Assembly (NCBI RefSeq): GCF_007859765.1
Contig: NZ_SIHJ01000001.1
Span: 62,001 to 126,000 of the forward strand
DNA from: Posidoniimonas corsicana
GTDB taxonomy: Bacteria; Planctomycetota; Planctomycetia; Pirellulales; Lacipirellulaceae
Direction: 5' to 3'
Length of the DNA: 64,000 nucleotides
Every line of letters starts with the position of its first letter. Positions within the stretch are counted from its first letter, which is position 1. The notes under the pieces are model-generated. The model was not told the origin of the DNA. It saw nothing but the letters and a program-made list of their open reading frames with translations, and ran no database searches. Below, piece after piece: positions 1 to 64,000 of the stretch. The position numbers were made by a program, and so were the translations under genes.

Positions 1-520
1 CGGCGGTTGGCTCCGCCTGGTACGCCAGAGGCTGTGGCGGCGGGGCGAAGCCAAGGCTCACCTTGACCAGCACCGGCGGGCGCGCGTTGTCTTCTGAGTT
101 CACGCCGCGGCCCCGCTCCATCGCCGCACGGGTCTGGGTGCCCCGCCCCGCGGCCTGGCCGGCCAGCGGGTTCCTGGAGTTGAAGAAGTCGGCCACGTCG
201 GCCGAGTCCCGGCCGACGAAGGTGTTGCCGCCCTGAGCGCCGCCGGCGCCAAAGCCCTGCCCAAGACCGCCGGCGCCGCCGAACCCGCCCTGGCCTCCTT
301 GGCCGAAGCCACCGGCGCCGCCGCCAATCCGGCCTGGGCCAGCGACCGAGCCGCCACCCCCAAAGCCGCCGGCGCCACCACCGAAGCTGTTGCCGGCGCC
401 GCCAAACAGGCTGCTGCCGCCCCCACCGGTGGTGGAGTTGCGCTGGGCCAGCGCGTCCGAGCCGACCGCCGCCAGGGAGAATGCCACCAGGGTCGCGATG
501 ATTCGATTCTGTGCGCTCAT
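1..520 (-). CDS. Gly-rich exported protein, 3' end beyond window
   Basis: The reading frame opens at an ATG (518-520, complement) with a GAGG ribosome site 6 nt upstream and stays open to the left edge, so about 173 N-terminal residues are visible. Residues 1-28 form a signal peptide (MSAQNRIIATLVAF, then Ala-rich, ending DALAQ). A stretch of about 75 residues of GGAG/GFGGGG/GQGG repeats follows, then a less biased segment (NTFVGRDSADVADFFN). The combination suggests a secreted or envelope protein with a flexible Gly-rich linker before a folded domain outside the window. It is transcribed divergently from the exported protein at 728. The function is unknown. Overlapping frames on the other strand show only repetitive Ala/Pro/Arg composition and are not credible. 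Confidence 0.75.
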   Translation of the reverse strand, partial: MSAQNRIIATLVAFSLAAVGSDALAQRNSTTGGGGSSLFGGAGNSFGGGAGGFGGGGSVAGPGRIGGGAGGFGQGGQGGFGGAGGLGQGFGAGGAQGGNTFVGRDSADVADFFNSRNPLAGQAAGRGTQTRAAMERGRGVNSEDNARPPVLVKVSLGFAPPPQPLAYQAEPTA

Positions 521-727
521 GGAATTCCTCTATCGTCGGCTCCGGGCCGCCGGCGCCGGTGAGACGCCGAAGTCCCCATACGTTACGATTATAGGGCGCT
601 CGTCCGCCCGCTTCTTCGGAAATCTTTCGCCACCCGGGCAATCCGGCAAGATCGTCCGGCGGGCCGCGAACGGTTACTATCACCGGACCCCTAGTCCCCG
701 CCAACTCGTCTCCCACGCGCCCCAGCC

Positions 728-2584
728 ATGCCCCTGATTCAACCCCAATCCAAGCTGCGCGGTTTCGCCGCCGGCCTCGTTTGCCTGACCTTCCTCGCCT
801 CCCCCGTCGCCACCAAGGCGGAGCGGCCGACGGCGATGTCCCTGTTCCCAGCGGAAGCGGTGCTCTTTGTCCGCACGGTCGACGCCGGCCAACTGGTCGA
901 CCGCGTGCAGCAGACCGCGATCGCTCAGATGGCCAGCGACCCGGCGCTCGAGCCGTTTGTCGGCTCGCTCCGCGACTCCGCCCGCGACGCCTACGCCGAG
1001 AACGCCGAGGGTCTGCTGGGCGTCAACTTTGACGAGCTTACTAGCCTGCCGCAGGGGGAGGTGGCCTTCGCGATTGTCGAGCGCCGCGAGGAGGAACCGG
1101 CGGTGCTGCTGCTGGCCGACTTTGAGGACCGGGTCGACATCGCCCAGACGCTGCTAGAGCGCGCCAAGGAGAAGGTTGAAGAGGACGGCGGCCTGGTGAG
1201 CGAGGAGCAGCTCCGCGCCGACAAGGCGGTCACGCTGCGCGACAAGAACGACTCCAAAAAGATCGTCGGCGTCGTGCGACGCGAGGGGGTGTTTGTCGCC
1301 GCGACCGACCCGGCCGTGCTGTCGAGCGTGCTCGACCGCTGGGACGGCTTCACCCCGCCGCCCGCCACGGCGGAGGAAGAGGAGGACCCGGCCCCGGTCC
1401 GGTACACCGAAACCCTCGACCACAACAAGGCCTTCGCCACCAGCCTGAAGGAGTGCCTGGCGGGACGCGAGGAGCCGCCGCAGGCCATCGCGTTCGTGGA
1501 CCCGATCGGCCTGGTCCGCGCGACCGGCGGCCGCCAGACCGGCGTGCGCGTGGCGCTCGCCGCGCTGCCAGCGCTGGGCGTCGACGCGTTCGAGGGGATC
1601 TCCGCGGCCGCCTGGCTGGCCAACGAAACCTGGGACACCCTAATCCGCGGGCACGTGCTGATCGACAACCCGCGGGCGGGGGTGGCCGGCGTGCTGCGTC
1701 TGAAATCCGGCGACACCGCGCCGCCGGACTGCGTGCCCGCCACCATCCAGAACTACCGCACGCTGTACGTCGACCCCCAGCAGATCTTCGACGACGTCGA
1801 GGCGATCGTCGACCGCTTCACCTACGCGGGCATGTTCCGCGAGCGCGTGAAGCAGAACTTCTCCGACAACGTCGGAGTTGACCTGCCCAGCGAGCTGCTG
1901 CCGGTGCTGACCGGCAGGCTGTCGACGCTGACCGCCTTCGAGCCGGACGCGCAGTCGCCGGCCAACCACACGATGGTCGTGCTGGGCGTGACCGACGAGA
2001 AGCAGGCGCAGGAGCTGCTCGACAAGGCGGTCAAGGCGCAGGAGGGCGACGTTAACCGGACGCCTACCAAAAAGACCCACGGCGAGTTCACCTACTACGG
2101 CCCGCCGGAGGGCGCCGAGCAGCAGGAGGACGGCGACCGCCGCCGCGGCCCCCGCCGGGCGATCCGCCCGGTGGCGGCGGTGTTCAACGGCTCGCTGGTG
2201 CTGGGCAACTCAGAGGAGGTCCTCAAGAAGATGATGGCGGCCTCGGAGGGGACGGAGCCGCGGCTGAAGGACTCGATCGAGTTCAAGCTGGTGCAGAGCC
2301 GAGTCCGCCGGCTGGCCGGCCCCAACGAGGTTGGCATGCTCAGCTACGAGGACCCGGAGGCGTCGCTGCGCCACTGGCACGCGATGGCCTCGAAGCAGGA
2401 GAACCGCGAGTGGCTCGGCGAACGCAACCAGCCGTTCATGGCCGCCATGAGCCGCGCGCTAGAGGCGGGCGAGCTGCCGCCGGTGGAAGACCTGCTCCGC
2501 TACGCCACGCCGAGCGGCGCCCTGCTGTACGACAGCAACACCGGGCTGCACTACCTGGCGTTCCGCTTCAAGGTGAGCAACTAG
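728..2584 (+). CDS. Large exported protein of unknown function
   Basis: This 618-residue protein starts at ATG 728. Residues 1-32 are a signal peptide (basic start, hydrophobic core FAAGLVCLTFLASPVATKA). The mature part is acidic and rich in Glu/Asp/Arg, with repeated units of the form 'LFPAEAVLFVRTVDAGQLVDRV...', 'LPQGEVAFAIVE' and 'ALLYDSNTGLHYLAFRFKV' at the C-terminus. This arrangement recalls DUF3352-type exported proteins of planctomycetes, but I cannot confirm the family. No catalytic motif is evident. It converges on the minus-strand gene ending at 2588, with only three bases between stops. It belongs to the chromosome outside the mobile elements. Confidence 0.85.
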   Translation: MPLIQPQSKLRGFAAGLVCLTFLASPVATKAERPTAMSLFPAEAVLFVRTVDAGQLVDRVQQTAIAQMASDPALEPFVGSLRDSARDAYAENAEGLLGVNFDELTSLPQGEVAFAIVERREEEPAVLLLADFEDRVDIAQTLLERAKEKVEEDGGLVSEEQLRADKAVTLRDKNDSKKIVGVVRREGVFVAATDPAVLSSVLDRWDGFTPPPATAEEEEDPAPVRYTETLDHNKAFATSLKECLAGREEPPQAIAFVDPIGLVRATGGRQTGVRVALAALPALGVDAFEGISAAAWLANETWDTLIRGHVLIDNPRAGVAGVLRLKSGDTAPPDCVPATIQNYRTLYVDPQQIFDDVEAIVDRFTYAGMFRERVKQNFSDNVGVDLPSELLPVLTGRLSTLTAFEPDAQSPANHTMVVLGVTDEKQAQELLDKAVKAQEGDVNRTPTKKTHGEFTYYGPPEGAEQQEDGDRRRGPRRAIRPVAAVFNGSLVLGNSEEVLKKMMAASEGTEPRLKDSIEFKLVQSRVRRLAGPNEVGMLSYEDPEASLRHWHAMASKQENREWLGERNQPFMAAMSRALEAGELPPVEDLLRYATPSGALLYDSNTGLHYLAFRFKVSN

Positions 2585-2587
2585 ACG

Positions 2588-4078
2588 CTAGAAGCTAGAC
2601 AGCAGGCCCTGCTGGTAGATCGGCAGGTGGCGGTAGTACACCTCGAGGATGTAGATCGACAGGCAGGTCGTGTAGAGCCGACCGCCCGTGGTCCCGTGCG
2701 ACTGGTCGATCTTCGTGTCCCAGCTGCCCCGCTCGCGGCCACGTTTCACCTGGTGCTCGGGGATGAGCTGACGCGTGACGTTGTTCCACTTGGTCCACTC
2801 ATCACCCTCCATGTGGTGGCAGACCTGCGTGGCGTAGTACCAGTAGTAGACGTCGCGCCGGCCGTTGGTCCAGCGGGGCAGGTTCTCCAGCAGGTAGTAC
2901 ACGCCGCGTCGCAGCCGGTCGTCGTCGCGGCCCCACCCCAGGTACTGGCGGCACAGCAGCCCCTCGGCCGTCATGCTCAGCTTCGGCGAGTCGCGCGGCT
3001 GGTAGGCGTAGCGGCTCCCCTCCTGCCGCTGCACCGAGTCCAGGAACTGCCCGACCTTGAAGAACGCCTCGCTGGGCACGTCCAGCCCGGCCATCTGCGC
3101 ACTCTTGAGCGCCATCACCACCCACCCGGTCACCGAGGTGTCGGCGCCCTCGCGCGGGATGTACCGCCAGCCGCCCGTCGGGGACTGCGTCCGCACGCAG
3201 TAGTCCACCGCCCGCTGCGCTGGCTCGCGCAGCTTCTCGTCCTTGGTCATCGCGTACAGCTCGCACAACGCGATGGTGCACTGCGCCTGGGTGTAGAGCG
3301 CGTGGTTGAAGCCGTTGGCGCGGAAGAAGTTGCCCGCGTCGTCCTGGCTCTGCAGCAGGCGATCCCAGCCATCGGAAACCACCCCGTAGAACTCCGTGCC
3401 GGGCGGGTCCTGGTGCGTGTAGCCGGCGCCCTGAAACGCCAGTAGCGCCATCGCGGTGGCGGCCTCGATGTTCTCGGTGGTGCCGCCGTCGGTGTACGGG
3501 CCCTTCAGGCTCCAAGAGCCGTTCTTCCTCTGATTGCGTTCCAGCCACCTGAGGCCATCCAGCACAGCCTGCTCCGTCGACGCGGTGCCGCCGTACGCCT
3601 TGAGCAGCACGGCCTTCATGCCCGGCTCGCGCCCGGTGAGCGCGACGCCGACCTGATCGGCGGTGCTGGAGAGCGTCGAGAAGGTCGGGTTGGGCGCCAC
3701 GAGCGACAGCTCCGGCGCCGCCAGCGGGTCGTCCACCTGCGGCAGCGGGTTGATCGACAGCGTCTGTTCTTCGACCTCCAACTCGGGGTCGAGGTCCAGG
3801 TTGAGCGGCTCCTCGATCAGCTGCTCGCCCACCTCTTCCGCGTACTGCGCGTCGAGCACCAGTGGCTCTTCGCGCTGCCCCGACACAAGCCACAGCCCCA
3901 GCGCGAGCACCACCAGCATGTGGAGCAGGGCGCTGGCGAGCCACGGCGGCGAGAACCGCAGCCAGGCGGAGAGGTCGACCAGCGAACCACGCTCGTCGTC
4001 GTCCGCGGCGCCCGCGTCAACAACGCTATCGGGTTGCCGCGGCGCGGTCGCCATGAGTTGGGGAGTACCGTCAAACAT
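2588..4078 (-). CDS. Membrane-anchored prenyltransferase/squalene-oxidase repeat protein
   Basis: This 496-residue protein begins with a cytoplasmic acidic segment (residues 1-45) and one membrane segment at about 50-70 (WLASALLHMLVVLALGLWLV). A periplasmic low-complexity acidic linker follows, then from about residue 160 repeated alpha/alpha-toroid units: VLDGLRWLERNQRKNGSW, AVDYCVRTQSPTGGWRY, VTGWVVMALKSAQMAG, TAEGLLCRQYLGWG. These are typical of the prenyltransferase/squalene-oxidase fold found in many planctomycete membrane proteins. I see no DxDD or clear cyclase acid, so enzymatic activity is doubtful and a binding role is equally possible. The start at 4078 gives a normal cytoplasmic tail ahead of the membrane segment. 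This is the last chromosomal gene before the tRNA integration site. Confidence 0.85.
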   Translation of the reverse strand: MFDGTPQLMATAPRQPDSVVDAGAADDDERGSLVDLSAWLRFSPPWLASALLHMLVVLALGLWLVSGQREEPLVLDAQYAEEVGEQLIEEPLNLDLDPELEVEEQTLSINPLPQVDDPLAAPELSLVAPNPTFSTLSSTADQVGVALTGREPGMKAVLLKAYGGTASTEQAVLDGLRWLERNQRKNGSWSLKGPYTDGGTTENIEAATAMALLAFQGAGYTHQDPPGTEFYGVVSDGWDRLLQSQDDAGNFFRANGFNHALYTQAQCTIALCELYAMTKDEKLREPAQRAVDYCVRTQSPTGGWRYIPREGADTSVTGWVVMALKSAQMAGLDVPSEAFFKVGQFLDSVQRQEGSRYAYQPRDSPKLSMTAEGLLCRQYLGWGRDDDRLRRGVYYLLENLPRWTNGRRDVYYWYYATQVCHHMEGDEWTKWNNVTRQLIPEHQVKRGRERGSWDTKIDQSHGTTGGRLYTTCLSIYILEVYYRHLPIYQQGLLSSF

Positions 4079-4289
4079 CTAGCGGCCGGAGGCGTCATAC
4101 TGAGCGGAGGCCGCCAGAGCTCCGCCTTGGTGAACTCTATCGACTGGCGACCGGGCGGACAAGCAGAACATCGCACCGCGTAAGCACTTAGGAGCAAACA
4201 GGCGCGTGGCCAGCACGCCCCAACCAGCGCATCCGGCGCCTCCCCCCACCACCGCTTCGTAAAAATGCGGGGCAATATTGCAGGGGCGG

Positions 4290-4318
4290 TTGCCCAAATC
4301 CCGATCGACCCTTATTAT
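4290..4318 (+). promoter_or_regulatory. Candidate sigma-70 promoter for the initiator tRNA
   Basis: A TTGCCC hexamer (4290-4295) and a TATTAT hexamer (4313-4318) are separated by exactly 17 bp, and the tRNA begins 20 bp after the -10. Spacing and position fit a housekeeping promoter. It lies outside the mobile element, so the tRNA keeps its native promoter after integration. Confidence 0.6.
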
Positions 4319-4337
4319 TCAGGACTTCCACCAATGA

Positions 4338-4415
<78 letters not shown>

Positions 4416-4422
4416 CTAAACC

Positions 4423-4491
4423 CTTAAGTAACAACTACTTAAGTAACCTGCCGAAGCTGGCAGTGATTTCCGTGTACTACCGCTGTACTAC
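4423..4491. promoter_or_regulatory. Candidate integrase/excisionase arm sites, left end of element 1
   Basis: Two pairs of direct repeats fill the gap between attL and the integrase gene. CTTAAGTAAC occurs at 4423-4432 and 4438-4447 (15-bp spacing). TGTACTAC occurs at 4473-4480 and 4484-4491 (11-bp, one-turn spacing). The TGTACTAC motif recurs at the right end (57429-57466), and CTTAAGT recurs at 57565-57571. This is the pattern expected of arm-type binding sites for a lambda-like integrase and its directionality factor. The second pair also overlaps the likely integrase promoter, which would allow autoregulation. Confidence 0.6.
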
Positions 4492-4524
4492 TCTTCGCGA
4501 GTGCAGCACGGAGATCACCCTCTC

Positions 4525-5691
4525 ATGCCAGCCCGAAGGATCCCCTCGTACCGCCGCCAGAAGTCCCGCAACCTGGCGGTCGTTCGGATTGACGGCCGAG
4601 ATGTCTACCTCGGCCCCTACGACTCGCCCGAGTCGCACGCGAAGTACGACCGGCTGATTGCCGACTGGCTCCGCCGGCAGCAGGTCACGCTCAACGACGT
4701 GGTCAATCTGACCGCGGCGGAGCTGATGGCCGCCTACCTAACGCACGCCCGTGAGTATTACGTCAAGAACGGCGAGCTGACTCGAGAGTTCGGCTGCATC
4801 ACCGAGGCGTTACGCGAGGTCCGCCCACTCCACGGGGAGACGCTGGTCGCCGACTTTGGCCCCAAGGCGCTGAAAGCCGTCCGCGAGCGAATGATCGAGG
4901 TGGGCTGGTCCCGCCGGTACATCAACAAGCAAGTCGGTCGCGTGCTGCGGATGTTCAAGTGGGGCGTGGCCGAAGAACTTGTGCCACCGGCCGTACACCT
5001 GGCACTCGCGACGGTACCGGGGCTTCGGAAAGGGAGGACCGCCGCCCCCGATCTGGCCCCCGTCCAGCCCGTGGCCGATGAGCTGATCGAGAAGACGCTA
5101 AAGCATCTGCCGCCAATGATCGCCGACATGGTGCGGCTGCAGCGGCTCAGCGGCGCCAGACCGGGCGAGATTGTCGGGCTTCGCCCTATCGACATCGACC
5201 AGTCAACTGCGGTCTGGGCGTACCGGCCAGATTCGCACAAGACCGAGCACCACGAACGCAGCCGCGTGGTGTTCTTTGGACCAAAATCGCAGCAGGTGCT
5301 GAAGCCCTACCTGGATCGCCCCCTTTCAGCCTGCTGCTTCTCACCCGCCGAATCGGAGGCCCAGAGACGACTGGAGCGGCACCTGGCCCGAGTAACACCC
5401 ATTAAGCAGGGCAACAAGCCGGGCTCGCGTCCAAGATCGTCCAAACGGGTCCCGAAAGACGCCTACACGACCGACAGCTACCGGCGAGCGATTCACCGGG
5501 CCTGCGAGAAGCACGGCCTGCTCAAATGGTCGCCCAACCGGATCCGACATACGGCGGCCACCGAGATTCGAAAGCGATACGGGCTGGAGGCGGCGCAGAC
5601 TGTGCTGGGTCACAGCACGGCGGACGTGACGCAGATCTACGCAGAACGAGACATGGCGTTGGCTTCGAGTATTGCCGCAGAGCTGGGTTAG
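4525..5691 (+). CDS. int: Tyrosine recombinase/integrase of element 1
   Basis: The protein has 388 residues from ATG 4525 (an upstream in-frame GTG at 4501 is less likely because GGAG at 4509 fits the ATG). The N-terminus has an AP2-like arm-binding segment (NLAVVRIDGRDVYLGPYDS), then a core-binding domain and a C-terminal catalytic domain. Catalytic boxes visible are Arg in LSGARPGEIVGLR, box II as SPNRIRHTAATEIRK (Asn where many family members have His, then Arg), LGHS, and the nucleophile Tyr in ADVTQIYAERD. It is clearly homologous to the integrase at 57755, which has the same boxes. Position beside attL supports its role in integration and excision at tRNA-fMet. Confidence 0.95.
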   Translation: MPARRIPSYRRQKSRNLAVVRIDGRDVYLGPYDSPESHAKYDRLIADWLRRQQVTLNDVVNLTAAELMAAYLTHAREYYVKNGELTREFGCITEALREVRPLHGETLVADFGPKALKAVRERMIEVGWSRRYINKQVGRVLRMFKWGVAEELVPPAVHLALATVPGLRKGRTAAPDLAPVQPVADELIEKTLKHLPPMIADMVRLQRLSGARPGEIVGLRPIDIDQSTAVWAYRPDSHKTEHHERSRVVFFGPKSQQVLKPYLDRPLSACCFSPAESEAQRRLERHLARVTPIKQGNKPGSRPRSSKRVPKDAYTTDSYRRAIHRACEKHGLLKWSPNRIRHTAATEIRKRYGLEAAQTVLGHSTADVTQIYAERDMALASSIAAELG

Positions 5692-6065
5692 TCATCGGGA
5701 AGACACGCGGCAATTGAGAGCCCAAATCAGCTCAGGAGTTTACGTCCTGCGCAGGTTCTTGCTCGCACCTATCTGGAGCTGCCAGGAATCCGCGGAGGTC
5801 TCTTGCACCTCCCGCAGTTGCATCGAAACGCTCGAGCCAGCGGGTGGTCCAGCTTCGGCGGCTTATGCGGAGCCGATTCCTGCCGAAGTGACGGGCACCG
5901 ACGCGAGTTCGGCAACGGACGTAAGCTCAACGGCCGATGCATATCCGCTGTCGCGAAGAAACTAGCGCCCGCGCAGTAGGTGCTGGACACCGATGCGGGA
6001 AGCAGACCTCCGGCCCGGAACAGCTTTGCGCCCAGGACAAGATCCTCAAAGGCCGCAGGCAAAGT
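5692..6065. other. Non-coding stretch with dispersed repeat pieces
   Basis: No credible gene. It contains a segment at 5735-5755 (GGAGTTTACGTCC core) that recurs at 11993-12013, and a 31-bp segment at 5880-5910 that recurs at 10544-10574 with one mismatch. Both partner copies lie downstream of the blaI-blaR module, so related repeats bracket this cargo. Confidence 0.6.
5880..5910 (+). repeat. 31-bp direct repeat, copy 1
   Basis: It begins CTGCCGAAGTGACGGGC and is matched at 10544-10574 with one A/G difference. The two copies flank blaI-blaR, 4.66 kb apart. They may be remnants of dispersed planctomycete intergenic repeats that served as recombination homology for module gain. Confidence 0.75.
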
Positions 6066-6122
6066 GCTAAAAATTTAGCGGATGACATTGACGGCCGGCA
6101 GCGACAGGTTAATATATTAACC
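6066..6122 (+). promoter_or_regulatory. Paired operator-like palindromes at the blaI promoter
   Basis: A perfect 16-bp palindrome, GGTTAATATATTAACC (6107-6122), and an upstream inverted repeat, GCTAAAAATTTAGC (6066-6079), both fit GYTAA-N4-TTARC. Their centres are 42 bp apart, about four helical turns. A TTGACG -35-like hexamer lies at 6088-6093, so the downstream palindrome covers the expected -10. This is the layout expected for autorepression by the dimeric repressor BlaI encoded next. The half-sites differ from the TACA/TGTA half-sites known for staphylococcal BlaI. Confidence 0.65.
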
Positions 6123-6152
6123 GCTTGGTGTCTCACTGATGGAGAATAATCG

Positions 6153-6548
6153 ATGCCCCCGAAGCCGTCCGAAGACCAGCTCTCGCGCCGGGAGCGGCAG
6201 ATCATGGACGCCGTCTACGCTCTGAAGCAGGCCACCGTGACCGAGGTGGTCGAGGCGATCGACGACGCACCGTCGCGCACCACCATTCGCACGCTGATGC
6301 GGATCCTGGAGGAGAAGGGGCACCTCAAGCACAAGAAGCAGGGCCGCGAGTACCTCTACCTTCCGACTCGAGCCCGCACGCGGGCGGGTCAGTCGGCGAT
6401 GCGCCGCGTGCTCGAAACGTTCTTCGGCGGCTCCCTGGAGCAGGCGGTGGCGACCCATCTGTCCGACCCCAGCGCCGACCTGAGCACGGAGGAGCTTGAG
6501 CGGATTGCCAATCTGATTTCCCAGGCCAAGAAAGAAGGGAAGCCGTGA
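6153..6548 (+). CDS. blaI: BlaI/MecI-family winged-helix repressor
   Basis: This 131-residue protein has the family layout: LSRRERQIMDAVYAL (helix 1), ATVTEVVEAI and SRTTIRTLMRILEEKGHL (recognition helix and wing, about residues 25-62), KKQGREYLYLP, and a C-terminal dimerisation helix. BlaI repressors bind palindromes as dimers and are inactivated by cleavage triggered by a partner BlaR metalloprotease. GGAG sits 8 nt before the ATG. The stop overlaps the next ATG (TGATG), so it is translationally coupled to blaR. The paired palindromes just upstream suggest it represses its own operon. A beta-lactam link is not shown; planctomycetes carry many such pairs with unknown signals. Confidence 0.93.
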   Translation: MPPKPSEDQLSRRERQIMDAVYALKQATVTEVVEAIDDAPSRTTIRTLMRILEEKGHLKHKKQGREYLYLPTRARTRAGQSAMRRVLETFFGGSLEQAVATHLSDPSADLSTEELERIANLISQAKKEGKP

Positions 6549-9500
6549 TGATCGCCGGACTCTTGCAGATGCTGTCGTCGGTGGGCCTGGTCATCGCCCC
6601 AGATGTCTTGGTCGACACTCTGGCGAAAGCGACGCTGCTGCTTCTCTTGGCTCTGCTCTCCTGCGCCGCTCTGCGGCGTGCTTCCGCCGCGAGCAAGCAC
6701 TACTTGCTCGGGCTCACGGTGGGCAGCCTCTGCCTGCTCCCTCTCCTATCGGCGTTTGGACCGCAGTTGCAGGTGCTGCCGGCTTCGTGGACCCTGGCGC
6801 TCCACGCCCAGTTGCCTCTGACGGCCAGTGCGCCCTCAAACGCGAGCGAGTCGGGCTTCAAGTCGCGGTCAGTATCGCCGATCGACGAGGCTGGTTCCCC
6901 CGTCCCTCTAACAGGTGAGCACTCACCGACAGCGGATCTTCCGCTCGTCATGGACCGTCCTGCGAACGCGACTGAAGCCGGTATACTGGCGTCAGCAGCG
7001 ACTACAGCCGACGCCAATGACGAATCCGCACGGACCTGGCTGCCGGTCGCCTGGCAGTCGTTTGCCGTGCTGTGGCTGCTCGGCTGCATGACGCTGCTGG
7101 CTCGACTCGCCGCGGCGATGGTGCGGCTGCGGAAAGCAGCGGTCCAAGCAGCGGCATTGGAAGAGCCATCATGGCTGTCGCTGACAGAAGAGCTTGCCAC
7201 GGGCCTCGGCATGTCGCGGCGGGTGTGGCTCGTCAAGAGCGGCCAGGCGGCGATGCCGATGACCTGGGGCGTGTGGCGCCCCCACATCCTGCTGCCCGCC
7301 GATTGCGACGCCTGGTCGCCCGAGCGGAAGCGGGTGGTGCTGCTGCACGAGCTGGCCCACATCCAGCGCCGCGACAGCGGCTGGCTGATGCTGACCGAGC
7401 TGGTCCGAGCGGTCTACTGGGTTCACCCGCTGGTGTGGGTCGCGGCGCGACAGATGACCGCCTACCGCGAGCAGGCCTGCGACGACCGCGTGCTCAACGC
7501 CGGGCACACGCCCACCGACTACGCCGAGCACCTGCTGCACATTGCCACGCAGAGCGCCGGCGCCATGCCGCCCTGTGCGGCCGCCATCGGCATGGCCCGG
7601 GCGAGCGAGCTCGAGGGCCGCGTGCGTTTGATCCTCGACTCCGCCCGCAACCGGTCTGCCCTGAGCCGAGCCCTAGCGGGCGGGCTGGCCCTGCTGCTGG
7701 CGGCGGTGGCATTCCCGTTGGCGATCCTGCACGCCGCAGAGCAGAGTGGCCCCGCGGCGCCTAACGAATCTGCTGCTCCGGCATTTGCACGTGAGCTACA
7801 AGGAGGCAAGATCGAGCTCCTTGCCATTGGCGCCCCCAAGAGCGATCCACCCCAGTGGTGGGCTCCCGATGGAACCCCGCTGGTTAACGTGAGCTGGACG
7901 CTGCAAGGCGTTGACGACCGTCGTCGCTCAGACCACGAGAGCATCTCCCGGGCATTTGTGTACCGCGCTACGAATATCAATGGCGCAACCGCCGGTTTTG
8001 GAATCACCCCGGTTCGTCGGTTCTTAGGTGTCATCGTTGCCGGCGAGAACGGCGAGCCATCGGAGGCCTACCAAGCCGTCGTCGCCGACCTGGACAAATC
8101 TCAAAAAGCCGCGACGTTCTTCTTCACCGCCGACGAGGAACAGGTCGCTTTTGAAGGTCTGCCGCTTGAGCCGAACGAAAATGTGCCGCCCGTTGAGCCA
8201 CCGGAAGGCCGGCCTGGCGGTTCCATGGCCCCGCAACTCATAGGCGACCGCTACCTCGTTTGCCCCGTCACGACCGAGTTGCAGCGGGTTCTGCTGGGCA
8301 ACCTGGGCGGCGCGCCAAGTCGCGCGTCCGTCTGCCTGCTGGTGAATGCGGCAAGTTTCGGGTCGCTCGATGACATCCACGACCAGTCGGAAGGGATGGA
8401 CGAGTTGCGAGCGATCCTGCCCAAGCTGCTCGTGCCATCGGACAGTCGCGAGACCTCGGTCCGGTTGATCGACCCAGGGGACGCCGACTTCACGTTCGAC
8501 CAGCGTCGTCAGCGGATGCAGAAACTCGAGAGGCTACTCACCGACACTTGCCAGCAGGCGGGCTTCGAGCCGGTTCGCGTCACGCACACGTTCGGCGTGG
8601 ACCGCCGGCCTGGCGAAGACTTCCAGTGGAGCAGGTACGTTCAAGAAGCCCAGCAAGCGACACTTGACCGCGATGCCAGCCAGGAGAACATCGTCGAACT
8701 CGGCGTCCTGCGGGTGGCTTCGGTGCACACCCTCCTGGCTTACCGCCTGTCAGGCGCCGACTGCATCGTCGATGTCGCGCCGATCGTTCGCGATGCGGAC
8801 GGGGCCCGGTTTGTCGAGGACGTGCTTCCTATGGTGAAATCGGCCATCGAGAAACTCCACCCTGCTGGCGGTGACAAGCTGCTCATCCGTCTGCGCTACT
8901 CAAAGACAGCGAAAGAGGAGATTGAGCAGTGGGTTCAATGGGATAACCCCCGCAAGAAGCAGTTTGGTCAAGAGCTTAGTTTCGAGCGGGTCAGCGTTTC
9001 CCAGTCGGGCATTGCGCCGTCGGAGGAAGACGAAGCTGGTCCTGCTGAAGGCCGGCCGGAAGAGTATGAGTACCCGTTATCGGTTGCGGGCCGCGCGACA
9101 AACGAGCAGGGCGAGCCGATCCCCGGGGCCAAGATCTATTTGGCGGCTTGCACTCCAGGGTACAAACGGCTCGCGGAAACGATTACCGACGAGCGGGGCG
9201 ACTACCGATTCGAGAACGTGCCGCTGCCGATCAAGCGGGCCGACACAAACCGGGGCCGCGACAGTGGCGGCTTCGAGGTGTTTGGCGTCGCCGACGGGTA
9301 CGCGCTCAGTTGGCGACCGACCAAGTACCTCGATCCCACACGGGCGGTCGTCGACGACACGAGCCCGTCCAAACCGCCTGGCGATCGGAAGACAATCTAC
9401 GGTCGTGAAGAGGGGGTCTCTCTGGACCTCACGTTTGGAAAACCGACGAGCTTCCGCGGCCGCATAGTTAATGACCTGGGAGAGCCGCTGCCGGACGCCG

Positions 9501-10453
9501 AGGTCACCATTCGAGGGGTCGACTGGGAGCGGAAGCAATGGAACCGCGACAGGTCCGCCTACAACCTGATCCAAGGATCCGGCCTGAACAGCCTCAACGG
9601 GCGCGCGATTGTGCCCACAGAAGTCAAGGCAAGAGTCTCGGATGAGGACGGGTACTTCGAGTTCACCGGACTCCCCGCCAACGTCCGCTGGGATTTGGAC
9701 GTGCGTCCCAAGGGCGTTTCCCCCCGCAGGATTACAGTCGTTACCGGTGAGCCGAACTTTGAGATGCTTGATGTCTTGAAGAGCTACGGCGGTGACTTCG
9801 AGCTGGTGTTTCCGAGGCCTCGGCAGGTCACGTTCCGCGTGGTCTACAGCGACACCGGCCAGCCAGCGCAGGGGGTTGGAGTGGGGGCCACCGTTACCCA
9901 AGCCGGCTTCTGGGAGACCACCGCCGAGAACGGGCTGGTCACGGCGCCCCTGGCGGATGGTTCGTACGACCTCGGTATCTTCCCGCGCTTTGGAACGCCC
10001 TATTTGAAAGCAGAGCGTCAGGTGCTCGTTTCTGAAGAGAGCGTACGCAAACCGATAGAAATCGAGATGGACCCGGCGGCGGTCGTCGAGATCTTGGTGC
10101 TTGACGAGAGTACAGGCGAGCCGTTGGAGGGCGTCGATGTCTGGTGGGAAGAGAAGAGGCATGACGGCAGGCCGTACCGCCAAGTCCGCGGCTATCGCAG
10201 CTGGGAAGTCGAGACGAGGATTTCCCACTACGAACGGCCTCGCACCGACACGGACGGCAAGGTGCGAGTGCTGTTCCCGCCGGGTGACTTACGCATCGGC
10301 GTTGGCCTAAGAGCCTATCCTGAAGGCTATCGATCGGGCGAAGAGAACGGGCGAACAATCACATGTCGACCTGGCGAACCGACGAGGGCAGTCTACAAGC
10401 TGAAGTCCACTAGCCCTCGGCCGCCTAGCGAAAGGGGTGGTGATTCACCCTAA
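6548..10453 (+). CDS. BlaR1-like M56 metallopeptidase sensor with carboxypeptidase-regulatory repeats
   Basis: About 1301 residues from ATG 6548 (GTG 6545 is the alternative). The N-terminal half has several membrane segments (about 20-45, 52-72, 168-190, 372-395). The M56 zinc peptidase motif HELAH lies near residue 267, with the third ligand region REQACDD near 308. Instead of the penicillin-binding sensor of classical BlaR1, a long extracytoplasmic part follows. From about residue 840 it holds Ig-like carboxypeptidase-regulatory units (VAGRATNEQGEPIPGAKIYL, FRGRIVNDLGEPLPDAEVTI). Partner BlaI is coupled upstream. By analogy with the family, ligand sensing outside would activate the cytoplasmic-facing peptidase and relieve BlaI repression; the ligand is unknown. 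Confidence 0.9.
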   Translation: MIAGLLQMLSSVGLVIAPDVLVDTLAKATLLLLLALLSCAALRRASAASKHYLLGLTVGSLCLLPLLSAFGPQLQVLPASWTLALHAQLPLTASAPSNASESGFKSRSVSPIDEAGSPVPLTGEHSPTADLPLVMDRPANATEAGILASAATTADANDESARTWLPVAWQSFAVLWLLGCMTLLARLAAAMVRLRKAAVQAAALEEPSWLSLTEELATGLGMSRRVWLVKSGQAAMPMTWGVWRPHILLPADCDAWSPERKRVVLLHELAHIQRRDSGWLMLTELVRAVYWVHPLVWVAARQMTAYREQACDDRVLNAGHTPTDYAEHLLHIATQSAGAMPPCAAAIGMARASELEGRVRLILDSARNRSALSRALAGGLALLLAAVAFPLAILHAAEQSGPAAPNESAAPAFARELQGGKIELLAIGAPKSDPPQWWAPDGTPLVNVSWTLQGVDDRRRSDHESISRAFVYRATNINGATAGFGITPVRRFLGVIVAGENGEPSEAYQAVVADLDKSQKAATFFFTADEEQVAFEGLPLEPNENVPPVEPPEGRPGGSMAPQLIGDRYLVCPVTTELQRVLLGNLGGAPSRASVCLLVNAASFGSLDDIHDQSEGMDELRAILPKLLVPSDSRETSVRLIDPGDADFTFDQRRQRMQKLERLLTDTCQQAGFEPVRVTHTFGVDRRPGEDFQWSRYVQEAQQATLDRDASQENIVELGVLRVASVHTLLAYRLSGADCIVDVAPIVRDADGARFVEDVLPMVKSAIEKLHPAGGDKLLIRLRYSKTAKEEIEQWVQWDNPRKKQFGQELSFERVSVSQSGIAPSEEDEAGPAEGRPEEYEYPLSVAGRATNEQGEPIPGAKIYLAACTPGYKRLAETITDERGDYRFENVPLPIKRADTNRGRDSGGFEVFGVADGYALSWRPTKYLDPTRAVVDDTSPSKPPGDRKTIYGREEGVSLDLTFGKPTSFRGRIVNDLGEPLPDAEVTIRGVDWERKQWNRDRSAYNLIQGSGLNSLNGRAIVPTEVKARVSDEDGYFEFTGLPANVRWDLDVRPKGVSPRRITVVTGEPNFEMLDVLKSYGGDFELVFPRPRQVTFRVVYSDTGQPAQGVGVGATVTQAGFWETTAENGLVTAPLADGSYDLGIFPRFGTPYLKAERQVLVSEESVRKPIEIEMDPAAVVEILVLDESTGEPLEGVDVWWEEKRHDGRPYRQVRGYRSWEVETRISHYERPRTDTDGKVRVLFPPGDLRIGVGLRAYPEGYRSGEENGRTITCRPGEPTRAVYKLKSTSPRPPSERGGDSP

Positions 10454-10543
10454 GTGCAGAGGACGCCAAAGCCGTCTGCAACTCGCAGTTTCTCCACGGC
10501 TCAGCGGATGGACCGGCTGCAGCTGCTTGCGTGGAGGCGTTAA

Positions 10544-10574
10544 CTGCCGAAGTGACGGGCGCCGACGCGAGTTC
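10544..10574 (+). repeat. 31-bp direct repeat, copy 2
   Basis: Matches 5880-5910 at 30 of 31 positions. See copy 1. It closes the blaI-blaR segment on its downstream side. Confidence 0.75.
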
Positions 10575-10627
10575 TGGGGCCGCTGTCCCGACCGCCCTGC
10601 AGTGGACGCCGGGTACCCACTTCAATA

Positions 10628-10645
10628 CTGCTGGCAAGCCAGCAG
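10628..10645. repeat. REP-like extragenic palindrome
   Basis: Eight-bp arms CTGCTGGC/GCCAGCAG are separated by AA, and the element stands between blaR and the LRR gene. It could act as a terminator-like hairpin for blaR, although no T-run follows. Confidence 0.6.
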
Positions 10646-10776
10646 CGGCACCCGGCGGAAGCCAAGTCTTGTGACTAGCTGTTCCTACACTGCCTGTTCG
10701 GCATCGCTATAGTAACCGCTGACCTGCCGTGTCATGGTTGTGGTTAGAACCAGCATCATTGCTGCGAGACGCAATT

Positions 10777-11586
10777 ATGGAATCGCACCCGAAGCACCGC
10801 GTAGTCGTCGAAAACCCTAATCGATGGTTTCGATTTAGTTTGCGGTCTTTTCTTCTCATAGTCACGGCCACATGCGTTTGGCTTGCCTACGCATCAAATC
10901 GCGCCCGAACCCAGAGGGCTGCCGTTGATCGCGTGTATGGGCTGGGCGGTCACATCGGTTTCGACTACCAGTTCGATACCAAGATGAACTGGAGGAAGGA
11001 CCCACAACTTCCCGCACCCGTGTGGCTGATCGATCTGATTGGCGAAGACTACGCACGCTCTATCGAAGTAGTCAACTTCGATGACGGATCTGACCCGAAC
11101 GACGACGACTTAGAAGCGGTCGAGCGTTTCGCCGACCTGAAGCAACTCACCCTTATGAATCGGGAACGGATTACGGACGCGGGTCTCCGACACCTGCGTG
11201 GACTGTCGCGATTGGAAGTCCTTGCTCTCAATGGCACAAGGGTTCGCGGCGAAGGCCTTAGGCATCTTGTCGACATGCAAGAGTTGACTGGACTGACGCT
11301 TGACAACACGCCGCTCACCGACAACGCATTGCAATACATTGGTGAACTCAGGAATCTTGAGTGGCTTCATTTGAGTAATACTAAAATCACGGACGATGGC
11401 CTGCGTCACCTTTCCGCTCTGCCTTACTTGAAAGGCATTCAATTGCGTGAGACATCGATAACTGATGATGGAATCAGGCATCTTTCAACAATGACTTCTT
11501 TGAAGAGTGTGTTACTCGGCGACGGCGTAAGCCAGGAAGGGCGAGCTTGGCTGCGGGATCAACTACCAGGTTGCAACGTGCAGTGA
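10777..11586 (+). CDS. Single-pass membrane leucine-rich-repeat protein
   Basis: The protein has 269 residues from ATG 10777; an in-frame GTG at 10729 would add a segment without obvious function. A basic N-terminus (WFRFSLRSFLLIVTATCVWLAYAS) is followed by one membrane segment at about residues 20-40. The C-terminal half has at least five LRR units of about 24 residues, for example ITDAGLRHLRGLSRLEVLALNGT and ITDDGLRHLSALPYLKGIQLRET. This Asp-Asp-Gly-Leu-Arg-His-Leu type is common in planctomycetes. It is probably a surface or periplasmic recognition protein with unknown partner. Its base composition is visibly more AT-rich than the integrase, so it may be a separate acquisition. It stands alone. 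Confidence 0.85.
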   Translation: MESHPKHRVVVENPNRWFRFSLRSFLLIVTATCVWLAYASNRARTQRAAVDRVYGLGGHIGFDYQFDTKMNWRKDPQLPAPVWLIDLIGEDYARSIEVVNFDDGSDPNDDDLEAVERFADLKQLTLMNRERITDAGLRHLRGLSRLEVLALNGTRVRGEGLRHLVDMQELTGLTLDNTPLTDNALQYIGELRNLEWLHLSNTKITDDGLRHLSALPYLKGIQLRETSITDDGIRHLSTMTSLKSVLLGDGVSQEGRAWLRDQLPGCNVQ

Positions 11587-12164
11587 ACTCGGTGAATGCT
11601 GAGGGCTGCTGAGCGGCCGAATGCATTGGCTTAGCCCGGCCGATCGAGCCTTGACCAGCAACTCGCAAATGAGGAGCCGTCTGCCGGGCGCCACTGCTGG
11701 CTCTGCCCAGCAATGCGAAGCGGGTACGCGGTGTCCACCTCCGGACAAGCCGGACAGTGTCGCCATCGAACCCGCGTCGGTCAGCTCAACCTCGGTGGTT
11801 CCGGAGCCGGCTCCAACTGAGCGAGGCTGCATCGACTTCGCTGAGCTCCCGATGGAGCGTGCACTCGGCGGAGTCGCTATCGCCGGACACCTCTGCGACT
11901 TCGGAGGTCTTCTGTGGTAGCCAGTCCCAGCCTCTGCACCTGCCCCGATTTGAGCCTGAAGGGTCGTTAGCGTGGTGGCCCGAAACTCCTTCGGAGTTTA
12001 CGTCCGACGCAGGTTTGCGCTGGCAATGGAGAGCGTCCGCTTGGAACCGAACTGGAAGAATTCGAGACGCATAAGGGATGCCCTACGTGTCACGCTAGCG
12101 CAAGCAAGAATAATCGAAGACGCGAGGCACTGCCGCCGCCAAATCTTCCACGAAAGAAGCAATA
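11587..12164. other. Intergenic region with planctomycete-type repeats
   Basis: No credible gene in 578 bp. It holds the degenerate palindrome around 11691-11715 and a hairpin AAACTCC-TTC-GGAGTTT (11983-11999). The following bases repeat the 5735-5755 segment. The hairpin could terminate the LRR transcript or the convergent ABC-3C operon. Confidence 0.55.
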
Positions 12165-14027
12165 TCACTTCGGGAAGAATCCGTATCGCATCCCGCGTCC
12201 AACTTGTTTTGAGAAGTGTACATGGTTCGCGGAACGTTGCACGGCCTTCGGAGGGTCTTCATTCTCGAACACGATCACTTGAACATCTTCTTCCCAATCT
12301 GCCAATGATTTGTAGAACGCCCCCTTTACATCTTTCGCCTTCACTCGCTCGACTGCATCAGGCTCACGGTATGCAACCAATGGCGAATCGAGGACAACTA
12401 GTCCCGGATGTTGTCTATCCTTGCTGCGACAGTACCACATGAGTGCGACTATGAACGCAGAATAGGTAAGTGCTCTAATGCCCTTTCCGTGACTCTTGCG
12501 ATCCTGACCTGCAATTACAATATCTTGGTTTTCTTCGCTGAAGGTGACTCGGCCAGACTCAGGGAAGTTCCATTCTTCCAGCAGTTCCTCAACGAACTGG
12601 CAGAATTCTGTGGACTCACTTGTCTTTGCAGTTGCAACATCAGCCTCATTTCGCTTTACCTTCTTCTTCCGGGATGAGGCAATGCTATCTCTCCGCTGCC
12701 GCAAAGCTGAAATCTGCAATGCCAGACCTTCAGCTCGCTCAAGCTTCGCTCGCACGTCTAGAAGCTCGGATAGCTCTTCTCTATTCACCACCTCTGCTGG
12801 TCGAAGTTCATTTTCGATCTCTTCTGCAATTCGCTGATACCGCCGCCGATCTCTCTCGTTGCCTCTGCCTTTCTGCTCCATTTCGTCCCGAAGATCGGAG
12901 AGCGTTGCATCTAAATCCTCTCGGAGCAGATTGATCTTACGAATCTCTTCTTTGCACGCCTCTTGCAACGACGCCACATCTACGCTTGCGGCACCTTCCT
13001 CAATCTCTAGACCTGATGTCCCGCAAACTGGGCAACTTGCACCTGGCAACTGAGACAACGTGTAGGCAGCCTCTGCTACGGCATTGAGTCGCTCCACATC
13101 ACTATCGTAGTGCTTGTTCAGTAACACGAAGCGATTCTCGAGTCTCTCAAGAACCTCCAGCCTTGCAGTGCGTCGTTGGACTTGACTCCAGAGTACGCGA
13201 CGCTGCTCTTGACGTTCATGCAATCGACTTCTGTCTAAGGCAACAGACTCCGTCAGTTCAGAAACCGTGTTGGCTACCTTTTCTAGCTGTTCACTAATTT
13301 CATCAGGGGAGTCCGTGAGTTCGCGTAGAGCCTTCTCTGTCTCCTCAATCAGCACTTCGATTGCCTCCACCTGTGCCTCGCGTCGAACCTTCTCTTCGGT
13401 TGCCGGGCGGGTTGCAATAACAGAGCTGTCATCGACGCCGGTTAGAAGGAATCTAAAAAACGACTCTTCGACTGTGCGATTGGTGAAACTGCCAGTCGGG
13501 TGAATAGGCGACCGCGTCGTATAGATGTGCTCCTCTGAAATAAGAGTCATATGGGCAACGTCGCGGAACGTGACATTGCGAGTCTTTCCAGACTTGTTCG
13601 TTCGAATTTTTACATCGAGCAGATTGGTCAGCGACAGGTAGAATCCTGATGCGTTGTCGGTGGCACCTGCACGATGCTTCTGCTTAAGGGTGGTTGGCTC
13701 TTTGTTCTCGCCAACCTCCGCCAGTTTCCCGGAGTACAGATTGAAATCGCCGCCCCGCAATGACCGTTCTAGGGTAAAGGCGTCTCCCCCCCAGGTCTCG
13801 ATCTCGAACCACAGCTTTTCGTACCCCTTACTCTCATCGATTGTCTTAGGCGGTGTTTCGCCTCCAAGCATGTAGTTAATGCAATCGACGAGATAAGACT
13901 TGCCTGTGTCGGATGCTCCCGACACAACATTCAGTCCACGCGAGAATGTCAGGGACGCAGGCTCCTTACTTTTCCCGGTGAGGGTGAGACCAGTGATCAA
14001 GAATCCGGGGAGGTTAGCCTTAGCCAT
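12165..14027 (-). CDS. ABC-3C system ATPase (SMC/Rad50-like)
   Basis: 620 residues from the ATG at 14025-14027, which overlaps the stop of the middle-component gene by 8 bp. The N-terminus carries Walker A GASDTGKS (residues 37-44). Two coiled-coil arms (about 205-320 and 350-470) flank a zinc-hook-like CPVC at 332-335, and a C-terminal head has a Walker B-like strand HPGLVVLDSPL. This is the RecN/SbcC-type ATPase of ABC-three-component systems (DUF3732-like C-terminus), which are predicted counter-invader systems. The ATPase probably senses foreign nucleic acid and licenses the effector. It is the last gene of a three-gene minus-strand operon. The whole operon is more AT-rich than its surroundings, consistent with cargo. 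Confidence 0.88.
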   Translation of the reverse strand: MAKANLPGFLITGLTLTGKSKEPASLTFSRGLNVVSGASDTGKSYLVDCINYMLGGETPPKTIDESKGYEKLWFEIETWGGDAFTLERSLRGGDFNLYSGKLAEVGENKEPTTLKQKHRAGATDNASGFYLSLTNLLDVKIRTNKSGKTRNVTFRDVAHMTLISEEHIYTTRSPIHPTGSFTNRTVEESFFRFLLTGVDDSSVIATRPATEEKVRREAQVEAIEVLIEETEKALRELTDSPDEISEQLEKVANTVSELTESVALDRSRLHERQEQRRVLWSQVQRRTARLEVLERLENRFVLLNKHYDSDVERLNAVAEAAYTLSQLPGASCPVCGTSGLEIEEGAASVDVASLQEACKEEIRKINLLREDLDATLSDLRDEMEQKGRGNERDRRRYQRIAEEIENELRPAEVVNREELSELLDVRAKLERAEGLALQISALRQRRDSIASSRKKKVKRNEADVATAKTSESTEFCQFVEELLEEWNFPESGRVTFSEENQDIVIAGQDRKSHGKGIRALTYSAFIVALMWYCRSKDRQHPGLVVLDSPLVAYREPDAVERVKAKDVKGAFYKSLADWEEDVQVIVFENEDPPKAVQRSANHVHFSKQVGRGMRYGFFPK

Positions 14028-14556
14028 TGCTACCCTCCGAATCCCACTCCTGTATGAACTCGAACTCGCTTCCCCATCTGTCCAAATTGCGATTGAAGAA
14101 GTCGCTAAGTTCACTGTCCGGCATCTGTCCGAACGCCCTGGCAATCCACGCCGCACGCCTCCGCAGAGACTGGGTGTACGGTGCCGTCAGTGCCTCGATG
14201 AATGATGCTGCCGACTCTGATGCTGCGTAGTGAAATCCGGAGGCATCAACAACTGTGTCTACAAGGCATCTGGACAACATCAGTCGGATGCCATCCTCCA
14301 CGAGGCGGCGTCGGACAAGAAACTCGTTCGACCTGAACGGTGTTGGTGGGTGAAGACTATCAGGGCCGCTAGGGGCATCACCGGAATGGACGATCAGGTA
14401 GTCGAAGAACACAAGCCGCTGCAAGTCATATCGACGTGGAAACGCTTCGTACAGCACGCACAGCGACCGCAACCCAGTTTCAACGGGGTGATTAAATGGT
14501 CGTCCGGACCGATGGGGCCTTTCAGAACTCCTTGCGGCATCATGCACGTCAGTCAA
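14020..14556 (-). CDS. ABC-3C system middle component, MC2 type
   Basis: 178 residues. The conserved block RPFNHPVETGLRSLCVLYEA, then YDLQRLVFFDYLIVHSGD, LHPPTPFRSNEFLVRRRLVEDG and YTQSLRRRAAWIARAF, is the pattern of the MC2 linker proteins that join the ATPase and effector in ABC-three-component systems. The start is uncertain: no ATG precedes the conserved block, so TTG at 14556 or GTG at 14547 must be used. TTG overlaps the effector stop by 8 bp and suggests translational coupling. The stop overlaps the ATPase start by 8 bp. Tight overlaps on both sides indicate co-translation of the three components. Confidence 0.88.
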   Translation of the reverse strand: MTDVHDAARSSERPHRSGRPFNHPVETGLRSLCVLYEAFPRRYDLQRLVFFDYLIVHSGDAPSGPDSLHPPTPFRSNEFLVRRRLVEDGIRLMLSRCLVDTVVDASGFHYAASESAASFIEALTAPYTQSLRRRAAWIARAFGQMPDSELSDFFNRNLDRWGSEFEFIQEWDSEGSNG

Positions 14557-15646
14557 CCCATTTTAGACGGAGATCGTTTACAAGCTGATGACAGACACCG
14601 CGTCGGTCAGGTGATCGCAGCACACTCAGCAATGGATGGCTAGTTATTGCGAGCTGCACCGCAGCCTGAGTAGTCGCGACCGCTCGTCGGTATCCATCGT
14701 CGTGGGCTTCCAAATACGATTCTTGGACCCCGTCACAAATCTCATCCTGCAAACGCTCGTACTCTCCGTCTGGTAAATGATCGCGGGAAAACTCCTTCAG
14801 CGATTCGGCAGAGTAGAAAGACTTGCGAGACAACTGAAAATGGCTGTCAAGATTGCCCCAAGAAGTCAAATCGACTGGAGAGGCTATTGGCGTCTTCTTG
14901 TGATCGCCATATGCCTTTAGCAACTCGGCAACGTAGGGCAGTTCGCTCGGAGCTAGCTGCGATGGTGGGTCCGGTGCATCGGGCCGATTCGGAAGCCCTC
15001 CGCCAAACCGGTGAACGTGCCACCGCGTACCTGCGTGTTCTCTCAACACCGACAGCACCGGCTTGAAGCTAATTGAATCGAAAGGATACGAATCAATGTG
15101 CTTCTTTAGTCTGGCGGTTAGAGTGACAGGTTTCTTCGTGATGCTGTCTTGGCAGTACTTGGCCCAATTCGCATAGAGCTTAGTCCGCAAAGCGTCTGGG
15201 GTATGAAAGAGCCGGGCAAGACTGGTGCCCACGTCTTGTGGAGCAACAAAGTAGTAGTTCTCAGGCTTGGTGTATTGCTTGGTGTGCGTATAGTACATCA
15301 GCTTTCCAAGCTCAATCCAGACATCGCTTGGTCGGAGTGAGTGGTCGTAGTGCTTGCATTGGAAATTGTCCCACTTTGCCGTCGGACCAGGCTTGTCAAT
15401 GAACGCCATGACATCCCTGCCCATGTCTCCTGCTCCACCGCATCGCCAAACGTCGCTATACCGGCTTCTCAACGCATCCGCCCATTCCTGGGTAAACTCC
15501 TCCCACTCGCCCGACGAAAACAACCTAACTCTCTGCAACGGTGGAACGGGTGGCCCCGAGACAACATTGCTAGCAGCGATGGAGGCCGATACCGTTGGCG
15601 TGGGTATTGGAGCGGCTGACAGGGCTTTAGGTTTGGCAGTGGACAT
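14549..15646 (-). CDS. ABC-3C effector: restriction-endonuclease-like N-terminus plus ABC-3C C-terminal domain
   Basis: 365 residues from ATG 15644-15646; a TTG at 15709 would add 21 low-complexity residues. After a Pro/Ala-rich lead, residues about 45-125 look like a restriction-endonuclease fold: WEEFTQEWADALRSRY, GAGDMGRDVMAFID (acid), then WDNFQCKHYD, where QxK fits the catalytic E/Q-x-K motif. The rest, ending SYLEAHDDGYRRAV...QLVNDLRLKWVD, fits the C-terminal domain that docks effectors onto ABC-3C ATPases. It is predicted to cut nucleic acid when the complex is triggered. First gene of the operon, transcribed toward 12165. Confidence 0.8.
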   Translation of the reverse strand: MSTAKPKALSAAPIPTPTVSASIAASNVVSGPPVPPLQRVRLFSSGEWEEFTQEWADALRSRYSDVWRCGGAGDMGRDVMAFIDKPGPTAKWDNFQCKHYDHSLRPSDVWIELGKLMYYTHTKQYTKPENYYFVAPQDVGTSLARLFHTPDALRTKLYANWAKYCQDSITKKPVTLTARLKKHIDSYPFDSISFKPVLSVLREHAGTRWHVHRFGGGLPNRPDAPDPPSQLAPSELPYVAELLKAYGDHKKTPIASPVDLTSWGNLDSHFQLSRKSFYSAESLKEFSRDHLPDGEYERLQDEICDGVQESYLEAHDDGYRRAVATTQAAVQLAITSHPLLSVLRSPDRRGVCHQLVNDLRLKWVD

Positions 15647-16066
15647 TGGGCAGCTATGACGAGAGAGCGAAGCGGTAGCGTTTATCGCATCGTGTCGCCC
15701 GTCCCGCAATAAAGGCTCAAAGATCGCGTAGACGTCATGACCATGAAATTATGACCTATACTTTCCGTAAGCCCCCACGCCAACCCCGATCCAAGCTGAC
15801 CAAGTGGCTCAAGGAAGCCGAACCGCTGCCGCGTCCATCGAGGATGGAAACCCAACCGGGGTAGCAGTTAAAGCGCCAGTTGACGTTAGTTTTCGGCTAC
15901 GGAAGTGGCGTTCTGCAGCACAGTCCTGGCCGTCAATGTGCTGCAAGAATGTGAATCGGTTTTGATAGACTGCTGCATTCTACGCAAGTGAGTCCTGCGT
16001 CGGTCCGACACGCCTGAGGCTGTTGGGAGTATTGGGCGAGTAGTCGGCTCTTTCAGAATCGCTCGC
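15647..16066. other. Intergenic region, no gene seen
   Basis: About 420 bp between the defence operon and the vapC remnant. No credible frame on either strand. It should contain the ABC-3C promoter, but no convincing -35/-10 pair was identified. Confidence 0.5.
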
Positions 16067-16477
16067 TCACGCGCCGCGGTAAGATATCAGGGTAACCCCC
16101 TGCAGATACTCAAAATCCTTGGCATTGTGCGTCACCAGAGGCACGCCAAGAACTTTGGCGGTGGCCGCGATCCAGCCGTCAGCGGTCTACAGCACGCGGC
16201 CCTGCCGCTTGGCCTCCCACGCTAGACCGGCCCACGCCTCGCAGAGTCGCTGAGTCACGCCGTACTGCACATAGTATCGACTCAGGTGCTGCAGCATGCT
16301 CTGCTGCTTCTGCGCTCCCCAAGTTCGATTTAGCATGCCGAACTGGATTTCGGCGATGGTCATGAAGGAAACAAAGCACCGATGCCCCGCGATCGCGGGA
16401 GCGTAGTGCTGCTTGAACAGGTCATTCTGCCTGAACCCAAAAGAGACGACGTCCGTGTCGATGACCAGATCGCTCAT
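16067..16477 (-). pseudogene. vapC: vapC-like PIN-domain toxin with in-frame amber stop
   Basis: From ATG 16475-16477 the frame reads MSDLVIDTDVVSFGF (first PIN acid), SFMTIAEIQFGML (second acid) and so on to GRVL, then TAG at 16187-16189. In the same frame it continues without shift as TADGWIAATAKVLGVPLVTH, NAKDFEYLQG, to TGA at 16067. The continuation contains the third and fourth conserved acidic regions of PIN ribonucleases. A single CAG-to-TAG change would explain the break. The truncated 96-residue product lacks half the active site and should be inactive. It follows its antitoxin gene with a TGATG overlap, the usual vapBC arrangement. Confidence 0.85.
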
Positions 16478-16785
16478 CAGCGCACCCGCGGCGCGTCCTG
16501 CCCACGCCGCTCGCGTATCTCGTTCACGAACGCCTCGACCGACTCGCCCTCCGGCCAGAAGTCAGCACGCAGCGCCTCAGGGTCGGCGATGGGACCGACA
16601 CCCTGCTGCTGAGCCAACTGGTCGGCCTCCACATGCTCGGGGAGATCGCTGGCGCGTGGGAGCGTTTGAATTCGCTGAGCGTACTTGGCCATGGTGGCGA
16701 TAAACTCACCCGCTGAAGAGAACTGCCCAGACGCCAGCAATGTCTGAACCAGGTTGCCGGTTTCGTCGCTTACTTCGATTTGCAT
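16477..16785 (-). CDS. Antitoxin partner of the broken vapC
   Basis: 102 residues. The start at 16783-16785 is fixed by AAGGAGG 8 nt upstream; a longer upstream frame lacks such a site. The N-terminus MQIEVSDETGNLVQTLLAS with GEFIATMAKYAQ suggests a short DNA-binding segment followed by an acidic toxin-binding tail rich in Glu/Asp (PEALRADFWPEGESVEAF). The stop overlaps the toxin start by one base. With the toxin inactivated, the antitoxin may persist only as a regulator or as protection against related toxins. Confidence 0.8.
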   Translation of the reverse strand: MQIEVSDETGNLVQTLLASGQFSSAGEFIATMAKYAQRIQTLPRASDLPEHVEADQLAQQQGVGPIADPEALRADFWPEGESVEAFVNEIRERRGQDAPRVR

Positions 16786-16852
16786 TTCGGTTCCCTCCTT
16801 TGGCAATAGACCACCTACATTATCACAGAAAACCGGGCGAGGCCAAGGTTTT

Positions 16853-17140
16853 TTATACCCCATAGTGGTCGAGAGTCGCCTGAGCTTGCTGGAGCGACCG
16901 ACGCCGCTCGTGGAGGGTTGGAGGCTTGGGCCGCTCGGGCTCCGCTGAGGTGGCCTCGATAAATCGCTGGCACGCTTCCCGGCTGGTGAACCGGCGCCCC
17001 CCCACACGGACGGAGTCCAGCACGTGCCCCCGCACGCCCTTGAGCAGCCATCGCCAGAGGGTGGCTTCGCTCGGAGAGTTGGGAAAAACGTCGCGGGCCT
17101 GCCGGATGGTCAGCAGCGTTTCGGTAGTGGCGTCAATCAT
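16853..17140 (-). CDS. DUF1580 helix-turn-helix protein, possible excisionase
   Basis: 95 residues. The N-terminal half (TIRQARDVFPNSPSEATLWRW, LLKGVRGHVLDSVRVGGRRF, TSREACQRFIEA) is the planctomycete DUF1580 family, which resembles a MerR/excisionase-type winged helix. Its close homologue at 58850-59158 sits right against the element 2 integrase gene, which suggests a directionality-factor role or regulation of int. In element 1 it is the last gene of the transfer operon, 14 bp after the preceding gene. Function is inferred from context only. Confidence 0.8.
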   Translation of the reverse strand: MIDATTETLLTIRQARDVFPNSPSEATLWRWLLKGVRGHVLDSVRVGGRRFTSREACQRFIEATSAEPERPKPPTLHERRRSLQQAQATLDHYGV

Positions 17141-17154
17141 CGGAGTGCTCTGGT

Positions 17155-17586
17155 TCAGGCCGGCTCGGATGGAAAGCGGATGTCAGTGGGCAGCGTCCTG
17201 GGCTGAATCTCGATGCGGGTCACAACGGGCTGACCCTCGGAGGCGGCTATGGCTTCCTGCTTCGCAGCCTCCCAGACGTAGACGATGCGGTGGCGTTTGA
17301 GGCCGCGGTAGAGCCCCTCCAGTCCGTGGCCTCGAATGACCACCTTGTGGTCGCTGAAGGTCAGCTCCAAACCCTCCGAGCGATTCCACGCAACGTCGTA
17401 GAGGTGGTTGTAGGAAATCGCCCGCTGGTCGCCGTTGGCCAGCCAGAAGTCGATCAAGGCGTTGGTTGGGCGAACCTGATCGTCGATGGCGAAGGCCTTG
17501 TATTCTTCTGGACGGGCGTCAAGGTCGGCCTCACCGCCGCCGCCAAAGTGGCTGAAGGTGTGTCTGTCTGAGATCGTGCTGGACAT
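17155..17586 (-). CDS. Unknown protein in the transfer operon
   Basis: 143 residues from ATG 17586, two bases after the relaxase stop, so it is certainly in the relaxase operon. Visible segments: SHFGGGGEADLDARPEEYKAF, a mixed alpha/beta middle (LIDFWLANGDQRAISYNHLY, VVIRGHGLEGLYRGLKRHRI), and a Pro/Arg-rich end. There is no membrane segment or known motif. By position it is likely an accessory to DNA processing or transfer. I do not recognise a family. Confidence 0.8.
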   Translation of the reverse strand: MSSTISDRHTFSHFGGGGEADLDARPEEYKAFAIDDQVRPTNALIDFWLANGDQRAISYNHLYDVAWNRSEGLELTFSDHKVVIRGHGLEGLYRGLKRHRIVYVWEAAKQEAIAASEGQPVVTRIEIQPRTLPTDIRFPSEPA

Positions 17587-17588
17587 GG

Positions 17589-20333
17589 TTACCGTTCCGG
17601 TTGAGGTTGCATTTCATGACGCGGCAACCAGTCGTGGAAACGCTGGAGCTGCTTGGTGGCCAGTTGCTGGGCAACGGACTTGACTCGATTGAACGCCTGG
17701 AGCAAGCGGGTGGGCGTGCGCCCACCGAGTTGAGTGGGCTGGACGGACGTTGCGAGCTGCTTGTGACGAAACCGGCTGATGGCTCGCTCAAGCCCGTCGG
17801 TCGAATCCGTATAGATATCGCACCTCGTGCGGGCGCGCGAGGCACTGACATACATCTGCTCAGGCGAGCTCGCCGGAAAACTCAAACTCGACGCGGCGAC
17901 AAACGCCCTGTGGACCGTGGTGCCTTGACTAACGTGGCTCGTTACCGCGATTCCTTGGTCAAAGAACCTCCAGTCGGGCGCCAGCTTCTCGCCGTTGTCT
18001 AACCGGATGGCGCCGTTGCTAATCGATCGGATGGTGTGCAGGCTGCCGTTGGTCAGCTTCTTCTGACCGGGCTCCTGACGCCGTCCCCGGGTGAGCCGGA
18101 TGACGTCGCCTACGGCGTAGTCGGCGACTTCGGGGCGGAACACAGCAAAGGCGCCCGCGGATTCGAGCGGCACCGTCCTCCCCTCTTCGGTGAAAACTTT
18201 GCCGTTGGTGACTCGGGCAACCTGGAGCTGATCGCCCGATTGAATTCCGCCGCGTCCCTTGGCGTGGAAGGCCACCAGATCCCCCGCCTGGTAGTTAAGC
18301 GGGTCCTGTCGCTGTGCCTTCGAGAGTTGCTTCGGGACGTAGCTGGTGAGCGCGTGCTCCTCGTCGCCGATCAGCTTGCGAGACTTAAGTTCGTCTCGAA
18401 TGGAGTCTATCACCTGCCGTCGCTCGGCATGGGTCGGCGCGATAACGAGGAGCTTCTGGTCGGGATGCTTCTCCCTGGCGTCCGCAAAGTCGCGTGCCAA
18501 GATAGCGTCGCGCTCTTCATCCGCGATTTCATGAACGTAGTCGAGAGCTTGCAGCCGCTCGAATCCCTCGCTGATATCGCCTCGGCTGAGCGCCTCGACG
18601 GCATCTCTGTAGCTCCCCTCCTGACGCCGTATGGTCGAGAGCGACTCCGGTTCAATCCCCGCTTGCTCTTCCAGCATCTTGAGCGGGTGGCCGCGCTCGA
18701 TCGGCAGGTGCTGTCGGGTATCGCCAACGGCGATAATTCTTGCGTTCTGCTGGTCGGCTACGCGGACGAGTGCTCGGAATGTTGGCGATCCGATCAGGCC
18801 CGCTTCGTCGACGATAAGAACGCCGCCGTTGACAGCCGACTGGGCCTTCTCATCCAACAGAAACGACTGCACCGTCTTGGCGTCGAACCCGTCTTCCCTG
18901 AGGTTGTCGACGGCCTTGTTGGTCGGCGCCATGATGGCGGTCGGCTTGCTGGCGTCATTGATCTGGGGAACAAGGTGCTGGAGCATATACGACTTGCCGA
19001 CGCCGGCAACGCCGTGGACAACCTGGAGACGGTCGGTGGAGGTGAGCAGGCCGGCGACCACACGCCGCTGCTCCTCGCTCAGGTCGCTTGCCTCTGCCTC
19101 GTAGGCTGCATTGAGCGGCTTAACCTGCCCCCGACCCTGCTTGGCGAAATTCAGAATCGCTAGCTCTTCTTGCTGCAGCTCCTTCGTTGTGAGCACAGCG
19201 GCTTCCTCCTTGCCTTGCCGAATCACACGTCGCCGGGCGACTTCGGCTCTAATTTCTGCCACGCTGTTGTCGCCGATGCCGTGCTTCAAGGCGTCGCTGA
19301 GAACGTTCCGTTCACGCAGCACCGCCTCGTGCTCAAATCCGTGCTCCAGGGCGAAGTCGACCGCCGCTTGAGCGGTGATGGCATTATTCTTGGTCGGTGT
19401 GGGCTCGAGCTTGCTGCGGCCGACCTGGTCAAGCTGCCGGCTCTCTGCCGGGGTGAGCTGCAGCTGCCAATGCTCTTGCAGCTCGTCCAGCGAGAACGAC
19501 TTGCCCTTGCGGTCGCGGGACAGGGCCCCGATCATGCCCTTGGCGTCCGCGAGCGAGACGCCGTGCTTGGCGGCGAGCCGCTCGGCGTAGCCTTCGTCGA
19601 TGCGCTCGTTGATCTGCGCGGTGCGTTTGCTGAACTTGTCGATCAAGCCACGCGAGACACCGGCGATCTCAAAGCCGTTGGCAGTCCGCTCGACCGCGTA
19701 GCCCAGGTCTTGCAGGTTGGTCGCTAAGCGGCTCTGGAACACCGACTCGTAGTACCGCTGGGCGTCTCGGAACAGGTTGCTGATATCGGCGGCAAGCCAG
19801 CGGTCCGACTTTTCGTCGAACGTGTGGTTGGATACGAAGGCGTGCGAATGCAGCTGACAGTCAGGAACGTGGCCCTTCACGCCCCTGGCGTCGACATGAA
19901 CCCACACCCCGGCAATGAAATTCCTCGTCTTCTCGTGCCGCTGCTCGCCTCCGGCAATGTTTACCCGTCGCATGACATCCTGCTCCATCTCGAGCAGCGT
20001 ATCGTTCGTGGCGCCACGCAGCGCGTCGACGACGGCCCGATCGTTGTTCAGCCCAAAGACGATCGACACCGACTTGGGCGCCGAGAACGTGATGTCCCAG
20101 CCGTTGCGACGGTTGTCACGGGTGCGTTGCGAGAGCCGCTCGCCTGTAGTTGGGTGATGGTTCTCCAGCAGCCGCATGAACTGCTTAGGGTCGATCGCCC
20201 CCTCCAGGCCAAGACGCCTGGCGCCGGCGCCAAGCCACTGCCCCTCGAACTCCGGGCCAGCGTCGTAGTAGTCCGCTAAGTAGTAGTTGTGCGTCTGCTT
20301 GGCGGACCCGCGATGGGTCGTGATTCTTGCCAT
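17589..20333 (-). CDS. MobF-family conjugative relaxase-helicase (TrwC/TraI-like)
   Basis: 914 residues. The N-terminal relaxase domain has tandem Tyr candidates (HNYYLADYY, residues 15-23), FSAPKSVSIVFG and the metal-binding QLHSHAFVSN (His near 162 and 164), all hallmarks of TrwC-type HUH relaxases. A superfamily-1 helicase domain follows: Walker A GVAGVGKS (441-448), GGVLIVDEAGLIG as Walker B, and a C-terminal UvrD-like motif (ITSHVSQGTTVHRAFV). It nicks oriT, stays linked to the 5' end and unwinds the strand for transfer. Size is typical for MobF. The oriT was not located; it is normally close to this gene. Confidence 0.95.
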   Translation of the reverse strand: MARITTHRGSAKQTHNYYLADYYDAGPEFEGQWLGAGARRLGLEGAIDPKQFMRLLENHHPTTGERLSQRTRDNRRNGWDITFSAPKSVSIVFGLNNDRAVVDALRGATNDTLLEMEQDVMRRVNIAGGEQRHEKTRNFIAGVWVHVDARGVKGHVPDCQLHSHAFVSNHTFDEKSDRWLAADISNLFRDAQRYYESVFQSRLATNLQDLGYAVERTANGFEIAGVSRGLIDKFSKRTAQINERIDEGYAERLAAKHGVSLADAKGMIGALSRDRKGKSFSLDELQEHWQLQLTPAESRQLDQVGRSKLEPTPTKNNAITAQAAVDFALEHGFEHEAVLRERNVLSDALKHGIGDNSVAEIRAEVARRRVIRQGKEEAAVLTTKELQQEELAILNFAKQGRGQVKPLNAAYEAEASDLSEEQRRVVAGLLTSTDRLQVVHGVAGVGKSYMLQHLVPQINDASKPTAIMAPTNKAVDNLREDGFDAKTVQSFLLDEKAQSAVNGGVLIVDEAGLIGSPTFRALVRVADQQNARIIAVGDTRQHLPIERGHPLKMLEEQAGIEPESLSTIRRQEGSYRDAVEALSRGDISEGFERLQALDYVHEIADEERDAILARDFADAREKHPDQKLLVIAPTHAERRQVIDSIRDELKSRKLIGDEEHALTSYVPKQLSKAQRQDPLNYQAGDLVAFHAKGRGGIQSGDQLQVARVTNGKVFTEEGRTVPLESAGAFAVFRPEVADYAVGDVIRLTRGRRQEPGQKKLTNGSLHTIRSISNGAIRLDNGEKLAPDWRFFDQGIAVTSHVSQGTTVHRAFVAASSLSFPASSPEQMYVSASRARTRCDIYTDSTDGLERAISRFRHKQLATSVQPTQLGGRTPTRLLQAFNRVKSVAQQLATKQLQRFHDWLPRHEMQPQPER

Positions 20334-20383
20334 TCGCTACCCTACCGCAGAAAGGTTAATACTTCGTTACCGTTGATAGCGGC

Positions 20384-20701
20384 TCAACGTTCGATCTCGG
20401 GTTCCATTTCCGGCTGCGCCATTTCCGCTGCCTGTTCGATCAGGTTGTCGAGAATCGATTCGGGCGGTGCGATCTCATGGGGTTCGGTTGCTGACATGGT
20501 TTGGAATTCTCGTGAGGTTTGGGGTTGAGGGCTGACGCCGGTTTGAATCGAGACCAACATCGGGGTAGCAGTGCCGAGCACACCCGGCTCTTCGACGGCG
20601 TTCCATAAACGACCGATCTCTTTGTGACCTTGCCTTAGCATGCCAGAGACGCTCCCCTGCCCCAGCTTGCGACGCGGCCCCGTCGGCTTACGGCGGCTCA
20701 T
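20384..20701 (-). CDS. Small unknown protein upstream of relaxase
   Basis: 105 residues starting at ATG 20699-20701, overlapping the preceding stop as ATGA, so it is co-translated. The N-terminus is basic (MSRRKPTGPRRKLGQGSVSG) and the C-terminus acidic (ESILDNLIEQAAEMAQPEMEPEI). It could be a DNA-binding relaxosome accessory protein by position and charge, but no recognised fold is visible. Confidence 0.75.
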   Translation of the reverse strand: MSRRKPTGPRRKLGQGSVSGMLRQGHKEIGRLWNAVEEPGVLGTATPMLVSIQTGVSPQPQTSREFQTMSATEPHEIAPPESILDNLIEQAAEMAQPEMEPEIER

Positions 20702-21318
20702 GGGTGCCCCTTTCGCAGTTGCTGCCGCCAATCACGTGCGCGTCCACGAGCGGCATTGCGACGCGATCGGTGCAAGGATTCACGAGCGAACAGCCAGCCG
20801 TGGCAGAAAACCAGCCAGGTGACAAGGCTGAAGAAGAAACCGCCTTGAATCGGTGAGTTGAACTGGTAGAAGAACCAACTCAACCCGCCGGCGACAGCGA
20901 GGTCGCCGATGCCCCCTGCAACCTGCGACGGAAACTTCGGGGAAAGAATGCTGAGCCCGAATTCGATCTCGCTGGCGGAGCGTCTAGGCGGCCGGAAGAG
21001 GTGAATGACAGTCGCCAGCGTCCAGATCGAAGCGAGCAATAGCAGCAAGTATTCGACTCGGATCGCATCGTGGACGCCGGTCAGTTCGTGTCGCCCCTGG
21101 TACACCGCCAGCGGCAGCGCTACGCCGACCAGCCGAGCTGCGTGCAGCGGCCGACTGCTAGTCGCCAGGCGTCGGCTCAGCAGCTGGACGCTCCCCGCGG
21201 CCGCGAAGCCGATCAGCAGCATGACGGCGATGGCGTTCTTGGCGGCATGGATATCCTCTTTCGCGAACTCTTCGGCAGTCTTAGTGGGCGGGGCCTTGTC
21301 GGGATTCAACTCGTCCAT
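20698..21318 (-). CDS. Polytopic membrane protein of the transfer operon
   Basis: 206 residues from ATG 21316-21318, five bases after the coupling ATPase stop. Hydrophobic segments at about 28-48 (AIAVMLLIGFAAAGSVQLL), 60-76, 88-108 (YLLLLLASIWTLATVIHLF), 145-160 and 166-185 (FFFSLVTWLVFCHGWLF) predict four or five membrane passes, with a basic C-terminus. The neighbouring coupling ATPase has no membrane domain of its own, so this protein may provide the missing anchor. That is inference; the family is not recognised. Confidence 0.8.
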   Translation of the reverse strand: MDELNPDKAPPTKTAEEFAKEDIHAAKNAIAVMLLIGFAAAGSVQLLSRRLATSSRPLHAARLVGVALPLAVYQGRHELTGVHDAIRVEYLLLLLASIWTLATVIHLFRPPRRSASEIEFGLSILSPKFPSQVAGGIGDLAVAGGLSWFFYQFNSPIQGGFFFSLVTWLVFCHGWLFARESLHRSRRNAARGRARDWRQQLRKGHP

Positions 21319-21323
21319 CGTGA

Positions 21324-22760
21324 TCACCTCTGCTCGAATGTATAAACGCGGAAGGGCGAACCGTTGCGGCCGAACGTGCGGCCCGCCTGGGTGTAGAAGC
21401 AGTCGACGAGTCGGCGGTTGGCCCCGCCGCCACGGCGAAGCGACAAGAACGCTTCGACGGGGCATCTTCTGACGCGAGACTCGCCAACGCTGTAGGTAAA
21501 GTGCGACCCGAAGATGATGTCCATCAGGTTCAGCTTCTCGATCTCTTCGGTCCGCTCGGAGACCGTGACGGTCTCTTCGATATGCTCCCCCCACGCCTCG
21601 GAGAAGTAAGCGGCCGTGTCTTTGCACGGCGTGGCCATCAAGAACTTCTGCGAGTAGTTCGCAAGTATGGCGTGGAGCCTCTCAGCAGCGTCGGCGCCGC
21701 CCCCCATCGCCGCGCGGAATTGGGCAAGCGATTGGCCGCTGGAAACAAATCCCAGCAAATGCGACCGCGCCAAACTTTGGACAAAAACTTCAAAGTCCGG
21801 GTCGGCGAGGATGGCCGGAAGCTCATCCCGCACGAGCAGCGTTAGGTTTGATGGATCAGTCTGCCTGAGCGCCGCCTCGCAGACAAGGATGTTCATCAGC
21901 GACGTGAACAGCAGGCCGCCCGTCTGGTGCGTTAGCAGCGGGAAGTCGAGTACTACGCAACTGCCCTTCAGGGCCATCCCGGGGGTGAAGCTGCTCGGAC
22001 CCGGCGTGTTGACGGTCTCGTAGAGCGGCGACCGCATGAACGGCGACAGGATCGCCATGACTTGGGTCAATGCGCTACCGCGCCCTTTGCTGCCGATAAG
22101 GATGAGCTCGTTGCAGATAAACGTGGCGGCGAGTTCGTACTGCCGGCGCTCGGCGTCACTCACAAGATTCATCTCGGCCTGCCGGAGCATCTTGAGGCAC
22201 ACAGATTTATTCCGAAACGCCTCGGAACTCAATTGCTCGAAGCTGCTCGGCGTCGATGCGCAAAAGCAGAACACATCAGCGAGGCAAACCTCCCTTCGTT
22301 TGGCAAGCCAGCAGATGGTGATGCTGTATTCCAGCAGACGCGAGAAGAGGTTCTGCCAGTAGGCCTCGCCGCGCTCACCATTGCTACGCGTCATGAGCTT
22401 GTTCAACCGCTCCAGCAGGATCGTCGCCGTGATTGGCGACCCGCCGGGCCGGTCGTTCAGTTCGTAAGACAGCACGTTGCAGGTGAACTGCCCGGGGACC
22501 AGATGCAGCAGGCGGCCCTCGGCGCTGGCGGCGCTGATAATCCGGATCGCAGCGTCCGCCTCGTCGTTCTTGACGCACGACCAAACGCAGCCAATCGGTC
22601 GCCCCTGGCACGTGCGGCGTAGGGCGTCGGTCAGAAGAACTTTCAGGAGGGAGCTTTTTCCCGAACCCGATCCGCCTACAGCTAGCGTGTGATCGCATAG
22701 GGATTTCGTCCCAAGATCGAGGTCATGAAAGATGTCACTCTGGCGTTTTCTAAAGAACAC
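21324..22760 (-). CDS. Coupling-type conjugative ATPase (VirD4/TraD-like), no membrane domain
   Basis: 478 residues. Start is GTG at 22760, chosen because AGGAGG lies 6 nt upstream. Walker A GGSGSGKS is at residues 29-36, and LTLLVRDELPAILADPDF is a Walker B-like strand. PIGCVWSCVKNDEADA and the later GFVSSGQSLAQFR segment fit type IV coupling or TraM/TraD-type ATPases that hand the relaxosome to the secretion channel. Typical VirD4 proteins are 600-700 residues with two N-terminal membrane helices; these are missing here, while a polytopic membrane protein is encoded directly downstream. It lies between parB and relaxase genes in one transcription unit. Confidence 0.85.
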   Translation of the reverse strand: MFFRKRQSDIFHDLDLGTKSLCDHTLAVGGSGSGKSSLLKVLLTDALRRTCQGRPIGCVWSCVKNDEADAAIRIISAASAEGRLLHLVPGQFTCNVLSYELNDRPGGSPITATILLERLNKLMTRSNGERGEAYWQNLFSRLLEYSITICWLAKRREVCLADVFCFCASTPSSFEQLSSEAFRNKSVCLKMLRQAEMNLVSDAERRQYELAATFICNELILIGSKGRGSALTQVMAILSPFMRSPLYETVNTPGPSSFTPGMALKGSCVVLDFPLLTHQTGGLLFTSLMNILVCEAALRQTDPSNLTLLVRDELPAILADPDFEVFVQSLARSHLLGFVSSGQSLAQFRAAMGGGADAAERLHAILANYSQKFLMATPCKDTAAYFSEAWGEHIEETVTVSERTEEIEKLNLMDIIFGSHFTYSVGESRVRRCPVEAFLSLRRGGGANRRLVDCFYTQAGRTFGRNGSPFRVYTFEQR

Positions 22761-22769
22761 GACACCCTC

Positions 22770-23582
22770 CTAGCTAGCTTGGGACTGCAGAAGTTTCGGA
22801 AGCAGCTCCAACGGATGACGCTGCTTGGCGTGAGAGACGAGGCGGCTCTTGAGCTTTCCCAGCACCTGGTGCAGGTCGTCGTACCCCGAGTCTGCAGGCA
22901 TTGTGAGCTGTAGCCGGACGCTATCAATCGTCAGTGCAAGCTTTAGCCGCTTAGGCGTTGCTCCAGACGGTCTCGTCGCGGCGAGAATATCATCGCGCCG
23001 CATGTCACCCGCGGCGTGGGCGGCCAACCACTCTACCTGCTGTTCGTGATCCACTGCCCGTTTAGCTACTTCGTACGCGATCGAGACCCCAATCTTGCGC
23101 TCGGCAACCATCGCCATCGCTCTTGGACCGAGCTTGTCGAGCACGGTTTGGATCTTACTGAAAGTCGAACGGCTCACGCCCGCCAGACGGGCCCCCTCCT
23201 CAAAGCGGCACTTGTGGTAGCTCGCCAGGGCATGCACCCGCTTCATCACGTCCGGCAGCGTTTCGTCTCGGCGCACGTGGTTCTCATGGAGCGACTTTGC
23301 CAATGCGTCTTCGCGGCTTGTGCCCGCGGGGAGAACGATCGCGTCGATCTCGGTCTCCCCGTTGCGCCGGCAGGCTTCAGTGCGGTGGTTTCCACTCACG
23401 ATTTCATAGCCGCCACCGCTCTCAATAACGAGGATCGGTTGCAGCAATCCGTGCTGGCGGATGCTTTCTTGCAGCCTCGCAATCGTTGGATCGTCAAGAG
23501 ATCGTGACAACGACATCGGCTGCAACAACTCTACTGCGACGCATCGGGGTTCGGCCGGTGCAGTTGCGTTTGGTCTAGGCAT
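22770..23582 (-). CDS. parB: ParB/Spo0J-like DNA-binding protein
   Basis: 270 residues. The N-terminal ParB/sulfiredoxin-type domain has IVSGNHRTEACRR (CTP/arginine patch, family GxxRxxA) at about 62-74 and LHENHVRRDETL. A helix-turn-helix KCRFEEGARLAGVSRSTFSKI follows near 125-145. It may act in partition or as a nucleoid-binding regulator of transfer genes. It is the first gene of the coupling ATPase/relaxase operon and is matched by a ParB at 60230 next to the coupling gene of element 2, so the pairing is conserved. No ParA lies beside it; the ParA at 27406 has its own small partner. Confidence 0.9.
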   Translation of the reverse strand: MPRPNATAPAEPRCVAVELLQPMSLSRSLDDPTIARLQESIRQHGLLQPILVIESGGGYEIVSGNHRTEACRRNGETEIDAIVLPAGTSREDALAKSLHENHVRRDETLPDVMKRVHALASYHKCRFEEGARLAGVSRSTFSKIQTVLDKLGPRAMAMVAERKIGVSIAYEVAKRAVDHEQQVEWLAAHAAGDMRRDDILAATRPSGATPKRLKLALTIDSVRLQLTMPADSGYDDLHQVLGKLKSRLVSHAKQRHPLELLPKLLQSQAS

Positions 23583-23674
23583 CGTGGCACTCCTTGAGTC
23601 ATCTGGTCGAAGGTGTATAGAGCGTTGGCGGCCGCAGGCTCGACTGCTGCTAACGCCGCACGGATCGTGCTAAG

Positions 23675-23705
23675 AAGCCCCTCCGCAGGGACTGCGGAGG
23701 GGCTT
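23675..23705 (-). terminator. Strong hairpin terminator after the Ala-rich membrane gene
   Basis: A perfect 14-bp stem (AAGCCCCTCCGCAG with its complement) and a 3-nt loop, 12 bp after the stop of the minus-strand gene at 23717; a TTCTTAG run follows on the minus strand. It separates that gene from the parB operon. Confidence 0.85.
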
Positions 23706-23716
23706 CGAAGACCCGC

Positions 23717-24445
23717 TCACTTTTTCAGGGGGTAGTTCATAACCCGCGGCCAGAAGTGGTGCTTGAGGGTACGCACGAGCTTGCGAGTGACGCGGGTCTT
23801 TACCGCTAGCCACACTCCCAGCCCACCCAAAGCAAAGGCGAAGAGCTTGGCCAGAGGGCTGACCACTGGCTTGGCGACGTGCTCAATCGTGCCGGTGATC
23901 AGCGGCTTCGCCACGTTCTCCCCCGCCGATTCAGCGAGGGCATCAGCGTGGACCGCCACGGCGCCTAGAGCGGTTGCGGCTGCTATTTTTCCACGGTGGC
24001 GCCAGGCGGCGTTGGCGGCATCGTCGATCGCCGAACTACCGGCACTGCGGGCGGCTCCCGCGGCCGCTTGCGGGGCCCTTGAAGCGAGCGCCTTGCTTCC
24101 GCCGTGGAACGCGGAGCTAACGGCCGTGTCGAGAGCGACAGAGCGGACAAGTCCGCTGCTCGTTCCCGCCACGCTCTTCGAGGCGGCGCCGGATTTGGTC
24201 GCTGCGGTCCCAGCGGCTTTGGCGGACTGCGTAGCGGCCGTTCCGACGGTCTTAGAAGCAGCAGAAGCCCCGCCCATCAGCTTTGCTCCGGCGTGGGCGA
24301 CGGCGTGCCCCGCTGCATGCATGATGTGAACAAGCGGGTGGGCCTGGGCCGCAGGACCCATCGCAAGGGAGAGAGCGGCGATCGCCATGCCCAACCGGCG
24401 GGGACCATCATTGTTCAAGAATAGCGGCAGGTAGTTTCGCAACAT
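23717..24445 (-). CDS. Ala-rich exported/membrane protein of transfer module
   Basis: 242 residues from ATG 24443-24445, with GGAG 8 nt upstream. Residues 15-40 form a signal sequence (LGMAIAALSLAMGPAAQAHP). A long Ala/Ser/Gly/Lys-rich amphipathic segment follows (ASKTVGTAATQSAKAAGTAA, etc.), then one membrane segment near 205-222 (LAKLFAFALGGLGVWLAV) and a basic tail. The same architecture occurs in the 217-residue protein at 63083 of element 2, also followed by a strong hairpin. The pair probably serves the same step in transfer, perhaps an envelope structure. The repeated amphipathic region resembles apolipoprotein-like helices. No named family recognised. Confidence 0.85.
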   Translation of the reverse strand: MLRNYLPLFLNNDGPRRLGMAIAALSLAMGPAAQAHPLVHIMHAAGHAVAHAGAKLMGGASAASKTVGTAATQSAKAAGTAATKSGAASKSVAGTSSGLVRSVALDTAVSSAFHGGSKALASRAPQAAAGAARSAGSSAIDDAANAAWRHRGKIAAATALGAVAVHADALAESAGENVAKPLITGTIEHVAKPVVSPLAKLFAFALGGLGVWLAVKTRVTRKLVRTLKHHFWPRVMNYPLKK

Positions 24446-24497
24446 GATCAACAGCTCCAATTGAGAGGAATGGGGCAGTTCGCGTACGCGCAGTGGC

Positions 24498-24602
24498 TTA
24501 TGCCAGCAAAGGCAGGCCCGGGTAACAAAGCAGATGAATGAGCACCGTCAACGGGTGGGTCAGCGGCTCAAGCATCGGGACGCACAGCAGACAGGTCAGC
24601 AT
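24498..24602 (-). CDS. Small hydrophobic protein, 34 residues
   Basis: ATG 24600-24602 with GGAG 6 nt upstream, ending TAA at 24498. The product is strongly hydrophobic with several Leu, Cys and Pro (MLTCLLCVPMLEPL...LLCYPGLPLLA). It lies 52 bp upstream of the Ala-rich membrane gene in the same direction and could be a small membrane subunit or a leader peptide of that operon. Evidence is only the start context, composition and position. Confidence 0.45.
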   Translation of the reverse strand: MLTCLLCVPMLEPLTHPLTVLIHLLCYPGLPLLA

Positions 24603-24964
24603 GGGTTGCTCCAGTAGGGTGATAGGGAAGGCAACTTGCGAACTAGCTCGCCTCGGCCTAATCAATTCTTCAGTGCTTCGAGAGGAAACCAAGCAACTGA
24701 ATGGACTGCACGTTGCTCTCTGGAAGTCGCTGGAACTGCGTCAGGTCCCACAGGTTGGCAGTGAGAGAATGCCGACAGACTTCTCCTCCGAGAAGGGATT
24801 CCCCGGTACAATGATGGGAATGCGGCAAGCGAAAGCGTTTCGCTTCGGCCGCAACCTTGCGCACCTCTTTTCCTGGGGAAACCTACCGACTGCACGGACT
24901 GCACAGTCGCGTCACGGCCGCGTGGAAGCCTTATCGAGCCTTCGAAAAAACGGAGCAGTCCCCG
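24603..24964. other. Divergent intergenic region
   Basis: About 360 bp between the minus-strand transfer genes and the plus-strand gene at 24965. No gene is supported. It should contain divergent promoters, but none is distinct. Confidence 0.5.
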
Positions 24965-26116
24965 ATGCCAGCCAGCCTCAAAGGGAGAAATCATCAACTA
25001 CCCGAAGCGCTGCGGGAGTTGATACTTGGCGGGCGAGTCTTTCCCTTGGGAAAGTTCCGGGCTTTCGCCGCTAGCAAGAAATGCTACGAGGGGTTGAGCA
25101 TCCACAGTGACCGACTAACCGCCCTCAAGTACGGTAGGCGTGAGCAGAGACGGCTCTTGAAGTGCGGTTTGGATTATCTGCAGCAGCACAAACCTGCCAT
25201 CTTGGACGAGGCGTTTGGTCACGGCACCGCTGAGCTTCCCTTAGATGTGCTGGCGGATCGCTATATCGAGCCTTGGCAAGAGTCCGCGTCTCGGCAACTC
25301 CCCGCAGACGACGGTTCACGATACAAGCCCACTGATGGACCAGAGGCATTGCCGTTTGGAGCAATCCCGGGGCCCATGATCTTCCCCGACAAGCTAGGGC
25401 CGCTGAACCCTCACAGCAGGTCCGATGTCGCCGCTCTCGCCCGTTGTGTAGCCGCCCATTGGGGGCTGATGGCTTTCGAGGGGCGGAGTCGCCTTTCCTA
25501 CGATCAAGCCTTTGATGCAGGCATAGACCTGTGGGGCGTGTCGTTTGAAGAGCTGCAGGAGATCTTCAGAAGGGAAGCTATCGCCTCTCCCGGATCGCAT
25601 TGGCTGTGGAGAGACTCCAGCGACCCCCAGAAAACCTACTCCAGCTTTTACATGCCGATTTCCGAGGAAGGGTTCCATGCTCTGGCGGCAGGAGAACTCG
25701 ATCCGGCAGATGTTGTGGAGGTGGCGGTGCGGGGAAAATCTCAGTGGGTGTTCGTCGGGGCACATTTCGGCGACAAATGGAGAGAACCCGCCTTCCGAGT
25801 CAAAGCAGTAGGTTTAAGCCTGCTGCATCTAGCGTCGGTGGCGGAGAGCGTGAACGACCACTCTTTGCACCTGGTGACGCACGTCTACGGGGGTGAGATT
25901 ACCGAGCGCGCCCTGGCATGGGGTTTCAAGAAGACAGGCAGCGTAACCCCGCTGCAAGAACATGATGCGGTGACGATGACGATGTCCCCGCGGTTCCGCG
26001 AGAACGACTGGAAGTCGTTCGCGGCACGAGGAACCGTTCAAATGGCTCAGGGCGTACAAGGGTTTTGGGGATCGTGGACTAACGCTGTGGCCCGCTGTCT
26101 TGGTCGGGCGGCATAA
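24965..26116 (+). CDS. Unknown protein, possible acyltransferase-like C-terminus
   Basis: 383 residues from ATG 24965 with GGAG 9 nt upstream; 36 codons of upstream open frame lack a site. The N-terminal third is basic and helical (RREQRRLLKCGLDYLQQH). The middle is mixed (LSYDQAFDAGIDLWGVSFEELQEIF). The C-terminal third (AFRVKAVGLSLLHLASVAES, HVYGGEITERALAWGFKKTG) resembles the end of GNAT N-acetyltransferases, though the acetyl-CoA loop is not clear. It is the only plus-strand gene in this part of element 1, converging on and overlapping the next gene by 38 bp. Role unknown. Confidence 0.75.
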   Translation: MPASLKGRNHQLPEALRELILGGRVFPLGKFRAFAASKKCYEGLSIHSDRLTALKYGRREQRRLLKCGLDYLQQHKPAILDEAFGHGTAELPLDVLADRYIEPWQESASRQLPADDGSRYKPTDGPEALPFGAIPGPMIFPDKLGPLNPHSRSDVAALARCVAAHWGLMAFEGRSRLSYDQAFDAGIDLWGVSFEELQEIFRREAIASPGSHWLWRDSSDPQKTYSSFYMPISEEGFHALAAGELDPADVVEVAVRGKSQWVFVGAHFGDKWREPAFRVKAVGLSLLHLASVAESVNDHSLHLVTHVYGGEITERALAWGFKKTGSVTPLQEHDAVTMTMSPRFRENDWKSFAARGTVQMAQGVQGFWGSWTNAVARCLGRAA

Positions 26117-26528
26117 GGCGATCGATCATTTCGCGGCCGAACCGGGTCAAGTCACGTTTGGGAGGGCGCCCACGCTCGTCACGGGCGTAGGGGCTGCCGA
26201 CAACTAAGCCCTCGGGCGTTTCGAGCACACTGCTGAGTAGAAGTGGCCGTATCAACTCTTCTTCCTCATTGGTAAACGAAGCACCTACCATCAGCTCAGT
26301 GATCGGCTCTCCCGCCTTAGCCGCCTCAAAGGCCCTCATAAACCTATCCGGATGCCTCGAAGCATAGAGCTCGATCAACACCATCTTTAGGTCCGCTATC
26401 GTCTTGGCGACACGTGTCCCGTCTCGCACGTGAATGAACTCACGGCTGTCCTTGCCCTCCGCCTCTTCGCACTTGCGGCAAACATCTTCCCAAGTCACAG
26501 GGTCTTGCGATTCCTCTTCATGAGTCAT
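26079..26528 (-). CDS. Unknown acidic protein
   Basis: 149 residues. The N-terminus is acidic and Cys-containing (WEDVCRKCEEAEGKDSREF), the middle helical (TIADLKMVLIELYASRHPDRFMRAF), the end basic (DERGRPPKRDLTRFGREMIDRL). No motif recognised. Its 3' end overlaps that of the convergent gene at 24965-26116. Composition matches the surrounding backbone. It might be a regulator, but this is not supported by a visible DNA-binding motif. Confidence 0.7.
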   Translation of the reverse strand: MTHEEESQDPVTWEDVCRKCEEAEGKDSREFIHVRDGTRVAKTIADLKMVLIELYASRHPDRFMRAFEAAKAGEPITELMVGASFTNEEEELIRPLLLSSVLETPEGLVVGSPYARDERGRPPKRDLTRFGREMIDRLMPPDQDSGPQR

Positions 26529-26801
26529 CCATCCTCGCTGTTTGGTGAAGGGTCACCCTAGCACGAAAAGGTTACCGTATTGTTAAAGTCGACGGCGCTC
26601 ATCGCACACCGCGTTCGCGATCAGATTGGCTCCAGCCGAGGCCGGCCCGACCATGACGCCCGACTTCTACATGGAAAACGGCCGGATTCCCAGAAATCAA
26701 TCCTGACCGGCTAGGGGTTATGACATCAACCTGCCGATCAGTAGGCATGTAGTGTTTCCCCAAGCCCACACGGGCTCCTAATCAGGATAAGGGACTATCT
26801 C

Positions 26802-26999
26802 ATGTCCAAGATTGATGTAACGGTAAGCTTTCGCTACAAGCGTCGCTGCGAAGACAACGCAGCGGCCAGTGAACGGACGGTTTTTGCCATCGGCAAGACT
26901 CTGAGAGCTCTAGTCCTGAGAGCTCTAGTCACGACCTGGAAGATTCTCGGCGGCGTTGTCGAGTTTCTGGGGAAGCTGCTGCTAGCGAGAGATTACTGA
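26802..26999 (+). CDS. Small basic amphipathic protein
   Basis: 65 residues from ATG 26802, with an AAGGGA site 8 nt upstream, and a strong hairpin just after the gene (27033-27062). The C-terminal half is a possible membrane-associated helix (TTWKILGGVVEFLGKLLLARDY). An in-frame duplication encodes LRALVLRALV (the 14-nt unit GAGAGCTCTAGTCC/A repeated). Start site, terminator and isolation support a real short gene. Function unknown. Confidence 0.55.
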   Translation: MSKIDVTVSFRYKRRCEDNAAASERTVFAIGKTLRALVLRALVTTWKILGGVVEFLGKLLLARDY

Positions 27000-27032
27000 G
27001 TCCCAATTCCGTCATAGCAAGCAACGAAGAAG

Positions 27033-27062
27033 CCCCCGGGAGCATCAAAGTGCTCCTGGGGG
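27033..27062 (+). terminator. Hairpin terminator
   Basis: A 12-bp stem (CCCCCGGGAGCA with TGCTCCTGGGGG, one G-T pair) and loop TCAAAG, downstream of the 65-residue gene. No long T-run follows on the plus strand; it may also stop minus-strand transcripts of the par genes. Confidence 0.65.
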
Positions 27063-27124
27063 ATGAAGGGGAATGCAAGTCGCTTCACACCCCTCTACTC
27101 CCCTCCACGGCCCAACGCGAGACT

Positions 27125-27409
27125 CTACTGTTGCTTTTTTAACCATGCCGTGATCGCGGCTTCCGCCATGTCCTGCATGGTGTGGGGATCAACACCGTTG
27201 AGCTGACGTTCCAACGATAGGCGCTTTAGGTCCGATGCGACCTGGGGGGCAAGCTTGATGGTGAGGGACTTCCGCCCAACCATCTGCGGCAGAACGGCCC
27301 TGGGGTCCGGAGCCTTGCCGGGCTCTTCGCCTTTGACAAACCGGCGGGCTTCTTCCGTGCGTGAAGGATCGGAGAGACTGACTCCGTCCTCTAGTGTTCT
27401 TCGCGTCAT
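27125..27409 (-). CDS. Small ParA-partner protein, RHH-like
   Basis: 94 residues. The C-terminal half (GRKSLTIKLAPQVASDLKRLSLERQLNG...MAEAAITAWLKKQQ) has the beta-helix-helix pattern of ribbon-helix-helix DNA-binding proteins; the N-terminal half is flexible. It starts within the stop of the parA gene (ATGA overlap), the standard arrangement for a small centromere-binding partner of a plasmid ParA. It probably binds a partition site near the operon, perhaps the repeat-rich segment at 28093-28480, and represses it. Confidence 0.8.
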   Translation of the reverse strand: MTRRTLEDGVSLSDPSRTEEARRFVKGEEPGKAPDPRAVLPQMVGRKSLTIKLAPQVASDLKRLSLERQLNGVDPHTMQDMAEAAITAWLKKQQ

Positions 27410-28092
27410 GACGCAGCCTCCTTCTTTGATCTGCTGGATTGCCTGTTCGTGGCAATCGCCTCCGGCATCAGTTCCTCAAAAATCTTCTGCACCTCGGCAG
27501 CGCCGATACGGCCAGCAGCCCCCATCTTCCACACGAACTTGCCCTGCCCGGGGGCGTCGGCGTAGACCTGCCGCAGGATCCACGGCTTGCTCACAATTGG
27601 TAGTCGCAATGCGGAGGCGGCTTTCTTCATCTCGGCCGCCAGTTTGAACCGCGGCTGGACCATATTCAGAATGATCGTCGCCGGGGGCGGTCCGCCGCGG
27701 ATCTTGCGGGCCTGCATGAGGATTTTGGTGGCTTCCGCCAGGGCGCGCACCTCAAGGAGCGAGGCTTTGCAGGGCAGGACGGCCAGGTCGGCTACCATCA
27801 ACAGTGCTCGGCTCGTCTCGCTGTTAGAGCCTGGACCGTCGGCGACGACGTAGTCGAACTCGCGGGCGTGCTCCTGGAGGCTATCGAGAATATCGTCGGC
27901 CTTCTCGAACTGCACGGTGTCGATATCGGGGTTGGCCTCCTCCAACCACTGCGAGCTGCTCTGCTGAGCGTCGCAGTCGGCCAACAGCACGCGGTGGCCC
28001 TGGTCGTGGAGCCAGCCGGCGAGGTGGACTGACACGGTGGACTTGCCCACTCCCCCTTTTCCATTGGCTACGGCGATAATCTGATTTCTCAT
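27406..28092 (-). CDS. parA: ParA-family partition ATPase
   Basis: 228 residues from ATG 28090-28092. The deviant Walker A GKGGVGKS is at residues 11-18, VLLADCDAQQSSSQW is the A' motif, and FDYVVADGPG the Walker B. Its short length and lack of an N-terminal regulatory domain place it with small plasmid ParA proteins. It drives segregation together with the overlapping small protein. With the adjacent initiator and iterons it forms a plasmid-type maintenance module inside an integrating element, suggesting an extrachromosomal phase after excision. Confidence 0.95.
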   Translation of the reverse strand: MRNQIIAVANGKGGVGKSTVSVHLAGWLHDQGHRVLLADCDAQQSSSQWLEEANPDIDTVQFEKADDILDSLQEHAREFDYVVADGPGSNSETSRALLMVADLAVLPCKASLLEVRALAEATKILMQARKIRGGPPPATIILNMVQPRFKLAAEMKKAASALRLPIVSKPWILRQVYADAPGQGKFVWKMGAAGRIGAAEVQKIFEELMPEAIATNRQSSRSKKEAAS

Positions 28093-28480
28093 AGGCGGAC
28101 TAATAGCGCACTTCGAACATGGTGGCAAGCAATAAATGTCCGGCTGCTGGGATGGCCCTCCGCTTGGCAGTCGAACTGGCCACTTGCTTCATTGGATGGC
28201 TTGCCTGTTGGCTGCCGAGGCGCATGGCGGTATGGATAGGCAGCGACCTCGCAATGCAACTTGCTGGCTGTATGGCCATCCTGCCGTCTGGATAGCAGGA
28301 TGTCATGACGGCTGGACGCCCAGATGGAATTGCGTGCCGCCCGACAGGCGGCCATCTCTTAAGCGTGCTTAAGGGAAACGCCTGTTCTTTCAATTCCCAT
28401 ATAGACACAATAGTCAGTCTACTGCCTTACTCTGTTGTTTCCCGGGGAAACAGACTCTGCATGATTGGATCAAGTCTTCA
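28093..28480. promoter_or_regulatory. Repeat-rich region upstream of parA, possible partition site
   Basis: No gene. It contains GGATGGC at 28150-28156 and 28194-28200 and its inverse GCCATCC at 28275-28281. An inverted repeat ATCCTGC/GCAGGAT (28278-28284, 28295-28301) follows. Position directly 5' of the parA operon makes it a candidate centromere and operator. The repeats are short, so this is tentative. Confidence 0.4.
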
Positions 28481-28942
28481 TTAAGCTGTATTTTTTCGGG
28501 TGCGATGTTCACGCAGTCGGCGTTGGATCATCGCCCGTATCCGCTTGGCGTCGTACTTCCGGTAGACTGGGATCCGGACTAACAGCACGCCGGCCTGCAG
28601 CAAGGCTTCCTCGACAAAACGGTCCCGCCGGCGGCGACTTGGTGAGCGGTGGGTGAGGTCGTCCAGCTCGATCACCGCGGCAATGCGAAACGTCTTGGGG
28701 TAGGCGAGCACGAAGTCGAACCGCTTCTGTCGGATCTTCCGCCCGGCGGCCCGGTCCCATTGATCCTCGTCAACGCGGAGCACGGCCGTCATCGGGACCT
28801 GCACACCGATGTAGAATCGGTTGCCGAAACCCGGCTCGAGCACGGTGTGGTAAAAACGCAACTCACCGGCAGAGATCAACCGCGGTTGAGGCGAGTAGGG
28901 AGACCTTGAATCCGAGTCCAACAGAGGCGAGCGTTTGGGCAT
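28481..28942 (-). CDS. DUF2726-type nuclease-fold protein
   Basis: 153 residues. ISAGELRFYHTVLEPGFG, then KRFDFVLAYPKTFRIAAVIELDDLTH and RRRRDRFVEEALLQAGVLLVRIP match the DUF2726 layout, a restriction-endonuclease-like fold with Asp in FDFVL and ELDD. Such proteins are common on plasmids and mobile elements and are thought to process DNA, but their role is unproven. It lies between the par and rep modules and is transcribed away from the origin. Confidence 0.8.
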   Translation of the reverse strand: MPKRSPLLDSDSRSPYSPQPRLISAGELRFYHTVLEPGFGNRFYIGVQVPMTAVLRVDEDQWDRAAGRKIRQKRFDFVLAYPKTFRIAAVIELDDLTHRSPSRRRRDRFVEEALLQAGVLLVRIPVYRKYDAKRIRAMIQRRLREHRTRKNTA

Positions 28943-29313
28943 CGGGCGAGCATAGCCAGCAATCGGCCGTTGTCACGCGATTTCTTGATGTGTGGGCCAC
29001 AACTGTCCGGCGCTGGCGGAGGGGGTAGCTGTCTCAAAGTGTGCCCTCTCGGCACGCTGAGAAGCCGATTGGGGGCAACTCCCTTGAGGCCCCCTCCAAT
29101 CTCATTCTGCTAAGCAATCGAATCTCTCCCAGAACGGGGTCCGTTCTGAAACGCTGAGACGTTGCCATCACCACCAGCAGGCCATGCGGAGCATGGGGCG
29201 AGGCGCAACGCGCCGAAGGGTAGGCAGGCATGTTGTGGGCGTCAGCCCACGCATTTTCTGCTCTCCCTCGACGGGAGCCGTTACCTATCCCCAGGCAATC
29301 ATTCTTCCCGAGG
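28943..29313. other. Intergenic region before the origin, with hairpin
   Basis: No gene. A perfect 8-bp inverted repeat, CAGAACGG-GGT-CCGTTCTG (29130-29148), may be a terminator or operator. Otherwise nothing clear was seen. Confidence 0.5.
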
Positions 29314-29356
29314 GAGAGTTAAGAAGAGAGTTAAATATGAGTTACGCTGTGGACAA
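29314..29356 (+). promoter_or_regulatory. AT-rich direct repeats and DnaA-box-like site of candidate origin
   Basis: GAGAGTTAA occurs at 29314-29322 and 29326-29334, with a shortened third copy GAGTTA at 29339-29344. The 11-12-bp periodicity resembles the 12/13-mers of unwinding regions. TGTGGACAA (29348-29356) is the complement of TTGTCCACA, a common DnaA box in GC-rich bacteria. It lies directly before the iterons. Confidence 0.6.
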
Positions 29357-29398
29357 TGATCGGCAAGCCCTTGATTCGCAAGACGTTCTCCAACCACG

Positions 29399-29519
29399 CG
29401 GTGGGTAGAATATCGAAAGCCGGTGGGCAAACGCTCGAAACTCGGTGGGTAAACCGTCGAAGACTCGTGCGGTGGGTGAACTATCGAAATCGCTTGACAC
29501 GGTGGGCAGAATATCGAAG
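29399..29519 (+). repeat. Five iterons upstream of repA
   Basis: Five 20-bp direct repeats start at 29399, 29421, 29443, 29470 and 29500, with consensus CGGTGGGYANANNNTCGAA. The first three are spaced 22 bp and the next two 27 and 30 bp, so they do not all lie on one face. They end 12 bp before the initiator start codon. This is the classical arrangement for iteron-controlled plasmid origins, in which the initiator binds the repeats to open the origin and to limit its own expression. Confidence 0.9.
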
Positions 29520-29530
29520 TATCGGCGGCG

Positions 29531-30598
29531 ATGACCGACACGCTGCTCGACCTCTCTTCAGACAAGCTCTCGCCGGGCGACCGCTCGCCGCTGCTGCCCG
29601 ACCGGCACCCGACGGCCGATTTCTTTGTGTGCGACGTGCTGGACGCCGCCCCCAAGGGGGACATGGCGTCGATGGAGCACCCGGTGTTCTCACTCTCGTC
29701 GAAGCCCGACCGCCGCGTCCGCCGCTACGAGCACGGTGACTGCTTTGTTGAGGTGAAGCCATCGTCCGACGGCCTGGCGACGGTGCACGACCGCGACATC
29801 CTGATCTACTGCATCAGCCAGCTGATGGCCGCCCGCAACGCGGGCCAACCGGTTTCGCAGGTCGTGCGGTTCAAGGCGTACGACCTCTTGACCGCCACCA
29901 ACCGGATGACGAACGGGCAGGGTTACGAGGCGTTGAAGGCGGCGCTCGAACGGCTCTCGGGCACCCGGATCAGCACCAACATCGTCACCGGCGGCCAGGA
30001 GATATTTGAGACGTTCGGGCTGATCGAGCGGGCCAAGATCGTCCGCCAGACGCGGGACGGAAGGATGCAGGAGATCGAGGTAAAGTTGGCGGAATGGGTG
30101 TTCGCCGCGATCCGGCACAACGAGGTGCTGACCCTCAACAAGGACTACTTTCGGCTCCGGAAGCCGTTGGAGCGTCGGCTCTATGAGTGCGGCCGCAAGT
30201 TTTGCGGCCGCCAGGCTTCGTGGAAGATTTCACTCGAACTGTTGCACAAGAAGTGCGGCTCGACCTCCACACTCAAGGAGTTTCGGCGGCTGATCACGCG
30301 GATCACGCGTGAGCACGCCGTCCACCAGCATATCCCCGACTACGACGTTTGGCTCGACGAGAACGACATGGTGAACTTCACCAACCGGCTCCGGCGTGAC
30401 GAGCGGGCGACCGAGTGGGACGGTCGGATCCTGCTGGCGGCGGAGACCTACGACGCGGCGCGGCGGTTGGCGCCGGGGTGGGACGTCTACATGATCGAGC
30501 AAGAGTGGCGGGCCTGGCTCACCGACCGCCCGCGGCGCCCCGACGCGGCGTTCCTCGGGTTCTGCCGCCGCTGGTTCGCCATCCGCGGAGCGGCATAG
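29531..30598 (+). CDS. repA: RepA-type plasmid replication initiator
   Basis: 355 residues from ATG 29531, directly after the iterons; no strong ribosome site. Segments RDILIYCISQLMAARNAGQPVSQ, VRFKAYDLLTATNR, GYEALKAALERLSGTRISTNI, EVLTLNKDYFRLRKPLERRLYECGRKFCG (split here only by my selection) and GSTSTLKEFRRLI match the replication initiator protein A family with two winged-helix domains. The product should bind the iterons and recruit host replication proteins. In an integrating element this predicts autonomous replication when excised, or lagging replication during transfer. Confidence 0.9.
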   Translation: MTDTLLDLSSDKLSPGDRSPLLPDRHPTADFFVCDVLDAAPKGDMASMEHPVFSLSSKPDRRVRRYEHGDCFVEVKPSSDGLATVHDRDILIYCISQLMAARNAGQPVSQVVRFKAYDLLTATNRMTNGQGYEALKAALERLSGTRISTNIVTGGQEIFETFGLIERAKIVRQTRDGRMQEIEVKLAEWVFAAIRHNEVLTLNKDYFRLRKPLERRLYECGRKFCGRQASWKISLELLHKKCGSTSTLKEFRRLITRITREHAVHQHIPDYDVWLDENDMVNFTNRLRRDERATEWDGRILLAAETYDAARRLAPGWDVYMIEQEWRAWLTDRPRRPDAAFLGFCRRWFAIRGAA

Positions 30599-30670
30599 AG
30601 GGCCGAGGCGACCTGCCTTGCCGTCAATCGCATTCGGCGGGCCAGCGTCGTGGCCTACCCTCCACGACGG

Positions 30671-31249
30671 CTAGAGAGGGATAATCTCATAGTCGTCGAG
30701 GGCTTCGCAACCCGCGTCACGCAGGAGTTGCTGCATGACATAATCCGACGGTCGAGCACAAAAGTACCAGTCAACCTGCTTGTCATCGCCCACTGGGCCA
30801 TGAATCCAAGCGGACGCTCGGAACCGCATGCCAGCCGCTTTCTGCGCGCTGTCTTGCTGAGCAAGCTGTCGACGCTGTTCGTCGAGGCGCCGCTCAAACT
30901 CGGCCGTCCAGTGACCCATGTAGCACGACTCGCAAAGCCCACTTCGATTGGTAGCGACCGCCGTGGGATCAAAAGCCGGCGCCGTGCAGCGGCTGCAGGG
31001 GACGGTTTGCACGGTGTCCAGCAGGGAACGAACATCCGCTTTTGTGGCGGCTGCCGCTGAGAGTCCACGAACAGTTGGGTAGACGACGCCACCAGCGGCT
31101 CCGTTGTCTAGCCTAAGCGTTACCTTCAATTGGAGCGGGTAGTCCGAGTAAATGAATGAGCAAGGCGAAACCTCGGCCTCCAGGACGGATCCGTCAGGGA
31201 GTTGGCGGATGTAGGCTTCCTGTGGGTGAATCTGCGTTGGGCTCGGCAT
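30671..31249 (-). CDS. Unknown protein with a four-Cys zinc-ribbon-like motif
   Basis: 192 residues from ATG 31247-31249 with GGAG 7 nt upstream; a long open frame upstream of this start reads through palindrome A and is not coding. VPCSRCTAPAFDP and GLCESCYMGHW give two CxxC pairs about 22 residues apart, a zinc ribbon. The rest is mixed alpha/beta, ending GCEALDDYEIIPL. The gene is preceded by palindrome A. Family unknown; probably an establishment-phase gene by location. Confidence 0.75.
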   Translation of the reverse strand: MPSPTQIHPQEAYIRQLPDGSVLEAEVSPCSFIYSDYPLQLKVTLRLDNGAAGGVVYPTVRGLSAAAATKADVRSLLDTVQTVPCSRCTAPAFDPTAVATNRSGLCESCYMGHWTAEFERRLDEQRRQLAQQDSAQKAAGMRFRASAWIHGPVGDDKQVDWYFCARPSDYVMQQLLRDAGCEALDDYEIIPL

Positions 31250-31293
31250 TATAGTTCTCCTGTGTTGATGAGGAGCCACGCCCTTCGTGGCTC

Positions 31294-31438
31294 GATGGCA
31301 TCCCGGGAAGCCGCCCCAGCCGGAGCGGAGCGTGCGGGGCCAGCCGAAAACGGGAGGGACCCGGCGGGAGCGCCAGCGGACGCGGGGAGGAACCGGTTTT
31401 CTGCTGGCGGCGTCCGGCGGCGGCTTCAGCATGCCATC
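31294..31438 (-). promoter_or_regulatory. Palindrome A: long imperfect inverted repeat 5' of the zinc-ribbon gene
   Basis: Nested complementary arms: GATGGCAT (31294-31301)/ATGCCATC (31431-31438); GAAGCCGCC (31307-31315)/GGCGGCTTC (31419-31427); GCCGG/CCGGC; GCCAGC (31339-31344)/GCTGGC (31403-31408); GAAAAC (31346-31351)/GTTTTC (31396-31401). The whole 145-bp unit can fold into one long stem-loop in RNA or single-stranded DNA. It starts 45 bp upstream of the downstream gene. Compare palindromes B, C and D. Confidence 0.75.
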
Positions 31439-31545
31439 GGTCGGGCCACTGGTGTGGCGATCTGAACCAGGCGGGCCGCCGAAGGGGTCAAAGAGCTCTT
31501 CGCCGGAGAGCTGGCCGGCCCTAATGAAGCGATCCCAGCCGCCAA

Positions 31546-31863
31546 CTAGCCGACGATTGTGCGTCCCAGGCGTTCGCGGGTAAGACTGGGGTCGATCCGC
31601 TGCGGGAGGACCGCCGCCACCTCGACCACACGCCCGCGAACGCGGAAGTACACGGTGTGGCGGGTGGAGTGCAGGCACGCCCGGCGGACGGTCGGCTCGG
31701 CCGACGCCTGGTAGGCGTAGGGAAACTCCTCCAGTTGGCGGCTGATGGCCATCAGCTCCTGCTGCAGCTTGACTACGGTGACCGGCGACTCTACCCGGAG
31801 CTGCTGAATGATCTCCCGCAGGTCGGCCTCCGCCTCGGCGACGATCAGGACGCGGTACTTCAC
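31546..31863 (-). CDS. ParE/RelE-superfamily toxin
   Basis: 105 residues. MKYRVLIVAEAEADLREIIQQL (N-terminal strand and helix), then LEEFPYAYQASAEPTVRRACL and TRHTVYFRVRGRVVEVAAVLPQRIDP give the ParE/RelE fold with the basic C-terminal strands. It overlaps the upstream small antitoxin gene by 4 bp. ParE members poison gyrase and RelE members cleave mRNA; the sequence alone does not decide. It probably stabilises the element. Confidence 0.85.
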   Translation of the reverse strand: MKYRVLIVAEAEADLREIIQQLRVESPVTVVKLQQELMAISRQLEEFPYAYQASAEPTVRRACLHSTRHTVYFRVRGRVVEVAAVLPQRIDPSLTRERLGRTIVG

Positions 31864-32093
31864 GGGCCTCGGAAGGCGCCGCGCACCGCCTTGCCGAACG
31901 GCAGGGCCTGAGTCTGCCCCGCGTCCAGCCGGTCCAACCGCTCCTGGCAGACGTCGAGGTTCTCCGACTCGGCGGCCTCGGCCATCGACCGGTGATCCGC
32001 GGAGATGCTCTGCTCGAGTTCCGCGAGGATCTCCTCACGCTGGTCGAGCGGCAGCTGCGACAACTCGGATTTCAGTGATTGTAAATCAGACAT
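31860..32093 (-). CDS. Antitoxin of the ParE/RelE-like pair
   Basis: 77 residues from ATG 32091-32093, with GGAG-type site upstream. MSDLQSLKSELSQLPLDQREEILAELEQSI is the helical N-terminus typical of addiction-module antitoxins that often precede RelE/ParE toxins. The C-terminus is short. Its gene is preceded by a near-perfect 24-bp palindrome (32118-32141), likely the autoregulatory operator. Confidence 0.82.
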   Translation of the reverse strand: MSDLQSLKSELSQLPLDQREEILAELEQSISADHRSMAEAAESENLDVCQERLDRLDAGQTQALPFGKAVRGAFRGP

Positions 32094-32117
32094 GCTTCTC
32101 TCCTCCCGGTGCGATAC

Positions 32118-32141
32118 TGCCACACCCGGCCGGTTGTGGCA
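32118..32141. promoter_or_regulatory. Operator-like palindrome of the toxin-antitoxin operon
   Basis: TGCCACA/TGTGGCA arms flank CCGGCCGG; only one symmetric pair mismatches across 24 bp. It is 25 bp upstream of the antitoxin start, where antitoxin-toxin complexes normally bind to repress the operon. Confidence 0.65.
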
Positions 32142-32159
32142 ATGAAAAACGACAAGAGA

Positions 32160-32179
32160 GGCCGCCGCCGACAGCGGCC
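32160..32179 (-). terminator. Small GC hairpin after the 32194 gene
   Basis: GGCCGC and GCGGCC arms with an 8-nt loop, 15 bp after the stop of the minus-strand gene ending at 32194. Short, so tentative. Confidence 0.4.
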
Positions 32180-32193
32180 CCACCCCGGGCGGG

Positions 32194-32556
32194 CTACCAA
32201 CTGGCTTCGTAGTAGACCGTGTTGCCATCGGCGAGCGCCTGCCAGGCCTTCACGATAAACCCGAAGTCGTCCTCGGTCTCACAATGTCTGCTTATTCCGA
32301 AGCCGAGGCCAACGGGTCTTCGCAGTCGGTCGCGGAACAGGTCTTCCGCAAGCTGTAGCAGGTCGTCGGTCGTTAGTTCGACGGCCACGCCCTTAAATAC
32401 CTGCGCACCGCCCTTGCGGTTGTAGAGGCTCTCCATCCACCCGTGCAGGTGGGGGTGCGCCGTCCAGAAGTGGAGGTTGATGGGGTTCTTTGCCAGAAAG
32501 TCTACCGGGCGATCGAATACTTCGTCGGTAGCGAATGCAAACATAGCAAGCTCCAT
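32194..32556 (-). CDS. Conserved mobile-element protein of unknown function
   Basis: 120 residues from ATG 32554-32556, which overlaps the stop of the 33-residue gene upstream as TAATG. Residues NPINLHFWTAHPHLHGWMES, LYNRKGGAQVFKGVAVELTT, DDLLQLAEDL and FGFIVKAWQALADGNTVYY match a family I recall from conjugative elements and phages, sometimes mislabelled phosphoglycerate kinase. Its function is not known. It sits between ArdC and the toxin-antitoxin genes. Confidence 0.8.
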   Translation of the reverse strand: MELAMFAFATDEVFDRPVDFLAKNPINLHFWTAHPHLHGWMESLYNRKGGAQVFKGVAVELTTDDLLQLAEDLFRDRLRRPVGLGFGISRHCETEDDFGFIVKAWQALADGNTVYYEASW

Positions 32557-32657
32557 TAGCGGCCTCCCTCGTTGCGTAGTACAGCGATGGCGTTGTAGGA
32601 CGCGACGCTGCCGACTCGTCGTGGCAGAACGGGCTGGTTCTTGATAGATGTCATCAT
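32556..32657 (-). CDS. Very small basic protein, 33 residues
   Basis: ATG at 32655-32657 (a second ATG follows), with GGAG 8 nt upstream. It encodes a polar basic peptide (MMTSIKNQPVLPRRVGSVAS...) whose TAA shares bases with the next ATG (TAATG). The ribosome site and coupled stop/start argue for real translation. Palindrome B lies 43 bp upstream. It may be a small protein or a coupling leader for the 120-residue gene. Confidence 0.6.
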   Translation of the reverse strand: MMTSIKNQPVLPRRVGSVASYNAIAVLRNEGGR

Positions 32658-32700
32658 AGATAGTCTCCTTTGGGTTAGAGTGAACAGGGTGTCCGACAGC

Positions 32701-32812
32701 CAGCCGGACAGGGCGGGCTGTCAACGGTTTGCTGCTCGCAGCTCGACCCAAAAATCCTGGCAGCGGAGCGGAGAGGATTTTTTGGCGACCGTTGACCGCC
32801 CGCACGCGGCTG
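32701..32812 (-). promoter_or_regulatory. Palindrome B: long imperfect inverted repeat 5' of the 33-residue gene
   Basis: Arms: CAGCCG (32701-32706)/CGGCTG (32807-32812); a 16-bp stem 32713-32728 with 32788-32803 having one mismatch (GTCAACGGT/ACCGTTGAC core); an inner CCAAAAATCCT/AGGATTTTTTGG stem with one bulge. It shares the 14-mer CAGCCGGACAGGGC with palindrome D (34600-34613), showing common origin. About 140 bp between this unit and ardC hold nothing else recognisable. Confidence 0.8.
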
Positions 32813-32953
32813 GCAGGATCACCACTGTCAGGCCCACCAAAGCGGGCACGCCTGCTACGGCATCCACGACCGGCCGGCATGGCCGTGGGCAGCGGGACAC
32901 ACGGCGATCGGTCCCCCGGGACTGGCCCCTAAGTTCCGCTGAAACGCCAACGG

Positions 32954-33856
32954 TCAGCTCTCAGCCGTCGGCTGCAGCCCGTGCAGGAAGTCGACCGCCT
33001 TGGACGCCAGCGAGGCGGCCGTAAAGATCGCCCGCTTGTCGGCCTTCAGCACCTCCAGCCAGCTGGCCAGGTAGCTGGCGTGGTCCTCGCGGACCTCCGG
33101 CGTGATTTCCAGATCGGCACACAGAAAAGCAGAACCCAACTCGGCAACGAGTTCCTCCATCGCGTAGCCGGCGTCGCCCCACCGCTTCCGACCCAAATCA
33201 CGGTCCAGTCGGGACGGGTGCCGTGTCCAGTGGGCTGCTTCATGGCTTAAGACCGCTGCGTGCGACTCTGAGTCGACAAAGCACTCAATCGGCGGCAGCT
33301 GAATATAGTCGCCCTCAATCGTGTAGTAGGCCCGGTTCCCGCCGGTGCGGATCTCGGCCCCGGTAGCGGCAAAAAACCGGTCAGCCTGCTCGATCCGCTC
33401 CACGGTCTCACGCGGCGCCGCCGCCAGCTCATAGTAGCGGGCCGGCAGCCCGTCGACCTGGCAGGCGTTGAACACCGTGTACTGCTTCAGGAACGGCACC
33501 TGCTCCGCAACCTCGGCCCCGTCGTCGGTCGTCTCGCTCCGGGTGAACGTGCTGGCGTACACCACCGGCGATCCCTTCTCGCCCTTGCGGACCGATCCGC
33601 CAAGCTCCTTGGCCTGCTTGAACGTCAGCCAGTGCGGGCAGTGGAAGCCGGCGTCCTCTGCCGACGCCCACAGCATCAGGATATTAATCCCCTGGTAGGG
33701 CGCGCCGTTGTGCCGCAGCGGCCGGCAGATCCTGCCCGCCGCGTGCTCGGCGTTCCAGGGCTTGTGCCAGGGCCGGACGCCCCGCTCTAGTTCGGCCACG
33801 ATCTGATTGGTGACCTTCGCGTAAATGTCGGTGCGGTTCTTGGACTTGGTAGCCAT
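32954..33856 (-). CDS. ardC: ArdC-like antirestriction protein
   Basis: 300 residues from ATG 33854-33856 with GGAG 8 nt upstream. The N-terminal ssDNA-binding domain (TDIYAKVTNQIVAELERGVR, PWHKPWN) is followed by a metallopeptidase-like domain with HEAAHW (His at 205 and 209) and ELVAELGSAFL, the ArdC layout. ArdC-type proteins protect incoming plasmid DNA from host restriction and occur in leading regions of conjugative plasmids, where they are expressed early in the recipient. Palindrome C lies about 100 bp upstream of its start. Confidence 0.93.
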   Translation of the reverse strand: MATKSKNRTDIYAKVTNQIVAELERGVRPWHKPWNAEHAAGRICRPLRHNGAPYQGINILMLWASAEDAGFHCPHWLTFKQAKELGGSVRKGEKGSPVVYASTFTRSETTDDGAEVAEQVPFLKQYTVFNACQVDGLPARYYELAAAPRETVERIEQADRFFAATGAEIRTGGNRAYYTIEGDYIQLPPIECFVDSESHAAVLSHEAAHWTRHPSRLDRDLGRKRWGDAGYAMEELVAELGSAFLCADLEITPEVREDHASYLASWLEVLKADKRAIFTAASLASKAVDFLHGLQPTAES

Positions 33857-33955
33857 CGTCAATACTCCATGTGATTGAAACACTGCAAGAAAAACCCCTT
33901 GCAAAAAAGCAACTGCTTTTGGGCAAGGGGGACGAAGGCCGAAAGTGCGGGGGGA

Positions 33956-34058
33956 AAGCGGTCAAGGACGACCGGCGGCGGAGGGGCCCCGCTGCACAAG
34001 CGCAGCGCGGAAGCGGGGAGGAAGCCGCCGGTCGCGTGGCCCCGATCCTTGACGGCTT
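33956..34058 (-). promoter_or_regulatory. Palindrome C: long imperfect inverted repeat 5' of ardC
   Basis: A 13-bp outer stem with one mismatch (33956-33968 with 34046-34058; GTCAAGGA/TCCTTGAC core), ACCGGCGGC (33971-33979)/GCCGCCGGT (34024-34032), CCCCGCT (33987-33993)/AGCGGGG (34012-34018), and an apical GCTGC/GCAGC hairpin. The length and nested architecture match A, B and D; the inner A/T-tract stem of the others is absent. Confidence 0.78.
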
Positions 34059-34236
34059 GGGGGGACAGCCCCCCTCATAAAGACGAACGCCAACGGCGAC
34101 GACTGTGCGACCAATACTCACTCAGCGTCGTCAGCTCCGGCCATCAGACGAGACGCTGGACGACGACCTACAAAGCGACAACAGCACAAAAAAAGCCGAC
34201 CGGGCTGGGCCCGGCCGGCTAGTGCGTCGGCGAGGC

Positions 34237-34527
34237 CTACTCGGCGTCACCGTACTCTTCGTCGCTCCGCGACGCGGCGTACTCCGCATCCATCAGCTTG
34301 CGGATGCGGGTGTCGACCAGGTTGGCCAGCTTGGCGACGACCAGGGCGTCACCGAGCGAGAAGCTCGCGGCCGACTGGTAATTCCCTGCCTCGTCCTTGT
34401 AACTCCGCTCGATGGTGAAGTTGTAGAACGTCTTGCCGTCACCCGCGGTCTGCTTCCAGATGGCGGCCGAGATGCGTCCGAGGCGTACGCGGTCAACAGG
34501 GGCGTTCTTGGTGGTTGAGTTGGTCAT
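34237..34527 (-). CDS. Unknown small protein of the establishment block
   Basis: 96 residues from ATG 34525-34527 with AAGGAG 8 nt upstream. VRLGRISAAIWKQTAGDGKT, FYNFTIERSYKDEAGNYQS and ASFSLGDALVVAKLANLVDT suggest a compact beta-rich domain followed by a helix. Proteins of this look are frequent beside ArdC in mobile elements and may bind single-stranded DNA, but I cannot name a family. Palindrome D begins 48 bp upstream. Confidence 0.8.
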   Translation of the reverse strand: MTNSTTKNAPVDRVRLGRISAAIWKQTAGDGKTFYNFTIERSYKDEAGNYQSAASFSLGDALVVAKLANLVDTRIRKLMDAEYAASRSDEEYGDAE

Positions 34528-34574
34528 GGTAGTTACTCCTTCTTCTGGGTTGTCGGCTGCGACCCTCGCGGCCT

Positions 34575-34697
34575 GATGCCTGCAGAAAAGCCCGCCAAAC
34601 AGCCGGACAGGGCCAGCCAAAAAATTGGGGGAGACCTTCAGGGGGCGCCGATTTTTTCGGCTTGCCAGGGCCGGCGACGGGCTTAAGCATCGGCATC
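34575..34697 (-). promoter_or_regulatory. Palindrome D: long imperfect inverted repeat 5' of the 34237 gene
   Basis: Arms GATGCC (34575-34580)/GGCATC (34692-34697), TGC/GCA, AAGCCCG (34588-34594)/CGGGCTT (34678-34684), CGCC/GGCG, and an inner AGCC-AAAAAAT/ATTTTTT-C-GGCT stem as in B. It carries the 14-mer shared with B. Confidence 0.8.
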
Positions 34698-34721
34698 AAC
34701 AGGCCCGCTCGGGACGCTCGA

Positions 34722-34838
34722 TCAACCAGCAATAAGAAGGAGAGGTGACTCCAGCCAGCCGCCGAGATTACCGTTGATCCGCTTCTCGCGGTTAATCTGA
34801 ACCAGACCAATAGAATCAGACATGCGGTGATGCGACAT
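34722..34838 (-). CDS. Possible small protein, 38 residues
   Basis: ATG 34836-34838 (or internal ATG 34823), ending TGA at 34722, 20 bp after the WGR gene stop. It reads MSHHRMSDSIGLVQINREKR then NGNLGGWLESPLLLIAG. No strong ribosome site. It is included because it fills the space between the WGR gene and palindrome D in the same direction. Confidence 0.4.
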   Translation of the reverse strand: MSHHRMSDSIGLVQINREKRINGNLGGWLESPLLLIAG

Positions 34839-34858
34839 TGTGCAATCACCGGGCGAGG

Positions 34859-35185
34859 TTAGAAGAATCTGGCCATGAGCTCTCTCGGCAACCACGCGGC
34901 GGCGTCCAAACCGGGCGCGGAGTCCAGCATCACCAGCCGGTAGGGGCAGCCGATACGCTTCTTCGCGGTTAGGCGGCGGCGCAGACGCTCGCTGACAAGG
35001 CGTTTCACGTCCGCCGTCTGTTTCGCGGCCCAACGCTGCGCCTGGCCACCGGCGCCTACCCGGCCGTAGCGGATCGCTACCGTCCAGTCGTCGAACAGGT
35101 CCCGCCCGACAGTGATCTCGTAGTGTCGGTGGCGGTTGAGTTCGATACTGTGGGCCTCAAAGGCCAAGCGAATGAGATTCTCCAC
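34859..35185 (-). CDS. WGR-domain protein
   Basis: 108 residues. RHRHYEITVGRDLFDDWTVAIRYGRVGAGGQAQRW (shown only as the pattern W-x4-RYGR-x3-GGQ in residues 34-50) is the WGR domain, a nucleic-acid-binding module also found in PARPs and on plasmids. The C-terminal half is basic and helical. It follows the serine recombinase gene by two bases, so they are co-transcribed. Confidence 0.85.
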   Translation of the reverse strand: MENLIRLAFEAHSIELNRHRHYEITVGRDLFDDWTVAIRYGRVGAGGQAQRWAAKQTADVKRLVSERLRRRLTAKKRIGCPYRLVMLDSAPGLDAAAWLPRELMARFF

Positions 35186-35187
35186 GG

Positions 35188-35865
35188 CTAGTCATCCTGC
35201 ACAGCATCGGTCAACACATCACCGCTACGGGCATACGTGCGGGTGCGTTTGGCGGATCGCTCCAGCAGCTTCCTTCCATCAGCTCGAAGCGTGCCATCCG
35301 GCCCGACGTGCCGGTAGAGCGTCTGCCGCGTGATGCCCAGCTGCTCGCAGAGCTCACTGACCACCGTGTCGCGGTTCTGCATCGCGAGCTGAGCCAGCCG
35401 CAGCTTGGCGGGCGCCATCGCGAAGGGGCGTCCGCCGTAGCGTCCTCGTGCCCGAGCGGCCGCCAACCCCGCCTTCGTCCGCTCTCGGATCAGCTCCCGT
35501 TCAAACTCGGCGAGGGCAGCGAAAATGCCGAACACCAGCTTCCCGGACGGGGTGGTGGTGTCGATCGCGGCGCCTTCGCCGGCTAATACTTTGAAACCGA
35601 TCTGGCGTTGGGTAAGATCGTGGACCGTGTTGACAAGGTGGCGGAGGTCGCGGCCGAGTCGATCGAGCTTCCAGACAACGAGCGTGTCGCCCTCACGGAG
35701 GGCCTTGAGGCAGGCGGCCAGTCCGGGGCGATCATCTTGCTTGCCGGAAGCGGTGTCGTCGTAGAGGTGCTGCTGATCAACTCCCGTGGCGAGCAGAGCG
35801 TCGCGTTGCAGGTCCGTCGCCTGCGACCCGTCCGTTTTGCTCACCCGCATGTATCCAACCAGCAT
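35188..35865 (-). CDS. Serine recombinase, resolvase/invertase family
   Basis: 225 residues. MLVGYMRVSKTDGSQ has the catalytic Ser region, TLVVWKLDRLGRDLRHLV and GIFAALAEFERELIRERTKAGL the other conserved blocks. A C-terminal helix-turn-helix (VSELCEQLGITRQTLYRHVG) follows, then an extra basic tail of about 25 residues. It probably resolves dimers or inverts DNA in the element. A candidate crossover site lies upstream (35901-35924). It is the first gene of this minus-strand block. Confidence 0.93.
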   Translation of the reverse strand: MLVGYMRVSKTDGSQATDLQRDALLATGVDQQHLYDDTASGKQDDRPGLAACLKALREGDTLVVWKLDRLGRDLRHLVNTVHDLTQRQIGFKVLAGEGAAIDTTTPSGKLVFGIFAALAEFERELIRERTKAGLAAARARGRYGGRPFAMAPAKLRLAQLAMQNRDTVVSELCEQLGITRQTLYRHVGPDGTLRADGRKLLERSAKRTRTYARSGDVLTDAVQDD

Positions 35866-36230
35866 TCAACCTCCTTGCATTTGATCGTGCCTCCTGCGTG
35901 TCACGCAAACGACCGGTTGTGTGACCCAACGGCAGTGAAACATTCGATCCCTCCGCAGTGTCTCCTACCTCGTCTCAAAATCTATGTCAAGCAAACGCTG
36001 AAAGACGCACCTCATTTCTTCATATCGCAACCTGATGATCGAACGCATCGTGGACAAGGGCGAAATACGCTCGGCAGGAGCGATGCGACTACCCCTCTGC
36101 TAACGACAGCCCCTGTATTGGATCGCAAGGTGCATCCTGACTGGATTCACCTAGTGGCGGCTGTACCGCACTTGCCGAAGTCACAGAGGTAGCACTGTTT
36201 GCTCCAGGCATTACATCGTTGGTAGCGACT
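35866..36230. other. Intergenic region with possible recombinase site
   Basis: About 365 bp between the divergent recombinase and plus-strand gene. An imperfect inverted repeat at 35901-35924 (TCACGCAAAC / GGTTGTGTGA) lies 36 bp upstream of the recombinase start, where resolvases often have their res site or operator. Nothing else stands out. Confidence 0.4.
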
Positions 36231-37193
36231 ATGAATCTAGAAGCATGGAAGCCCCATGAGAGAATGCCTCTCACTGAGATCAGGGGCTGCTTTGAAAGCT
36301 CCCTTGGCGTGAGATTCAAGCGCGGCGTTGGCGACATATCGCGTTGCAGTCCAATCCTCGACGAGTTCGGCCATAGTGCTCGATTCGATGGAAACTGGTC
36401 CTTCGCTCAAGGCGGCGCATGCATCGACCTAGCAAACCGAGTAGATACGCTGTCGCAATTCTTCAAGCGGCAATGCGACCTGTTGATGGGGGAAGCACCG
36501 GGAGTGTCATCCTGCAGAGAGAGCACATGGTGTGCGCAACACATTGCCCTTTCCCACCTCGTGGGAGATTTTTTCGGGCGATGTGCCCAAGGGTTTGGAT
36601 GGTGGACGATAGTGTTTGCTCGCCTTCCGAAGGCCCTAAGAGAACACGAGGATCCCTGCACCGCCCATACGTTTCAATGCGACAAGACAGCTCTGTACGC
36701 GGTCCGCCTTCGGTCGGACGGAAGTTACTGGCCTGCGTGCGGTGTTCGAGTTCCAATCTCGGCCTTCGAGTGGAAGGTGCCCAACGCAACAAGGCCAACA
36801 GCACAGTACATGCTTGCATGCCACACCATCAGCTTGAGACACGCAGAACTGGAGCTAGGCTGCCCTGACTACAATGAAGATCGGATAGCGTTCGCAGACG
36901 GCGCGGCTGAACGAGCCTTACTTGCCAAAGGCAAGATTCCCGCAATCGAACGCGATCCGCGACTGCGAACTCCATCTCATGGAGCCATCGCGTCGCTCCT
37001 AATCAGTTTCAGCAGAATTGTAGTGGGGCGAATTGGGATTCCCATGGCCAGGAACCTGACTCTGGAGTTTGATCCCTATACGCTTGAGCTTATATCGATA
37101 CGCACTTATGAAGAGTCGGTCGACCGATATACTGCGATAGCTAGCGCGTTCGACCACTGGCATCTTAGCAAAACCATAGGACGATTTTTTTAA
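36231..37193 (+). CDS. Unknown protein
   Basis: 320 residues from ATG 36231. No recognisable motif. Cys- and Trp-containing segments (GVSSCRESTWCAQHIALSHLV, FGWWTIVFARLP) lie in the middle, and ARNLTLEFDPYTLELISIRTYEES near the end. The stop shares bases with the next ATG (TAATG), so the two genes form an operon, the second of which is broken. The region is markedly AT-richer than the backbone. It may be part of an unrecognised two-gene system. Confidence 0.7.
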   Translation: MNLEAWKPHERMPLTEIRGCFESSLGVRFKRGVGDISRCSPILDEFGHSARFDGNWSFAQGGACIDLANRVDTLSQFFKRQCDLLMGEAPGVSSCRESTWCAQHIALSHLVGDFFGRCAQGFGWWTIVFARLPKALREHEDPCTAHTFQCDKTALYAVRLRSDGSYWPACGVRVPISAFEWKVPNATRPTAQYMLACHTISLRHAELELGCPDYNEDRIAFADGAAERALLAKGKIPAIERDPRLRTPSHGAIASLLISFSRIVVGRIGIPMARNLTLEFDPYTLELISIRTYEESVDRYTAIASAFDHWHLSKTIGRFF

Positions 37194-37756
37194 TGCCTAA
37201 GCAACCTACGAAAGCACAATCTACGACTCGCATGCCTGTGCAAGAACCCGAGACGGAGTTTTACCGCATCGATTTTTCCCTCACGCCAGATGGAAAGATT
37301 CAGCTCTGCGCTGAAGTTGATCTTGCTGGGCGAAGACTCACGGAAGCACTACGGCAAACTCCTATCAAGCCCCTCCCTTTAGATCGCAGTCTTGTCGCCA
37401 CTTACATTAAACGAAATGTCTCCAACGAGAACGGGAAATTCGGTGCTGAAGAGATCGCGGACCTACTTCGCGAAGCAGTAGGCGAAGCAGTTGGATCGCA
37501 GCGTAGACGGTCAGAAAAGCATGCCAACGAGGAAGACGGCGACAAGGGAACTCGACCTCCTAACCGGGCTGCAGCTGAATCGCAAGCGATACTATCACCA
37601 GCAACTCGGCACGTGGCTGTCAAGGGATCCGATTGGGTATCTCGGCGGCTTGAATCTGTACGGTTATGTTGTTTCCAGGCCTACGTTCTACGTCGATCCC
37701 ACCGGGTTGCAAGGGGACTTCGGAATCCAGGGATGGTGCGAGAGTCTGATCGGTGA
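37193..37756 (+). pseudogene. Unknown gene truncated by an RHS segment
   Basis: The first about 117 codons form a plausible protein (FYRIDFSLTPDGKIQLCAEV, DLAGRRLTEALRQTP, FGAEEIADLLREAV), translationally coupled to the gene before. From 37545 the DNA is RHS-derived, and the frame continues as nonsense in another register to TAG at 37756. The original 3' end is lost. Confidence 0.7.
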
Positions 37757-38306
37757 CCCTTCGCGGTTTTGCCCAAAACCAAAGCCTAAACCTCCTTGGT
37801 TCAATCACTACTGGGACAATTCGGGAACTCCGATCGACCTTGGCGACTACGACTTACTAGACGACTTTCAGCGCGATGATGATGTAAGAAACTGCGTTAG
37901 GAAACACAAGAAACGCATCAGCAATTCCGATCCGAATCCGTGCGAGGGAAAGCAACCAGGTGAGACAGCTTCTGTAACAGTAACCGTCACGGACACGTGC
38001 CGAGGAATTCAGCTTGAGGATTCTATATTCGTACTTGGCAATACGACTCTTCAGATAGTAACAACATGCACCTTCACCGGAGAATGCTACAAACCCTGCA
38101 TCGATAACCAGACGGACCAACCTGATCCAGACATTATGGACACAAAGGGGATGACGTACGATTGCGAAACAACCTATCGAATCGTTGACCGCTTCTCAGA
38201 CCCATGGGATGTAATCGACATTTTCCCAGGGGAGTGGAATCCTGATGGTACGCCCTACCCGATCACAGGTGGCTGGGATGAAGAGTGGGGCACTGGACGC
38301 CGGTAA
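37521..38306 (+). CDS. Orphan RHS C-terminal tip (displaced polymorphic toxin)
   Basis: 261 residues if translated from ATG 37521. RELDLLTGLQLNRKRYYHQQ, LGTWLSRDPIGYLGGLNLYG and the boundary motif PTFYVDPTGL (PxxxxDPxGL) are the end of an RHS core; a Cys-rich variable domain of about 190 residues follows. Nucleotides 37545-37582 match 54413-54450 of the full RHS gene at 37 of 38 positions. Orphan tips are reservoirs that recombine onto full RHS genes to change the toxin. Without the core it is probably not delivered. The toxin activity is unrecognised. The gene at 38352 is the likely immunity gene. Confidence 0.8.
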   Translation: MPTRKTATRELDLLTGLQLNRKRYYHQQLGTWLSRDPIGYLGGLNLYGYVVSRPTFYVDPTGLQGDFGIQGWCESLIGDPSRFCPKPKPKPPWFNHYWDNSGTPIDLGDYDLLDDFQRDDDVRNCVRKHKKRISNSDPNPCEGKQPGETASVTVTVTDTCRGIQLEDSIFVLGNTTLQIVTTCTFTGECYKPCIDNQTDQPDPDIMDTKGMTYDCETTYRIVDRFSDPWDVIDIFPGEWNPDGTPYPITGGWDEEWGTGRR

Positions 38307-38351
38307 CGTGGAGCGATATTCGGAGTGGGGGCCTCGACCCAACACGATTCA

Positions 38352-38870
38352 ATGGATTCCGAAAAACAAAACCCATACAGTTCCCCATCAGCTGAGGAGT
38401 ATCAGAGTAGTGAAGGGAACCTTCTTCGCGGCTTGGTATTTGTACCGCTAGCTGCTGGGGGGGCGTCCGCAATCATAGCGGTGGCAGTAGCTATTGTTGC
38501 TCTGCTGACCGGAGTAGACAATCCAGCAGCGATTCCACTTCTAATTGCTGGGGCTATCATTGTTGTCCCGCTGATCGCAGGTGTATGTGCCATAGTATTC
38601 GGCATCCCGATTGTAATTGGACTTCGAAAAGCTGGCCGGCTTACTCCAGGCTGGGTAATGGGGGCCGGAGTCTTGTTTGCAGTGAGCATAGTCGCGATTG
38701 CTCAGTGGTTCATTACATTGACAAGCACCTACGATAGTAATCAAGTCAGTCTATTGGATGCGTATTTTGGCGGTTTATTGCCATGTATGCTTGTACTAGG
38801 GACTCCGGTGCTTGCCTGTTTTGGAACCTACGCCTATTGGCTGTATAGCGTATCTCGAAAGGCAGGTTGA
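38352..38870 (+). CDS. Polytopic membrane protein, candidate immunity protein
   Basis: 172 residues from ATG 38352. After a polar N-terminus (MDSEKQNPYSSPSAEEYQSS) there are four membrane segments: about 30-58 (VPLAAGGASAIIAVAVAIVA), 65-92 (PLLIAGAIIVVPLIAGVCAI), 107-125 and 140-162. It begins 46 bp after the orphan RHS tip. In RHS loci the gene immediately after a tip normally encodes the cognate immunity protein, and a membrane location would suit a toxin acting on the envelope. This assignment is by position only. Confidence 0.65.
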   Translation: MDSEKQNPYSSPSAEEYQSSEGNLLRGLVFVPLAAGGASAIIAVAVAIVALLTGVDNPAAIPLLIAGAIIVVPLIAGVCAIVFGIPIVIGLRKAGRLTPGWVMGAGVLFAVSIVAIAQWFITLTSTYDSNQVSLLDAYFGGLLPCMLVLGTPVLACFGTYAYWLYSVSRKAG

Positions 38871-39245
38871 TTGAGGCCTAGTGAAAGTACACTAGCCGAC
38901 GAATCCAAACCAACTGAAGTTCCAATTGAACCTAGGCACTGAAGCATCGTACAGACATTTCGACGCCTGAGCTCTGCCACAGGGAGCGCGGTGCAGAGGC
39001 TGAGCATTGCACCTAAATCAAGGCAATGCATTGGTTTACGGGATGCTGCTGTGGCGAACGCAAGTGCAACGCGGGCCATAAGCTCGAGATCCTAGGCATC
39101 AGTAAACTGCGGCTCGAAAGAGAGCGTTGAACGACTCGGGAGCATAGCTCTAGGGACGTCTACTCTAGATCGCTGCATGAAGCGCCGGTCGCGCCAGACT
39201 GTTCCGGCAAGCCTGCCTACGCAAATCCAACGCCAGGATTGTTTG
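38871..39245. other. Intergenic region, no gene seen
   Basis: About 375 bp before the UDP-galactopyranose mutase gene. No convincing frame or repeat. An in-frame ATG at 39177 could extend the mutase by 23 residues, but the family start favours 39246. Confidence 0.45.
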
Positions 39246-40382
39246 GTGAAAGACTTTGACTTTCTTGTTGTCGGCGCAGGGCTCTTTGGCGCCACGTTCG
39301 CAAGGCGAGCCGCGGATTGTGGGATGCGATCACTTGTAATTGATAGACGGGAGCATGTGTCGGGGAACTGCTTCACCGAATCGGTTGACGGCATAGACGT
39401 GCACCGCTACGGCCCCCACATATTTCATACAGCGAGCGATCGGGTTTGGGCGTTTGTAAGACGATTCGGCGAGTTCAATAAGTATCAGCACCGCGGAAGA
39501 GTCTCGTACAAAGGGCGCCTCTACTCATTCCCAATCAACCTGGCAACACTTCGTCAGGTATGGGGGGTAGAATCAGCCGCTGAAGCAAGAGAGAGGATCG
39601 CAACCGAGCGCGTCGCAATCGAACGCCCGAAGTCGATGAAAGATTGGCTCCTCTCTCAAGTGGGTGAGGAGCTCTACGAGATGTTCTTTCGAGGCTACAC
39701 ACTCAAGCAGTGGGGGCAGGATCCGGCCAACCTTCCCGCCGAGATCGCGCGTCGGATCCCAATTCGAATGACGGAGAACGACCGCTACTTCAAGGATTCC
39801 TCTGTCCATGAGGGCATTCCAGTTGAAGGGTACACAAACCTCGTCGCCAGCATTCTTGACGCCCCACAGATCCGAGTAGAGCTCGGCGTAGACTACTTCA
39901 GTCACCGTGAGCAGCTTAGCCGCCAAGCGAGGCGGGTCGTATTCAGCGGAAAGATTGACCAGTACTTTGGGTACGAACGAGGCCGACTAGCCTACCGGAG
40001 CCTCCGCTTCGACGATGAGAGGCTGCAGGGAGACTACCAAAGTGTCGCGATCGTGAACTACACCGACGAGGCCGTTCCATTTACGCGGATCACCGAGCAC
40101 AAGCACTTCGCGCCCAGTAGCGTAAACCATACGATCGTGACACGTGAGTACTCGATGCCGCACGATAGGTGCAACGAGCCATACTATCCGGTCCGCGACG
40201 CCGCAAATAACGCAGTTCTTGCGCAGTATGAGAAGCTCGCTGGCGGCACGAGCGTAGTCTTCGGCGGCCGTTTGGCATCATACCGGTACCTAGACATGGA
40301 CCAAGTCATCGCGCAGGCGATCCGCAAGGCCGATTCCGCAATGGAGGGGTCGCTAGGAAGGACGCTGACGACACGCGTTTGA
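39246..40382 (+). CDS. glf: UDP-galactopyranose mutase
   Basis: 378 residues from GTG 39246 (AGGA upstream), which aligns the N-terminus with the family: KDFDFLVVGAGLFGATFARR is the FAD-binding GxGxxG. Further family blocks: RYGPHIFHTASDRVWAF, YSFPINLATLRQVWG, FFRGYTLKQWGQDPANLP, YEPYYPVRDAAN-type end. The enzyme interconverts UDP-galactopyranose and UDP-galactofuranose, the donor for galactofuranose in surface glycans. It heads a block of glycosyltransferase-like genes, implying a galactofuranose-containing glycan as cargo phenotype. Confidence 0.95.
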   Translation: MKDFDFLVVGAGLFGATFARRAADCGMRSLVIDRREHVSGNCFTESVDGIDVHRYGPHIFHTASDRVWAFVRRFGEFNKYQHRGRVSYKGRLYSFPINLATLRQVWGVESAAEARERIATERVAIERPKSMKDWLLSQVGEELYEMFFRGYTLKQWGQDPANLPAEIARRIPIRMTENDRYFKDSSVHEGIPVEGYTNLVASILDAPQIRVELGVDYFSHREQLSRQARRVVFSGKIDQYFGYERGRLAYRSLRFDDERLQGDYQSVAIVNYTDEAVPFTRITEHKHFAPSSVNHTIVTREYSMPHDRCNEPYYPVRDAANNAVLAQYEKLAGGTSVVFGGRLASYRYLDMDQVIAQAIRKADSAMEGSLGRTLTTRV

Positions 40383-40482
40383 ACTCAAACTCGCGTCTTC
40401 GGTCGGGGATCCCAGTTAAGCCAACGGCATCGGCTGTGTGCTGACTGCAAGTCACATACTGGAGCAAAGAGGGTTCAATTCA

Positions 40483-41790
40483 ATGGGAGCTGCCGCCGGA
40501 TCTCGACACACCGTCCTGCTGGTCGCCCATGGCGCAAAAGTTCCCGATTGTGGTCTCTACAAGGAACTGCTGGGCGCCACCTGCAAAGTAGAGCTGCAAG
40601 TGCTGCAGGACACTGAGGCCGCGGACTTCCCCGTGGTCTCGCCAGACCAAGTGTCGAGGTCCTGCGAACGGGACCTCGAGATGCTCGGCTATCGCATGTT
40701 GCGATCGGGGCAATCATCGCCGCGGGGCGCATACGCCGCTGTGCTTGAGTTTGCAGCCGCTCACGACAGCGTCCAACACTTCTGGGTGCTCAACTACGAC
40801 GTTCGGTTTAGCGGCGATTGGGCACACCTTTTTAGCGCGGTAGCCGATGAGGTCGACTTCGCGGCGCCGATGGTGGTTCGCCGCCGGGATCGTCCGGATT
40901 GGCCATACTGGGATAGCGTCTCGGCGCCTTCAGGAGATGTGGCCGGGACGGACTTCAAGCTCCTGGCCGCAAACTGCTGCGCGTATAGGCTCTCCCAGCG
41001 CGCGGTGCAGTTGCTGCGAACGTCTGCGCGGACAGGCTGGACAGGTCACGAAGACGCCCTTCTGCCAACGATCTTGCATAGCGCCGGCCTGCTCATTGAG
41101 GATTTAGGTGGAACCGGACCGTTCACGCCTGCCGACAGGCGAGGTCGATTCTACAGTGGGGCTACACTCGGCAGTGAGTCCGACTTCATGCCGCCGACGA
41201 CAGACTCAAGTCAGGACCTGATGTACTACCCGGTGCGTCCGCGGCCCAACTCGGCACGCAGCGTGGACGCCGGCGATCAGACCATGGCGATACTTGTCAT
41301 GGGCCCCGAGTCTAGCGGAACCAGGCTCATGACCTCGCTACTAATCGACGCGGGGTGTTACGGGGATGCAACCCATCGGCAGCGTATCGACCGCACGATC
41401 CCCCAGAGCGGCCCGATAGTTTGGCGCCGGAGCTTCCCTCACGGAGACGGTTGGCCCGACGCGGTGGCGGCGATCCGACGGCTCCAGAGTTCGGGGTATA
41501 TCGCGAAGGCGGTCGTTATGACACGCGATTGGCACTGCGTTGTGCAATCGCAGCTGGAGCGTCGGCACGCAACCGATGCGGAGACCGCTCTGGCGCGACT
41601 ACAAGACTCATATCGCCGCATCTACCAGGCCCTGTGTGAAACGAACATCTTTTATATCAACGTGAGCTACGAGTCGCTGATATTGAACGGCGGCGCCGCG
41701 GTTAGTCAAGCGCTGGCAAACTTCGGACTATCGTCAGCAGGGGCGACCATTGGAAACGGCAACGAGAAGCATTTCCGTAACGGCGTTTGA
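40483..41790 (+). CDS. Two-domain protein: glycosyltransferase-like plus sulfotransferase-like
   Basis: 435 residues from ATG 40483; 15 upstream codons are less likely. The N-terminal domain (about 1-250) has a strand-acid pattern HFWVLNYDVRFSGDWAHLF and a GT-A-like end GWTGHEDALLPTILHSAG. The C-terminal domain begins MAILVMGPESSGTRLMTSLL, a PAPS-type 5'-phosphosulfate loop, and continues with KAVVMTRDWHCVVQSQLERR (3'-phosphate loop region), as in sulfotransferases. Fusion suggests that one protein both elongates and sulfates a glycan. Specificity unknown. Confidence 0.75.
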   Translation: MGAAAGSRHTVLLVAHGAKVPDCGLYKELLGATCKVELQVLQDTEAADFPVVSPDQVSRSCERDLEMLGYRMLRSGQSSPRGAYAAVLEFAAAHDSVQHFWVLNYDVRFSGDWAHLFSAVADEVDFAAPMVVRRRDRPDWPYWDSVSAPSGDVAGTDFKLLAANCCAYRLSQRAVQLLRTSARTGWTGHEDALLPTILHSAGLLIEDLGGTGPFTPADRRGRFYSGATLGSESDFMPPTTDSSQDLMYYPVRPRPNSARSVDAGDQTMAILVMGPESSGTRLMTSLLIDAGCYGDATHRQRIDRTIPQSGPIVWRRSFPHGDGWPDAVAAIRRLQSSGYIAKAVVMTRDWHCVVQSQLERRHATDAETALARLQDSYRRIYQALCETNIFYINVSYESLILNGGAAVSQALANFGLSSAGATIGNGNEKHFRNGV

Positions 41791-41832
41791 ACAGGCGCCG
41801 CACGTCAATTCGCCAACTAGCAGGCATCCGGC

Positions 41833-42648
41833 ATGCACATCGCGCACGCGGTCAACTTCTTCAACACCGATGATCACGAGCACGCGTTAGCCCAGCAACT
41901 GACGATGGAGTCATTGCAACGGGCACGCCGGTATGCAGCGGAAGACGCGCTAGACATCGACCTCGTTTCTGTGCAGGACCCTAATGAACGGCGCGAAGTG
42001 TCGTCAGATTGGATTCTGGCGGCTGGGCTCGATAGGTCGATCCTCGACTTTGGGGACTTCGATGCGCCACCACTGCCACTGCTTGGCGACATAATCGGAC
42101 GCCTGCTCGCGACTTCTAATGCGCAGGTATTGGTGTATTCCAACGCGGACATTATCGCGACTCCAGGCTTCTACTCGGTAATCGCTGCGTGCGTTCGCCG
42201 AGGGTGGCGCTCATTCGAGGTGCGGCGGCGCACTGTAGATCAGGAAGTGCTAAGGGATTGCACGGACATCGGTGACGCGTTGGCCGTGTGCGGCGCAGAG
42301 ATCGGGGCGCCGCACACCGGGGCTGACTGCTTTGTGTTTCACCGTGAGGACGCACGCAAGTTTGTGTGGCGCCCGGTTTGCATCGGAATGCCGCCAGTCG
42401 CGAGAGCGATGCTGATTAACATGCTCGCGGCAGCTGGAGAGGTCCGGACACTCGACGCACATGTGACCTATCACGTGGAGAATTCGCAGCGGTGGACCCA
42501 CAGGCGTTTTCGCAGGCTAACCGATTTCAACTTCGCCCAGGCGCGAGCGATCAGGGATGAACTTCTACGGCGTTATGGCCGCCTGCCGCGGCAGATTGAT
42601 CGAAAATGCTACGCATTAGAGCCTGATTGGGGGCGATCTGCTGACTGA
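41833..42648 (+). CDS. Glycosyltransferase-like protein
   Basis: 271 residues. ALAQQLTMESLQRARRYAAE, then AQVLVYSNADIIATPGFYSV (acid after a beta-strand, GT-A style) and GADCFVFHREDARKFVW fit a nucleotide-sugar-transferase-like fold seen in planctomycete and proteobacterial surface loci. The catalytic assignment is not certain. It follows the preceding gene by 42 bp and ends convergently with the gene at 42763. Confidence 0.65.
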   Translation: MHIAHAVNFFNTDDHEHALAQQLTMESLQRARRYAAEDALDIDLVSVQDPNERREVSSDWILAAGLDRSILDFGDFDAPPLPLLGDIIGRLLATSNAQVLVYSNADIIATPGFYSVIAACVRRGWRSFEVRRRTVDQEVLRDCTDIGDALAVCGAEIGAPHTGADCFVFHREDARKFVWRPVCIGMPPVARAMLINMLAAAGEVRTLDAHVTYHVENSQRWTHRRFRRLTDFNFAQARAIRDELLRRYGRLPRQIDRKCYALEPDWGRSAD

Positions 42649-42762
42649 CTTAGGCCGGCTTTGCTCTGCTACTGCGAAGATCGCGGCTTCACACGTGACA
42701 TCAACGCTATACGCCCGGCGAAATAGAGCGTATACCACGCCGCATCCGCGAGTCGCGTTCAG

Positions 42763-43599
42763 CTATCTGTCCTCGGCTTGAAAGCCGAGGCCCAAGGTCT
42801 CGGCCCAGGCAAGCAGGACATGCCCGCGATTGCGTCCAGGAAAGTGTAGCACGCCAGGACTCGCACCGCTTCGTCGTGCGATCGGCGTCTGATTCCGCAG
42901 AGCGAAGTCGCGGTTGGGGGGCGTCCTCCAGGAGCCGCACGTGACGTTAGCGAAGCAGCGCATATTCGAGTCGACCACAATCGGTTCGCGAAGTGCAGCG
43001 ATGTTCGGATCGGTGTAGCAGGCCTGCCATAGGAACTGGTCGTCTCGCATGAAGCGACGGTAGGGTTTCCATGCACGATCGCACCTCACCCCAGATTGCA
43101 TAATAGAGTCGGAGAATGCAGCCATCGAACTGAAGAGCTTGCAAAGCGATTCCCGGCACCCCATCCACATGCCGGCATTAATTGACCGTCGCCCAGTCCA
43201 CCTAGCAGGAAATCGATTCTTCCACTCGGGCCTCCCACACGGGTAGAATGTGCTCTCGGCCCCAACCAGTACGTCACAGTTGAGATCGCGGAAAGCATCG
43301 CAGACTGCCCCGAGCGGTCGGCAGAAGAAAGAGTCGCCCCCATCGACGTACAGTACGTAGCGGATTGGAGCATGGAGGTCTTCTATCCACCGTCGCATCC
43401 TGACGACTTTGCTGACATAGTGGGACTGGTACTCCTCTCCAACGCCCTTGATATGCAAGTCGGCGCCGAATCGCCGAGCAGACCGTAGCAAGGGGCCAAG
43501 CCGTGACTCTAGCTCTTCGTGCGGATACGATCCGATCGTCAGAACCGCCGTGTTGCTGGGTGTGGCGGGCTCAATGGCGACTGGCTTAGCGGATGGCAT
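42763..43599 (-). CDS. Glycosyltransferase-like protein
   Basis: 278 residues from ATG 43597-43599 (upstream TTG starts are possible). AVLTIGSYPHEELESRLGPL, IRYVLYVDGGDSFFCRPLGA (DGGD at the donor-binding position) and RRSINAGMWMGCRESLCKLF are typical of GT-A enzymes related to the lysyl-hydroxylase-type glycosyltransferase domain. The last codons contain a perfect 9-bp hairpin (42771-42790), which may contribute to termination. Acceptor unknown. Confidence 0.7.
   Translation of the reverse strand: MPSAKPVAIEPATPSNTAVLTIGSYPHEELESRLGPLLRSARRFGADLHIKGVGEEYQSHYVSKVVRMRRWIEDLHAPIRYVLYVDGGDSFFCRPLGAVCDAFRDLNCDVLVGAESTFYPCGRPEWKNRFPARWTGRRSINAGMWMGCRESLCKLFSSMAAFSDSIMQSGVRCDRAWKPYRRFMRDDQFLWQACYTDPNIAALREPIVVDSNMRCFANVTCGSWRTPPNRDFALRNQTPIARRSGASPGVLHFPGRNRGHVLLAWAETLGLGFQAEDR
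42771..42790 (-). terminator. Hairpin overlapping the gene end
   Basis: CCTCGGCTT and AAGCCGAGG separated by GA, between the convergent genes ending at 42648 and 42763 but partly inside the latter. No T-run; tentative. Confidence 0.35.
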
Positions 43600-43743
43600 T
43601 CTAATGTGATGGAGTGGGGCATCCCGGCGAGCTGGGCCAAATCTCCGACTGGCAACTGATGGCCTTTCCGTGGTCAAGCTGTCGAATGTCGTACTAGTGA
43701 CTGATAGTCGTCGCTCGTCGATCTTCCTGAGTCAAATGGCGGA

Positions 43744-44409
43744 CTAGTCAATCGGCGTATACAGTGCTCCAATTCTTTCGACGAAATTTTGGTCGGGAAC
43801 GGGCCTCGTAATTCGTCCAAGGATATGGTCACGCGACCAGGTGTTTCCGCCGTGGTATACCCGAACGTAGAGCGATGGTTCGTTCTCTACAATGTTGACC
43901 GGTTTGCCACGCAGGGCCAGAGTGTCTTCGTCGCGGGCCCTGGCCGGGTAATGCAGGGACCTCGGTTCGCATAGCACCGTGCCGGCGATTCCTTTGGGGT
44001 CACGCTTGAGATCGAGGCCATCGATCACCCCGGCTTCGCCGGTTACTGCGTCGAGACAATACTGCCGCCGCAGGATCGTCATTTCTCCGGGCGAGTGTTT
44101 GCTCACTTGCCACGCCATGCGGTGCGGGTGATGCCAATCATCGTCGTCCCACTGCAGGACGAATTCTCCTCGCGCCAACTGAACCGACAGGTTCCTCAGC
44201 TCGCCCAGGGTAGCGTCGCTTCGAGGGAGCGCAGTTTCGTGCACGCCGCTCGCTTGCGTGGTGAACCACGGGGCATCCGGCGCCGTGTTGACGATGATCA
44301 GCTCGCGATCGGAATGTGTCTGTCGTTGGAAGCAGCGAACGGCTATCTCTGCAAGACTTCGCCGGTGAGACGACTTTCCGGTTATCATGAGTGCGGAGAC
44401 TTTCGGCAT
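43744..44409 (-). CDS. Family 2 glycosyltransferase
   Basis: 221 residues from ATG 44407-44409. MPKVSALMITGKSSHRRSLA, FQRQTHSDRELIIVNTAPDA, LGELRNLSVQLARGEFVLQW and DDDDWHHPHRM give the GT2 Rossmann-like domain with its DxD motif. It should transfer a sugar from a nucleotide donor onto a glycan chain. It is short for GT2 and lacks membrane segments, so probably cytosolic. Third gene of a four-gene minus-strand cluster. Confidence 0.88.
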   Translation of the reverse strand: MPKVSALMITGKSSHRRSLAEIAVRCFQRQTHSDRELIIVNTAPDAPWFTTQASGVHETALPRSDATLGELRNLSVQLARGEFVLQWDDDDWHHPHRMAWQVSKHSPGEMTILRRQYCLDAVTGEAGVIDGLDLKRDPKGIAGTVLCEPRSLHYPARARDEDTLALRGKPVNIVENEPSLYVRVYHGGNTWSRDHILGRITRPVPDQNFVERIGALYTPID

Positions 44410-44462
44410 AACACAGTCCAGCAGTGTATGGCATTTAGAGGGGTCGCTGAACTCCTGGACGG

Positions 44463-45212
44463 TTAGCTCTCGGCCCGAAGTTCGATCTCGCCTGGATTGA
44501 CGCTGGCGAGGTTCTGGAAGAACTCGCACCGAGTATCACGAGGGACGCCGAGTTCTAGGCATGCTACCCGCACCGAGCCTTGATCGGAGTGTCGTCGTTC
44601 AGGGAGCAACTCTCGAGAAAGTCGGAGGATCTCAATCAACTTCTCTCGGCGGCCGATGACCCCCCCCGAGTTGCCGTAGGGGTAGCTCCCTTTCGCCAAC
44701 GCCTGCTCTTCTGAAGCCACATCATCTAACCTGGGGTGATTGACGCGCTCGCCCGACAAGAGGGCGTCGACCTCGAAATGCAGAAAACGCCTGAGCATCA
44801 CCTCCGCCGAGGCGAGCACCACGGCGTCCCACGAGTCGCTCAGCAGCAGGAATGAGGCACGCGACCGGCGGCAATGGTCTAGGTAGATCGAAAGCTTAAG
44901 TCGGTTGTGCCATAGTTCATGGGGATGCTGATAGACGACAGCGCGGCTCCCAACCATGGCGAGCGACAGCTCCAAGGGGCTGCTTTTCTTGTAGGTCTTG
45001 CAGGTGACGACCTCCAGTTCCTGTTTTGCGGCAGTTGTCGCCGCCGTGCGTCCTTCGATCGACGCTAGCAATGCATCAAAGAGGCCTCTGCCGGACCGCT
45101 GATCGCCCCCGGGGCGTTGATCCTTGCACCGCATCCCGCTGCAATGAATGTGCACGGGCGTGGTTTCGTGGGATCGGTTGAGGACCGAAATCCTAAGGTC
45201 GGAGGACGGCAT
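44463..45212 (-). CDS. Glycosyltransferase-like protein
   Basis: 249 residues; the start at 45212 overlaps the previous gene by 20 bp. AVVYQHPHELWHNRLKLSIY, ASFLLLSDSWDAVVLASAEV (acid pair DSWD at the donor site) and GSYPYGNSGGVIGRREKLIE resemble the GT domain of PLOD-type glycosyltransferases. About 50 N-terminal residues are polar and without motif. Part of the same operon as the GT2 and glycosidase-like genes. Confidence 0.72.
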   Translation of the reverse strand: MPSSDLRISVLNRSHETTPVHIHCSGMRCKDQRPGGDQRSGRGLFDALLASIEGRTAATTAAKQELEVVTCKTYKKSSPLELSLAMVGSRAVVYQHPHELWHNRLKLSIYLDHCRRSRASFLLLSDSWDAVVLASAEVMLRRFLHFEVDALLSGERVNHPRLDDVASEEQALAKGSYPYGNSGGVIGRREKLIEILRLSRELLPERRHSDQGSVRVACLELGVPRDTRCEFFQNLASVNPGEIELRAES

Positions 45213-46056
45213 GGCAGATGGAGTTGCTTAGTCGCGGACCGGCGTCGTAGTAGAGATGGGCGAGGTCTTGCTCGAGGATGCAGGCGGATGCGACTCTTGG
45301 CGTATCTTGCAGGGGAGCTTCGTAAAACACCCGCTCATCACCGGATGCTAGAGTCAACGGGTCAAACTCACGGCAGACCAAGTTCGCCGTGAATCGTCCG
45401 GGTACGTGACCGGGTAGGTCATGGTGGTAGATTAGCAAGCCACGCCAAAGCCAGCCACCACAGTAGTGCCCCCTTTGCGATCGTAGTACCCGGCCGGCCT
45501 CCTGGAAGTTCACAGCATCGGTCGAATGCGCCGCGTGCAGATGGTGGATGCCATTGGTGTCCCTACGCATGTAGATCATGAGAAAGCCGTCCAGCGATCT
45601 GAACACACGCGCGTAGGACACGGTCGCGGGCTTCGTGTCTTGGAGCGAAACCCCGCCATACTCAAAGTGAATCCCGTCGTCGCTCGCCGCCCAGTGCGTC
45701 ACCCAGTTCGGGCCGTGAAACCAGAGAATGAGTCGGCCCAGTTCGCGGACCCAAAGTGCGTGGGGGGAGGCTACGTGATCGACACTGAGGCGGCCCGGCC
45801 AGACCCGCCGAATGACGGGCTCAGTTCGGGGGCGCCACGGCCCCGCCGGGTCGTCAGCGACCGCGAGATAGATGCCGCCAGGAGGGTCATGAGGTCCGAA
45901 GTAGCAGTAGTACTTGCCCCTCGCGTTGTGCAGGGCGTCCGTGGCCACCACCGACGGAAACATCGCATCGTGGTGAGGGTAGTTGGGAGCGACCTTCCGG
46001 ATCTGAGCGGGGTCCAGGATCGGGCCCGTACGGACGAACTGGGGCCCGTGGTGCAT
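45193..46056 (-). CDS. Beta-propeller glycosidase-like protein
   Basis: 287 residues from ATG 46054-46056; TTG at 46095 would add 13. HHDAMFPSVVATDALHNARG, KYYCYFGPHDPPGGIYLAVA, DDPAGPWRPR, SVDHVASPHALWV and HYCGGWLWRGLLIYHHDLPG are typical of five-bladed GH43/GH32-like propellers, which hydrolyse or phosphorolyse glycans. No signal peptide is visible, so an intracellular role in glycan metabolism is more likely than secretion. First gene of the operon toward 43744. Confidence 0.72.
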   Translation of the reverse strand: MHHGPQFVRTGPILDPAQIRKVAPNYPHHDAMFPSVVATDALHNARGKYYCYFGPHDPPGGIYLAVADDPAGPWRPRTEPVIRRVWPGRLSVDHVASPHALWVRELGRLILWFHGPNWVTHWAASDDGIHFEYGGVSLQDTKPATVSYARVFRSLDGFLMIYMRRDTNGIHHLHAAHSTDAVNFQEAGRVLRSQRGHYCGGWLWRGLLIYHHDLPGHVPGRFTANLVCREFDPLTLASGDERVFYEAPLQDTPRVASACILEQDLAHLYYDAGPRLSNSICHAVLRP

Positions 46057-46821
46057 TGCGTCTAGCGTTTCTGACTGGAGAACCGACTGGCCCAACTTCG
46101 AAAGAACGACTATTTCAGCCTCGTCGACTGCGTTCTGTCCGTGTGACGATGCTAGGCACTGACGGGCGACTTGCTATGCGCCGTTTGCAGCGTCCATGCG
46201 ATTGCTGCCTGCAAGTGGTCAGCCCCTCAACACCTGTCGATGCTCTAGTTGGCGGTAGGACCGGCCAATCGCGATGCGATCGGCTCCACCGAAAGTTGCA
46301 ACGCTAAGCAAGGCGGGCGTTCGGACCGCAGCGAGAAGCCTCTTTCGATGGCGAGTGTCCCGCACAGCCAAGTATACCGCACGCTCGCGGAAAGATACAA
46401 CTTCTTCGAGACTCTTACCGCGCACGTCGAGCGGCAGTGAGGAGATGCCGTTGGATGCCGGACAACAAACGCTGCGGCGTAGTTCGACAACGACTTAGTG
46501 AAGCCCAGTGGGAATCCACGCGGCCGAGGCCATCTGCAACTCCAATCGCGCGACACCTCGCCTCCGCGCCAGTAGGGTCCATGGATATTCCAAGAGGAAG
46601 AGCTGAGAACTTGCTTGACGGATCTCCGCAGTCCGCTACGATAAGCCCAGTTGCTTATCTACAGTGACACAGCGGCGGACGCCGGCACTGGCGTCGCGCG
46701 GCATCAATTCTGGACCTCTGGCACAACGACGCCAATCGCGTTGCGACGGACTGCATGGCTCTGGGGTCCTTTCTGGCTCCCAGTGGTGGCGATCGGGAAG
46801 CACGGTCAGCTAGGAGGCGCC
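46057..46821. other. Divergent intergenic region
   Basis: About 765 bp between the glycosidase-like gene and the plus-strand mannosyltransferase-like gene. No gene is supported; several short frames lack ribosome sites. A promoter-like pair lies at 46615-46642. Confidence 0.5.
46615..46642 (+). promoter_or_regulatory. Candidate promoter for the 46822 gene
   Basis: TTGACG (46615-46620) and TACGAT (46637-46642) with a 16-bp spacer, about 180 bp upstream of the gene start. The -35 is good and the -10 moderate. Confidence 0.4.
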
Positions 46822-48063
46822 ATGTGTGCAGCTACGCGTTCGATTGCCGACGGCGACCACGCTCGAAAAGACGGTATGGTCAAACTCACTCGGGCCAACG
46901 CGGCAAAGCATGCGGATGCTTTCCTAGATCGGTGCCCGGAGTGGCCCGATCAATGTGAAGGTCGTGGGATTGTAACCTGCGGTGGTGGAATCAAGTACGG
47001 CGGGTGTGTCTGGGTCCTCTGTCGCCTTCTCAGACACCTTGGCTGTGAACTGCCGATTGAGGTCTGGTGCCTCAATAGTGATGAGTTTGATCCGGAGTGG
47101 ATCGAGCTCCTCCGCCCGCTGGGTGTGACTTGCCGGAATGCGGAAGATGTGCTGCCGGAGCATCCGCACCCACGGCTGGGGGGTTGGGAGCTCAAACCTT
47201 ACGCGATTAAGCACAGCCGATTTAGGGAGGTGTTGTTCCTTGACGCGGACAACGTCCCGGTGCGTGACCCTAGCGATCTTTTCGACACCGCGGAGTATGA
47301 GCGGTCGGGGACGTTGTTTTGGCCGGACCCGAAGCATTTTCATACCCCGCCGTCCAGCCCGTTGTGGAGTGTGTTCGGCGCCAGCTACCGCGACAGCCCT
47401 GATCAGGAAAGTGGGCAGTTGCTAATCGACAAGATGCGATGCTGGCGAGCGCTCTGCCTTTGCAACTGGTACAACGAGCACTCCGACTTCTACTACACGC
47501 AGGTCTACGGCGACAAGGAGACGTTCCGGTTTGCATGGCAGCGTCTTGATCAGCCGATCAGCTGGCCAGCCAACTACGCCTCAAGTCGACTCCTCTTCAC
47601 GCTTGAGCAGCACGACTTCTGCGGCGAGGTCTTGTTTCAGCACCGTTTCTACCGCAAGTGGTCGCTGTACGGGAGAAACACCCACATCCCCGGGTTCGTG
47701 CACGAAGAGCTCTGCCTCGGCTTCTTGGATGAGCTGCGGCTTGCCTGGTGTCCGCAGAGCCATCTAATGCGCAGGGTTCGCGAAGATGACCGAGAGTTCA
47801 TGGCGGATCTGGCTGGCAAGAGGTTCCTGTACGACCGCCCTGGCCAGAACCGCTGGCCGATGCGACTGGGACCAACGGGACAGGTCGAGGAAGGGTTTGG
47901 CCCAAACGAACACTTTTGGTGGATCGAGGAAGGCAGTCTGGTGCTCGTGGGGGCGGATGGCCGCCGGAAGAGTCGGTTGTCGTGCTCGCCCGACGGGGTT
48001 TGGCGTGGGAGGGGGCTTACCCGCCGCCGGACGGAGGTGCGGCTGAGTCCGTTAACGAGATAG
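46822..48063 (+). CDS. Mannosyltransferase-like glycosyltransferase
   Basis: 413 residues from ATG 46822, chosen because AGGAGG stands 4 nt upstream. GRGIVTCGGGIKYGGCVWVL, ELPIEVWCLNSDEFDPEWIE and FREVLFLDADNVPVRDPSDL (DAD metal site) match the putative mannosyltransferase family related to GT71/Mnn1. The C-terminal about 100 residues are basic with WPMRLGPTGQVEEGFGPNEH. It probably adds a sugar to a surface glycan. It precedes the RHS gene by 66 bp. Confidence 0.8.
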   Translation: MCAATRSIADGDHARKDGMVKLTRANAAKHADAFLDRCPEWPDQCEGRGIVTCGGGIKYGGCVWVLCRLLRHLGCELPIEVWCLNSDEFDPEWIELLRPLGVTCRNAEDVLPEHPHPRLGGWELKPYAIKHSRFREVLFLDADNVPVRDPSDLFDTAEYERSGTLFWPDPKHFHTPPSSPLWSVFGASYRDSPDQESGQLLIDKMRCWRALCLCNWYNEHSDFYYTQVYGDKETFRFAWQRLDQPISWPANYASSRLLFTLEQHDFCGEVLFQHRFYRKWSLYGRNTHIPGFVHEELCLGFLDELRLAWCPQSHLMRRVREDDREFMADLAGKRFLYDRPGQNRWPMRLGPTGQVEEGFGPNEHFWWIEEGSLVLVGADGRRKSRLSCSPDGVWRGRGLTRRRTEVRLSPLTR

Positions 48064-48129
48064 CAGGCGTTAACCCGCTGACGATGATCCGCCACCTATC
48101 ATTCCTTTTTATTCAGGAGTTTAGTAGTC

Positions 48130-48480
48130 ATGACGACGCAGGCGAGGCCGGAAGACGAGCCGACGTGCACGGAGTGCGATTGCGGCACGAACGCAGGTTG
48201 CGGGGGTGATTCTTGCCCGGTCGACTTCGCGAAGCTTGCTGCGGAGACGAGCGGTAGCTTCTTGTCGACGCCGCGGGAGGGGAACTTCCGTCTTACGTGG
48301 TACAACCTTTGGAACAACGGTGGCGTTCCGGCGGACTTCTACGGCGGCGTGGGCGCGAACTGGTCGCTGGACACGTTCGCGTACCTGACGACGAACCCGG
48401 ACGACGAGCTGGTGTTCATCTGGTCGCCTGGGCGGCGTGGCAAGTCGGTGCGTTTCGATACCGCCCCAGCCTTTCTGTAA
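48130..48480 (+). pseudogene. RHS protein gene, 5' fragment cut off by IS256 element
   Basis: ATG 48130 with AGGAG 10 nt upstream. Residues 1-109 are RHS N-terminus: a Cys-rich head (CTECDCGTNAGCGGDSCPVD), then TWYNLWNNGGVPADFYGGVG and DELVFIWSPGRRGKSVRF. At 48457 the insertion sequence begins and the frame ends at TAA 48480. Removing the IS and one target copy joins codon 109 in frame to 49802, giving GKSVRF-SQSGSTYTALYG and an original protein of about 1914 residues. Confidence 0.9.
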
Positions 48481-49793
48481 AAGCCACAGATCGAGTTTGG
48501 CGGGCAGGCTTGGTTAGAACGTGACGTACCGCTTTCCGGTCTCCCACTGTTCGCTTTGTTCCATCAAGACGGCGGTGACCAATCGTAGCAGGGAGGCCTC
48601 GTTGGGGAACAGCGTGGCGACGCGGGTGCGGCGTTTGAGCTCGCGGTTGAGCCGTTCGAGCAGGTTGGTGGTCCGCAGGCGTTTGCGGTGGGTCGCCGGC
48701 AGGCGGAACACGGTGAGTCCCTCACGGGCGTTCGTGTCGATCCACGCGGCGAGCTTCGGCGCGTCCTGCTCGTGCTTCGCGACGACGCGTCGCAGTTCCT
48801 GCTCGGCGCGCTCGGCATCGGCCGCGTTGAACACGCCGCGGAGGTCCTCGGTCACCTCTTGCTTGAGCGTCTCAGTCGGCGCGTGGTCCAGCGCGTTCTT
48901 CTGCAGGTGGAACTGACACCGCTGCCACGGCACGCCCGGCAGGCACGCCTTGCGGGCCTCGGCCATCCCGGCGTGCGCGTCGCTGGTGATCAGCTCCACG
49001 CCGTGCATGCCGCGGGCCAAGAGCGACTTGAAAAACTCCCGCCAGTGGACCTCCGCTTCGCTCAGCGAAACGCTCACGCCCAGCACGCTGCGGTGACCGG
49101 TCGGATCGACGCCAACGGCTACGAGTACAGCGCAATCGATCACGCAGCCGCCCTCGCGGATCTTCTCGTAGCGGGCGTCGACGATCAGGTACTTGATCTC
49201 GCCCAGCGGCCGGTTGCGCCACGTTTCGAGTTCTTCGTCCAGCGCGGCCGCGACGCGCGACACCTCGCTGCTGGAGACCTCGCAGCCGCACAGCTCCTCG
49301 ACGATCTTGGTGACCTTGCCGGTCGAGACGCCCTGCACGTACATCTCGGCCATCGCCAGGTTCAGCGCCCGCTCGCTGCGGACTCCCTTCTCCAAGGCCG
49401 ATGGGTAGAACCGCGCGTCGCGCACCTGCGGCACGGCCAGGTTCAGCTCGCCGACGCGGGTCCTCACCCGCTTCGGTTTGAAGCCGTTGGCCCGGCCGTT
49501 GCGGTTCTCGCCACGCTGGTAGGGGCCGACGCCCAAGAACTCCTGACGCTCGATCTTCATGCACTCGTCAAGCAGCAGCTCCATCGCCTGGGCCATCCCC
49601 TCGAAGCCGTGCTCGGCGAGCAGCTCGACAACGCCGCGCGTCGTGCTAGGATGCGGTTGGTGGGTCATGGCTAGTCTCCTTCTGTTTGAGTTTCACAACA
49701 AACAATTCTAGGAAACCAAGCGTGGCCCGCCTCTCTTTCAATACACGCTGATGGCAGCGGTGCTAGCTGTTACAGAAGCGGTGGGATGGTATC
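48457..49793. mobile_element. IS256-family insertion sequence, 1337 bp
   Basis: Terminal inverted repeats of 28 bp match at 22 positions (left GATACCGCCCCAGCC..., right complement GATACCATCCCACCG...; both contain TTCTGTAA). The element is flanked by an 8-bp target duplication TGCGTTTC (48449-48456 and 49794-49801). One full-length transposase gene on the minus strand. Intact ends, gene and duplication indicate a recent insertion into the RHS gene. Confidence 0.93.
48514..49668 (-). CDS. IS256-family transposase
   Basis: 384 residues from ATG 49666-49668 with AAGGAG 8 nt upstream. Family blocks: ERQEFLGVGPYQRGENRNGR, RDARFYPSALEKGVRSERAL, YLIVDARYEKIREGG (first Asp), VELITSDAHAGMAEARKACL (second Asp), PWQRCQFHLQKNAL and TTNLLERLNRELKRRTRVAT (catalytic Glu). 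The full length and DDE motif indicate an active enzyme. It is encoded against the direction of the interrupted RHS gene. Confidence 0.95.
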   Translation of the reverse strand: MTHQPHPSTTRGVVELLAEHGFEGMAQAMELLLDECMKIERQEFLGVGPYQRGENRNGRANGFKPKRVRTRVGELNLAVPQVRDARFYPSALEKGVRSERALNLAMAEMYVQGVSTGKVTKIVEELCGCEVSSSEVSRVAAALDEELETWRNRPLGEIKYLIVDARYEKIREGGCVIDCAVLVAVGVDPTGHRSVLGVSVSLSEAEVHWREFFKSLLARGMHGVELITSDAHAGMAEARKACLPGVPWQRCQFHLQKNALDHAPTETLKQEVTEDLRGVFNAADAERAEQELRRVVAKHEQDAPKLAAWIDTNAREGLTVFRLPATHRKRLRTTNLLERLNRELKRRTRVATLFPNEASLLRLVTAVLMEQSEQWETGKRYVTF

Positions 49794-52700
49794 TGCGTTT
49801 CAGCCAGAGCGGTTCGACGTACACGGCGTTGTACGGAGCGCGTCAGACGCTGACGCTGGACGGTAACACGTGGCGGGTGACGGACCCGGACGGGACGGTG
49901 TGGGAGTTCGACGCGATCGACGAGCTGATCTCTAGGCGGGTCTCGCCGGGGGGTGAGGTGACGGAGTACCTGAAGGAGGACGGTCGGGTCGTTGAGAAGC
50001 GGAGCACGCTGGGCGGTGACGTGGAGTCGCGGGTGTTCGCTTACAACAGCGACGGCAACGTGGAGACAGCGACGCTCTACCGCGGCACGACCGGCGCCCC
50101 CCATGCGGAGGCGGTTCGGCGGGTGGTGTTCGCGTACTACACCGCGCTGGAGTCGGGCAAGGGGCGGCCGGGCGACCTGAAGACGGTCACGACCCAGGCG
50201 CCGGACGGGGTGTCGGGCTGGGACGACCTGGGAACCCACTACTACCGGTACTACACGGCGGACTCGTCGACGGCCTACGCGGGCGGGCTGAAGTATGTGG
50301 TGGGGCCATCGGGTTACGCGAGCCTGGGCTCCACGCCCGGGAACGCCACCGACCCCCAGGTGGCGGCGGTGGCGGAGAAGGCGTACGAGTACGACCCGAC
50401 GAGCCGGCGGGTGACCTACGCGGCGACGCACGGCGGCAGCCAGGAGTTCTCGATCAGCTTCACGGAGTCGGCGAACGCAATCGGCTACAACCACTGGCAG
50501 CTGAAGACGGTGGCGACGATGCCGGACGGCTCGACGAAGACGGTGTTCGCGAACCACTTCGGCCAGGACATGCTGCTGGACCACGAGAAGTCGGGGGAGG
50601 GCCGGTGGATCCACTACAGCGAGTTCAGCGAGCAGAACGGCCGGGTCACGCTGCGGGCGCAGCCCTCGGCGATCGACATGTCGGGCGCCCCGTACGACGA
50701 GGGGTTCGCCGACCTGGACGTGCAGCTCAACGAGTCGAGCGGTCTGATCAACGTCACGACCTACTACGATGTGAACACGCCGGGCGCCGGCGGGGCGCCG
50801 GGGTACGCCCAGTTCCAGCAGGTGAAGCACGGCTCTGCGGGGTCGGCGATCAACCAGAGCAAGCTGGAGTACGGGGGGCGGACGATCAACTCGGGTCAGC
50901 CGACCGAGGCGACGGTCTACCCGGTCAAGAAGCGGGTCACGTACCAGAGCGACTCGGGCGGCGGCGACCCGGTCGAGACCACCTACACCCACGAGTGGTG
51001 GGGGGACAGCCCCGGCGAGGGGGACCCGACCGTTCAGGTCAAGAAGCGGACCGAGCACCTGCCCGACGTGGGCGGCGGCCAGAACGGGGGCGGCTGGCTG
51101 TCGGGCAACACCCGCGTGCAGGAGTACGACATCGACGGTCGGCTGGTGAAGAGCACCGACGCGCGGGGCACGGTCACGGAGCACACGTACGACGACGCGA
51201 CCGGCACGATGGCCAGCACAACGCAGGACCCGTCGGGTCTGGACCTGCTGACGGCGTATGAGGCGGACGGGATGGGCCGGCCGACCAAGACGATCGGGCC
51301 GGCGCACGACGTCGACGGCGACACGGTCCAAACGCTGCAGCAGACGGTCTACCTGGACGACCAGCACGAGGTCTGGGCCGCGGCGGGCTACCGGGTCGGC
51401 GCGGCGGCGCCCTACGACTACTACACGGTGGGCCCGGTCTCGATCACGAGGAAGGACGCGAGCGGCCGGGTGACCGACGAGATCCAGGCGGCGCTGTTCA
51501 GCGGCGGCAGCCCGGTGAACGAGGTCGCCGGCCAGCTGGCTAGCGGCATGAGCTTCCCGCAGACGCAGTGGTGCCGGTGGACCCGCCACGAGTACGGCGA
51601 CAACGGACGGTTGGAGTGCACCGACGTGTACCACAACATCCCGGACAGCGGCCCGGGGTCAGTCGGCACGAACTACGACCGGACCGAGTTCAACTACGAC
51701 GCGATGGGCCGTCAGGACTACGTCAAGACGCCCGGCGGCACGATCACCCGGACGGTGTACGACCCGCGTGGGCTGGTGCTGGAGAGCTGGGTCGGCACCA
51801 ACGACACGGGGGGCGGTTCGGATAACATGCGGAAGGTCGCGGTCAACACCTACGACACGGACGCCTACGGCTCGGGCAGCAGCTCGCTCGACGGGCTGTT
51901 GACCAAGACCACCCAGCCGGTGGACGACACGCCGGGCAACGACCGGGTCGTCGAGTACGTCTACGACTGGCGGGACCGGCAGACCACGACGGTCACCACC
52001 GACGGGGCCAGCACGTTCTACGCGGTCGCGACGCTCGACAACCTGGGCCGAGCCACGACGACGCAGCAGAAGCGCAGCACGACACTGATCGCCCAGAGCG
52101 AGACCTCCTACGACGACCGGGGGCGGGTCTACCAGACGAAGCGGTACGCGGTGAGCGGCGCGGGCGTCGCCGGCGCCGCGTTGACCGACAACACCTGGTA
52201 CGACGAAGAGGGGAACGTGCTCAAGTCGGCGCCGGCCGGCAGCGACGCGTTTACCAAGACCAGCTACGACGCGGTCGGCCGGGCTACAGCCAGCTACACC
52301 GCGTACTACAGCGGCACGGGGACCGAGACGCCGCAGAGCGTGGCGACCGACGTGGTCATCGAGCAGAGCGAGACCACCTACGACGACGCGTCGAGCGTCA
52401 CCATCAGCGAGTCGCTGGCCCGCTACCGCAACGGCAGCGGCAACGGCGCGTTGGCGGCCGGCACGAACGCGCGGCCGTCGTACACGGCGTTGTACTACGA
52501 CGGGATCGGGCGCTCGGTGGCGGCGGCCGAGTACGGCAACCAGGGCAACGACAGCGCGTCCTTCAGCCGCCCGTCGTCGACGCCCAACGCGGCCGGCTCC
52601 ACGGCGACGCTGCTGGTCAGCCAGACCGTTTACAACGCGCGGGGCGAGGCGGAGGACCAGATCGCTCCGCTCGAGGCCGGTTCGCCCTCGGCGACCACGC

Positions 52701-55219
52701 AGACGACCCGCAGCACGTACGACGACGCGGGCCGCGTCGCGAGCGTGGTGCGGAACCACGGCGGGTCGGAGACCGAACAGGTCGACACCACCTACACGGC
52801 CGATGGCCAAGTCAAGACGCTCACCGCCGCCAACAGCGACACGGGCGCCCAGGTGACCACCTACGCGTATGGGGTGACGCTGGCGGGCTCGGAGGTCGCC
52901 AGCAACCAGCTCCTGGCGAGCGTCACCTACCCGGGGACCGGTTCTGACCGCACGGTCAGCTACGAGTACAACCGCCAGGGCCAGCGGACCCAGATGACCG
53001 ACCAGAACGACTCGGTCCACGACTACGCGTACGACGGGCTGGGGAGGCAGGTCGAGGACACGGTGTCTGCGGTGGGCTCGGGCGTGGACAGCGGCGTGCG
53101 GCGGATCGCCCACAGCTACGACAACCGCCTGCGGCTGCAGAAGATCACCAGCTACAGCACCACCAGCGGCGCCAGCGGCGTGACCAGCGACGTGGAGTAC
53201 CTGTATAATGACTTCAGCCAGATCACGACCGAGCGGCAGCAGCACGGCGCGGCGGCGACCGGCTCCTCGCCCAAGGTGCAGTACGGGTACGACGACGCGT
53301 CAGGCGGCAGCAACACGATCCGCCGGGAGAGCGTGACCTACCCGGACGGCACGGTGCTGGCGATCGGCTACGGCAGCGGCGTGAACAATGAACTGAGCCG
53401 CGTGGAGAAGCTCACGTGGGACTCCACCGACGTGGTCAGCTACGACTACCTGGGGATGAATCAGGTGGTAATCCAAAAATACCCCGAGCCATCGACCGAC
53501 GTCGAGTACACGCTCGACCACGGCACGGCGAACGCCTACGCGGGGCTGGACCGCTTCGGGCGGGTCGTCGACCTGCAGTGGCTGCAGGGCGCCAGCGAAC
53601 GCGTCCACATCAAGCACGGCTACGACCTAGCCGGCAACCGGCTCTATCGCCGGGACGAGGCGGCCCGCGCCAACTCCGCGGGCTACGACCAGCTCTACGG
53701 CTACGACGGGCTCAACCGGCTCACGTCGATGGAGCAGGGGACGCTCAACGCGGGCAACGACGCCATCAGCAGCGCCACGCTCACGCAGGACTGGACGCTC
53801 GACCAGACCGGCAACTGGGACAACTTCCAGCAGGGCGTCGTGGGCACGCTCAACCAGGACCGCACCCACAGCACGGTCAACGAGATCACCAACATCACCG
53901 AGTCCACCGGGACGGCGTGGCCCACGCCGGGCTACGACAACAACGGCAACATGACGTCGATGCCGCAGCCCAAGAGCCTGGGCGCCAGCTACGGCGCCAC
54001 CTGGGACGCATGGAACCGGCTCGTGTCGCTCGACGACAGCGGCGTCGTGCAGGCCAACGCCTACGACGGCCTCGGGCGACGCATCACCCGCGCCGAAGGG
54101 GCCACCACCACCCACTTCTACTACAGCAACCAGTGGCAGTGCCTCGAGCAACGCGAGAACTCATCGACGTCCGCTAGCAAGCAGCTCGTCTGGGGAACAC
54201 GCTACGTTGACGACCTCGTGCTGCGCGACACGCCGAGCGAGCGGCTCTACTCGCTGCAGGACGCCAACTTCAACGTCATCGCCATCGCCGACAACGCGGG
54301 CGCTGTGAAGGAGCGGTTCGTCTACCAGCCCTACGGCGAGAGCGCCGGGCTCGACCCCGACTTCTCGAGCTACTCCGGCGCCGACTACGAGTGGGAGGTC
54401 CGCTTCACCGGCAGGGAACTCGACCTCCTAACCGGGCTGCAGTTGAATCGGCATCGGTATTATCACGCTAAATTGGGGAGGTGGGTGAATCGTGATCCTA
54501 TTGCGTACAAAGGTAGTGGGTGGAATCTGTACGAATACAACAACAGCACGCCTCTAGACAAATTGGACCCCAATGGAACAACACCGCAAGCCTTGCGGGA
54601 CTGCAAAGCACAATGCTTGGAAGATCACCAGGGATGGACTGTAAATAAGTCGCTCCTGAACTGTTATCGTGCGTGTGACGAAAACCATGACAAATGTGCT
54701 GACATGAGGAAGAAACTCATGCTCGGCCTTTTCAAGATGTGCGAAAAGAAGTTCGCAAACGGGGTGATTTCTCAGAAGGATCGCGACAAATGCCGAGAAG
54801 AAGCAAAGTGCATTGCGATGGGAATAGATAAGACTTGTCGCGATGGCGGACGTCCCAATTTAGGGCCTGTATGGCGTGCCATACCTGGTGGGGGAGACGA
54901 GAGGAATAGAGGTGTATACTGCTACGAGTGGGCATATGGGTACAAGAACGCATGCGATGATTGCAATCCCGAGCACTTCGACTGCAAGGTAGATTGGGCC
55001 GCTTGGCAAGATACTGGAGCAAGTGATATACCAATTCACTCTTGGTGCGAAGTCAGATGTGGAGACGATGCACTTTTTGTAGACGACGGATTCATGGAGG
55101 GGTTTCCAGGCTACTGCCATGAAGAGCGTCCGTGCGGAGGCCGCTACGAGTGGCCGAATGGCGGCTTTGGTAGACCCCCCAAACCGGGTAAAGAAGGATG
55201 CTGCCCTGCAATGCCTTAG
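49751..55219 (+). pseudogene. RHS protein gene, 3' part (core and toxin tip) after IS insertion
   Basis: An open frame of 1822 codons. It starts at an ATG (49751) inside the right IS end and enters RHS sequence at 49802, so residues 1-17 are IS-derived. It contains dozens of YD repeats (NTYDTDAYGSG, YDDAGRVASV, YEYNRQGQRT), the core end ELDLLTGLQLNRHRYYHAKL, the autoproteolysis-type boundary PLDKLDPNG, then a Cys-rich toxin domain of about 200 residues (YNACDDCNPEHFDC-like, GYCHEERPCGG). The complete protein would enclose and deliver the tip toxin. The new start lacks a visible ribosome site, so expression is doubtful. Confidence 0.88.
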
Positions 55220-55259
55220 TCGATATCTCCAAGGGCAGCAGCGGACAACTAGGGTGGTC

Positions 55260-55742
55260 ATGGCTGGCAGATTATTTTCTCGGAAGAGCCGCAATGCTTT
55301 GCTTTTCTCAGCATGTGCTGCTGTGATTCTCGCAATAACGTGGCTTTACATTCGCGATGATCTTCGTTTGCAGCACTATGGCGAAAACGCCAGCGAAGCG
55401 TATGTAGTTTTCTACAAACCCCAACCTACATGCATTCAGTTGGATTCTCGTGGATCAAAAAAGTTAGTAGAGCTGTTACTGGAGGAGACTGCTGCACGTC
55501 AAGCACCAAGCTATTCAGCCTTGATTTTGGCAAAGGTTATTTTCGTCGGGAAAGATGGCTCGCCAACCCTTAGTTGTTCGTTGCCAAGTCCCAAAGAATC
55601 AATGTCAGCCGAAGACGTGGTTGACTACTGGGAAAAAAAGATCGAAAATATTGAGACGGCAGTGCAAGTACCCTACGAGAATGTGTCAGGCAAGCTTGAT
55701 GAAACGGAATTGTTTTTCTTGCGACGCCGTTCCAAGATGTGA
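55260..55742 (+). CDS. Membrane-anchored protein, candidate RHS immunity protein
   Basis: 160 residues from ATG 55260, 40 bp after the RHS stop. One N-terminal membrane segment (NALLFSACAAVILAITWLYI, about 12-31) is followed by a soluble domain of 125 residues (KKLVELLLEETAARQAPSYS, DVVDYWEKKIENIETAVQV). Position directly after the RHS tip indicates a cognate immunity role, probably against a toxin active at or outside the inner membrane. No family recognised. The gene is AT-richer than the RHS core, as usual for tip-immunity pairs. Confidence 0.7.
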   Translation: MAGRLFSRKSRNALLFSACAAVILAITWLYIRDDLRLQHYGENASEAYVVFYKPQPTCIQLDSRGSKKLVELLLEETAARQAPSYSALILAKVIFVGKDGSPTLSCSLPSPKESMSAEDVVDYWEKKIENIETAVQVPYENVSGKLDETELFFLRRRSKM

Positions 55743-55863
55743 TCGTCTTGTTCAAACATAGTTTAGGCTTGTTCAGGGTGTTTTTGGCAAGCCGTCAAGC
55801 CACAAGAACGTTCGCTCTCTTATGGCTCGGTACCACCCCACCAAAGTCCCAATCGAACCTTGG

Positions 55864-56019
55864 CAACGGTTAGACGTTGCAGCCGAACCTTGGCACCGGG
55901 GGCAACGTCTAAGCGAATACTCGGCACCGTGGCAACGAGTAGACGCAGCAACGTTTAGACGTTGGAAACGAACCAAGGCACCGCGGGCAACGCCAAGGCT
56001 CGGCAACGTTTAGACGTTG
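55864..56019. repeat. Cluster of dyad repeats CAACGTTTAGACGTTG
   Basis: Copies at 55864-55879 (one change), 55949-55964 and 56004-56019, an inverted partial copy at 55903-55915, and a degenerate one near 55933. Each has arms CAACGT/ACGTTG around TTAG. They alternate with GAACCTTGGCACCGGGGG-type segments (about 55884, 56026 and variants). The surrounding 55743-56248 holds no gene. Spacing is irregular, so this is not CRISPR. It may be a multi-site protein-binding region or decayed intergenic repeats. Confidence 0.65.
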
Positions 56020-56248
56020 GAATCGAACCTTGGCACCGGGGGAAACTGTTGGGTTCTTCAGTACCACAAGCCGTCGTGTTCAACAAGGTTGTCCAACGAA
56101 CCAGTCCGTTGATTCACGGTCGGGGACGGCATTGAACGGCTCTTGACGCGACGCTAATTGTCGCGAATCGCCGCCGATCTATCAACGGCGCATGGAGTCG
56201 GGTCGCCATTCCTCGCGCCCCGGCTGTTCAAGTTGCCTCAGCAGCTTC

Positions 56249-57316
56249 TCAGGCCGCTTTCCGCTCGTAGCACTTCAAGACTCCGCCGAGCTTCTCTCGG
56301 CAGACCACTTCTTCTCCGCTGCTCGGAGGATCGTCGGTATCCGACCAGACCCCAACAAGCGGCTTGTTGTCCTTCCGCTGATGCGGCCGTAACTCGTGAT
56401 AATAGTCGACGAATTCGGCAACCAAGTAATCAAGATGATTCAAGCCGAAGGCAATGAAGCGATTCAGGCATTCATACTTGACGCTCTGGATCCAACGCTC
56501 CACAAACGCGTTCTGATTCGGAGCACGAGGGGCCGTTGGCTCAACGGCAACGCCCGCGCCTGAGAAGACCCGATCAAACCGCTTGCTGTATTTGAAGTCC
56601 TGATCGCGAACGAGGTAGCGTACTGGCAGATCCAGTTTCTTGGCTTGGTCAAGCATCAATTCGGCCTGCTCGACCATCCATCGGTCATCCGCTTTGAAGG
56701 TTGCGGGAGAACAGATGACCCGCCTTGATTGGACGTTCAAGAATACCAGCACATACGCCTGCCGCAGCCCTGTTGGCGTGACCACCATCTTCGAGAAGAA
56801 ATCTACCTGCCAAAGCGTCTCGGCGTGGATCTTGATGAACTCGTCCCACGTCCCCCTGCCCCGCTTCGGGCTGGGCGAGACGCCCTCTTCTTTGAGGATC
56901 GTCCGGACCGTAGTGCGACCAACGCACTGGATGCGAAGCTTCTTCAGCTCGCCGACAATTCGACCGTAGCCCCAGCCAGCTTGGGTGGCAAGTCGAACAA
57001 CGATCTGACGCAAGTCCTCTGGAGTGCCCTTGCGACCCATCTTCTTGGCGGGAGGCTTCCCTTGGCTTCTCCGCTCACGCCAGCGCTGGTACGTTCGTGG
57101 ATGCACGATCGAAACCAGCTTCAACACATCTGAACCGATGCCGTCGCCCAGCTCCAACAAACGCTCCCGCTCTTCATTGCTGAGAAAGACACGGGTTTGT
57201 GGCACCCGAGCCCGGGTCATCTCTAGCTCGGCATTGAGAAACAGGATCTGCCGCCTGAGCTGGTCCTCGCCCGAACGCGCCAACAGAAACAACAGCGGCG
57301 TGAACCAACCCTTCAT
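56249..57316 (-). CDS. Integrase-core (rve) transposase
   Basis: 355 residues from ATG 57314-57316. The N-terminal helical DNA-binding region (LLELGDGIGSDVLKLVSIVH, RTYQRWRERRS) precedes an rve catalytic domain: TLWQVDFFSKMVVT (first Asp), VRYLVRDQDFKYSKRFDRVF (second Asp) and NQNAFVERWIQSVKYECLNR (Glu). This is the DDE integrase-core family common in planctomycetes. I found no convincing terminal inverted repeats or target duplication, so the element limits are unknown. Confidence 0.88.
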   Translation of the reverse strand: MKGWFTPLLFLLARSGEDQLRRQILFLNAELEMTRARVPQTRVFLSNEERERLLELGDGIGSDVLKLVSIVHPRTYQRWRERRSQGKPPAKKMGRKGTPEDLRQIVVRLATQAGWGYGRIVGELKKLRIQCVGRTTVRTILKEEGVSPSPKRGRGTWDEFIKIHAETLWQVDFFSKMVVTPTGLRQAYVLVFLNVQSRRVICSPATFKADDRWMVEQAELMLDQAKKLDLPVRYLVRDQDFKYSKRFDRVFSGAGVAVEPTAPRAPNQNAFVERWIQSVKYECLNRFIAFGLNHLDYLVAEFVDYYHELRPHQRKDNKPLVGVWSDTDDPPSSGEEVVCREKLGGVLKCYERKAA

Positions 57317-57428
57317 CAAGCAACCGTCCTGGCGAGTTTCTCCGGGAAACAGGGGTGACAAACTTTCCGAACCCCTGATTAGCCTCCATTCTCGCCGCCT
57401 CGCTGCCACCTGCAAGCGGGTCCAAACT

Positions 57429-57466
57429 CGTACTACCGTGTACTATCGAAACGCGCCTTGTACTAC
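57429..57466. promoter_or_regulatory. Candidate integrase arm sites, right end of element 1
   Basis: CGTACTAC (57429-57436), TGTACTAT (57439-57446) and TGTACTAC (57459-57466) match the TGTACTAC pair beside attL at 4473-4491. CTTAAGT (57565-57571) also recurs just outside the core. The presence of the same motifs at both extremes supports these as the true ends of element 1. Confidence 0.6.
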
Positions 57467-57577
57467 TAAGGTTCGACAAAGAACGATAGAACTTGATAGA
57501 GTTTGATAGGCCCTTAACTCACCCCAACTCGCGAAATCATCGGGGAATACGGGAATCCTGGTTTCTTAAGTGGTCGC

Positions 57578-57623
57578 CTCATAACCTCGAGGTCGTCGGT
57601 TCGAATCCGGCCCCCGCCACTTT
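57578..57623 (+). repeat. Attachment core, element 1/element 2 junction
   Basis: Identical over 46 bp to 4370-4415 but without the 5' half of the tRNA; upstream sequence is unrelated to a tRNA. It marks the right end of element 1 and, because another integrase gene follows, probably the left end of element 2. Confidence 0.92.
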
Positions 57624-57688
57624 TTCTAACTACCGCCGGAACCTAGACTTAGGTTACCTGTCGACGGTCGGCAGTGCGGCTCATTACT

Positions 57689-57717
57689 CGGTAGAAAACG
57701 GTACAAAGTCGGTACAA
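57689..57717. promoter_or_regulatory. Candidate integrase arm sites of element 2
   Basis: CGGTAGAA (57689-57696), CGGTACAA (57699-57706) and CGGTACAA (57710-57717) are direct repeats with 10-11-bp spacing between the core and the integrase gene. The position mirrors the TGTACTAC sites of element 1 but the motif differs, suggesting separate arm specificity with a shared core. A perfect AACCTA-GACT-TAGGTT inverted repeat lies at about 57640-57655. Confidence 0.55.
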
Positions 57718-57754
57718 CCGACGACGTGCCGGGCCGAGCTAAGGAGCCCACCGT

Positions 57755-58858
57755 ATGTCGAGTTCTCAACGTCGCCGGCGTGTCCCCAAGTACTGCCGCC
57801 ACAAGGCCCGCGGTCTGGCCCGAGTGACGATCGACGGCAAGGACCACTACCTGGGGCCCTACGGCTCCTCGGAGAGCAAAGAGCGGTACCGTCAGATCGT
57901 CGGCGAGTGGCTCGACCAACAGCAGGCCGACTCGCTGCACGAGCAGACCGACGTGCGGGTCTGCGAGCTGGCCGTTGCGTACCTCCGTCACTGCATGGAG
58001 TACTACCGCAAGGACGGCGTTGTCACCCGAGAGTACGGGTGCATCACCGACGCCCTCAAACACGTCCGCCAACACTACGATCTGGAACGAATCGATCGGT
58101 TTGGTCCGAAGGCCCTCAAGACCGTCCGCGAGTCGATGATCGAAGCGGGGTGGTCGCGGAAATACGTCAACAAGCAGATCGGCCGCGTCGTCCGGATGTT
58201 CAAATGGGGAGTCGCCGAGCAGCTGGTCCGACCCACCATCTGGCAAGCCCTGCAGGCGGTCGGCGGCCTCAAACGGGGTCGCACGGACGCGCCTGAGTAC
58301 GCCCCGGTGAAACCGGTGAGCGATGAGGTCGTCGAGAAGACACTGCCGCACTTGTCGTCGATCGTCGCCGACATGGTTCAACTGCAACGACTCGTCGGCT
58401 GCCGCCCAAGCGAGATCTGCAGCCTTAGGCCAGTCGACATCGACCGCTCAGCAGACGTTTGGCGGTATCAGGTAGTTGGACACAAGACCGAGCACTACGG
58501 CAAGTCTCGCGTGATCTGGTTCGGACCCAAGGCCCAGGCAATCCTCTCCAAGTACTTGCTGCGAGACCCGGAAGCGTTTTGCTTCAATCCGAGTGAGTTG
58601 CCGAATCCTCGCCGCACTGCAGGCGATCGCTACACGAAGGACTCGTATGGGCGCGCCGTGCGTCGTGCCGCAAAGAAGGCCGAGGTCGAGACTTGGTCGC
58701 CAAATCGACTCCGGCATTCGGCCGCGACCGTGATACGCAAGGAATTCGGGCTAGAGGCCGCTCAGACTGTTCTGGGGCACGCGTCGGCTGACGTCACCCA
58801 AGTCTACGCAGAGAGGGACCAGCAACTGGCCGCCAGGGTCGCGAGAGAACTAGGTTGA
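57755..58858 (+). CDS. int: Tyrosine recombinase/integrase of element 2
   Basis: 367 residues from ATG 57755 with AAGGAG upstream. Homologous along its length to the integrase at 4525: GLARVTIDGKDHYLGPYGSS (arm-binding), YINKQ-type core region (RKYVNKQIGRVVRMFKWGVA), LVGCRPSEICSLRPVDID with catalytic Arg, SPNRLRHSAATVIRK, LGHASADVTQVYAERD with Tyr. Its 3' end overlaps the convergent DUF1580 gene by 9 bp. It should recombine the same tRNA-fMet core. Confidence 0.95.
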   Translation: MSSSQRRRRVPKYCRHKARGLARVTIDGKDHYLGPYGSSESKERYRQIVGEWLDQQQADSLHEQTDVRVCELAVAYLRHCMEYYRKDGVVTREYGCITDALKHVRQHYDLERIDRFGPKALKTVRESMIEAGWSRKYVNKQIGRVVRMFKWGVAEQLVRPTIWQALQAVGGLKRGRTDAPEYAPVKPVSDEVVEKTLPHLSSIVADMVQLQRLVGCRPSEICSLRPVDIDRSADVWRYQVVGHKTEHYGKSRVIWFGPKAQAILSKYLLRDPEAFCFNPSELPNPRRTAGDRYTKDSYGRAVRRAAKKAEVETWSPNRLRHSAATVIRKEFGLEAAQTVLGHASADVTQVYAERDQQLAARVARELG

Positions 58859-59158
58859 TGCCGACTCCCTCGTCGCGACGCCGAGCTGGTCGAGGGTGGC
58901 CTGCGCAGCGGACAGAGCGCGCTGCCGCTCGCTACCTCGGGTCGCGACAGCGGCGGAAGCAGAAGATTGCGAACTCAGGAACCGCCTGCACGCCTCCCGA
59001 CTGGTAAACCGTCGGCCGCCGATGCACGCGCTGTCTAGCACAACCCCCCGAACCCCCTTCAGCATCCAGCGCCAGATTGTCGGGACGCTCGGCCGGCTAG
59101 GAAACTCCAGCCTCGCCTGCTTCACCGTCAGCAGTTCTTCCTTCGAGAGATCGATCAC
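58850..59158 (-). CDS. DUF1580 protein, possible excisionase of element 2
   Basis: 102 residues. LTVKQARLEFPSRPSVPTIW, RWMLKGVRGVVLDSACIGGR and RFTSREACRRFL are the same family as 16853-17140. It is convergent with and overlaps int, the arrangement often seen for recombination directionality factors. The C-terminal Ser/Ala-rich tail is variable between the two. Confidence 0.82.
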   Translation of the reverse strand: MIDLSKEELLTVKQARLEFPSRPSVPTIWRWMLKGVRGVVLDSACIGGRRFTSREACRRFLSSQSSASAAVATRGSERQRALSAAQATLDQLGVATRESAST

Positions 59159-59235
59159 GAGGGTGCTCTCCTTCAGTGATTCGTTCGACGCTATAACCCG
59201 TACCGCTCGCGAAGGAGCGTGCGACTAGTGAAGTG

Positions 59236-59736
59236 CTACGACGCCGCGTCGCGGCTAGCGGTCGCCTCCGCGACGCTGCCCGCCGCGCCCGACTCGGACT
59301 GCGGATCGGATTTAGTTGCCACGCTCCTGGCTCGCGCCCACACCTGCTTCGCGAACTTGCGGGTCTTGCCTGGGAAGCGTGTCTCGTAGCATCCCCACTT
59401 GTAGAAAAGCAGACAGAGCAAACAGCCCATTCCGAAAGACATGACCGGTCTCCGAGGTAACATCGCCGGCAAGTTGCGTATTGCACCCGGACGGCAATAG
59501 CCAGATTGATAGGACGTAGGATTCTGAGCGGGTCTAGATAGCTGGAGCCCAGTCCGCCGCTCTGCGTCGAGACGCAGAACCCGGACAATCTCGCCGTGCG
59601 TTCCGAACCTGAATGAGCGAAGCTTGCAGCTCGCCACGAGGTGCTCGACCTCCGCAACTGGCTGCTTCAGTAATCGCGCAGTTTCAGCGAGTGAAAGCAG
59701 CTCGAGTGGATGGCCGGAGAGGGATTGGCAACTCAT
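59236..59736 (-). CDS. Unknown protein with DNA-binding-like N-terminus and membrane segment
   Basis: 166 residues from ATG 59734-59736; the ribosome site is weak. The N-terminal part (LLSLAETARLLKQPVAEVEH, LVASCKLRSFRFGTHGEIVR) looks like an excisionase-type helix-turn-helix with wing. A later segment SFGMGCLLCLLFYKWGCYE is hydrophobic and may insert in the membrane. The C-terminus is polar. Function unknown; it ends 77 bp before the DUF1580 gene. Confidence 0.55.
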   Translation of the reverse strand: MSCQSLSGHPLELLSLAETARLLKQPVAEVEHLVASCKLRSFRFGTHGEIVRVLRLDAERRTGLQLSRPAQNPTSYQSGYCRPGAIRNLPAMLPRRPVMSFGMGCLLCLLFYKWGCYETRFPGKTRKFAKQVWARARSVATKSDPQSESGAAGSVAEATASRDAAS

Positions 59737-59884
59737 GATCAAGATGGTCCTGTGTGGGGGGATGGGTCCTCTTCCTACCCACGCTTGGCACACCTCGGCT
59801 GTTGCACAATCCCTAGAACGGAAGCAGCCGGCCGGCGAAGCCCTCGCCGACCGGCTGCACGTGAGCAATGTGACGCAGCGGAAC

Positions 59885-60187
59885 CTACATCTGCATCTCG
59901 AGGTTCTGGTTGATATTCGGCTCGACCTCGTGCCGATCCTGGTAGACTTCCTGCGGCAGCGCGTTGCCAGCGAGACCGATTTCCTCGACCGGTTGAACGC
60001 TCTCCGCTGTGGCGGGCAGAATCTGGGTAAGCTCCTTGAAGCCGGCGCGGAACATTGCTTCGGCGTGGGTGCCGCCGATCTTGGGTGAATCGCCGCCCGG
60101 GCTAAACACGCTGCCGATGGCGTTCCCCGCGAAGCCGATAACGCTGCCAACGACGCCCTTCATAAAGTCCAAGACTTGCTTCATCAT
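59885..60187 (-). CDS. Small unknown protein of element 2
   Basis: 100 residues from ATG 60185-60187 with GAGGTGA upstream. The N-terminus has a hydrophobic helix (VVGSVIGFAGNAIGSVF); the rest is acidic (ATAESVQPVEEIGLAGNALP, VEPNINQNLEMQM). It sits between ParB and the 59236 gene in the same direction. Possible membrane-associated transfer accessory; family not recognised. Confidence 0.75.
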   Translation of the reverse strand: MMKQVLDFMKGVVGSVIGFAGNAIGSVFSPGGDSPKIGGTHAEAMFRAGFKELTQILPATAESVQPVEEIGLAGNALPQEVYQDRHEVEPNINQNLEMQM

Positions 60188-60229
60188 CTCACCTCGTTCT
60201 TTGAATGTGCTGTTGGTTTCGATCTGGAC

Positions 60230-61036
60230 CTACGATGCCGCTGCAACGTTCCGATGCTTGTCGCGCAGCACCCGCTTCAGCGTCTTGACGTCGATCCCAT
60301 CGCGGGAGGCTCTCTGGCCTGCCTGGGCGAGCTCACGGCCGATCCGGACTAGCGATTCCTGGTCGATCGGCTCGTCGGACGTGACGGCAACGTCCGCCGA
60401 CTTCAAACGGAGCACCGCGCGGTGGTGCGACTTGCCCTTGGGCCGGGCTGCCTGGGCCACGGCATTGGCGTCGTCCCGCTTCAATCGCCCAGCAGCGGCC
60501 TGCTTCAGCAGTTCACTCCGTTTGTCAGCATCCTCCACGCGGCTGATCGCATAGGCGGTGCTCTCTGCCAGCTCCCCAGCATTGAGTCGCGTTTGTGCCT
60601 CCTCGGGCAGTTCGAGGTACGACAGAGCCTGTGTCACCGAACCTTTGCTGACATGCAGCCGCTTTGCGATCTCGGTGTTTGACCAGCCATACTGGTCCTT
60701 CAGGTTCTTGTAGGCGACCGCCTTCTCCATCGGGGTCAGGTCTTTCCTCAGCGAATTGACGACCAGCTGCGTAACCGCGAGCGTTTCTGAGTCGGGCTCC
60801 TCATCGTGGACGATCGCGAGCACCGTCTCCTGCTTCTTCAACCTGCGCGCCCGCAGCCGGCGACACCCGTCGATGAGCCGGAATCGACTCTCCCGGCGGA
60901 AGACGATAATCGGCTGCTGCTCGCCGTCGTCGATCTGGCTCTGCCCAAGCTGCTCAATGGCTTCCTCGTCGAAGTGCTTGCGGGGCTGGTTGGGGTCCTC
61001 GTCGACCAGGTCGACGGGAATATTGGCGACTTTCAT
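60230..61036 (-). CDS. parB: ParB-family protein of element 2
   Basis: 268 residues. VDEDPNQPRKHFDEEAIEQL and FRLIDGCRRLRARRLKKQET are the N-terminal ParB domain (GxRRxRA-type box). YGWSNTEIAKRLHVSKGSVT with QALSYLELPEE is the helix-turn-helix. The family is the same as the ParB at 22770 but the sequence is diverged, and it too neighbours a coupling-protein gene. A 9-bp hairpin separates it from the coupling gene upstream. Confidence 0.92.
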   Translation of the reverse strand: MKVANIPVDLVDEDPNQPRKHFDEEAIEQLGQSQIDDGEQQPIIVFRRESRFRLIDGCRRLRARRLKKQETVLAIVHDEEPDSETLAVTQLVVNSLRKDLTPMEKAVAYKNLKDQYGWSNTEIAKRLHVSKGSVTQALSYLELPEEAQTRLNAGELAESTAYAISRVEDADKRSELLKQAAAGRLKRDDANAVAQAARPKGKSHHRAVLRLKSADVAVTSDEPIDQESLVRIGRELAQAGQRASRDGIDVKTLKRVLRDKHRNVAAAS

Positions 61037-61117
61037 GGAATGGATCCTCGTTCGGGACTTGATGGAATGGGCCTACCGGCAACACGCGCGGCGCGATCAC
61101 ACTGTGGCACACGGAAC

Positions 61118-61141
61118 CGGCGGGGCGTCCTTGCCCCGCCG
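61118..61141 (-). terminator. Hairpin between coupling-protein and parB genes
   Basis: A perfect 9-bp stem CGGCGGGGC/GCCCCGCCG with a 6-nt loop, starting 7 bp after the coupling-protein stop. It may attenuate read-through into parB. Confidence 0.6.
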
Positions 61142-61147
61142 ACAAGA

Positions 61148-62980
61148 TCAACGACGAGACAGCAGGTCGGAGAGCTTGCCGGAAAGCTCGACCACCATCG
61201 GGTGGTCCTGCCCGATCGTCGCGGCCCACACGGCGCCGCCGACCGCGGCGGCCGTCGCCAGTGCGACGACGGCATTGACTACCGCCCATCCCGTTCGGCG
61301 GATGAGCCTGCGACCGCGACGAGCGAAGTACGGCGTCTTCTCGGCCAGGATCGGGCGGACGTTCGGCAGCAGCACGATCGCGGCGTTCTTGGGCAGTTGC
61401 AGCACCTCTTCGGGTTGAATCAGCGCTCGACCCACTTCGCTATACGACGTCGAGCGGTTGTCGCCCCAGTTGGTGCTGTGGGTCTGGTCCTGCAGCCCCG
61501 TGCCGGCCGTCTTGCCCTGCGAGAAGCTGTCCTGCCGAGTCGTTCCAACCACAGTGGTCTGACCGATCCAGTCGGAGACCTCCTTCGCCGTGCGGTGGTC
61601 GTTGACGCCGCAGAAGACGCTCCCCACGGTGGCGAAGAAGTCGTCTTTTTGGGAGTCTGGGAAACTCCGCGAGACCTGTGAGCTGCTTTGGAACAGGAAC
61701 AGCAGGCGCAGCCCAAACGAGCGCCCGTAGAACACCGCGTTATACAACGCGTCCAGCGGTCCAAGCGTGGCAGCCTCGTCCAATAGAAAGCGGACTTTTC
61801 GCCGGCGGTCCTCGCCGGCGGCGAACACGGCATTGATCAACGTCGATAGCAGCACCCGCTGCAGGCCATTGAGCTCTGCGACTCGATCCACCGGCAGGCA
61901 CAAGTAAATCGTCTGTTTGGCGTTTACGAGCTGCTTCGGATCGAAGGTTGACTCCGACAAGGTCTCGGCAACCGGCAGGCTGTCCAGGAAGTCGATGTGG
62001 CTATTGGCGACGGAGTACGCGCTCGCCTTGGTCTGTCCCTCGAGCTGAGCCACCTGACCAGCCAGCCGCTGCAGCAGCCCGCTGCACGCGTCGCTTTCCC
62101 TCATGTGAGCCAGCATCTGCTCGGTCAGCTTGGGCGAACACAGGATGTCGCGGGCCCGGGACAGCGTCGCCTCCTCGGGCGTTGCCTCGGAGGCCAGGAA
62201 CGCTACGGTCGCGGTGACCAACGTGTTGCTAATCTGCGCCCAGAATGGATCTTTTTCTTCTCCAGTTCGGACCACAATAGCGGTGGCCAGGCGGCGGGCC
62301 TCGTCCACCAAACGCGAAGGCTCTTCTCGCACCAGACTAATCGGGTTGAGCCGTGCGGTAGGAATCCCGCGGACGTTGGCGACGCCAAACGGGTCAATAA
62401 TCTGCACGTCATGACCATAGCGACGCATCCGTAGTCGAGCTGTCAGGCGTGCGAGCTCTCCTTTCGGATCGAGCACGACCATGCTTTCGGCGCACGACTG
62501 CAGCACCGGGACCGCGTAAGCCGTGGTCTTCATGGAGCCTGTGGAGCCGAAAATCGCCGCATGCGGAATCCGGTCGGGCAGGTTCACCCTCAGGGCTCGG
62601 CCGTCGGCTTCACGGCGTGACGCGGCGGCCATCGCTTCGGAGGAACGCAGCAGCGAGTAAGTAAGCAACGGTCGGAGGCTGGCCAGCCAGCCCCCCGGCG
62701 CCAATCCCTGCGTCCTGCCGAGCGGTAGGCCGTGGCGTGAGAATAGACACCCCTCGGCCCTTAGGTCAGAGAATCCTGCCCACCGGGCAGAACCGTGGGT
62801 CCAACCGCCGTAGGAGCCACCCCGCGACAGACTCCAAACCGCGAGCCCGACCGCAAAAATGCCCAGCAATGGAGACACAACCCACGTAGCGGCCACACAC
62901 GCAAAGAACCAAAGGTAGCAGGACAGGTAAGCAAGCCGCTGCAGCACGGCCTCCACAAACGCCAAGAATCGAGCAAGCAT
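61148..62980 (-). CDS. TraG/VirD4-type coupling protein of element 2
   Basis: 610 residues. N-terminal membrane segments at about 12-30 and 34-50 (ATWVVSPLLGIFAVGLAVWS), then the RecA-like domain. The Walker A position reads IFGSTGSMKTTAYA (145-152), with Met where the family has Gly. MVVLDPKGELARLTARLRMR, DPFWAQISNTLVTATVAFLA, KVRFLLDEAATLGPLDALYN (Walker B) and LFLFQSSSQVSRSFPDSQKD follow the family order. A C-terminal hydrophobic segment (VVNAVVALATAAAVGGAVWA) is an extra. It links the relaxosome to a type IV secretion channel. Confidence 0.92.
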   Translation of the reverse strand: MLARFLAFVEAVLQRLAYLSCYLWFFACVAATWVVSPLLGIFAVGLAVWSLSRGGSYGGWTHGSARWAGFSDLRAEGCLFSRHGLPLGRTQGLAPGGWLASLRPLLTYSLLRSSEAMAAASRREADGRALRVNLPDRIPHAAIFGSTGSMKTTAYAVPVLQSCAESMVVLDPKGELARLTARLRMRRYGHDVQIIDPFGVANVRGIPTARLNPISLVREEPSRLVDEARRLATAIVVRTGEEKDPFWAQISNTLVTATVAFLASEATPEEATLSRARDILCSPKLTEQMLAHMRESDACSGLLQRLAGQVAQLEGQTKASAYSVANSHIDFLDSLPVAETLSESTFDPKQLVNAKQTIYLCLPVDRVAELNGLQRVLLSTLINAVFAAGEDRRRKVRFLLDEAATLGPLDALYNAVFYGRSFGLRLLFLFQSSSQVSRSFPDSQKDDFFATVGSVFCGVNDHRTAKEVSDWIGQTTVVGTTRQDSFSQGKTAGTGLQDQTHSTNWGDNRSTSYSEVGRALIQPEEVLQLPKNAAIVLLPNVRPILAEKTPYFARRGRRLIRRTGWAVVNAVVALATAAAVGGAVWAATIGQDHPMVVELSGKLSDLLSRR

Positions 62981-63014
62981 CGTGATGCCTCCAGTAGGAT
63001 GTGGTGATACGAGA

Positions 63015-63045
63015 CAGCCCCGCCTGGCAACGCCAGACGGGGCTG
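63015..63045 (-). terminator. Hairpin terminator after the Ala-rich gene of element 2
   Basis: A 14-bp stem with one mismatch (CAGCCCCGCCTGGC with GCCAGACGGGGCTG) and loop AAC, 37 bp after the stop at 63083. The equivalent gene in element 1 is followed by a similar hairpin at 23675-23705. Confidence 0.75.
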
Positions 63046-63082
63046 GGAGAGCGACTTCATTTCAGACAGCGGGCGCGTGGGC

Positions 63083-63736
63083 CTAGGCCTCCGACTTCCG
63101 CGCCGGCCGCAGCCGCACGCGGTAGTAGACGTAGCCCAAGCCGCCGCCGATCAGGCCGAGACGCAGCAGCAGGCCGGCGAAGCCCTGGGCGTGCTGCGCG
63201 ACGTGCGACCCCATCGGCGCCGCGATCGCCGTGGCCATCGGCCGGGCAATGTGCTCGCCGGCGACCTCCATCGCTTTCGCCGAGAGCCGCTCGGTGGCCG
63301 CGATGAATTCTTCCGGTGCAAGCACCACCGCGGTGGCTCCAGCGCCAACGGCGATGGAGCTCTTCCGCTTCCACAGCCACGCAACCGCGTCGTCACCCCG
63401 CTGGGCGATCGTTTTCAGCCACGCCTGCTTGTGGGGGCTCTTGGCGAGCCGACCGGCGATGTCCGACAGCTGCTGCGCGCCGCGTGACGACAGCTTCGTC
63501 ATCGCCTGGGCGCCCTGCACGCCGAGCTTGTCGAGCACCTTCCGCGACGCGATCGCGGCGCCCTTGGCCGCGGCCGCGCCGCCCCGGGCGATCCCCCGGC
63601 CGGCGGCCGAGCCGGTCTTGTGGGCCGCGGTGGCGACCCCCTTGCCGAGCGCGCTCAGCCAGCTTGCCTGGGCGGGTCGCGGCGCCACAACGGCCACGAT
63701 CGCCAAGGCTACAATGGGTAGTGTCGCGTTGGTCAT
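63083..63736 (-). CDS. Ala-rich exported/membrane protein of element 2
   Basis: 217 residues from ATG 63734-63736 with GGGAG upstream. Signal peptide (LPIVALAIVAVVAPRPAQAS), a long Ala/Gly/Lys amphipathic segment (HKTGSAAGRGIARGGAAAAK), a hydrophobic stretch near 130-146 (SIAVGAGATAVVLAPEEF) and a C-terminal membrane segment (LLLRLGLIGGGLGYVYYRVR). Same architecture and genomic position as the 242-residue protein of element 1 at 23717. Likely an envelope component of the transfer machinery. Confidence 0.82.
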   Translation of the reverse strand: MTNATLPIVALAIVAVVAPRPAQASWLSALGKGVATAAHKTGSAAGRGIARGGAAAAKGAAIASRKVLDKLGVQGAQAMTKLSSRGAQQLSDIAGRLAKSPHKQAWLKTIAQRGDDAVAWLWKRKSSIAVGAGATAVVLAPEEFIAATERLSAKAMEVAGEHIARPMATAIAAPMGSHVAQHAQGFAGLLLRLGLIGGGLGYVYYRVRLRPARKSEA

Positions 63737-63738
63737 GG

Positions 63739-64000
63739 TTACTCTCCCTGGTGGTGAAGCAGCTGTTTGTTGCGGGTGGCGATGTGCCAGTCCGTGACGC
63801 GCCGCAGGGCGGTGAGGATCCCGTCGTCGCCAGTCAGCAGTTCGCGCTCGGCGCGTTTGAACTCAGGCTCGAGCTGCTCCGCGAAGAGGCGGCCGGGGTC
63901 GGTCAGCTCGGTCGCCGCGTCGGACATCGCGAAGTCGGCGACTAGGCGGCCCAGGAAGCCGGTCCAAGTGTGGTCGTCCTCGGGCGGGAGGAGCTGCTTG
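63739..64000 (-). CDS. Unknown protein, 5' end beyond window
   Basis: The frame is open to the right edge, showing the last 86 residues (KQLLPPEDDHTWTGFLGRLV, ADFAMSDAATELTDPGRLFA, ERELLTGDDGILTALRRVTD). The stop is two bases before the next start, so it is co-transcribed with the Ala-rich gene. An internal ATG at 63927 is unlikely to be the true start because coding sequence continues upstream. No family recognised from this part. Confidence 0.65.
   Translation of the reverse strand, partial: KQLLPPEDDHTWTGFLGRLVADFAMSDAATELTDPGRLFAEQLEPEFKRAERELLTGDDGILTALRRVTDWHIATRNKQLLHHQGE

Follow-up and report, generated by a model that had tools for sequence, protein, structure and literature searches.

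Coupling proteins divided between two genes are already known, as pIP501 TraJ/TraI and as the TraG-TraJ pairs, and DotL, a protein of 783 residues, is part of the Dot/Icm system. As outlined in the parts of three papers that deal with pIP501 (PMC7434980, PMC12857230, PMC13037476), TraJ is a coupling ATPase without a membrane domain, and the separate TraI, for which two membrane helices are predicted and whose 15-gene transfer operon includes the pore, is proposed as its anchor. In the TraG-TraJ pairs, according to the passages on them in PMC7434980, the coupling gene adjoins a gene for a protein that is some 200 residues long, has several membrane helices and is required by TraG. A mobilizable plasmid's own coupling protein working with a borrowed pore is described, in the relevant part of PMC7431656, for CloDF13 (MOBC1 family), whose MobB has, and needs, a membrane domain.

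The locus reported here resembles pIP501 TraJ/TraI, as there described, in having a soluble coupling ATPase and an adjoining, separate candidate membrane anchor. It differs in that the partner has 206 residues and at least three hydrophobic segments, that a ParB-like protein belongs to the module and that a pore was not found, and the two partners are likened by description. With the TraG-TraJ pairs, as PMC7434980 presents them, it shares a coupling gene whose neighbour encodes a membrane protein of several segments, about 200 residues long; unlike TraG, with its roughly 700 residues and membrane helices of its own, the ATPase has 478 residues and no such helices, and it is likewise unlike the longer DotL. 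The resemblance to CloDF13, on the account in PMC7431656, is that of a mobilizable element with its own coupling protein, whereas here the ATPase lacks a membrane domain and the relaxase is of the MobF type.

Element 1 and its mobilization genes

The window, meaning the whole stretch of DNA that was analysed, is 64,000 nucleotides long. For the gene maps the longest ORF was simply taken; a plain hydropathy window (threshold 1.6), rather than a topology program, called the hydrophobic segments. Element 1 is best explained as a plasmid-like, putatively mobilizable element integrated in a tRNA-Met gene of a planctomycete genome. It is bounded by two copies of a 47-base direct repeat, with one mismatch between them, and no third copy was found in contig positions 42001-166000. 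The features, in window coordinates, are:

4338-4412, tRNA-Met, its 3' part being the left att core
4370..4416, + strand, left att core of element 1 (47-base direct repeat)
4501..5691, + strand, tyrosine integrase of element 1 (PF00589, 2.2e-11)
17155..17586, - strand, g17155, a conserved gene of small size just downstream of MobF
17589..20333, - strand, MobF relaxase-helicase, 914 aa (PF08751, TrwC domain, 8.2e-67; NF041492 MobF, 4.8e-54)
20384..20701, - strand, small protein of the module, 105 aa, same operon (profile match 1.2e-24, itself in the training set)
20698..21318, - strand, membrane partner protein, proposed anchor of the coupling ATPase, 206 aa
21324..22760, - strand, coupling-type ATPase without membrane domain, 478 aa, GTG start (PF12696 TraG-D_C, 5.5e-6, above cut-off)
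22770..23582, - strand, ParB-like protein, separated by 9 bases from the downstream ATPase gene (PF02195, 4.7e-11)
23717..24460, - strand, g237, envelope-protein candidate with a hydrophobic segment near its C-terminus
27406..28128, - strand, ParA-type ATPase of element 1 (PF13614, 2.5e-18; VirC1 PF07015, 1.7e-10)
29531..30598, + strand, plasmid replication initiator (RPA) of element 1 (PF10134, 9e-86)
57578..57624, + strand, att core separating element 1 from element 2 (47-base direct repeat)
57755..58858, + strand, tyrosine integrase of element 2 (PF00589, 4.8e-17)
59885..60187, - strand, element 2 copy of the small protein (profile 2e-16, outside training)
60230..61036, - strand, ParB of element 2 (PF17762, 7.3e-16; PF02195, 9e-15)
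61148..62980, - strand, one-piece coupling protein of element 2, 610 aa (PF02534, 1.5e-61)
63083..63736, - strand, g237 copy of element 2 (clusters with its element 1 counterpart in blastp; profile member)

The relaxase is a full MobF protein, as the earlier note had stated, since the TrwC domain is followed by a C-terminal helicase (AAA_30, PF13604, 2.3e-44) and the NF041492 match exceeds its cut-off. The family of g17155 also adjoins MobF in element 2, at three related loci (L035-L037) and at others. Prepilin-like genes were considered as a common MobF neighbour and dropped, a motif scan having found them at 2 of 26 MobF loci. The g237 family is common to elements 1 and 2, L035-L037, L099, L102 and the plasmid pSINAC03; it gave no Pfam or NCBIfam match and no convincing PDB match, and a search of solved structures with the profile of the SECR family likewise gave nothing convincing. 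The small gene at 20384-20701, absent from the earlier note, lies between the partner and MobF genes. In one relative the partner and this small protein seemed to be fused, but the reading frame crossed masked bases and the case was set aside.

The coupling ATPase and its proposed membrane partner

The ATPase had been described as a 478-residue protein without membrane helices, and this description holds. Its Walker A motif (GGSGSGKS) begins at residue 29, no hydrophobic segment was called in it at threshold 1.6, and there is no hidden N-terminal membrane domain because an in-frame TAG a few codons upstream closes the reading frame (open frame 481). G32, G34, K35 and D312-E313 are invariant in the family (n=17 sequences), which thus has the Walker A and B motifs of VirD4/TraG/TrwB-type coupling proteins; their N-terminal membrane domain is missing from the element 1 protein. 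Homology to coupling proteins over the cytosolic domain is indicated by PF12696 and by a profile-profile alignment of the ATPase family with four one-piece coupling proteins (hhalign, 99.0% probability, E 5e-18, 382 columns), in which residues 12-441 of the element 1 ATPase correspond to residues 125-529 of the element 2 coupling protein. The latter has hydrophobic segments at 17-35 and 566-584, and a lower threshold calls two at the N-terminus; as the alignment starts after that membrane domain, the domain is the N-terminal part left unmatched. Against the PDB, the best match of the family profile was DotL/IcmO (6sz9; 4.5e-11, positions 308-430).

Five bases (21319-21323) separate the ATPase gene from that of the partner, and the polytopic membrane protein expected there proved to have three hydrophobic segments. 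In a profile-profile comparison the partner showed no similarity to one-piece coupling proteins (0.1% probability), which argues that simple gene fission is not its origin, and a profile search of solved structures with the partner family returned nothing convincing. Structures predicted for the two proteins as single chains were of low confidence (mean pLDDT 42.4 for the ATPase, in whose model the all-alpha domain was looked for, and 53.4 for the partner).

Relatives of the ATPase were found at 28 places in the order, one of them at a contig end, and the partner profile detected its family next to the ATPase at 25 of the 27 assessable places. Fifteen of these 25 form the training set; among the other 12 assessable places 10 were positive, one being a near-copy of a training member. 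At E<=1e-4 the same profile found nothing at 20 other MobF loci (L085-L104), in element 2 or on the plasmids pK2D_1 (relaxase-bearing part), PALBO2, pSINAC03, pSM-4 and p4_MNP-M23. The ATPase occurs without the partner at L129 and L130, which belong to one genus (the L129 contig ends 530 bases past the ATPase), and on pK2D_1, and at L124 the partner is cut by the contig end. A ParB-profile gene adjoins the ATPase at most places of the family. Element 1, L035-L037 and L102 share the order ParB, coupling gene(s), MobF, g17155, with the coupling slot split in element 1 and L035-L037 and filled by a one-piece protein in L102. Distances among the ATPases correlate with those among the partners (rho 0.638, 14 loci, 0/2000 permutations), a co-divergence that shared inheritance alone could yield, and do not correlate with those among the small proteins (0.073, 10 loci, 642/2000 permutations).

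Because the ATPase matches the cytosolic coupling domain, because the partner adjoins it so regularly and because a one-piece protein occupies the same slot in L102, these sequence comparisons support the proposal that ATPase and partner would form a two-protein coupling complex. Of the split coupling protein suggested in the earlier note, this part stands, while a reading as gene fission from a single ancestor is not supported, the partner being dissimilar.

For the locus as a whole, we think it probable that the coupling protein consists of two gene products, a soluble homologue of the VirD4/TraG/DotL cytosolic domain and a polytopic partner that would dock it at the inner membrane, and that the same module includes, in putative roles, the ParB encoded at 22770-23582 and the small protein encoded at 20384-20701. 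MobF would nick and unwind the DNA, and the docked ATPase would take over the relaxase-DNA complex and presumably pump the DNA, so bringing about the putative transfer of element 1.

It is unlikely, in our judgement, that the ATPase instead docks directly on the pore and the partner serves entry exclusion, regulation or relaxosome assembly. Coupling proteins without a membrane domain are indeed known (PMC7434980, in its part on these proteins), and the dissimilarity of the partner to coupling proteins would fit. Moreover, at least five partner-accompanied ATPases (L044, L048, L049, L124, L128) themselves have a hydrophobic segment at the N-terminus, so the partner would be more than a missing anchor; these five look intermediate towards TraG-TraJ. 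Elsewhere in the order, TraG-type coupling proteins at other MobF loci have an N-terminal hydrophobic segment in 5/5 cases, and TrwB-type ATPases beside other MobF genes have one before the Walker A-pattern match in only 5/10 (the match at L090 and L100 probably falls outside the true Walker A, and at L094 the pattern matched nothing). The remaining five (L086, L088, L090, L093, L094) have no such segment before Walker A, or none whatever, and no partner of this family, and a soluble coupling ATPase can therefore do without it; at L086, L088 and L094 a different small protein with hydrophobic segments adjoins. On the other hand, the partner family is bound to this one ATPase family and absent beside the other coupling proteins examined, whereas a protein for exclusion or regulation would more probably occur with several of them, like the small protein: outside training, its profile finds copies beside one-piece coupling proteins in element 2 (2e-16), PALBO2 (8.3e-9) and pSINAC03 (7.6e-7). 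A pore for direct docking is also hard to reconcile with the VirB4 results given below. We consider it quite improbable that ParB, ATPase, membrane protein and small protein make up an FtsK-like maintenance or segregation motor that only sometimes lies beside a relaxase, even though ParB is a member of the module and many ATPase relatives, among them L039, L041-L049, L051 and L052, lie in fetched stretches that show no MobF, the relaxase type sought there; the module may therefore function without MobF. Four of these stretches (L041, L044, L045, L046) carry tyrosine recombinases. Yet family and profile matches point to coupling proteins, the FtsK_SpoIIIE match (0.0023) falling below cut-off, and what precedes MobF in the clade of element 1 and in L102 is this pair or an unmistakable coupling protein. 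Two of the three plasmid records matched by the ATPase, both alphaproteobacterial, have a soluble relative followed by a protein of 124-127 aa with one or two hydrophobic segments, and both encode a MobQ or MobA/MobL relaxase.

The mating pore

The absence of a pore is the more interesting half of the finding. No VirB-like gene had been noticed between the att cores, and Pfam profiles agreed, identifying no VirB component among the 39 scanned ORFs of element 1. The whole-genome six-frame search covered VirB4, VirB6, VirB10 and P-loop_TraG, with VirB8 and VirB9 outside this set; VirB4 (PF03135), VirB10 (PF03743) and VirB6 (PF04610) matched nothing at E<=1, and P-loop_TraG (PF19044) gave four weak matches below cut-off (best 12.9 bits, E 0.118). 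Element 1 thus combines a relaxase and a coupling protein with no mating-pair-formation gene found by these searches, the content of a mobilizable element with its own coupling protein rather than, VirB4 being missing, of a self-transmissible ICE with a VirB-type pore. The suggestion that element 2 might supply the pore gains no support and was rejected, as element 2 carries its own mobilization set (integrase, MobF relaxase, one-piece coupling protein) and the VirB4, VirB6 and VirB10 profiles are silent throughout the genome. Neither element 1 nor, within the reach of these searches, element 2 or the rest of the genome encodes the pore.

This is part of a wider pattern, in which MobF relaxases are common, many with adjoining coupling proteins, and the pore is not found in the same genomes. 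VirB4 was found in 0/67 MobF-bearing genomes (for the order sample, among the matches listed) from samples of 372 genomes of the phylum and 396 of the order, the MobF and VirB4 searches being taken as covering the same set in each; one of the 67, G473, lies below the curated MobF cut-off. We regard as rather doubtful the possibility that a divergent VirB-type pore in one of the two elements or in the chromosome escapes the profiles, which would fit whichever way the coupling protein is read. In both elements many genes belong to no family, the composition of the genome-wide set leaves room for it, as do the weak, non-specific P-loop_TraG matches, and pSINAC03, a related plasmid, is typed by MOB-suite as conjugative (MPF_T). 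The VirB4 profile nevertheless works in the Planctomycetota, since it found long frames (717-925 aa) in 6/372 genomes of the phylum sample, and the VirB6 and VirB10 profiles gave no signal either. In addition, frames of at least 450 aa with a strict Walker A pattern on pK2D_1, PALBO2 and pSINAC03 were relaxases, the pK2D_1 ATPase and a HerA-like protein, although the pattern is not exhaustive because one-piece coupling proteins escape it.

The MobF elements are served either by an unseen helper or by an unrecognised channel. As recognisable VirB4 is missing from all 67 sampled MobF genomes, with the same restriction on the order sample, we tentatively raise the possibility, which we do not favour, that MobF elements of the Planctomycetota move through a channel other than a VirB-type secretion system. 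The coupling protein, split or one-piece, might then feed DNA to a host-encoded envelope machine or to a minimal channel, which could include members of the SECR and g237 families, conserved secreted and membrane proteins with genes next to the coupling gene. DNA exchange in planctomycetes is directly testable here because the candidate genes are few. The soluble ATPase under its probable two-protein reading offers a motor naturally apart from the membrane part, so that the role of the membrane domain, previously studied mainly via deletion mutants, becomes testable. Four scans of viral contigs gave no confirmed relative of the ATPase, and a contig scan with the four-member alignment A2 yielded one locus, L105, which apparently lies on the same 12,369-base contig as G248:C119.

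Coupling ATPase and membrane partner

The genes concerned lie in element 1, between the att cores at 4370 and 57578, and in the adjoining element 2.

17155-17586 (-), gene g17155
17589-20333 (-), MobF relaxase
20384-20701 (-), small protein, 105 aa
20698-21318 (-), membrane partner, 206 aa
21324-22760 (-), coupling-type ATPase, 478 aa
22770-23582 (-), ParB-like protein
23717-24460 (-), g237, candidate envelope protein
61148-62980 (-), coupling protein of element 2

The earlier note, whose coordinates were all borne out on checking, had described the ATPase as lacking membrane helices of its own. This is indeed so: Walker A is at residue 29, there are zero hydrophobic segments, an in-frame TAG lies a few codons upstream, and AGGAGGG directly precedes the GTG start. 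The five-base spacing to a membrane-protein gene was likewise confirmed, with that gene downstream of the ATPase and its product containing three hydrophobic segments; a low-confidence structure model gives five longer helices, the last being the longest. The 20384-20701 gene, absent from the earlier note, overlaps the 3' end of the membrane-partner gene.

Two Pfam families match the ATPase over cut-off, TraG-D_C (5.5e-6) and, barely, TrwB_AAD_bind (2.2e-4), and a profile of 17 relatives searched against the PDB gave DotL/IcmO at 4.5e-11 and TrwB at just 0.2. The same profile matched one built from four one-piece coupling proteins, which combine ATPase and membrane domain (element 2, locus L102 and plasmids PALBO2 and pSINAC03), with 99.0% probability (E 5e-18), and ATPase residues 12-441 align to residues 125-529 of the element 2 protein. 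Judged from sequence, the part absent from the ATPase relative to these proteins is the N-terminal membrane part. The membrane-partner profile showed no relation to one-piece coupling proteins (0.1% probability) or to solved structures (best E 0.078).

Passages of PMC7434980 catalogue TraG-TraJ pairs and coupling proteins without a membrane domain, certain of them acting together with small membrane proteins, as in pIP501 TraJ/TraI; TraI is the proposed TraJ anchor in passages of PMC12857230 and PMC13037476. Because these arrangements are already described, the window's proposed split coupling protein is a variant of a known one.

Distribution of the module and its counterparts

Searching with the ATPase gave 28 matching places in 23 genomes of an order sample of 396, and a match solely in the window's own genome in a family sample of 43. 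All 28 places, window included, were fetched, and one stops at a contig edge, leaving 27. The membrane-partner profile matches 25 of these, in each case directly downstream of the ATPase; the profile had been built from 15 of the 25, and it matches 10 of the 12 assessable places outside its training set. The two places without a match belong to the same genus. ParB-profile genes are present at most ATPase places, as are small-protein matches, with none of the latter at L035, L038, L039 and L048 (at 1e-4). In the relaxase-bearing clade (the window and L035-L037) the order is g237, ParB, ATPase, partner, small protein, MobF and g17155, L035 being the exception for want of a small-protein match; L035-L037 also have, upstream of g237, a gene of the secreted-protein family SECR for which no counterpart was found in element 1. 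At L038 the orientation of MobF differs.

Several findings count against a simple split. Five partner-bearing ATPases carry their own N-terminal hydrophobic segment, a likeness to TraG-TraJ pairs; plasmid pK2D_1 carries both MobF and a related ATPase, yet no membrane partner of the window's type; and for many ATPase relatives MobF was not found within the fetched stretch. Compact elements at L044, L045 and L046 (also L043 and L047) carry ParB, the coupling-type ATPase, membrane partner and small protein, with no MobF in the fetched stretch, and Pfam identifies tyrosine recombinases at the first three. On the small alphaproteobacterial plasmids pSM-4 (L114) and p4_MNP-M23 (L115), the gene after a related soluble ATPase encodes a protein of 124-127 aa that contains one or two hydrophobic segments, and the relaxases are of MobQ or MobA/MobL type; Skermanella rosea gave a third match alongside them.

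The same operon slot can hold a one-piece protein. L102 has the gene order of the window clade with a one-piece coupling protein in place of ATPase and partner, and in element 2 most of these families recur in a different order, again with a one-piece protein. Among 20 further MobF loci (L085-L104), the coupling protein is TrwB-type in 10 and TraG-type in 5, with none found in 5; the membrane-partner profile matches 0 of the 20. An N-terminal hydrophobic segment is present in 5/5 TraG-type versus 5/10 TrwB-type proteins. At L086, L088 and L094 a TrwB-type ATPase beside MobF is free of hydrophobic segments ahead of Walker A, and next to it is a small protein of another kind that does contain them; these are possibly further, independent split coupling proteins. 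Since five TrwB-type ATPases lack the segment and three of them adjoin such a small protein, we infer that motor and membrane part may have become separated here on more than one occasion, the partners differing.

The small-protein profile matches, outside its training, beside the one-piece proteins of element 2, PALBO2 and pSINAC03, so the small protein accompanies coupling proteins more broadly; the window's membrane partner accompanies only this ATPase family. Prepilin-like proteins are annotated on pSINAC03 (L113) and p4_MNP-M23 (L115) and found by motif at L098 and L102, cases too few for a rule.

Proposed mode of transfer and the missing pore

Most likely, in element 1, MobF would nick oriT and unwind the strand, and the soluble ATPase, held at the membrane by its partner, would take in the relaxosome, which ParB and ParA may help to position; for plasmid R1, PMC4949242 reports that conjugation is enhanced by partition proteins. 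The g237 and SECR families recur with split and one-piece coupling proteins and can be named as envelope candidates, SECR in element 2 at E 0.021 only.

The earlier note had proposed element 2 as a possible source of the pore. VirB4, VirB10 and VirB6 were not found in the window's own genome at E<=1, and P-loop_TraG gave weak matches alone, all under cut-off, which makes element 2 an unlikely pore donor. This genome has three MobF relaxases, the third adjoining a TrwB-type coupling protein (L085, contig C1:2723252 region; PF10412 1.1e-41, directly after MobF). In the order sample, MobF occurs in 50/396 genomes, and 2 other genomes give a marginal match to VirB4 (20.7-20.8 bits); in a phylum sample of 372, MobF occurs in 19 genomes (18 over cut-off) and long VirB4 frames in 6, with no overlap. 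Pooled, VirB4 was found in 0 of 67 distinct MobF-bearing genomes. As VirB4 is so rare in these samples, the zero overlap is statistically unsurprising; what is notable is that MobF is common and the pore was not found. Searches of open-licence PMC papers listed no report on pore-less planctomycete MobF elements.

In contrast to this planctomycete pattern, 1749 plasmid records have a relaxase like the window's, and MOB-suite types 1564 of them as conjugative. Of the planctomycete plasmids, pK2D_1 is typed as mobilizable, PALBO2 as non-mobilizable and pSINAC03 as conjugative with MPF_T. This last label runs counter to a pore-less reading; the pSINAC03 annotation has no VirB4, and its frames of at least 600 aa are ParB, the coupling protein, a methylase and MobF.

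Layout and cargo of element 1

The window covers positions 62001-126000 of a 4.16-Mb contig in a 6.77-Mb genome. Element 1 is bordered by a 47-base repeat at 4370, within tRNA-Met, and a second copy with one mismatch at 57578, where element 2 starts; a third copy was not found with the contig searched to position 166000. Because it carries an integrase, an RPA-family replication initiator, ParA, the ParB-like protein and ArdC, element 1 reads, on gene content, as an integrated plasmid-like element.

6153-10453 (+), BlaI-type repressor, then a BlaR1/M56 peptidase protein of 1302 residues that also has a carboxypeptidase-regulatory-like domain
12165-15709 (-), AAA_23 ATPase close to a protein bearing the ABC-three-component domain CTD6 (3.5e-38), probably an anti-phage defence pair
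32954-33904 (-), ArdC-type anti-restriction protein, its cluster recurring in 8/26 MobF loci
39177-48063, probable surface-polysaccharide cargo: several glycosyltransferase-like genes together with UDP-galactopyranose mutase
49751-55219 (+), RHS repeat in a 1822-residue protein, adjoined by a Mutator-family transposase
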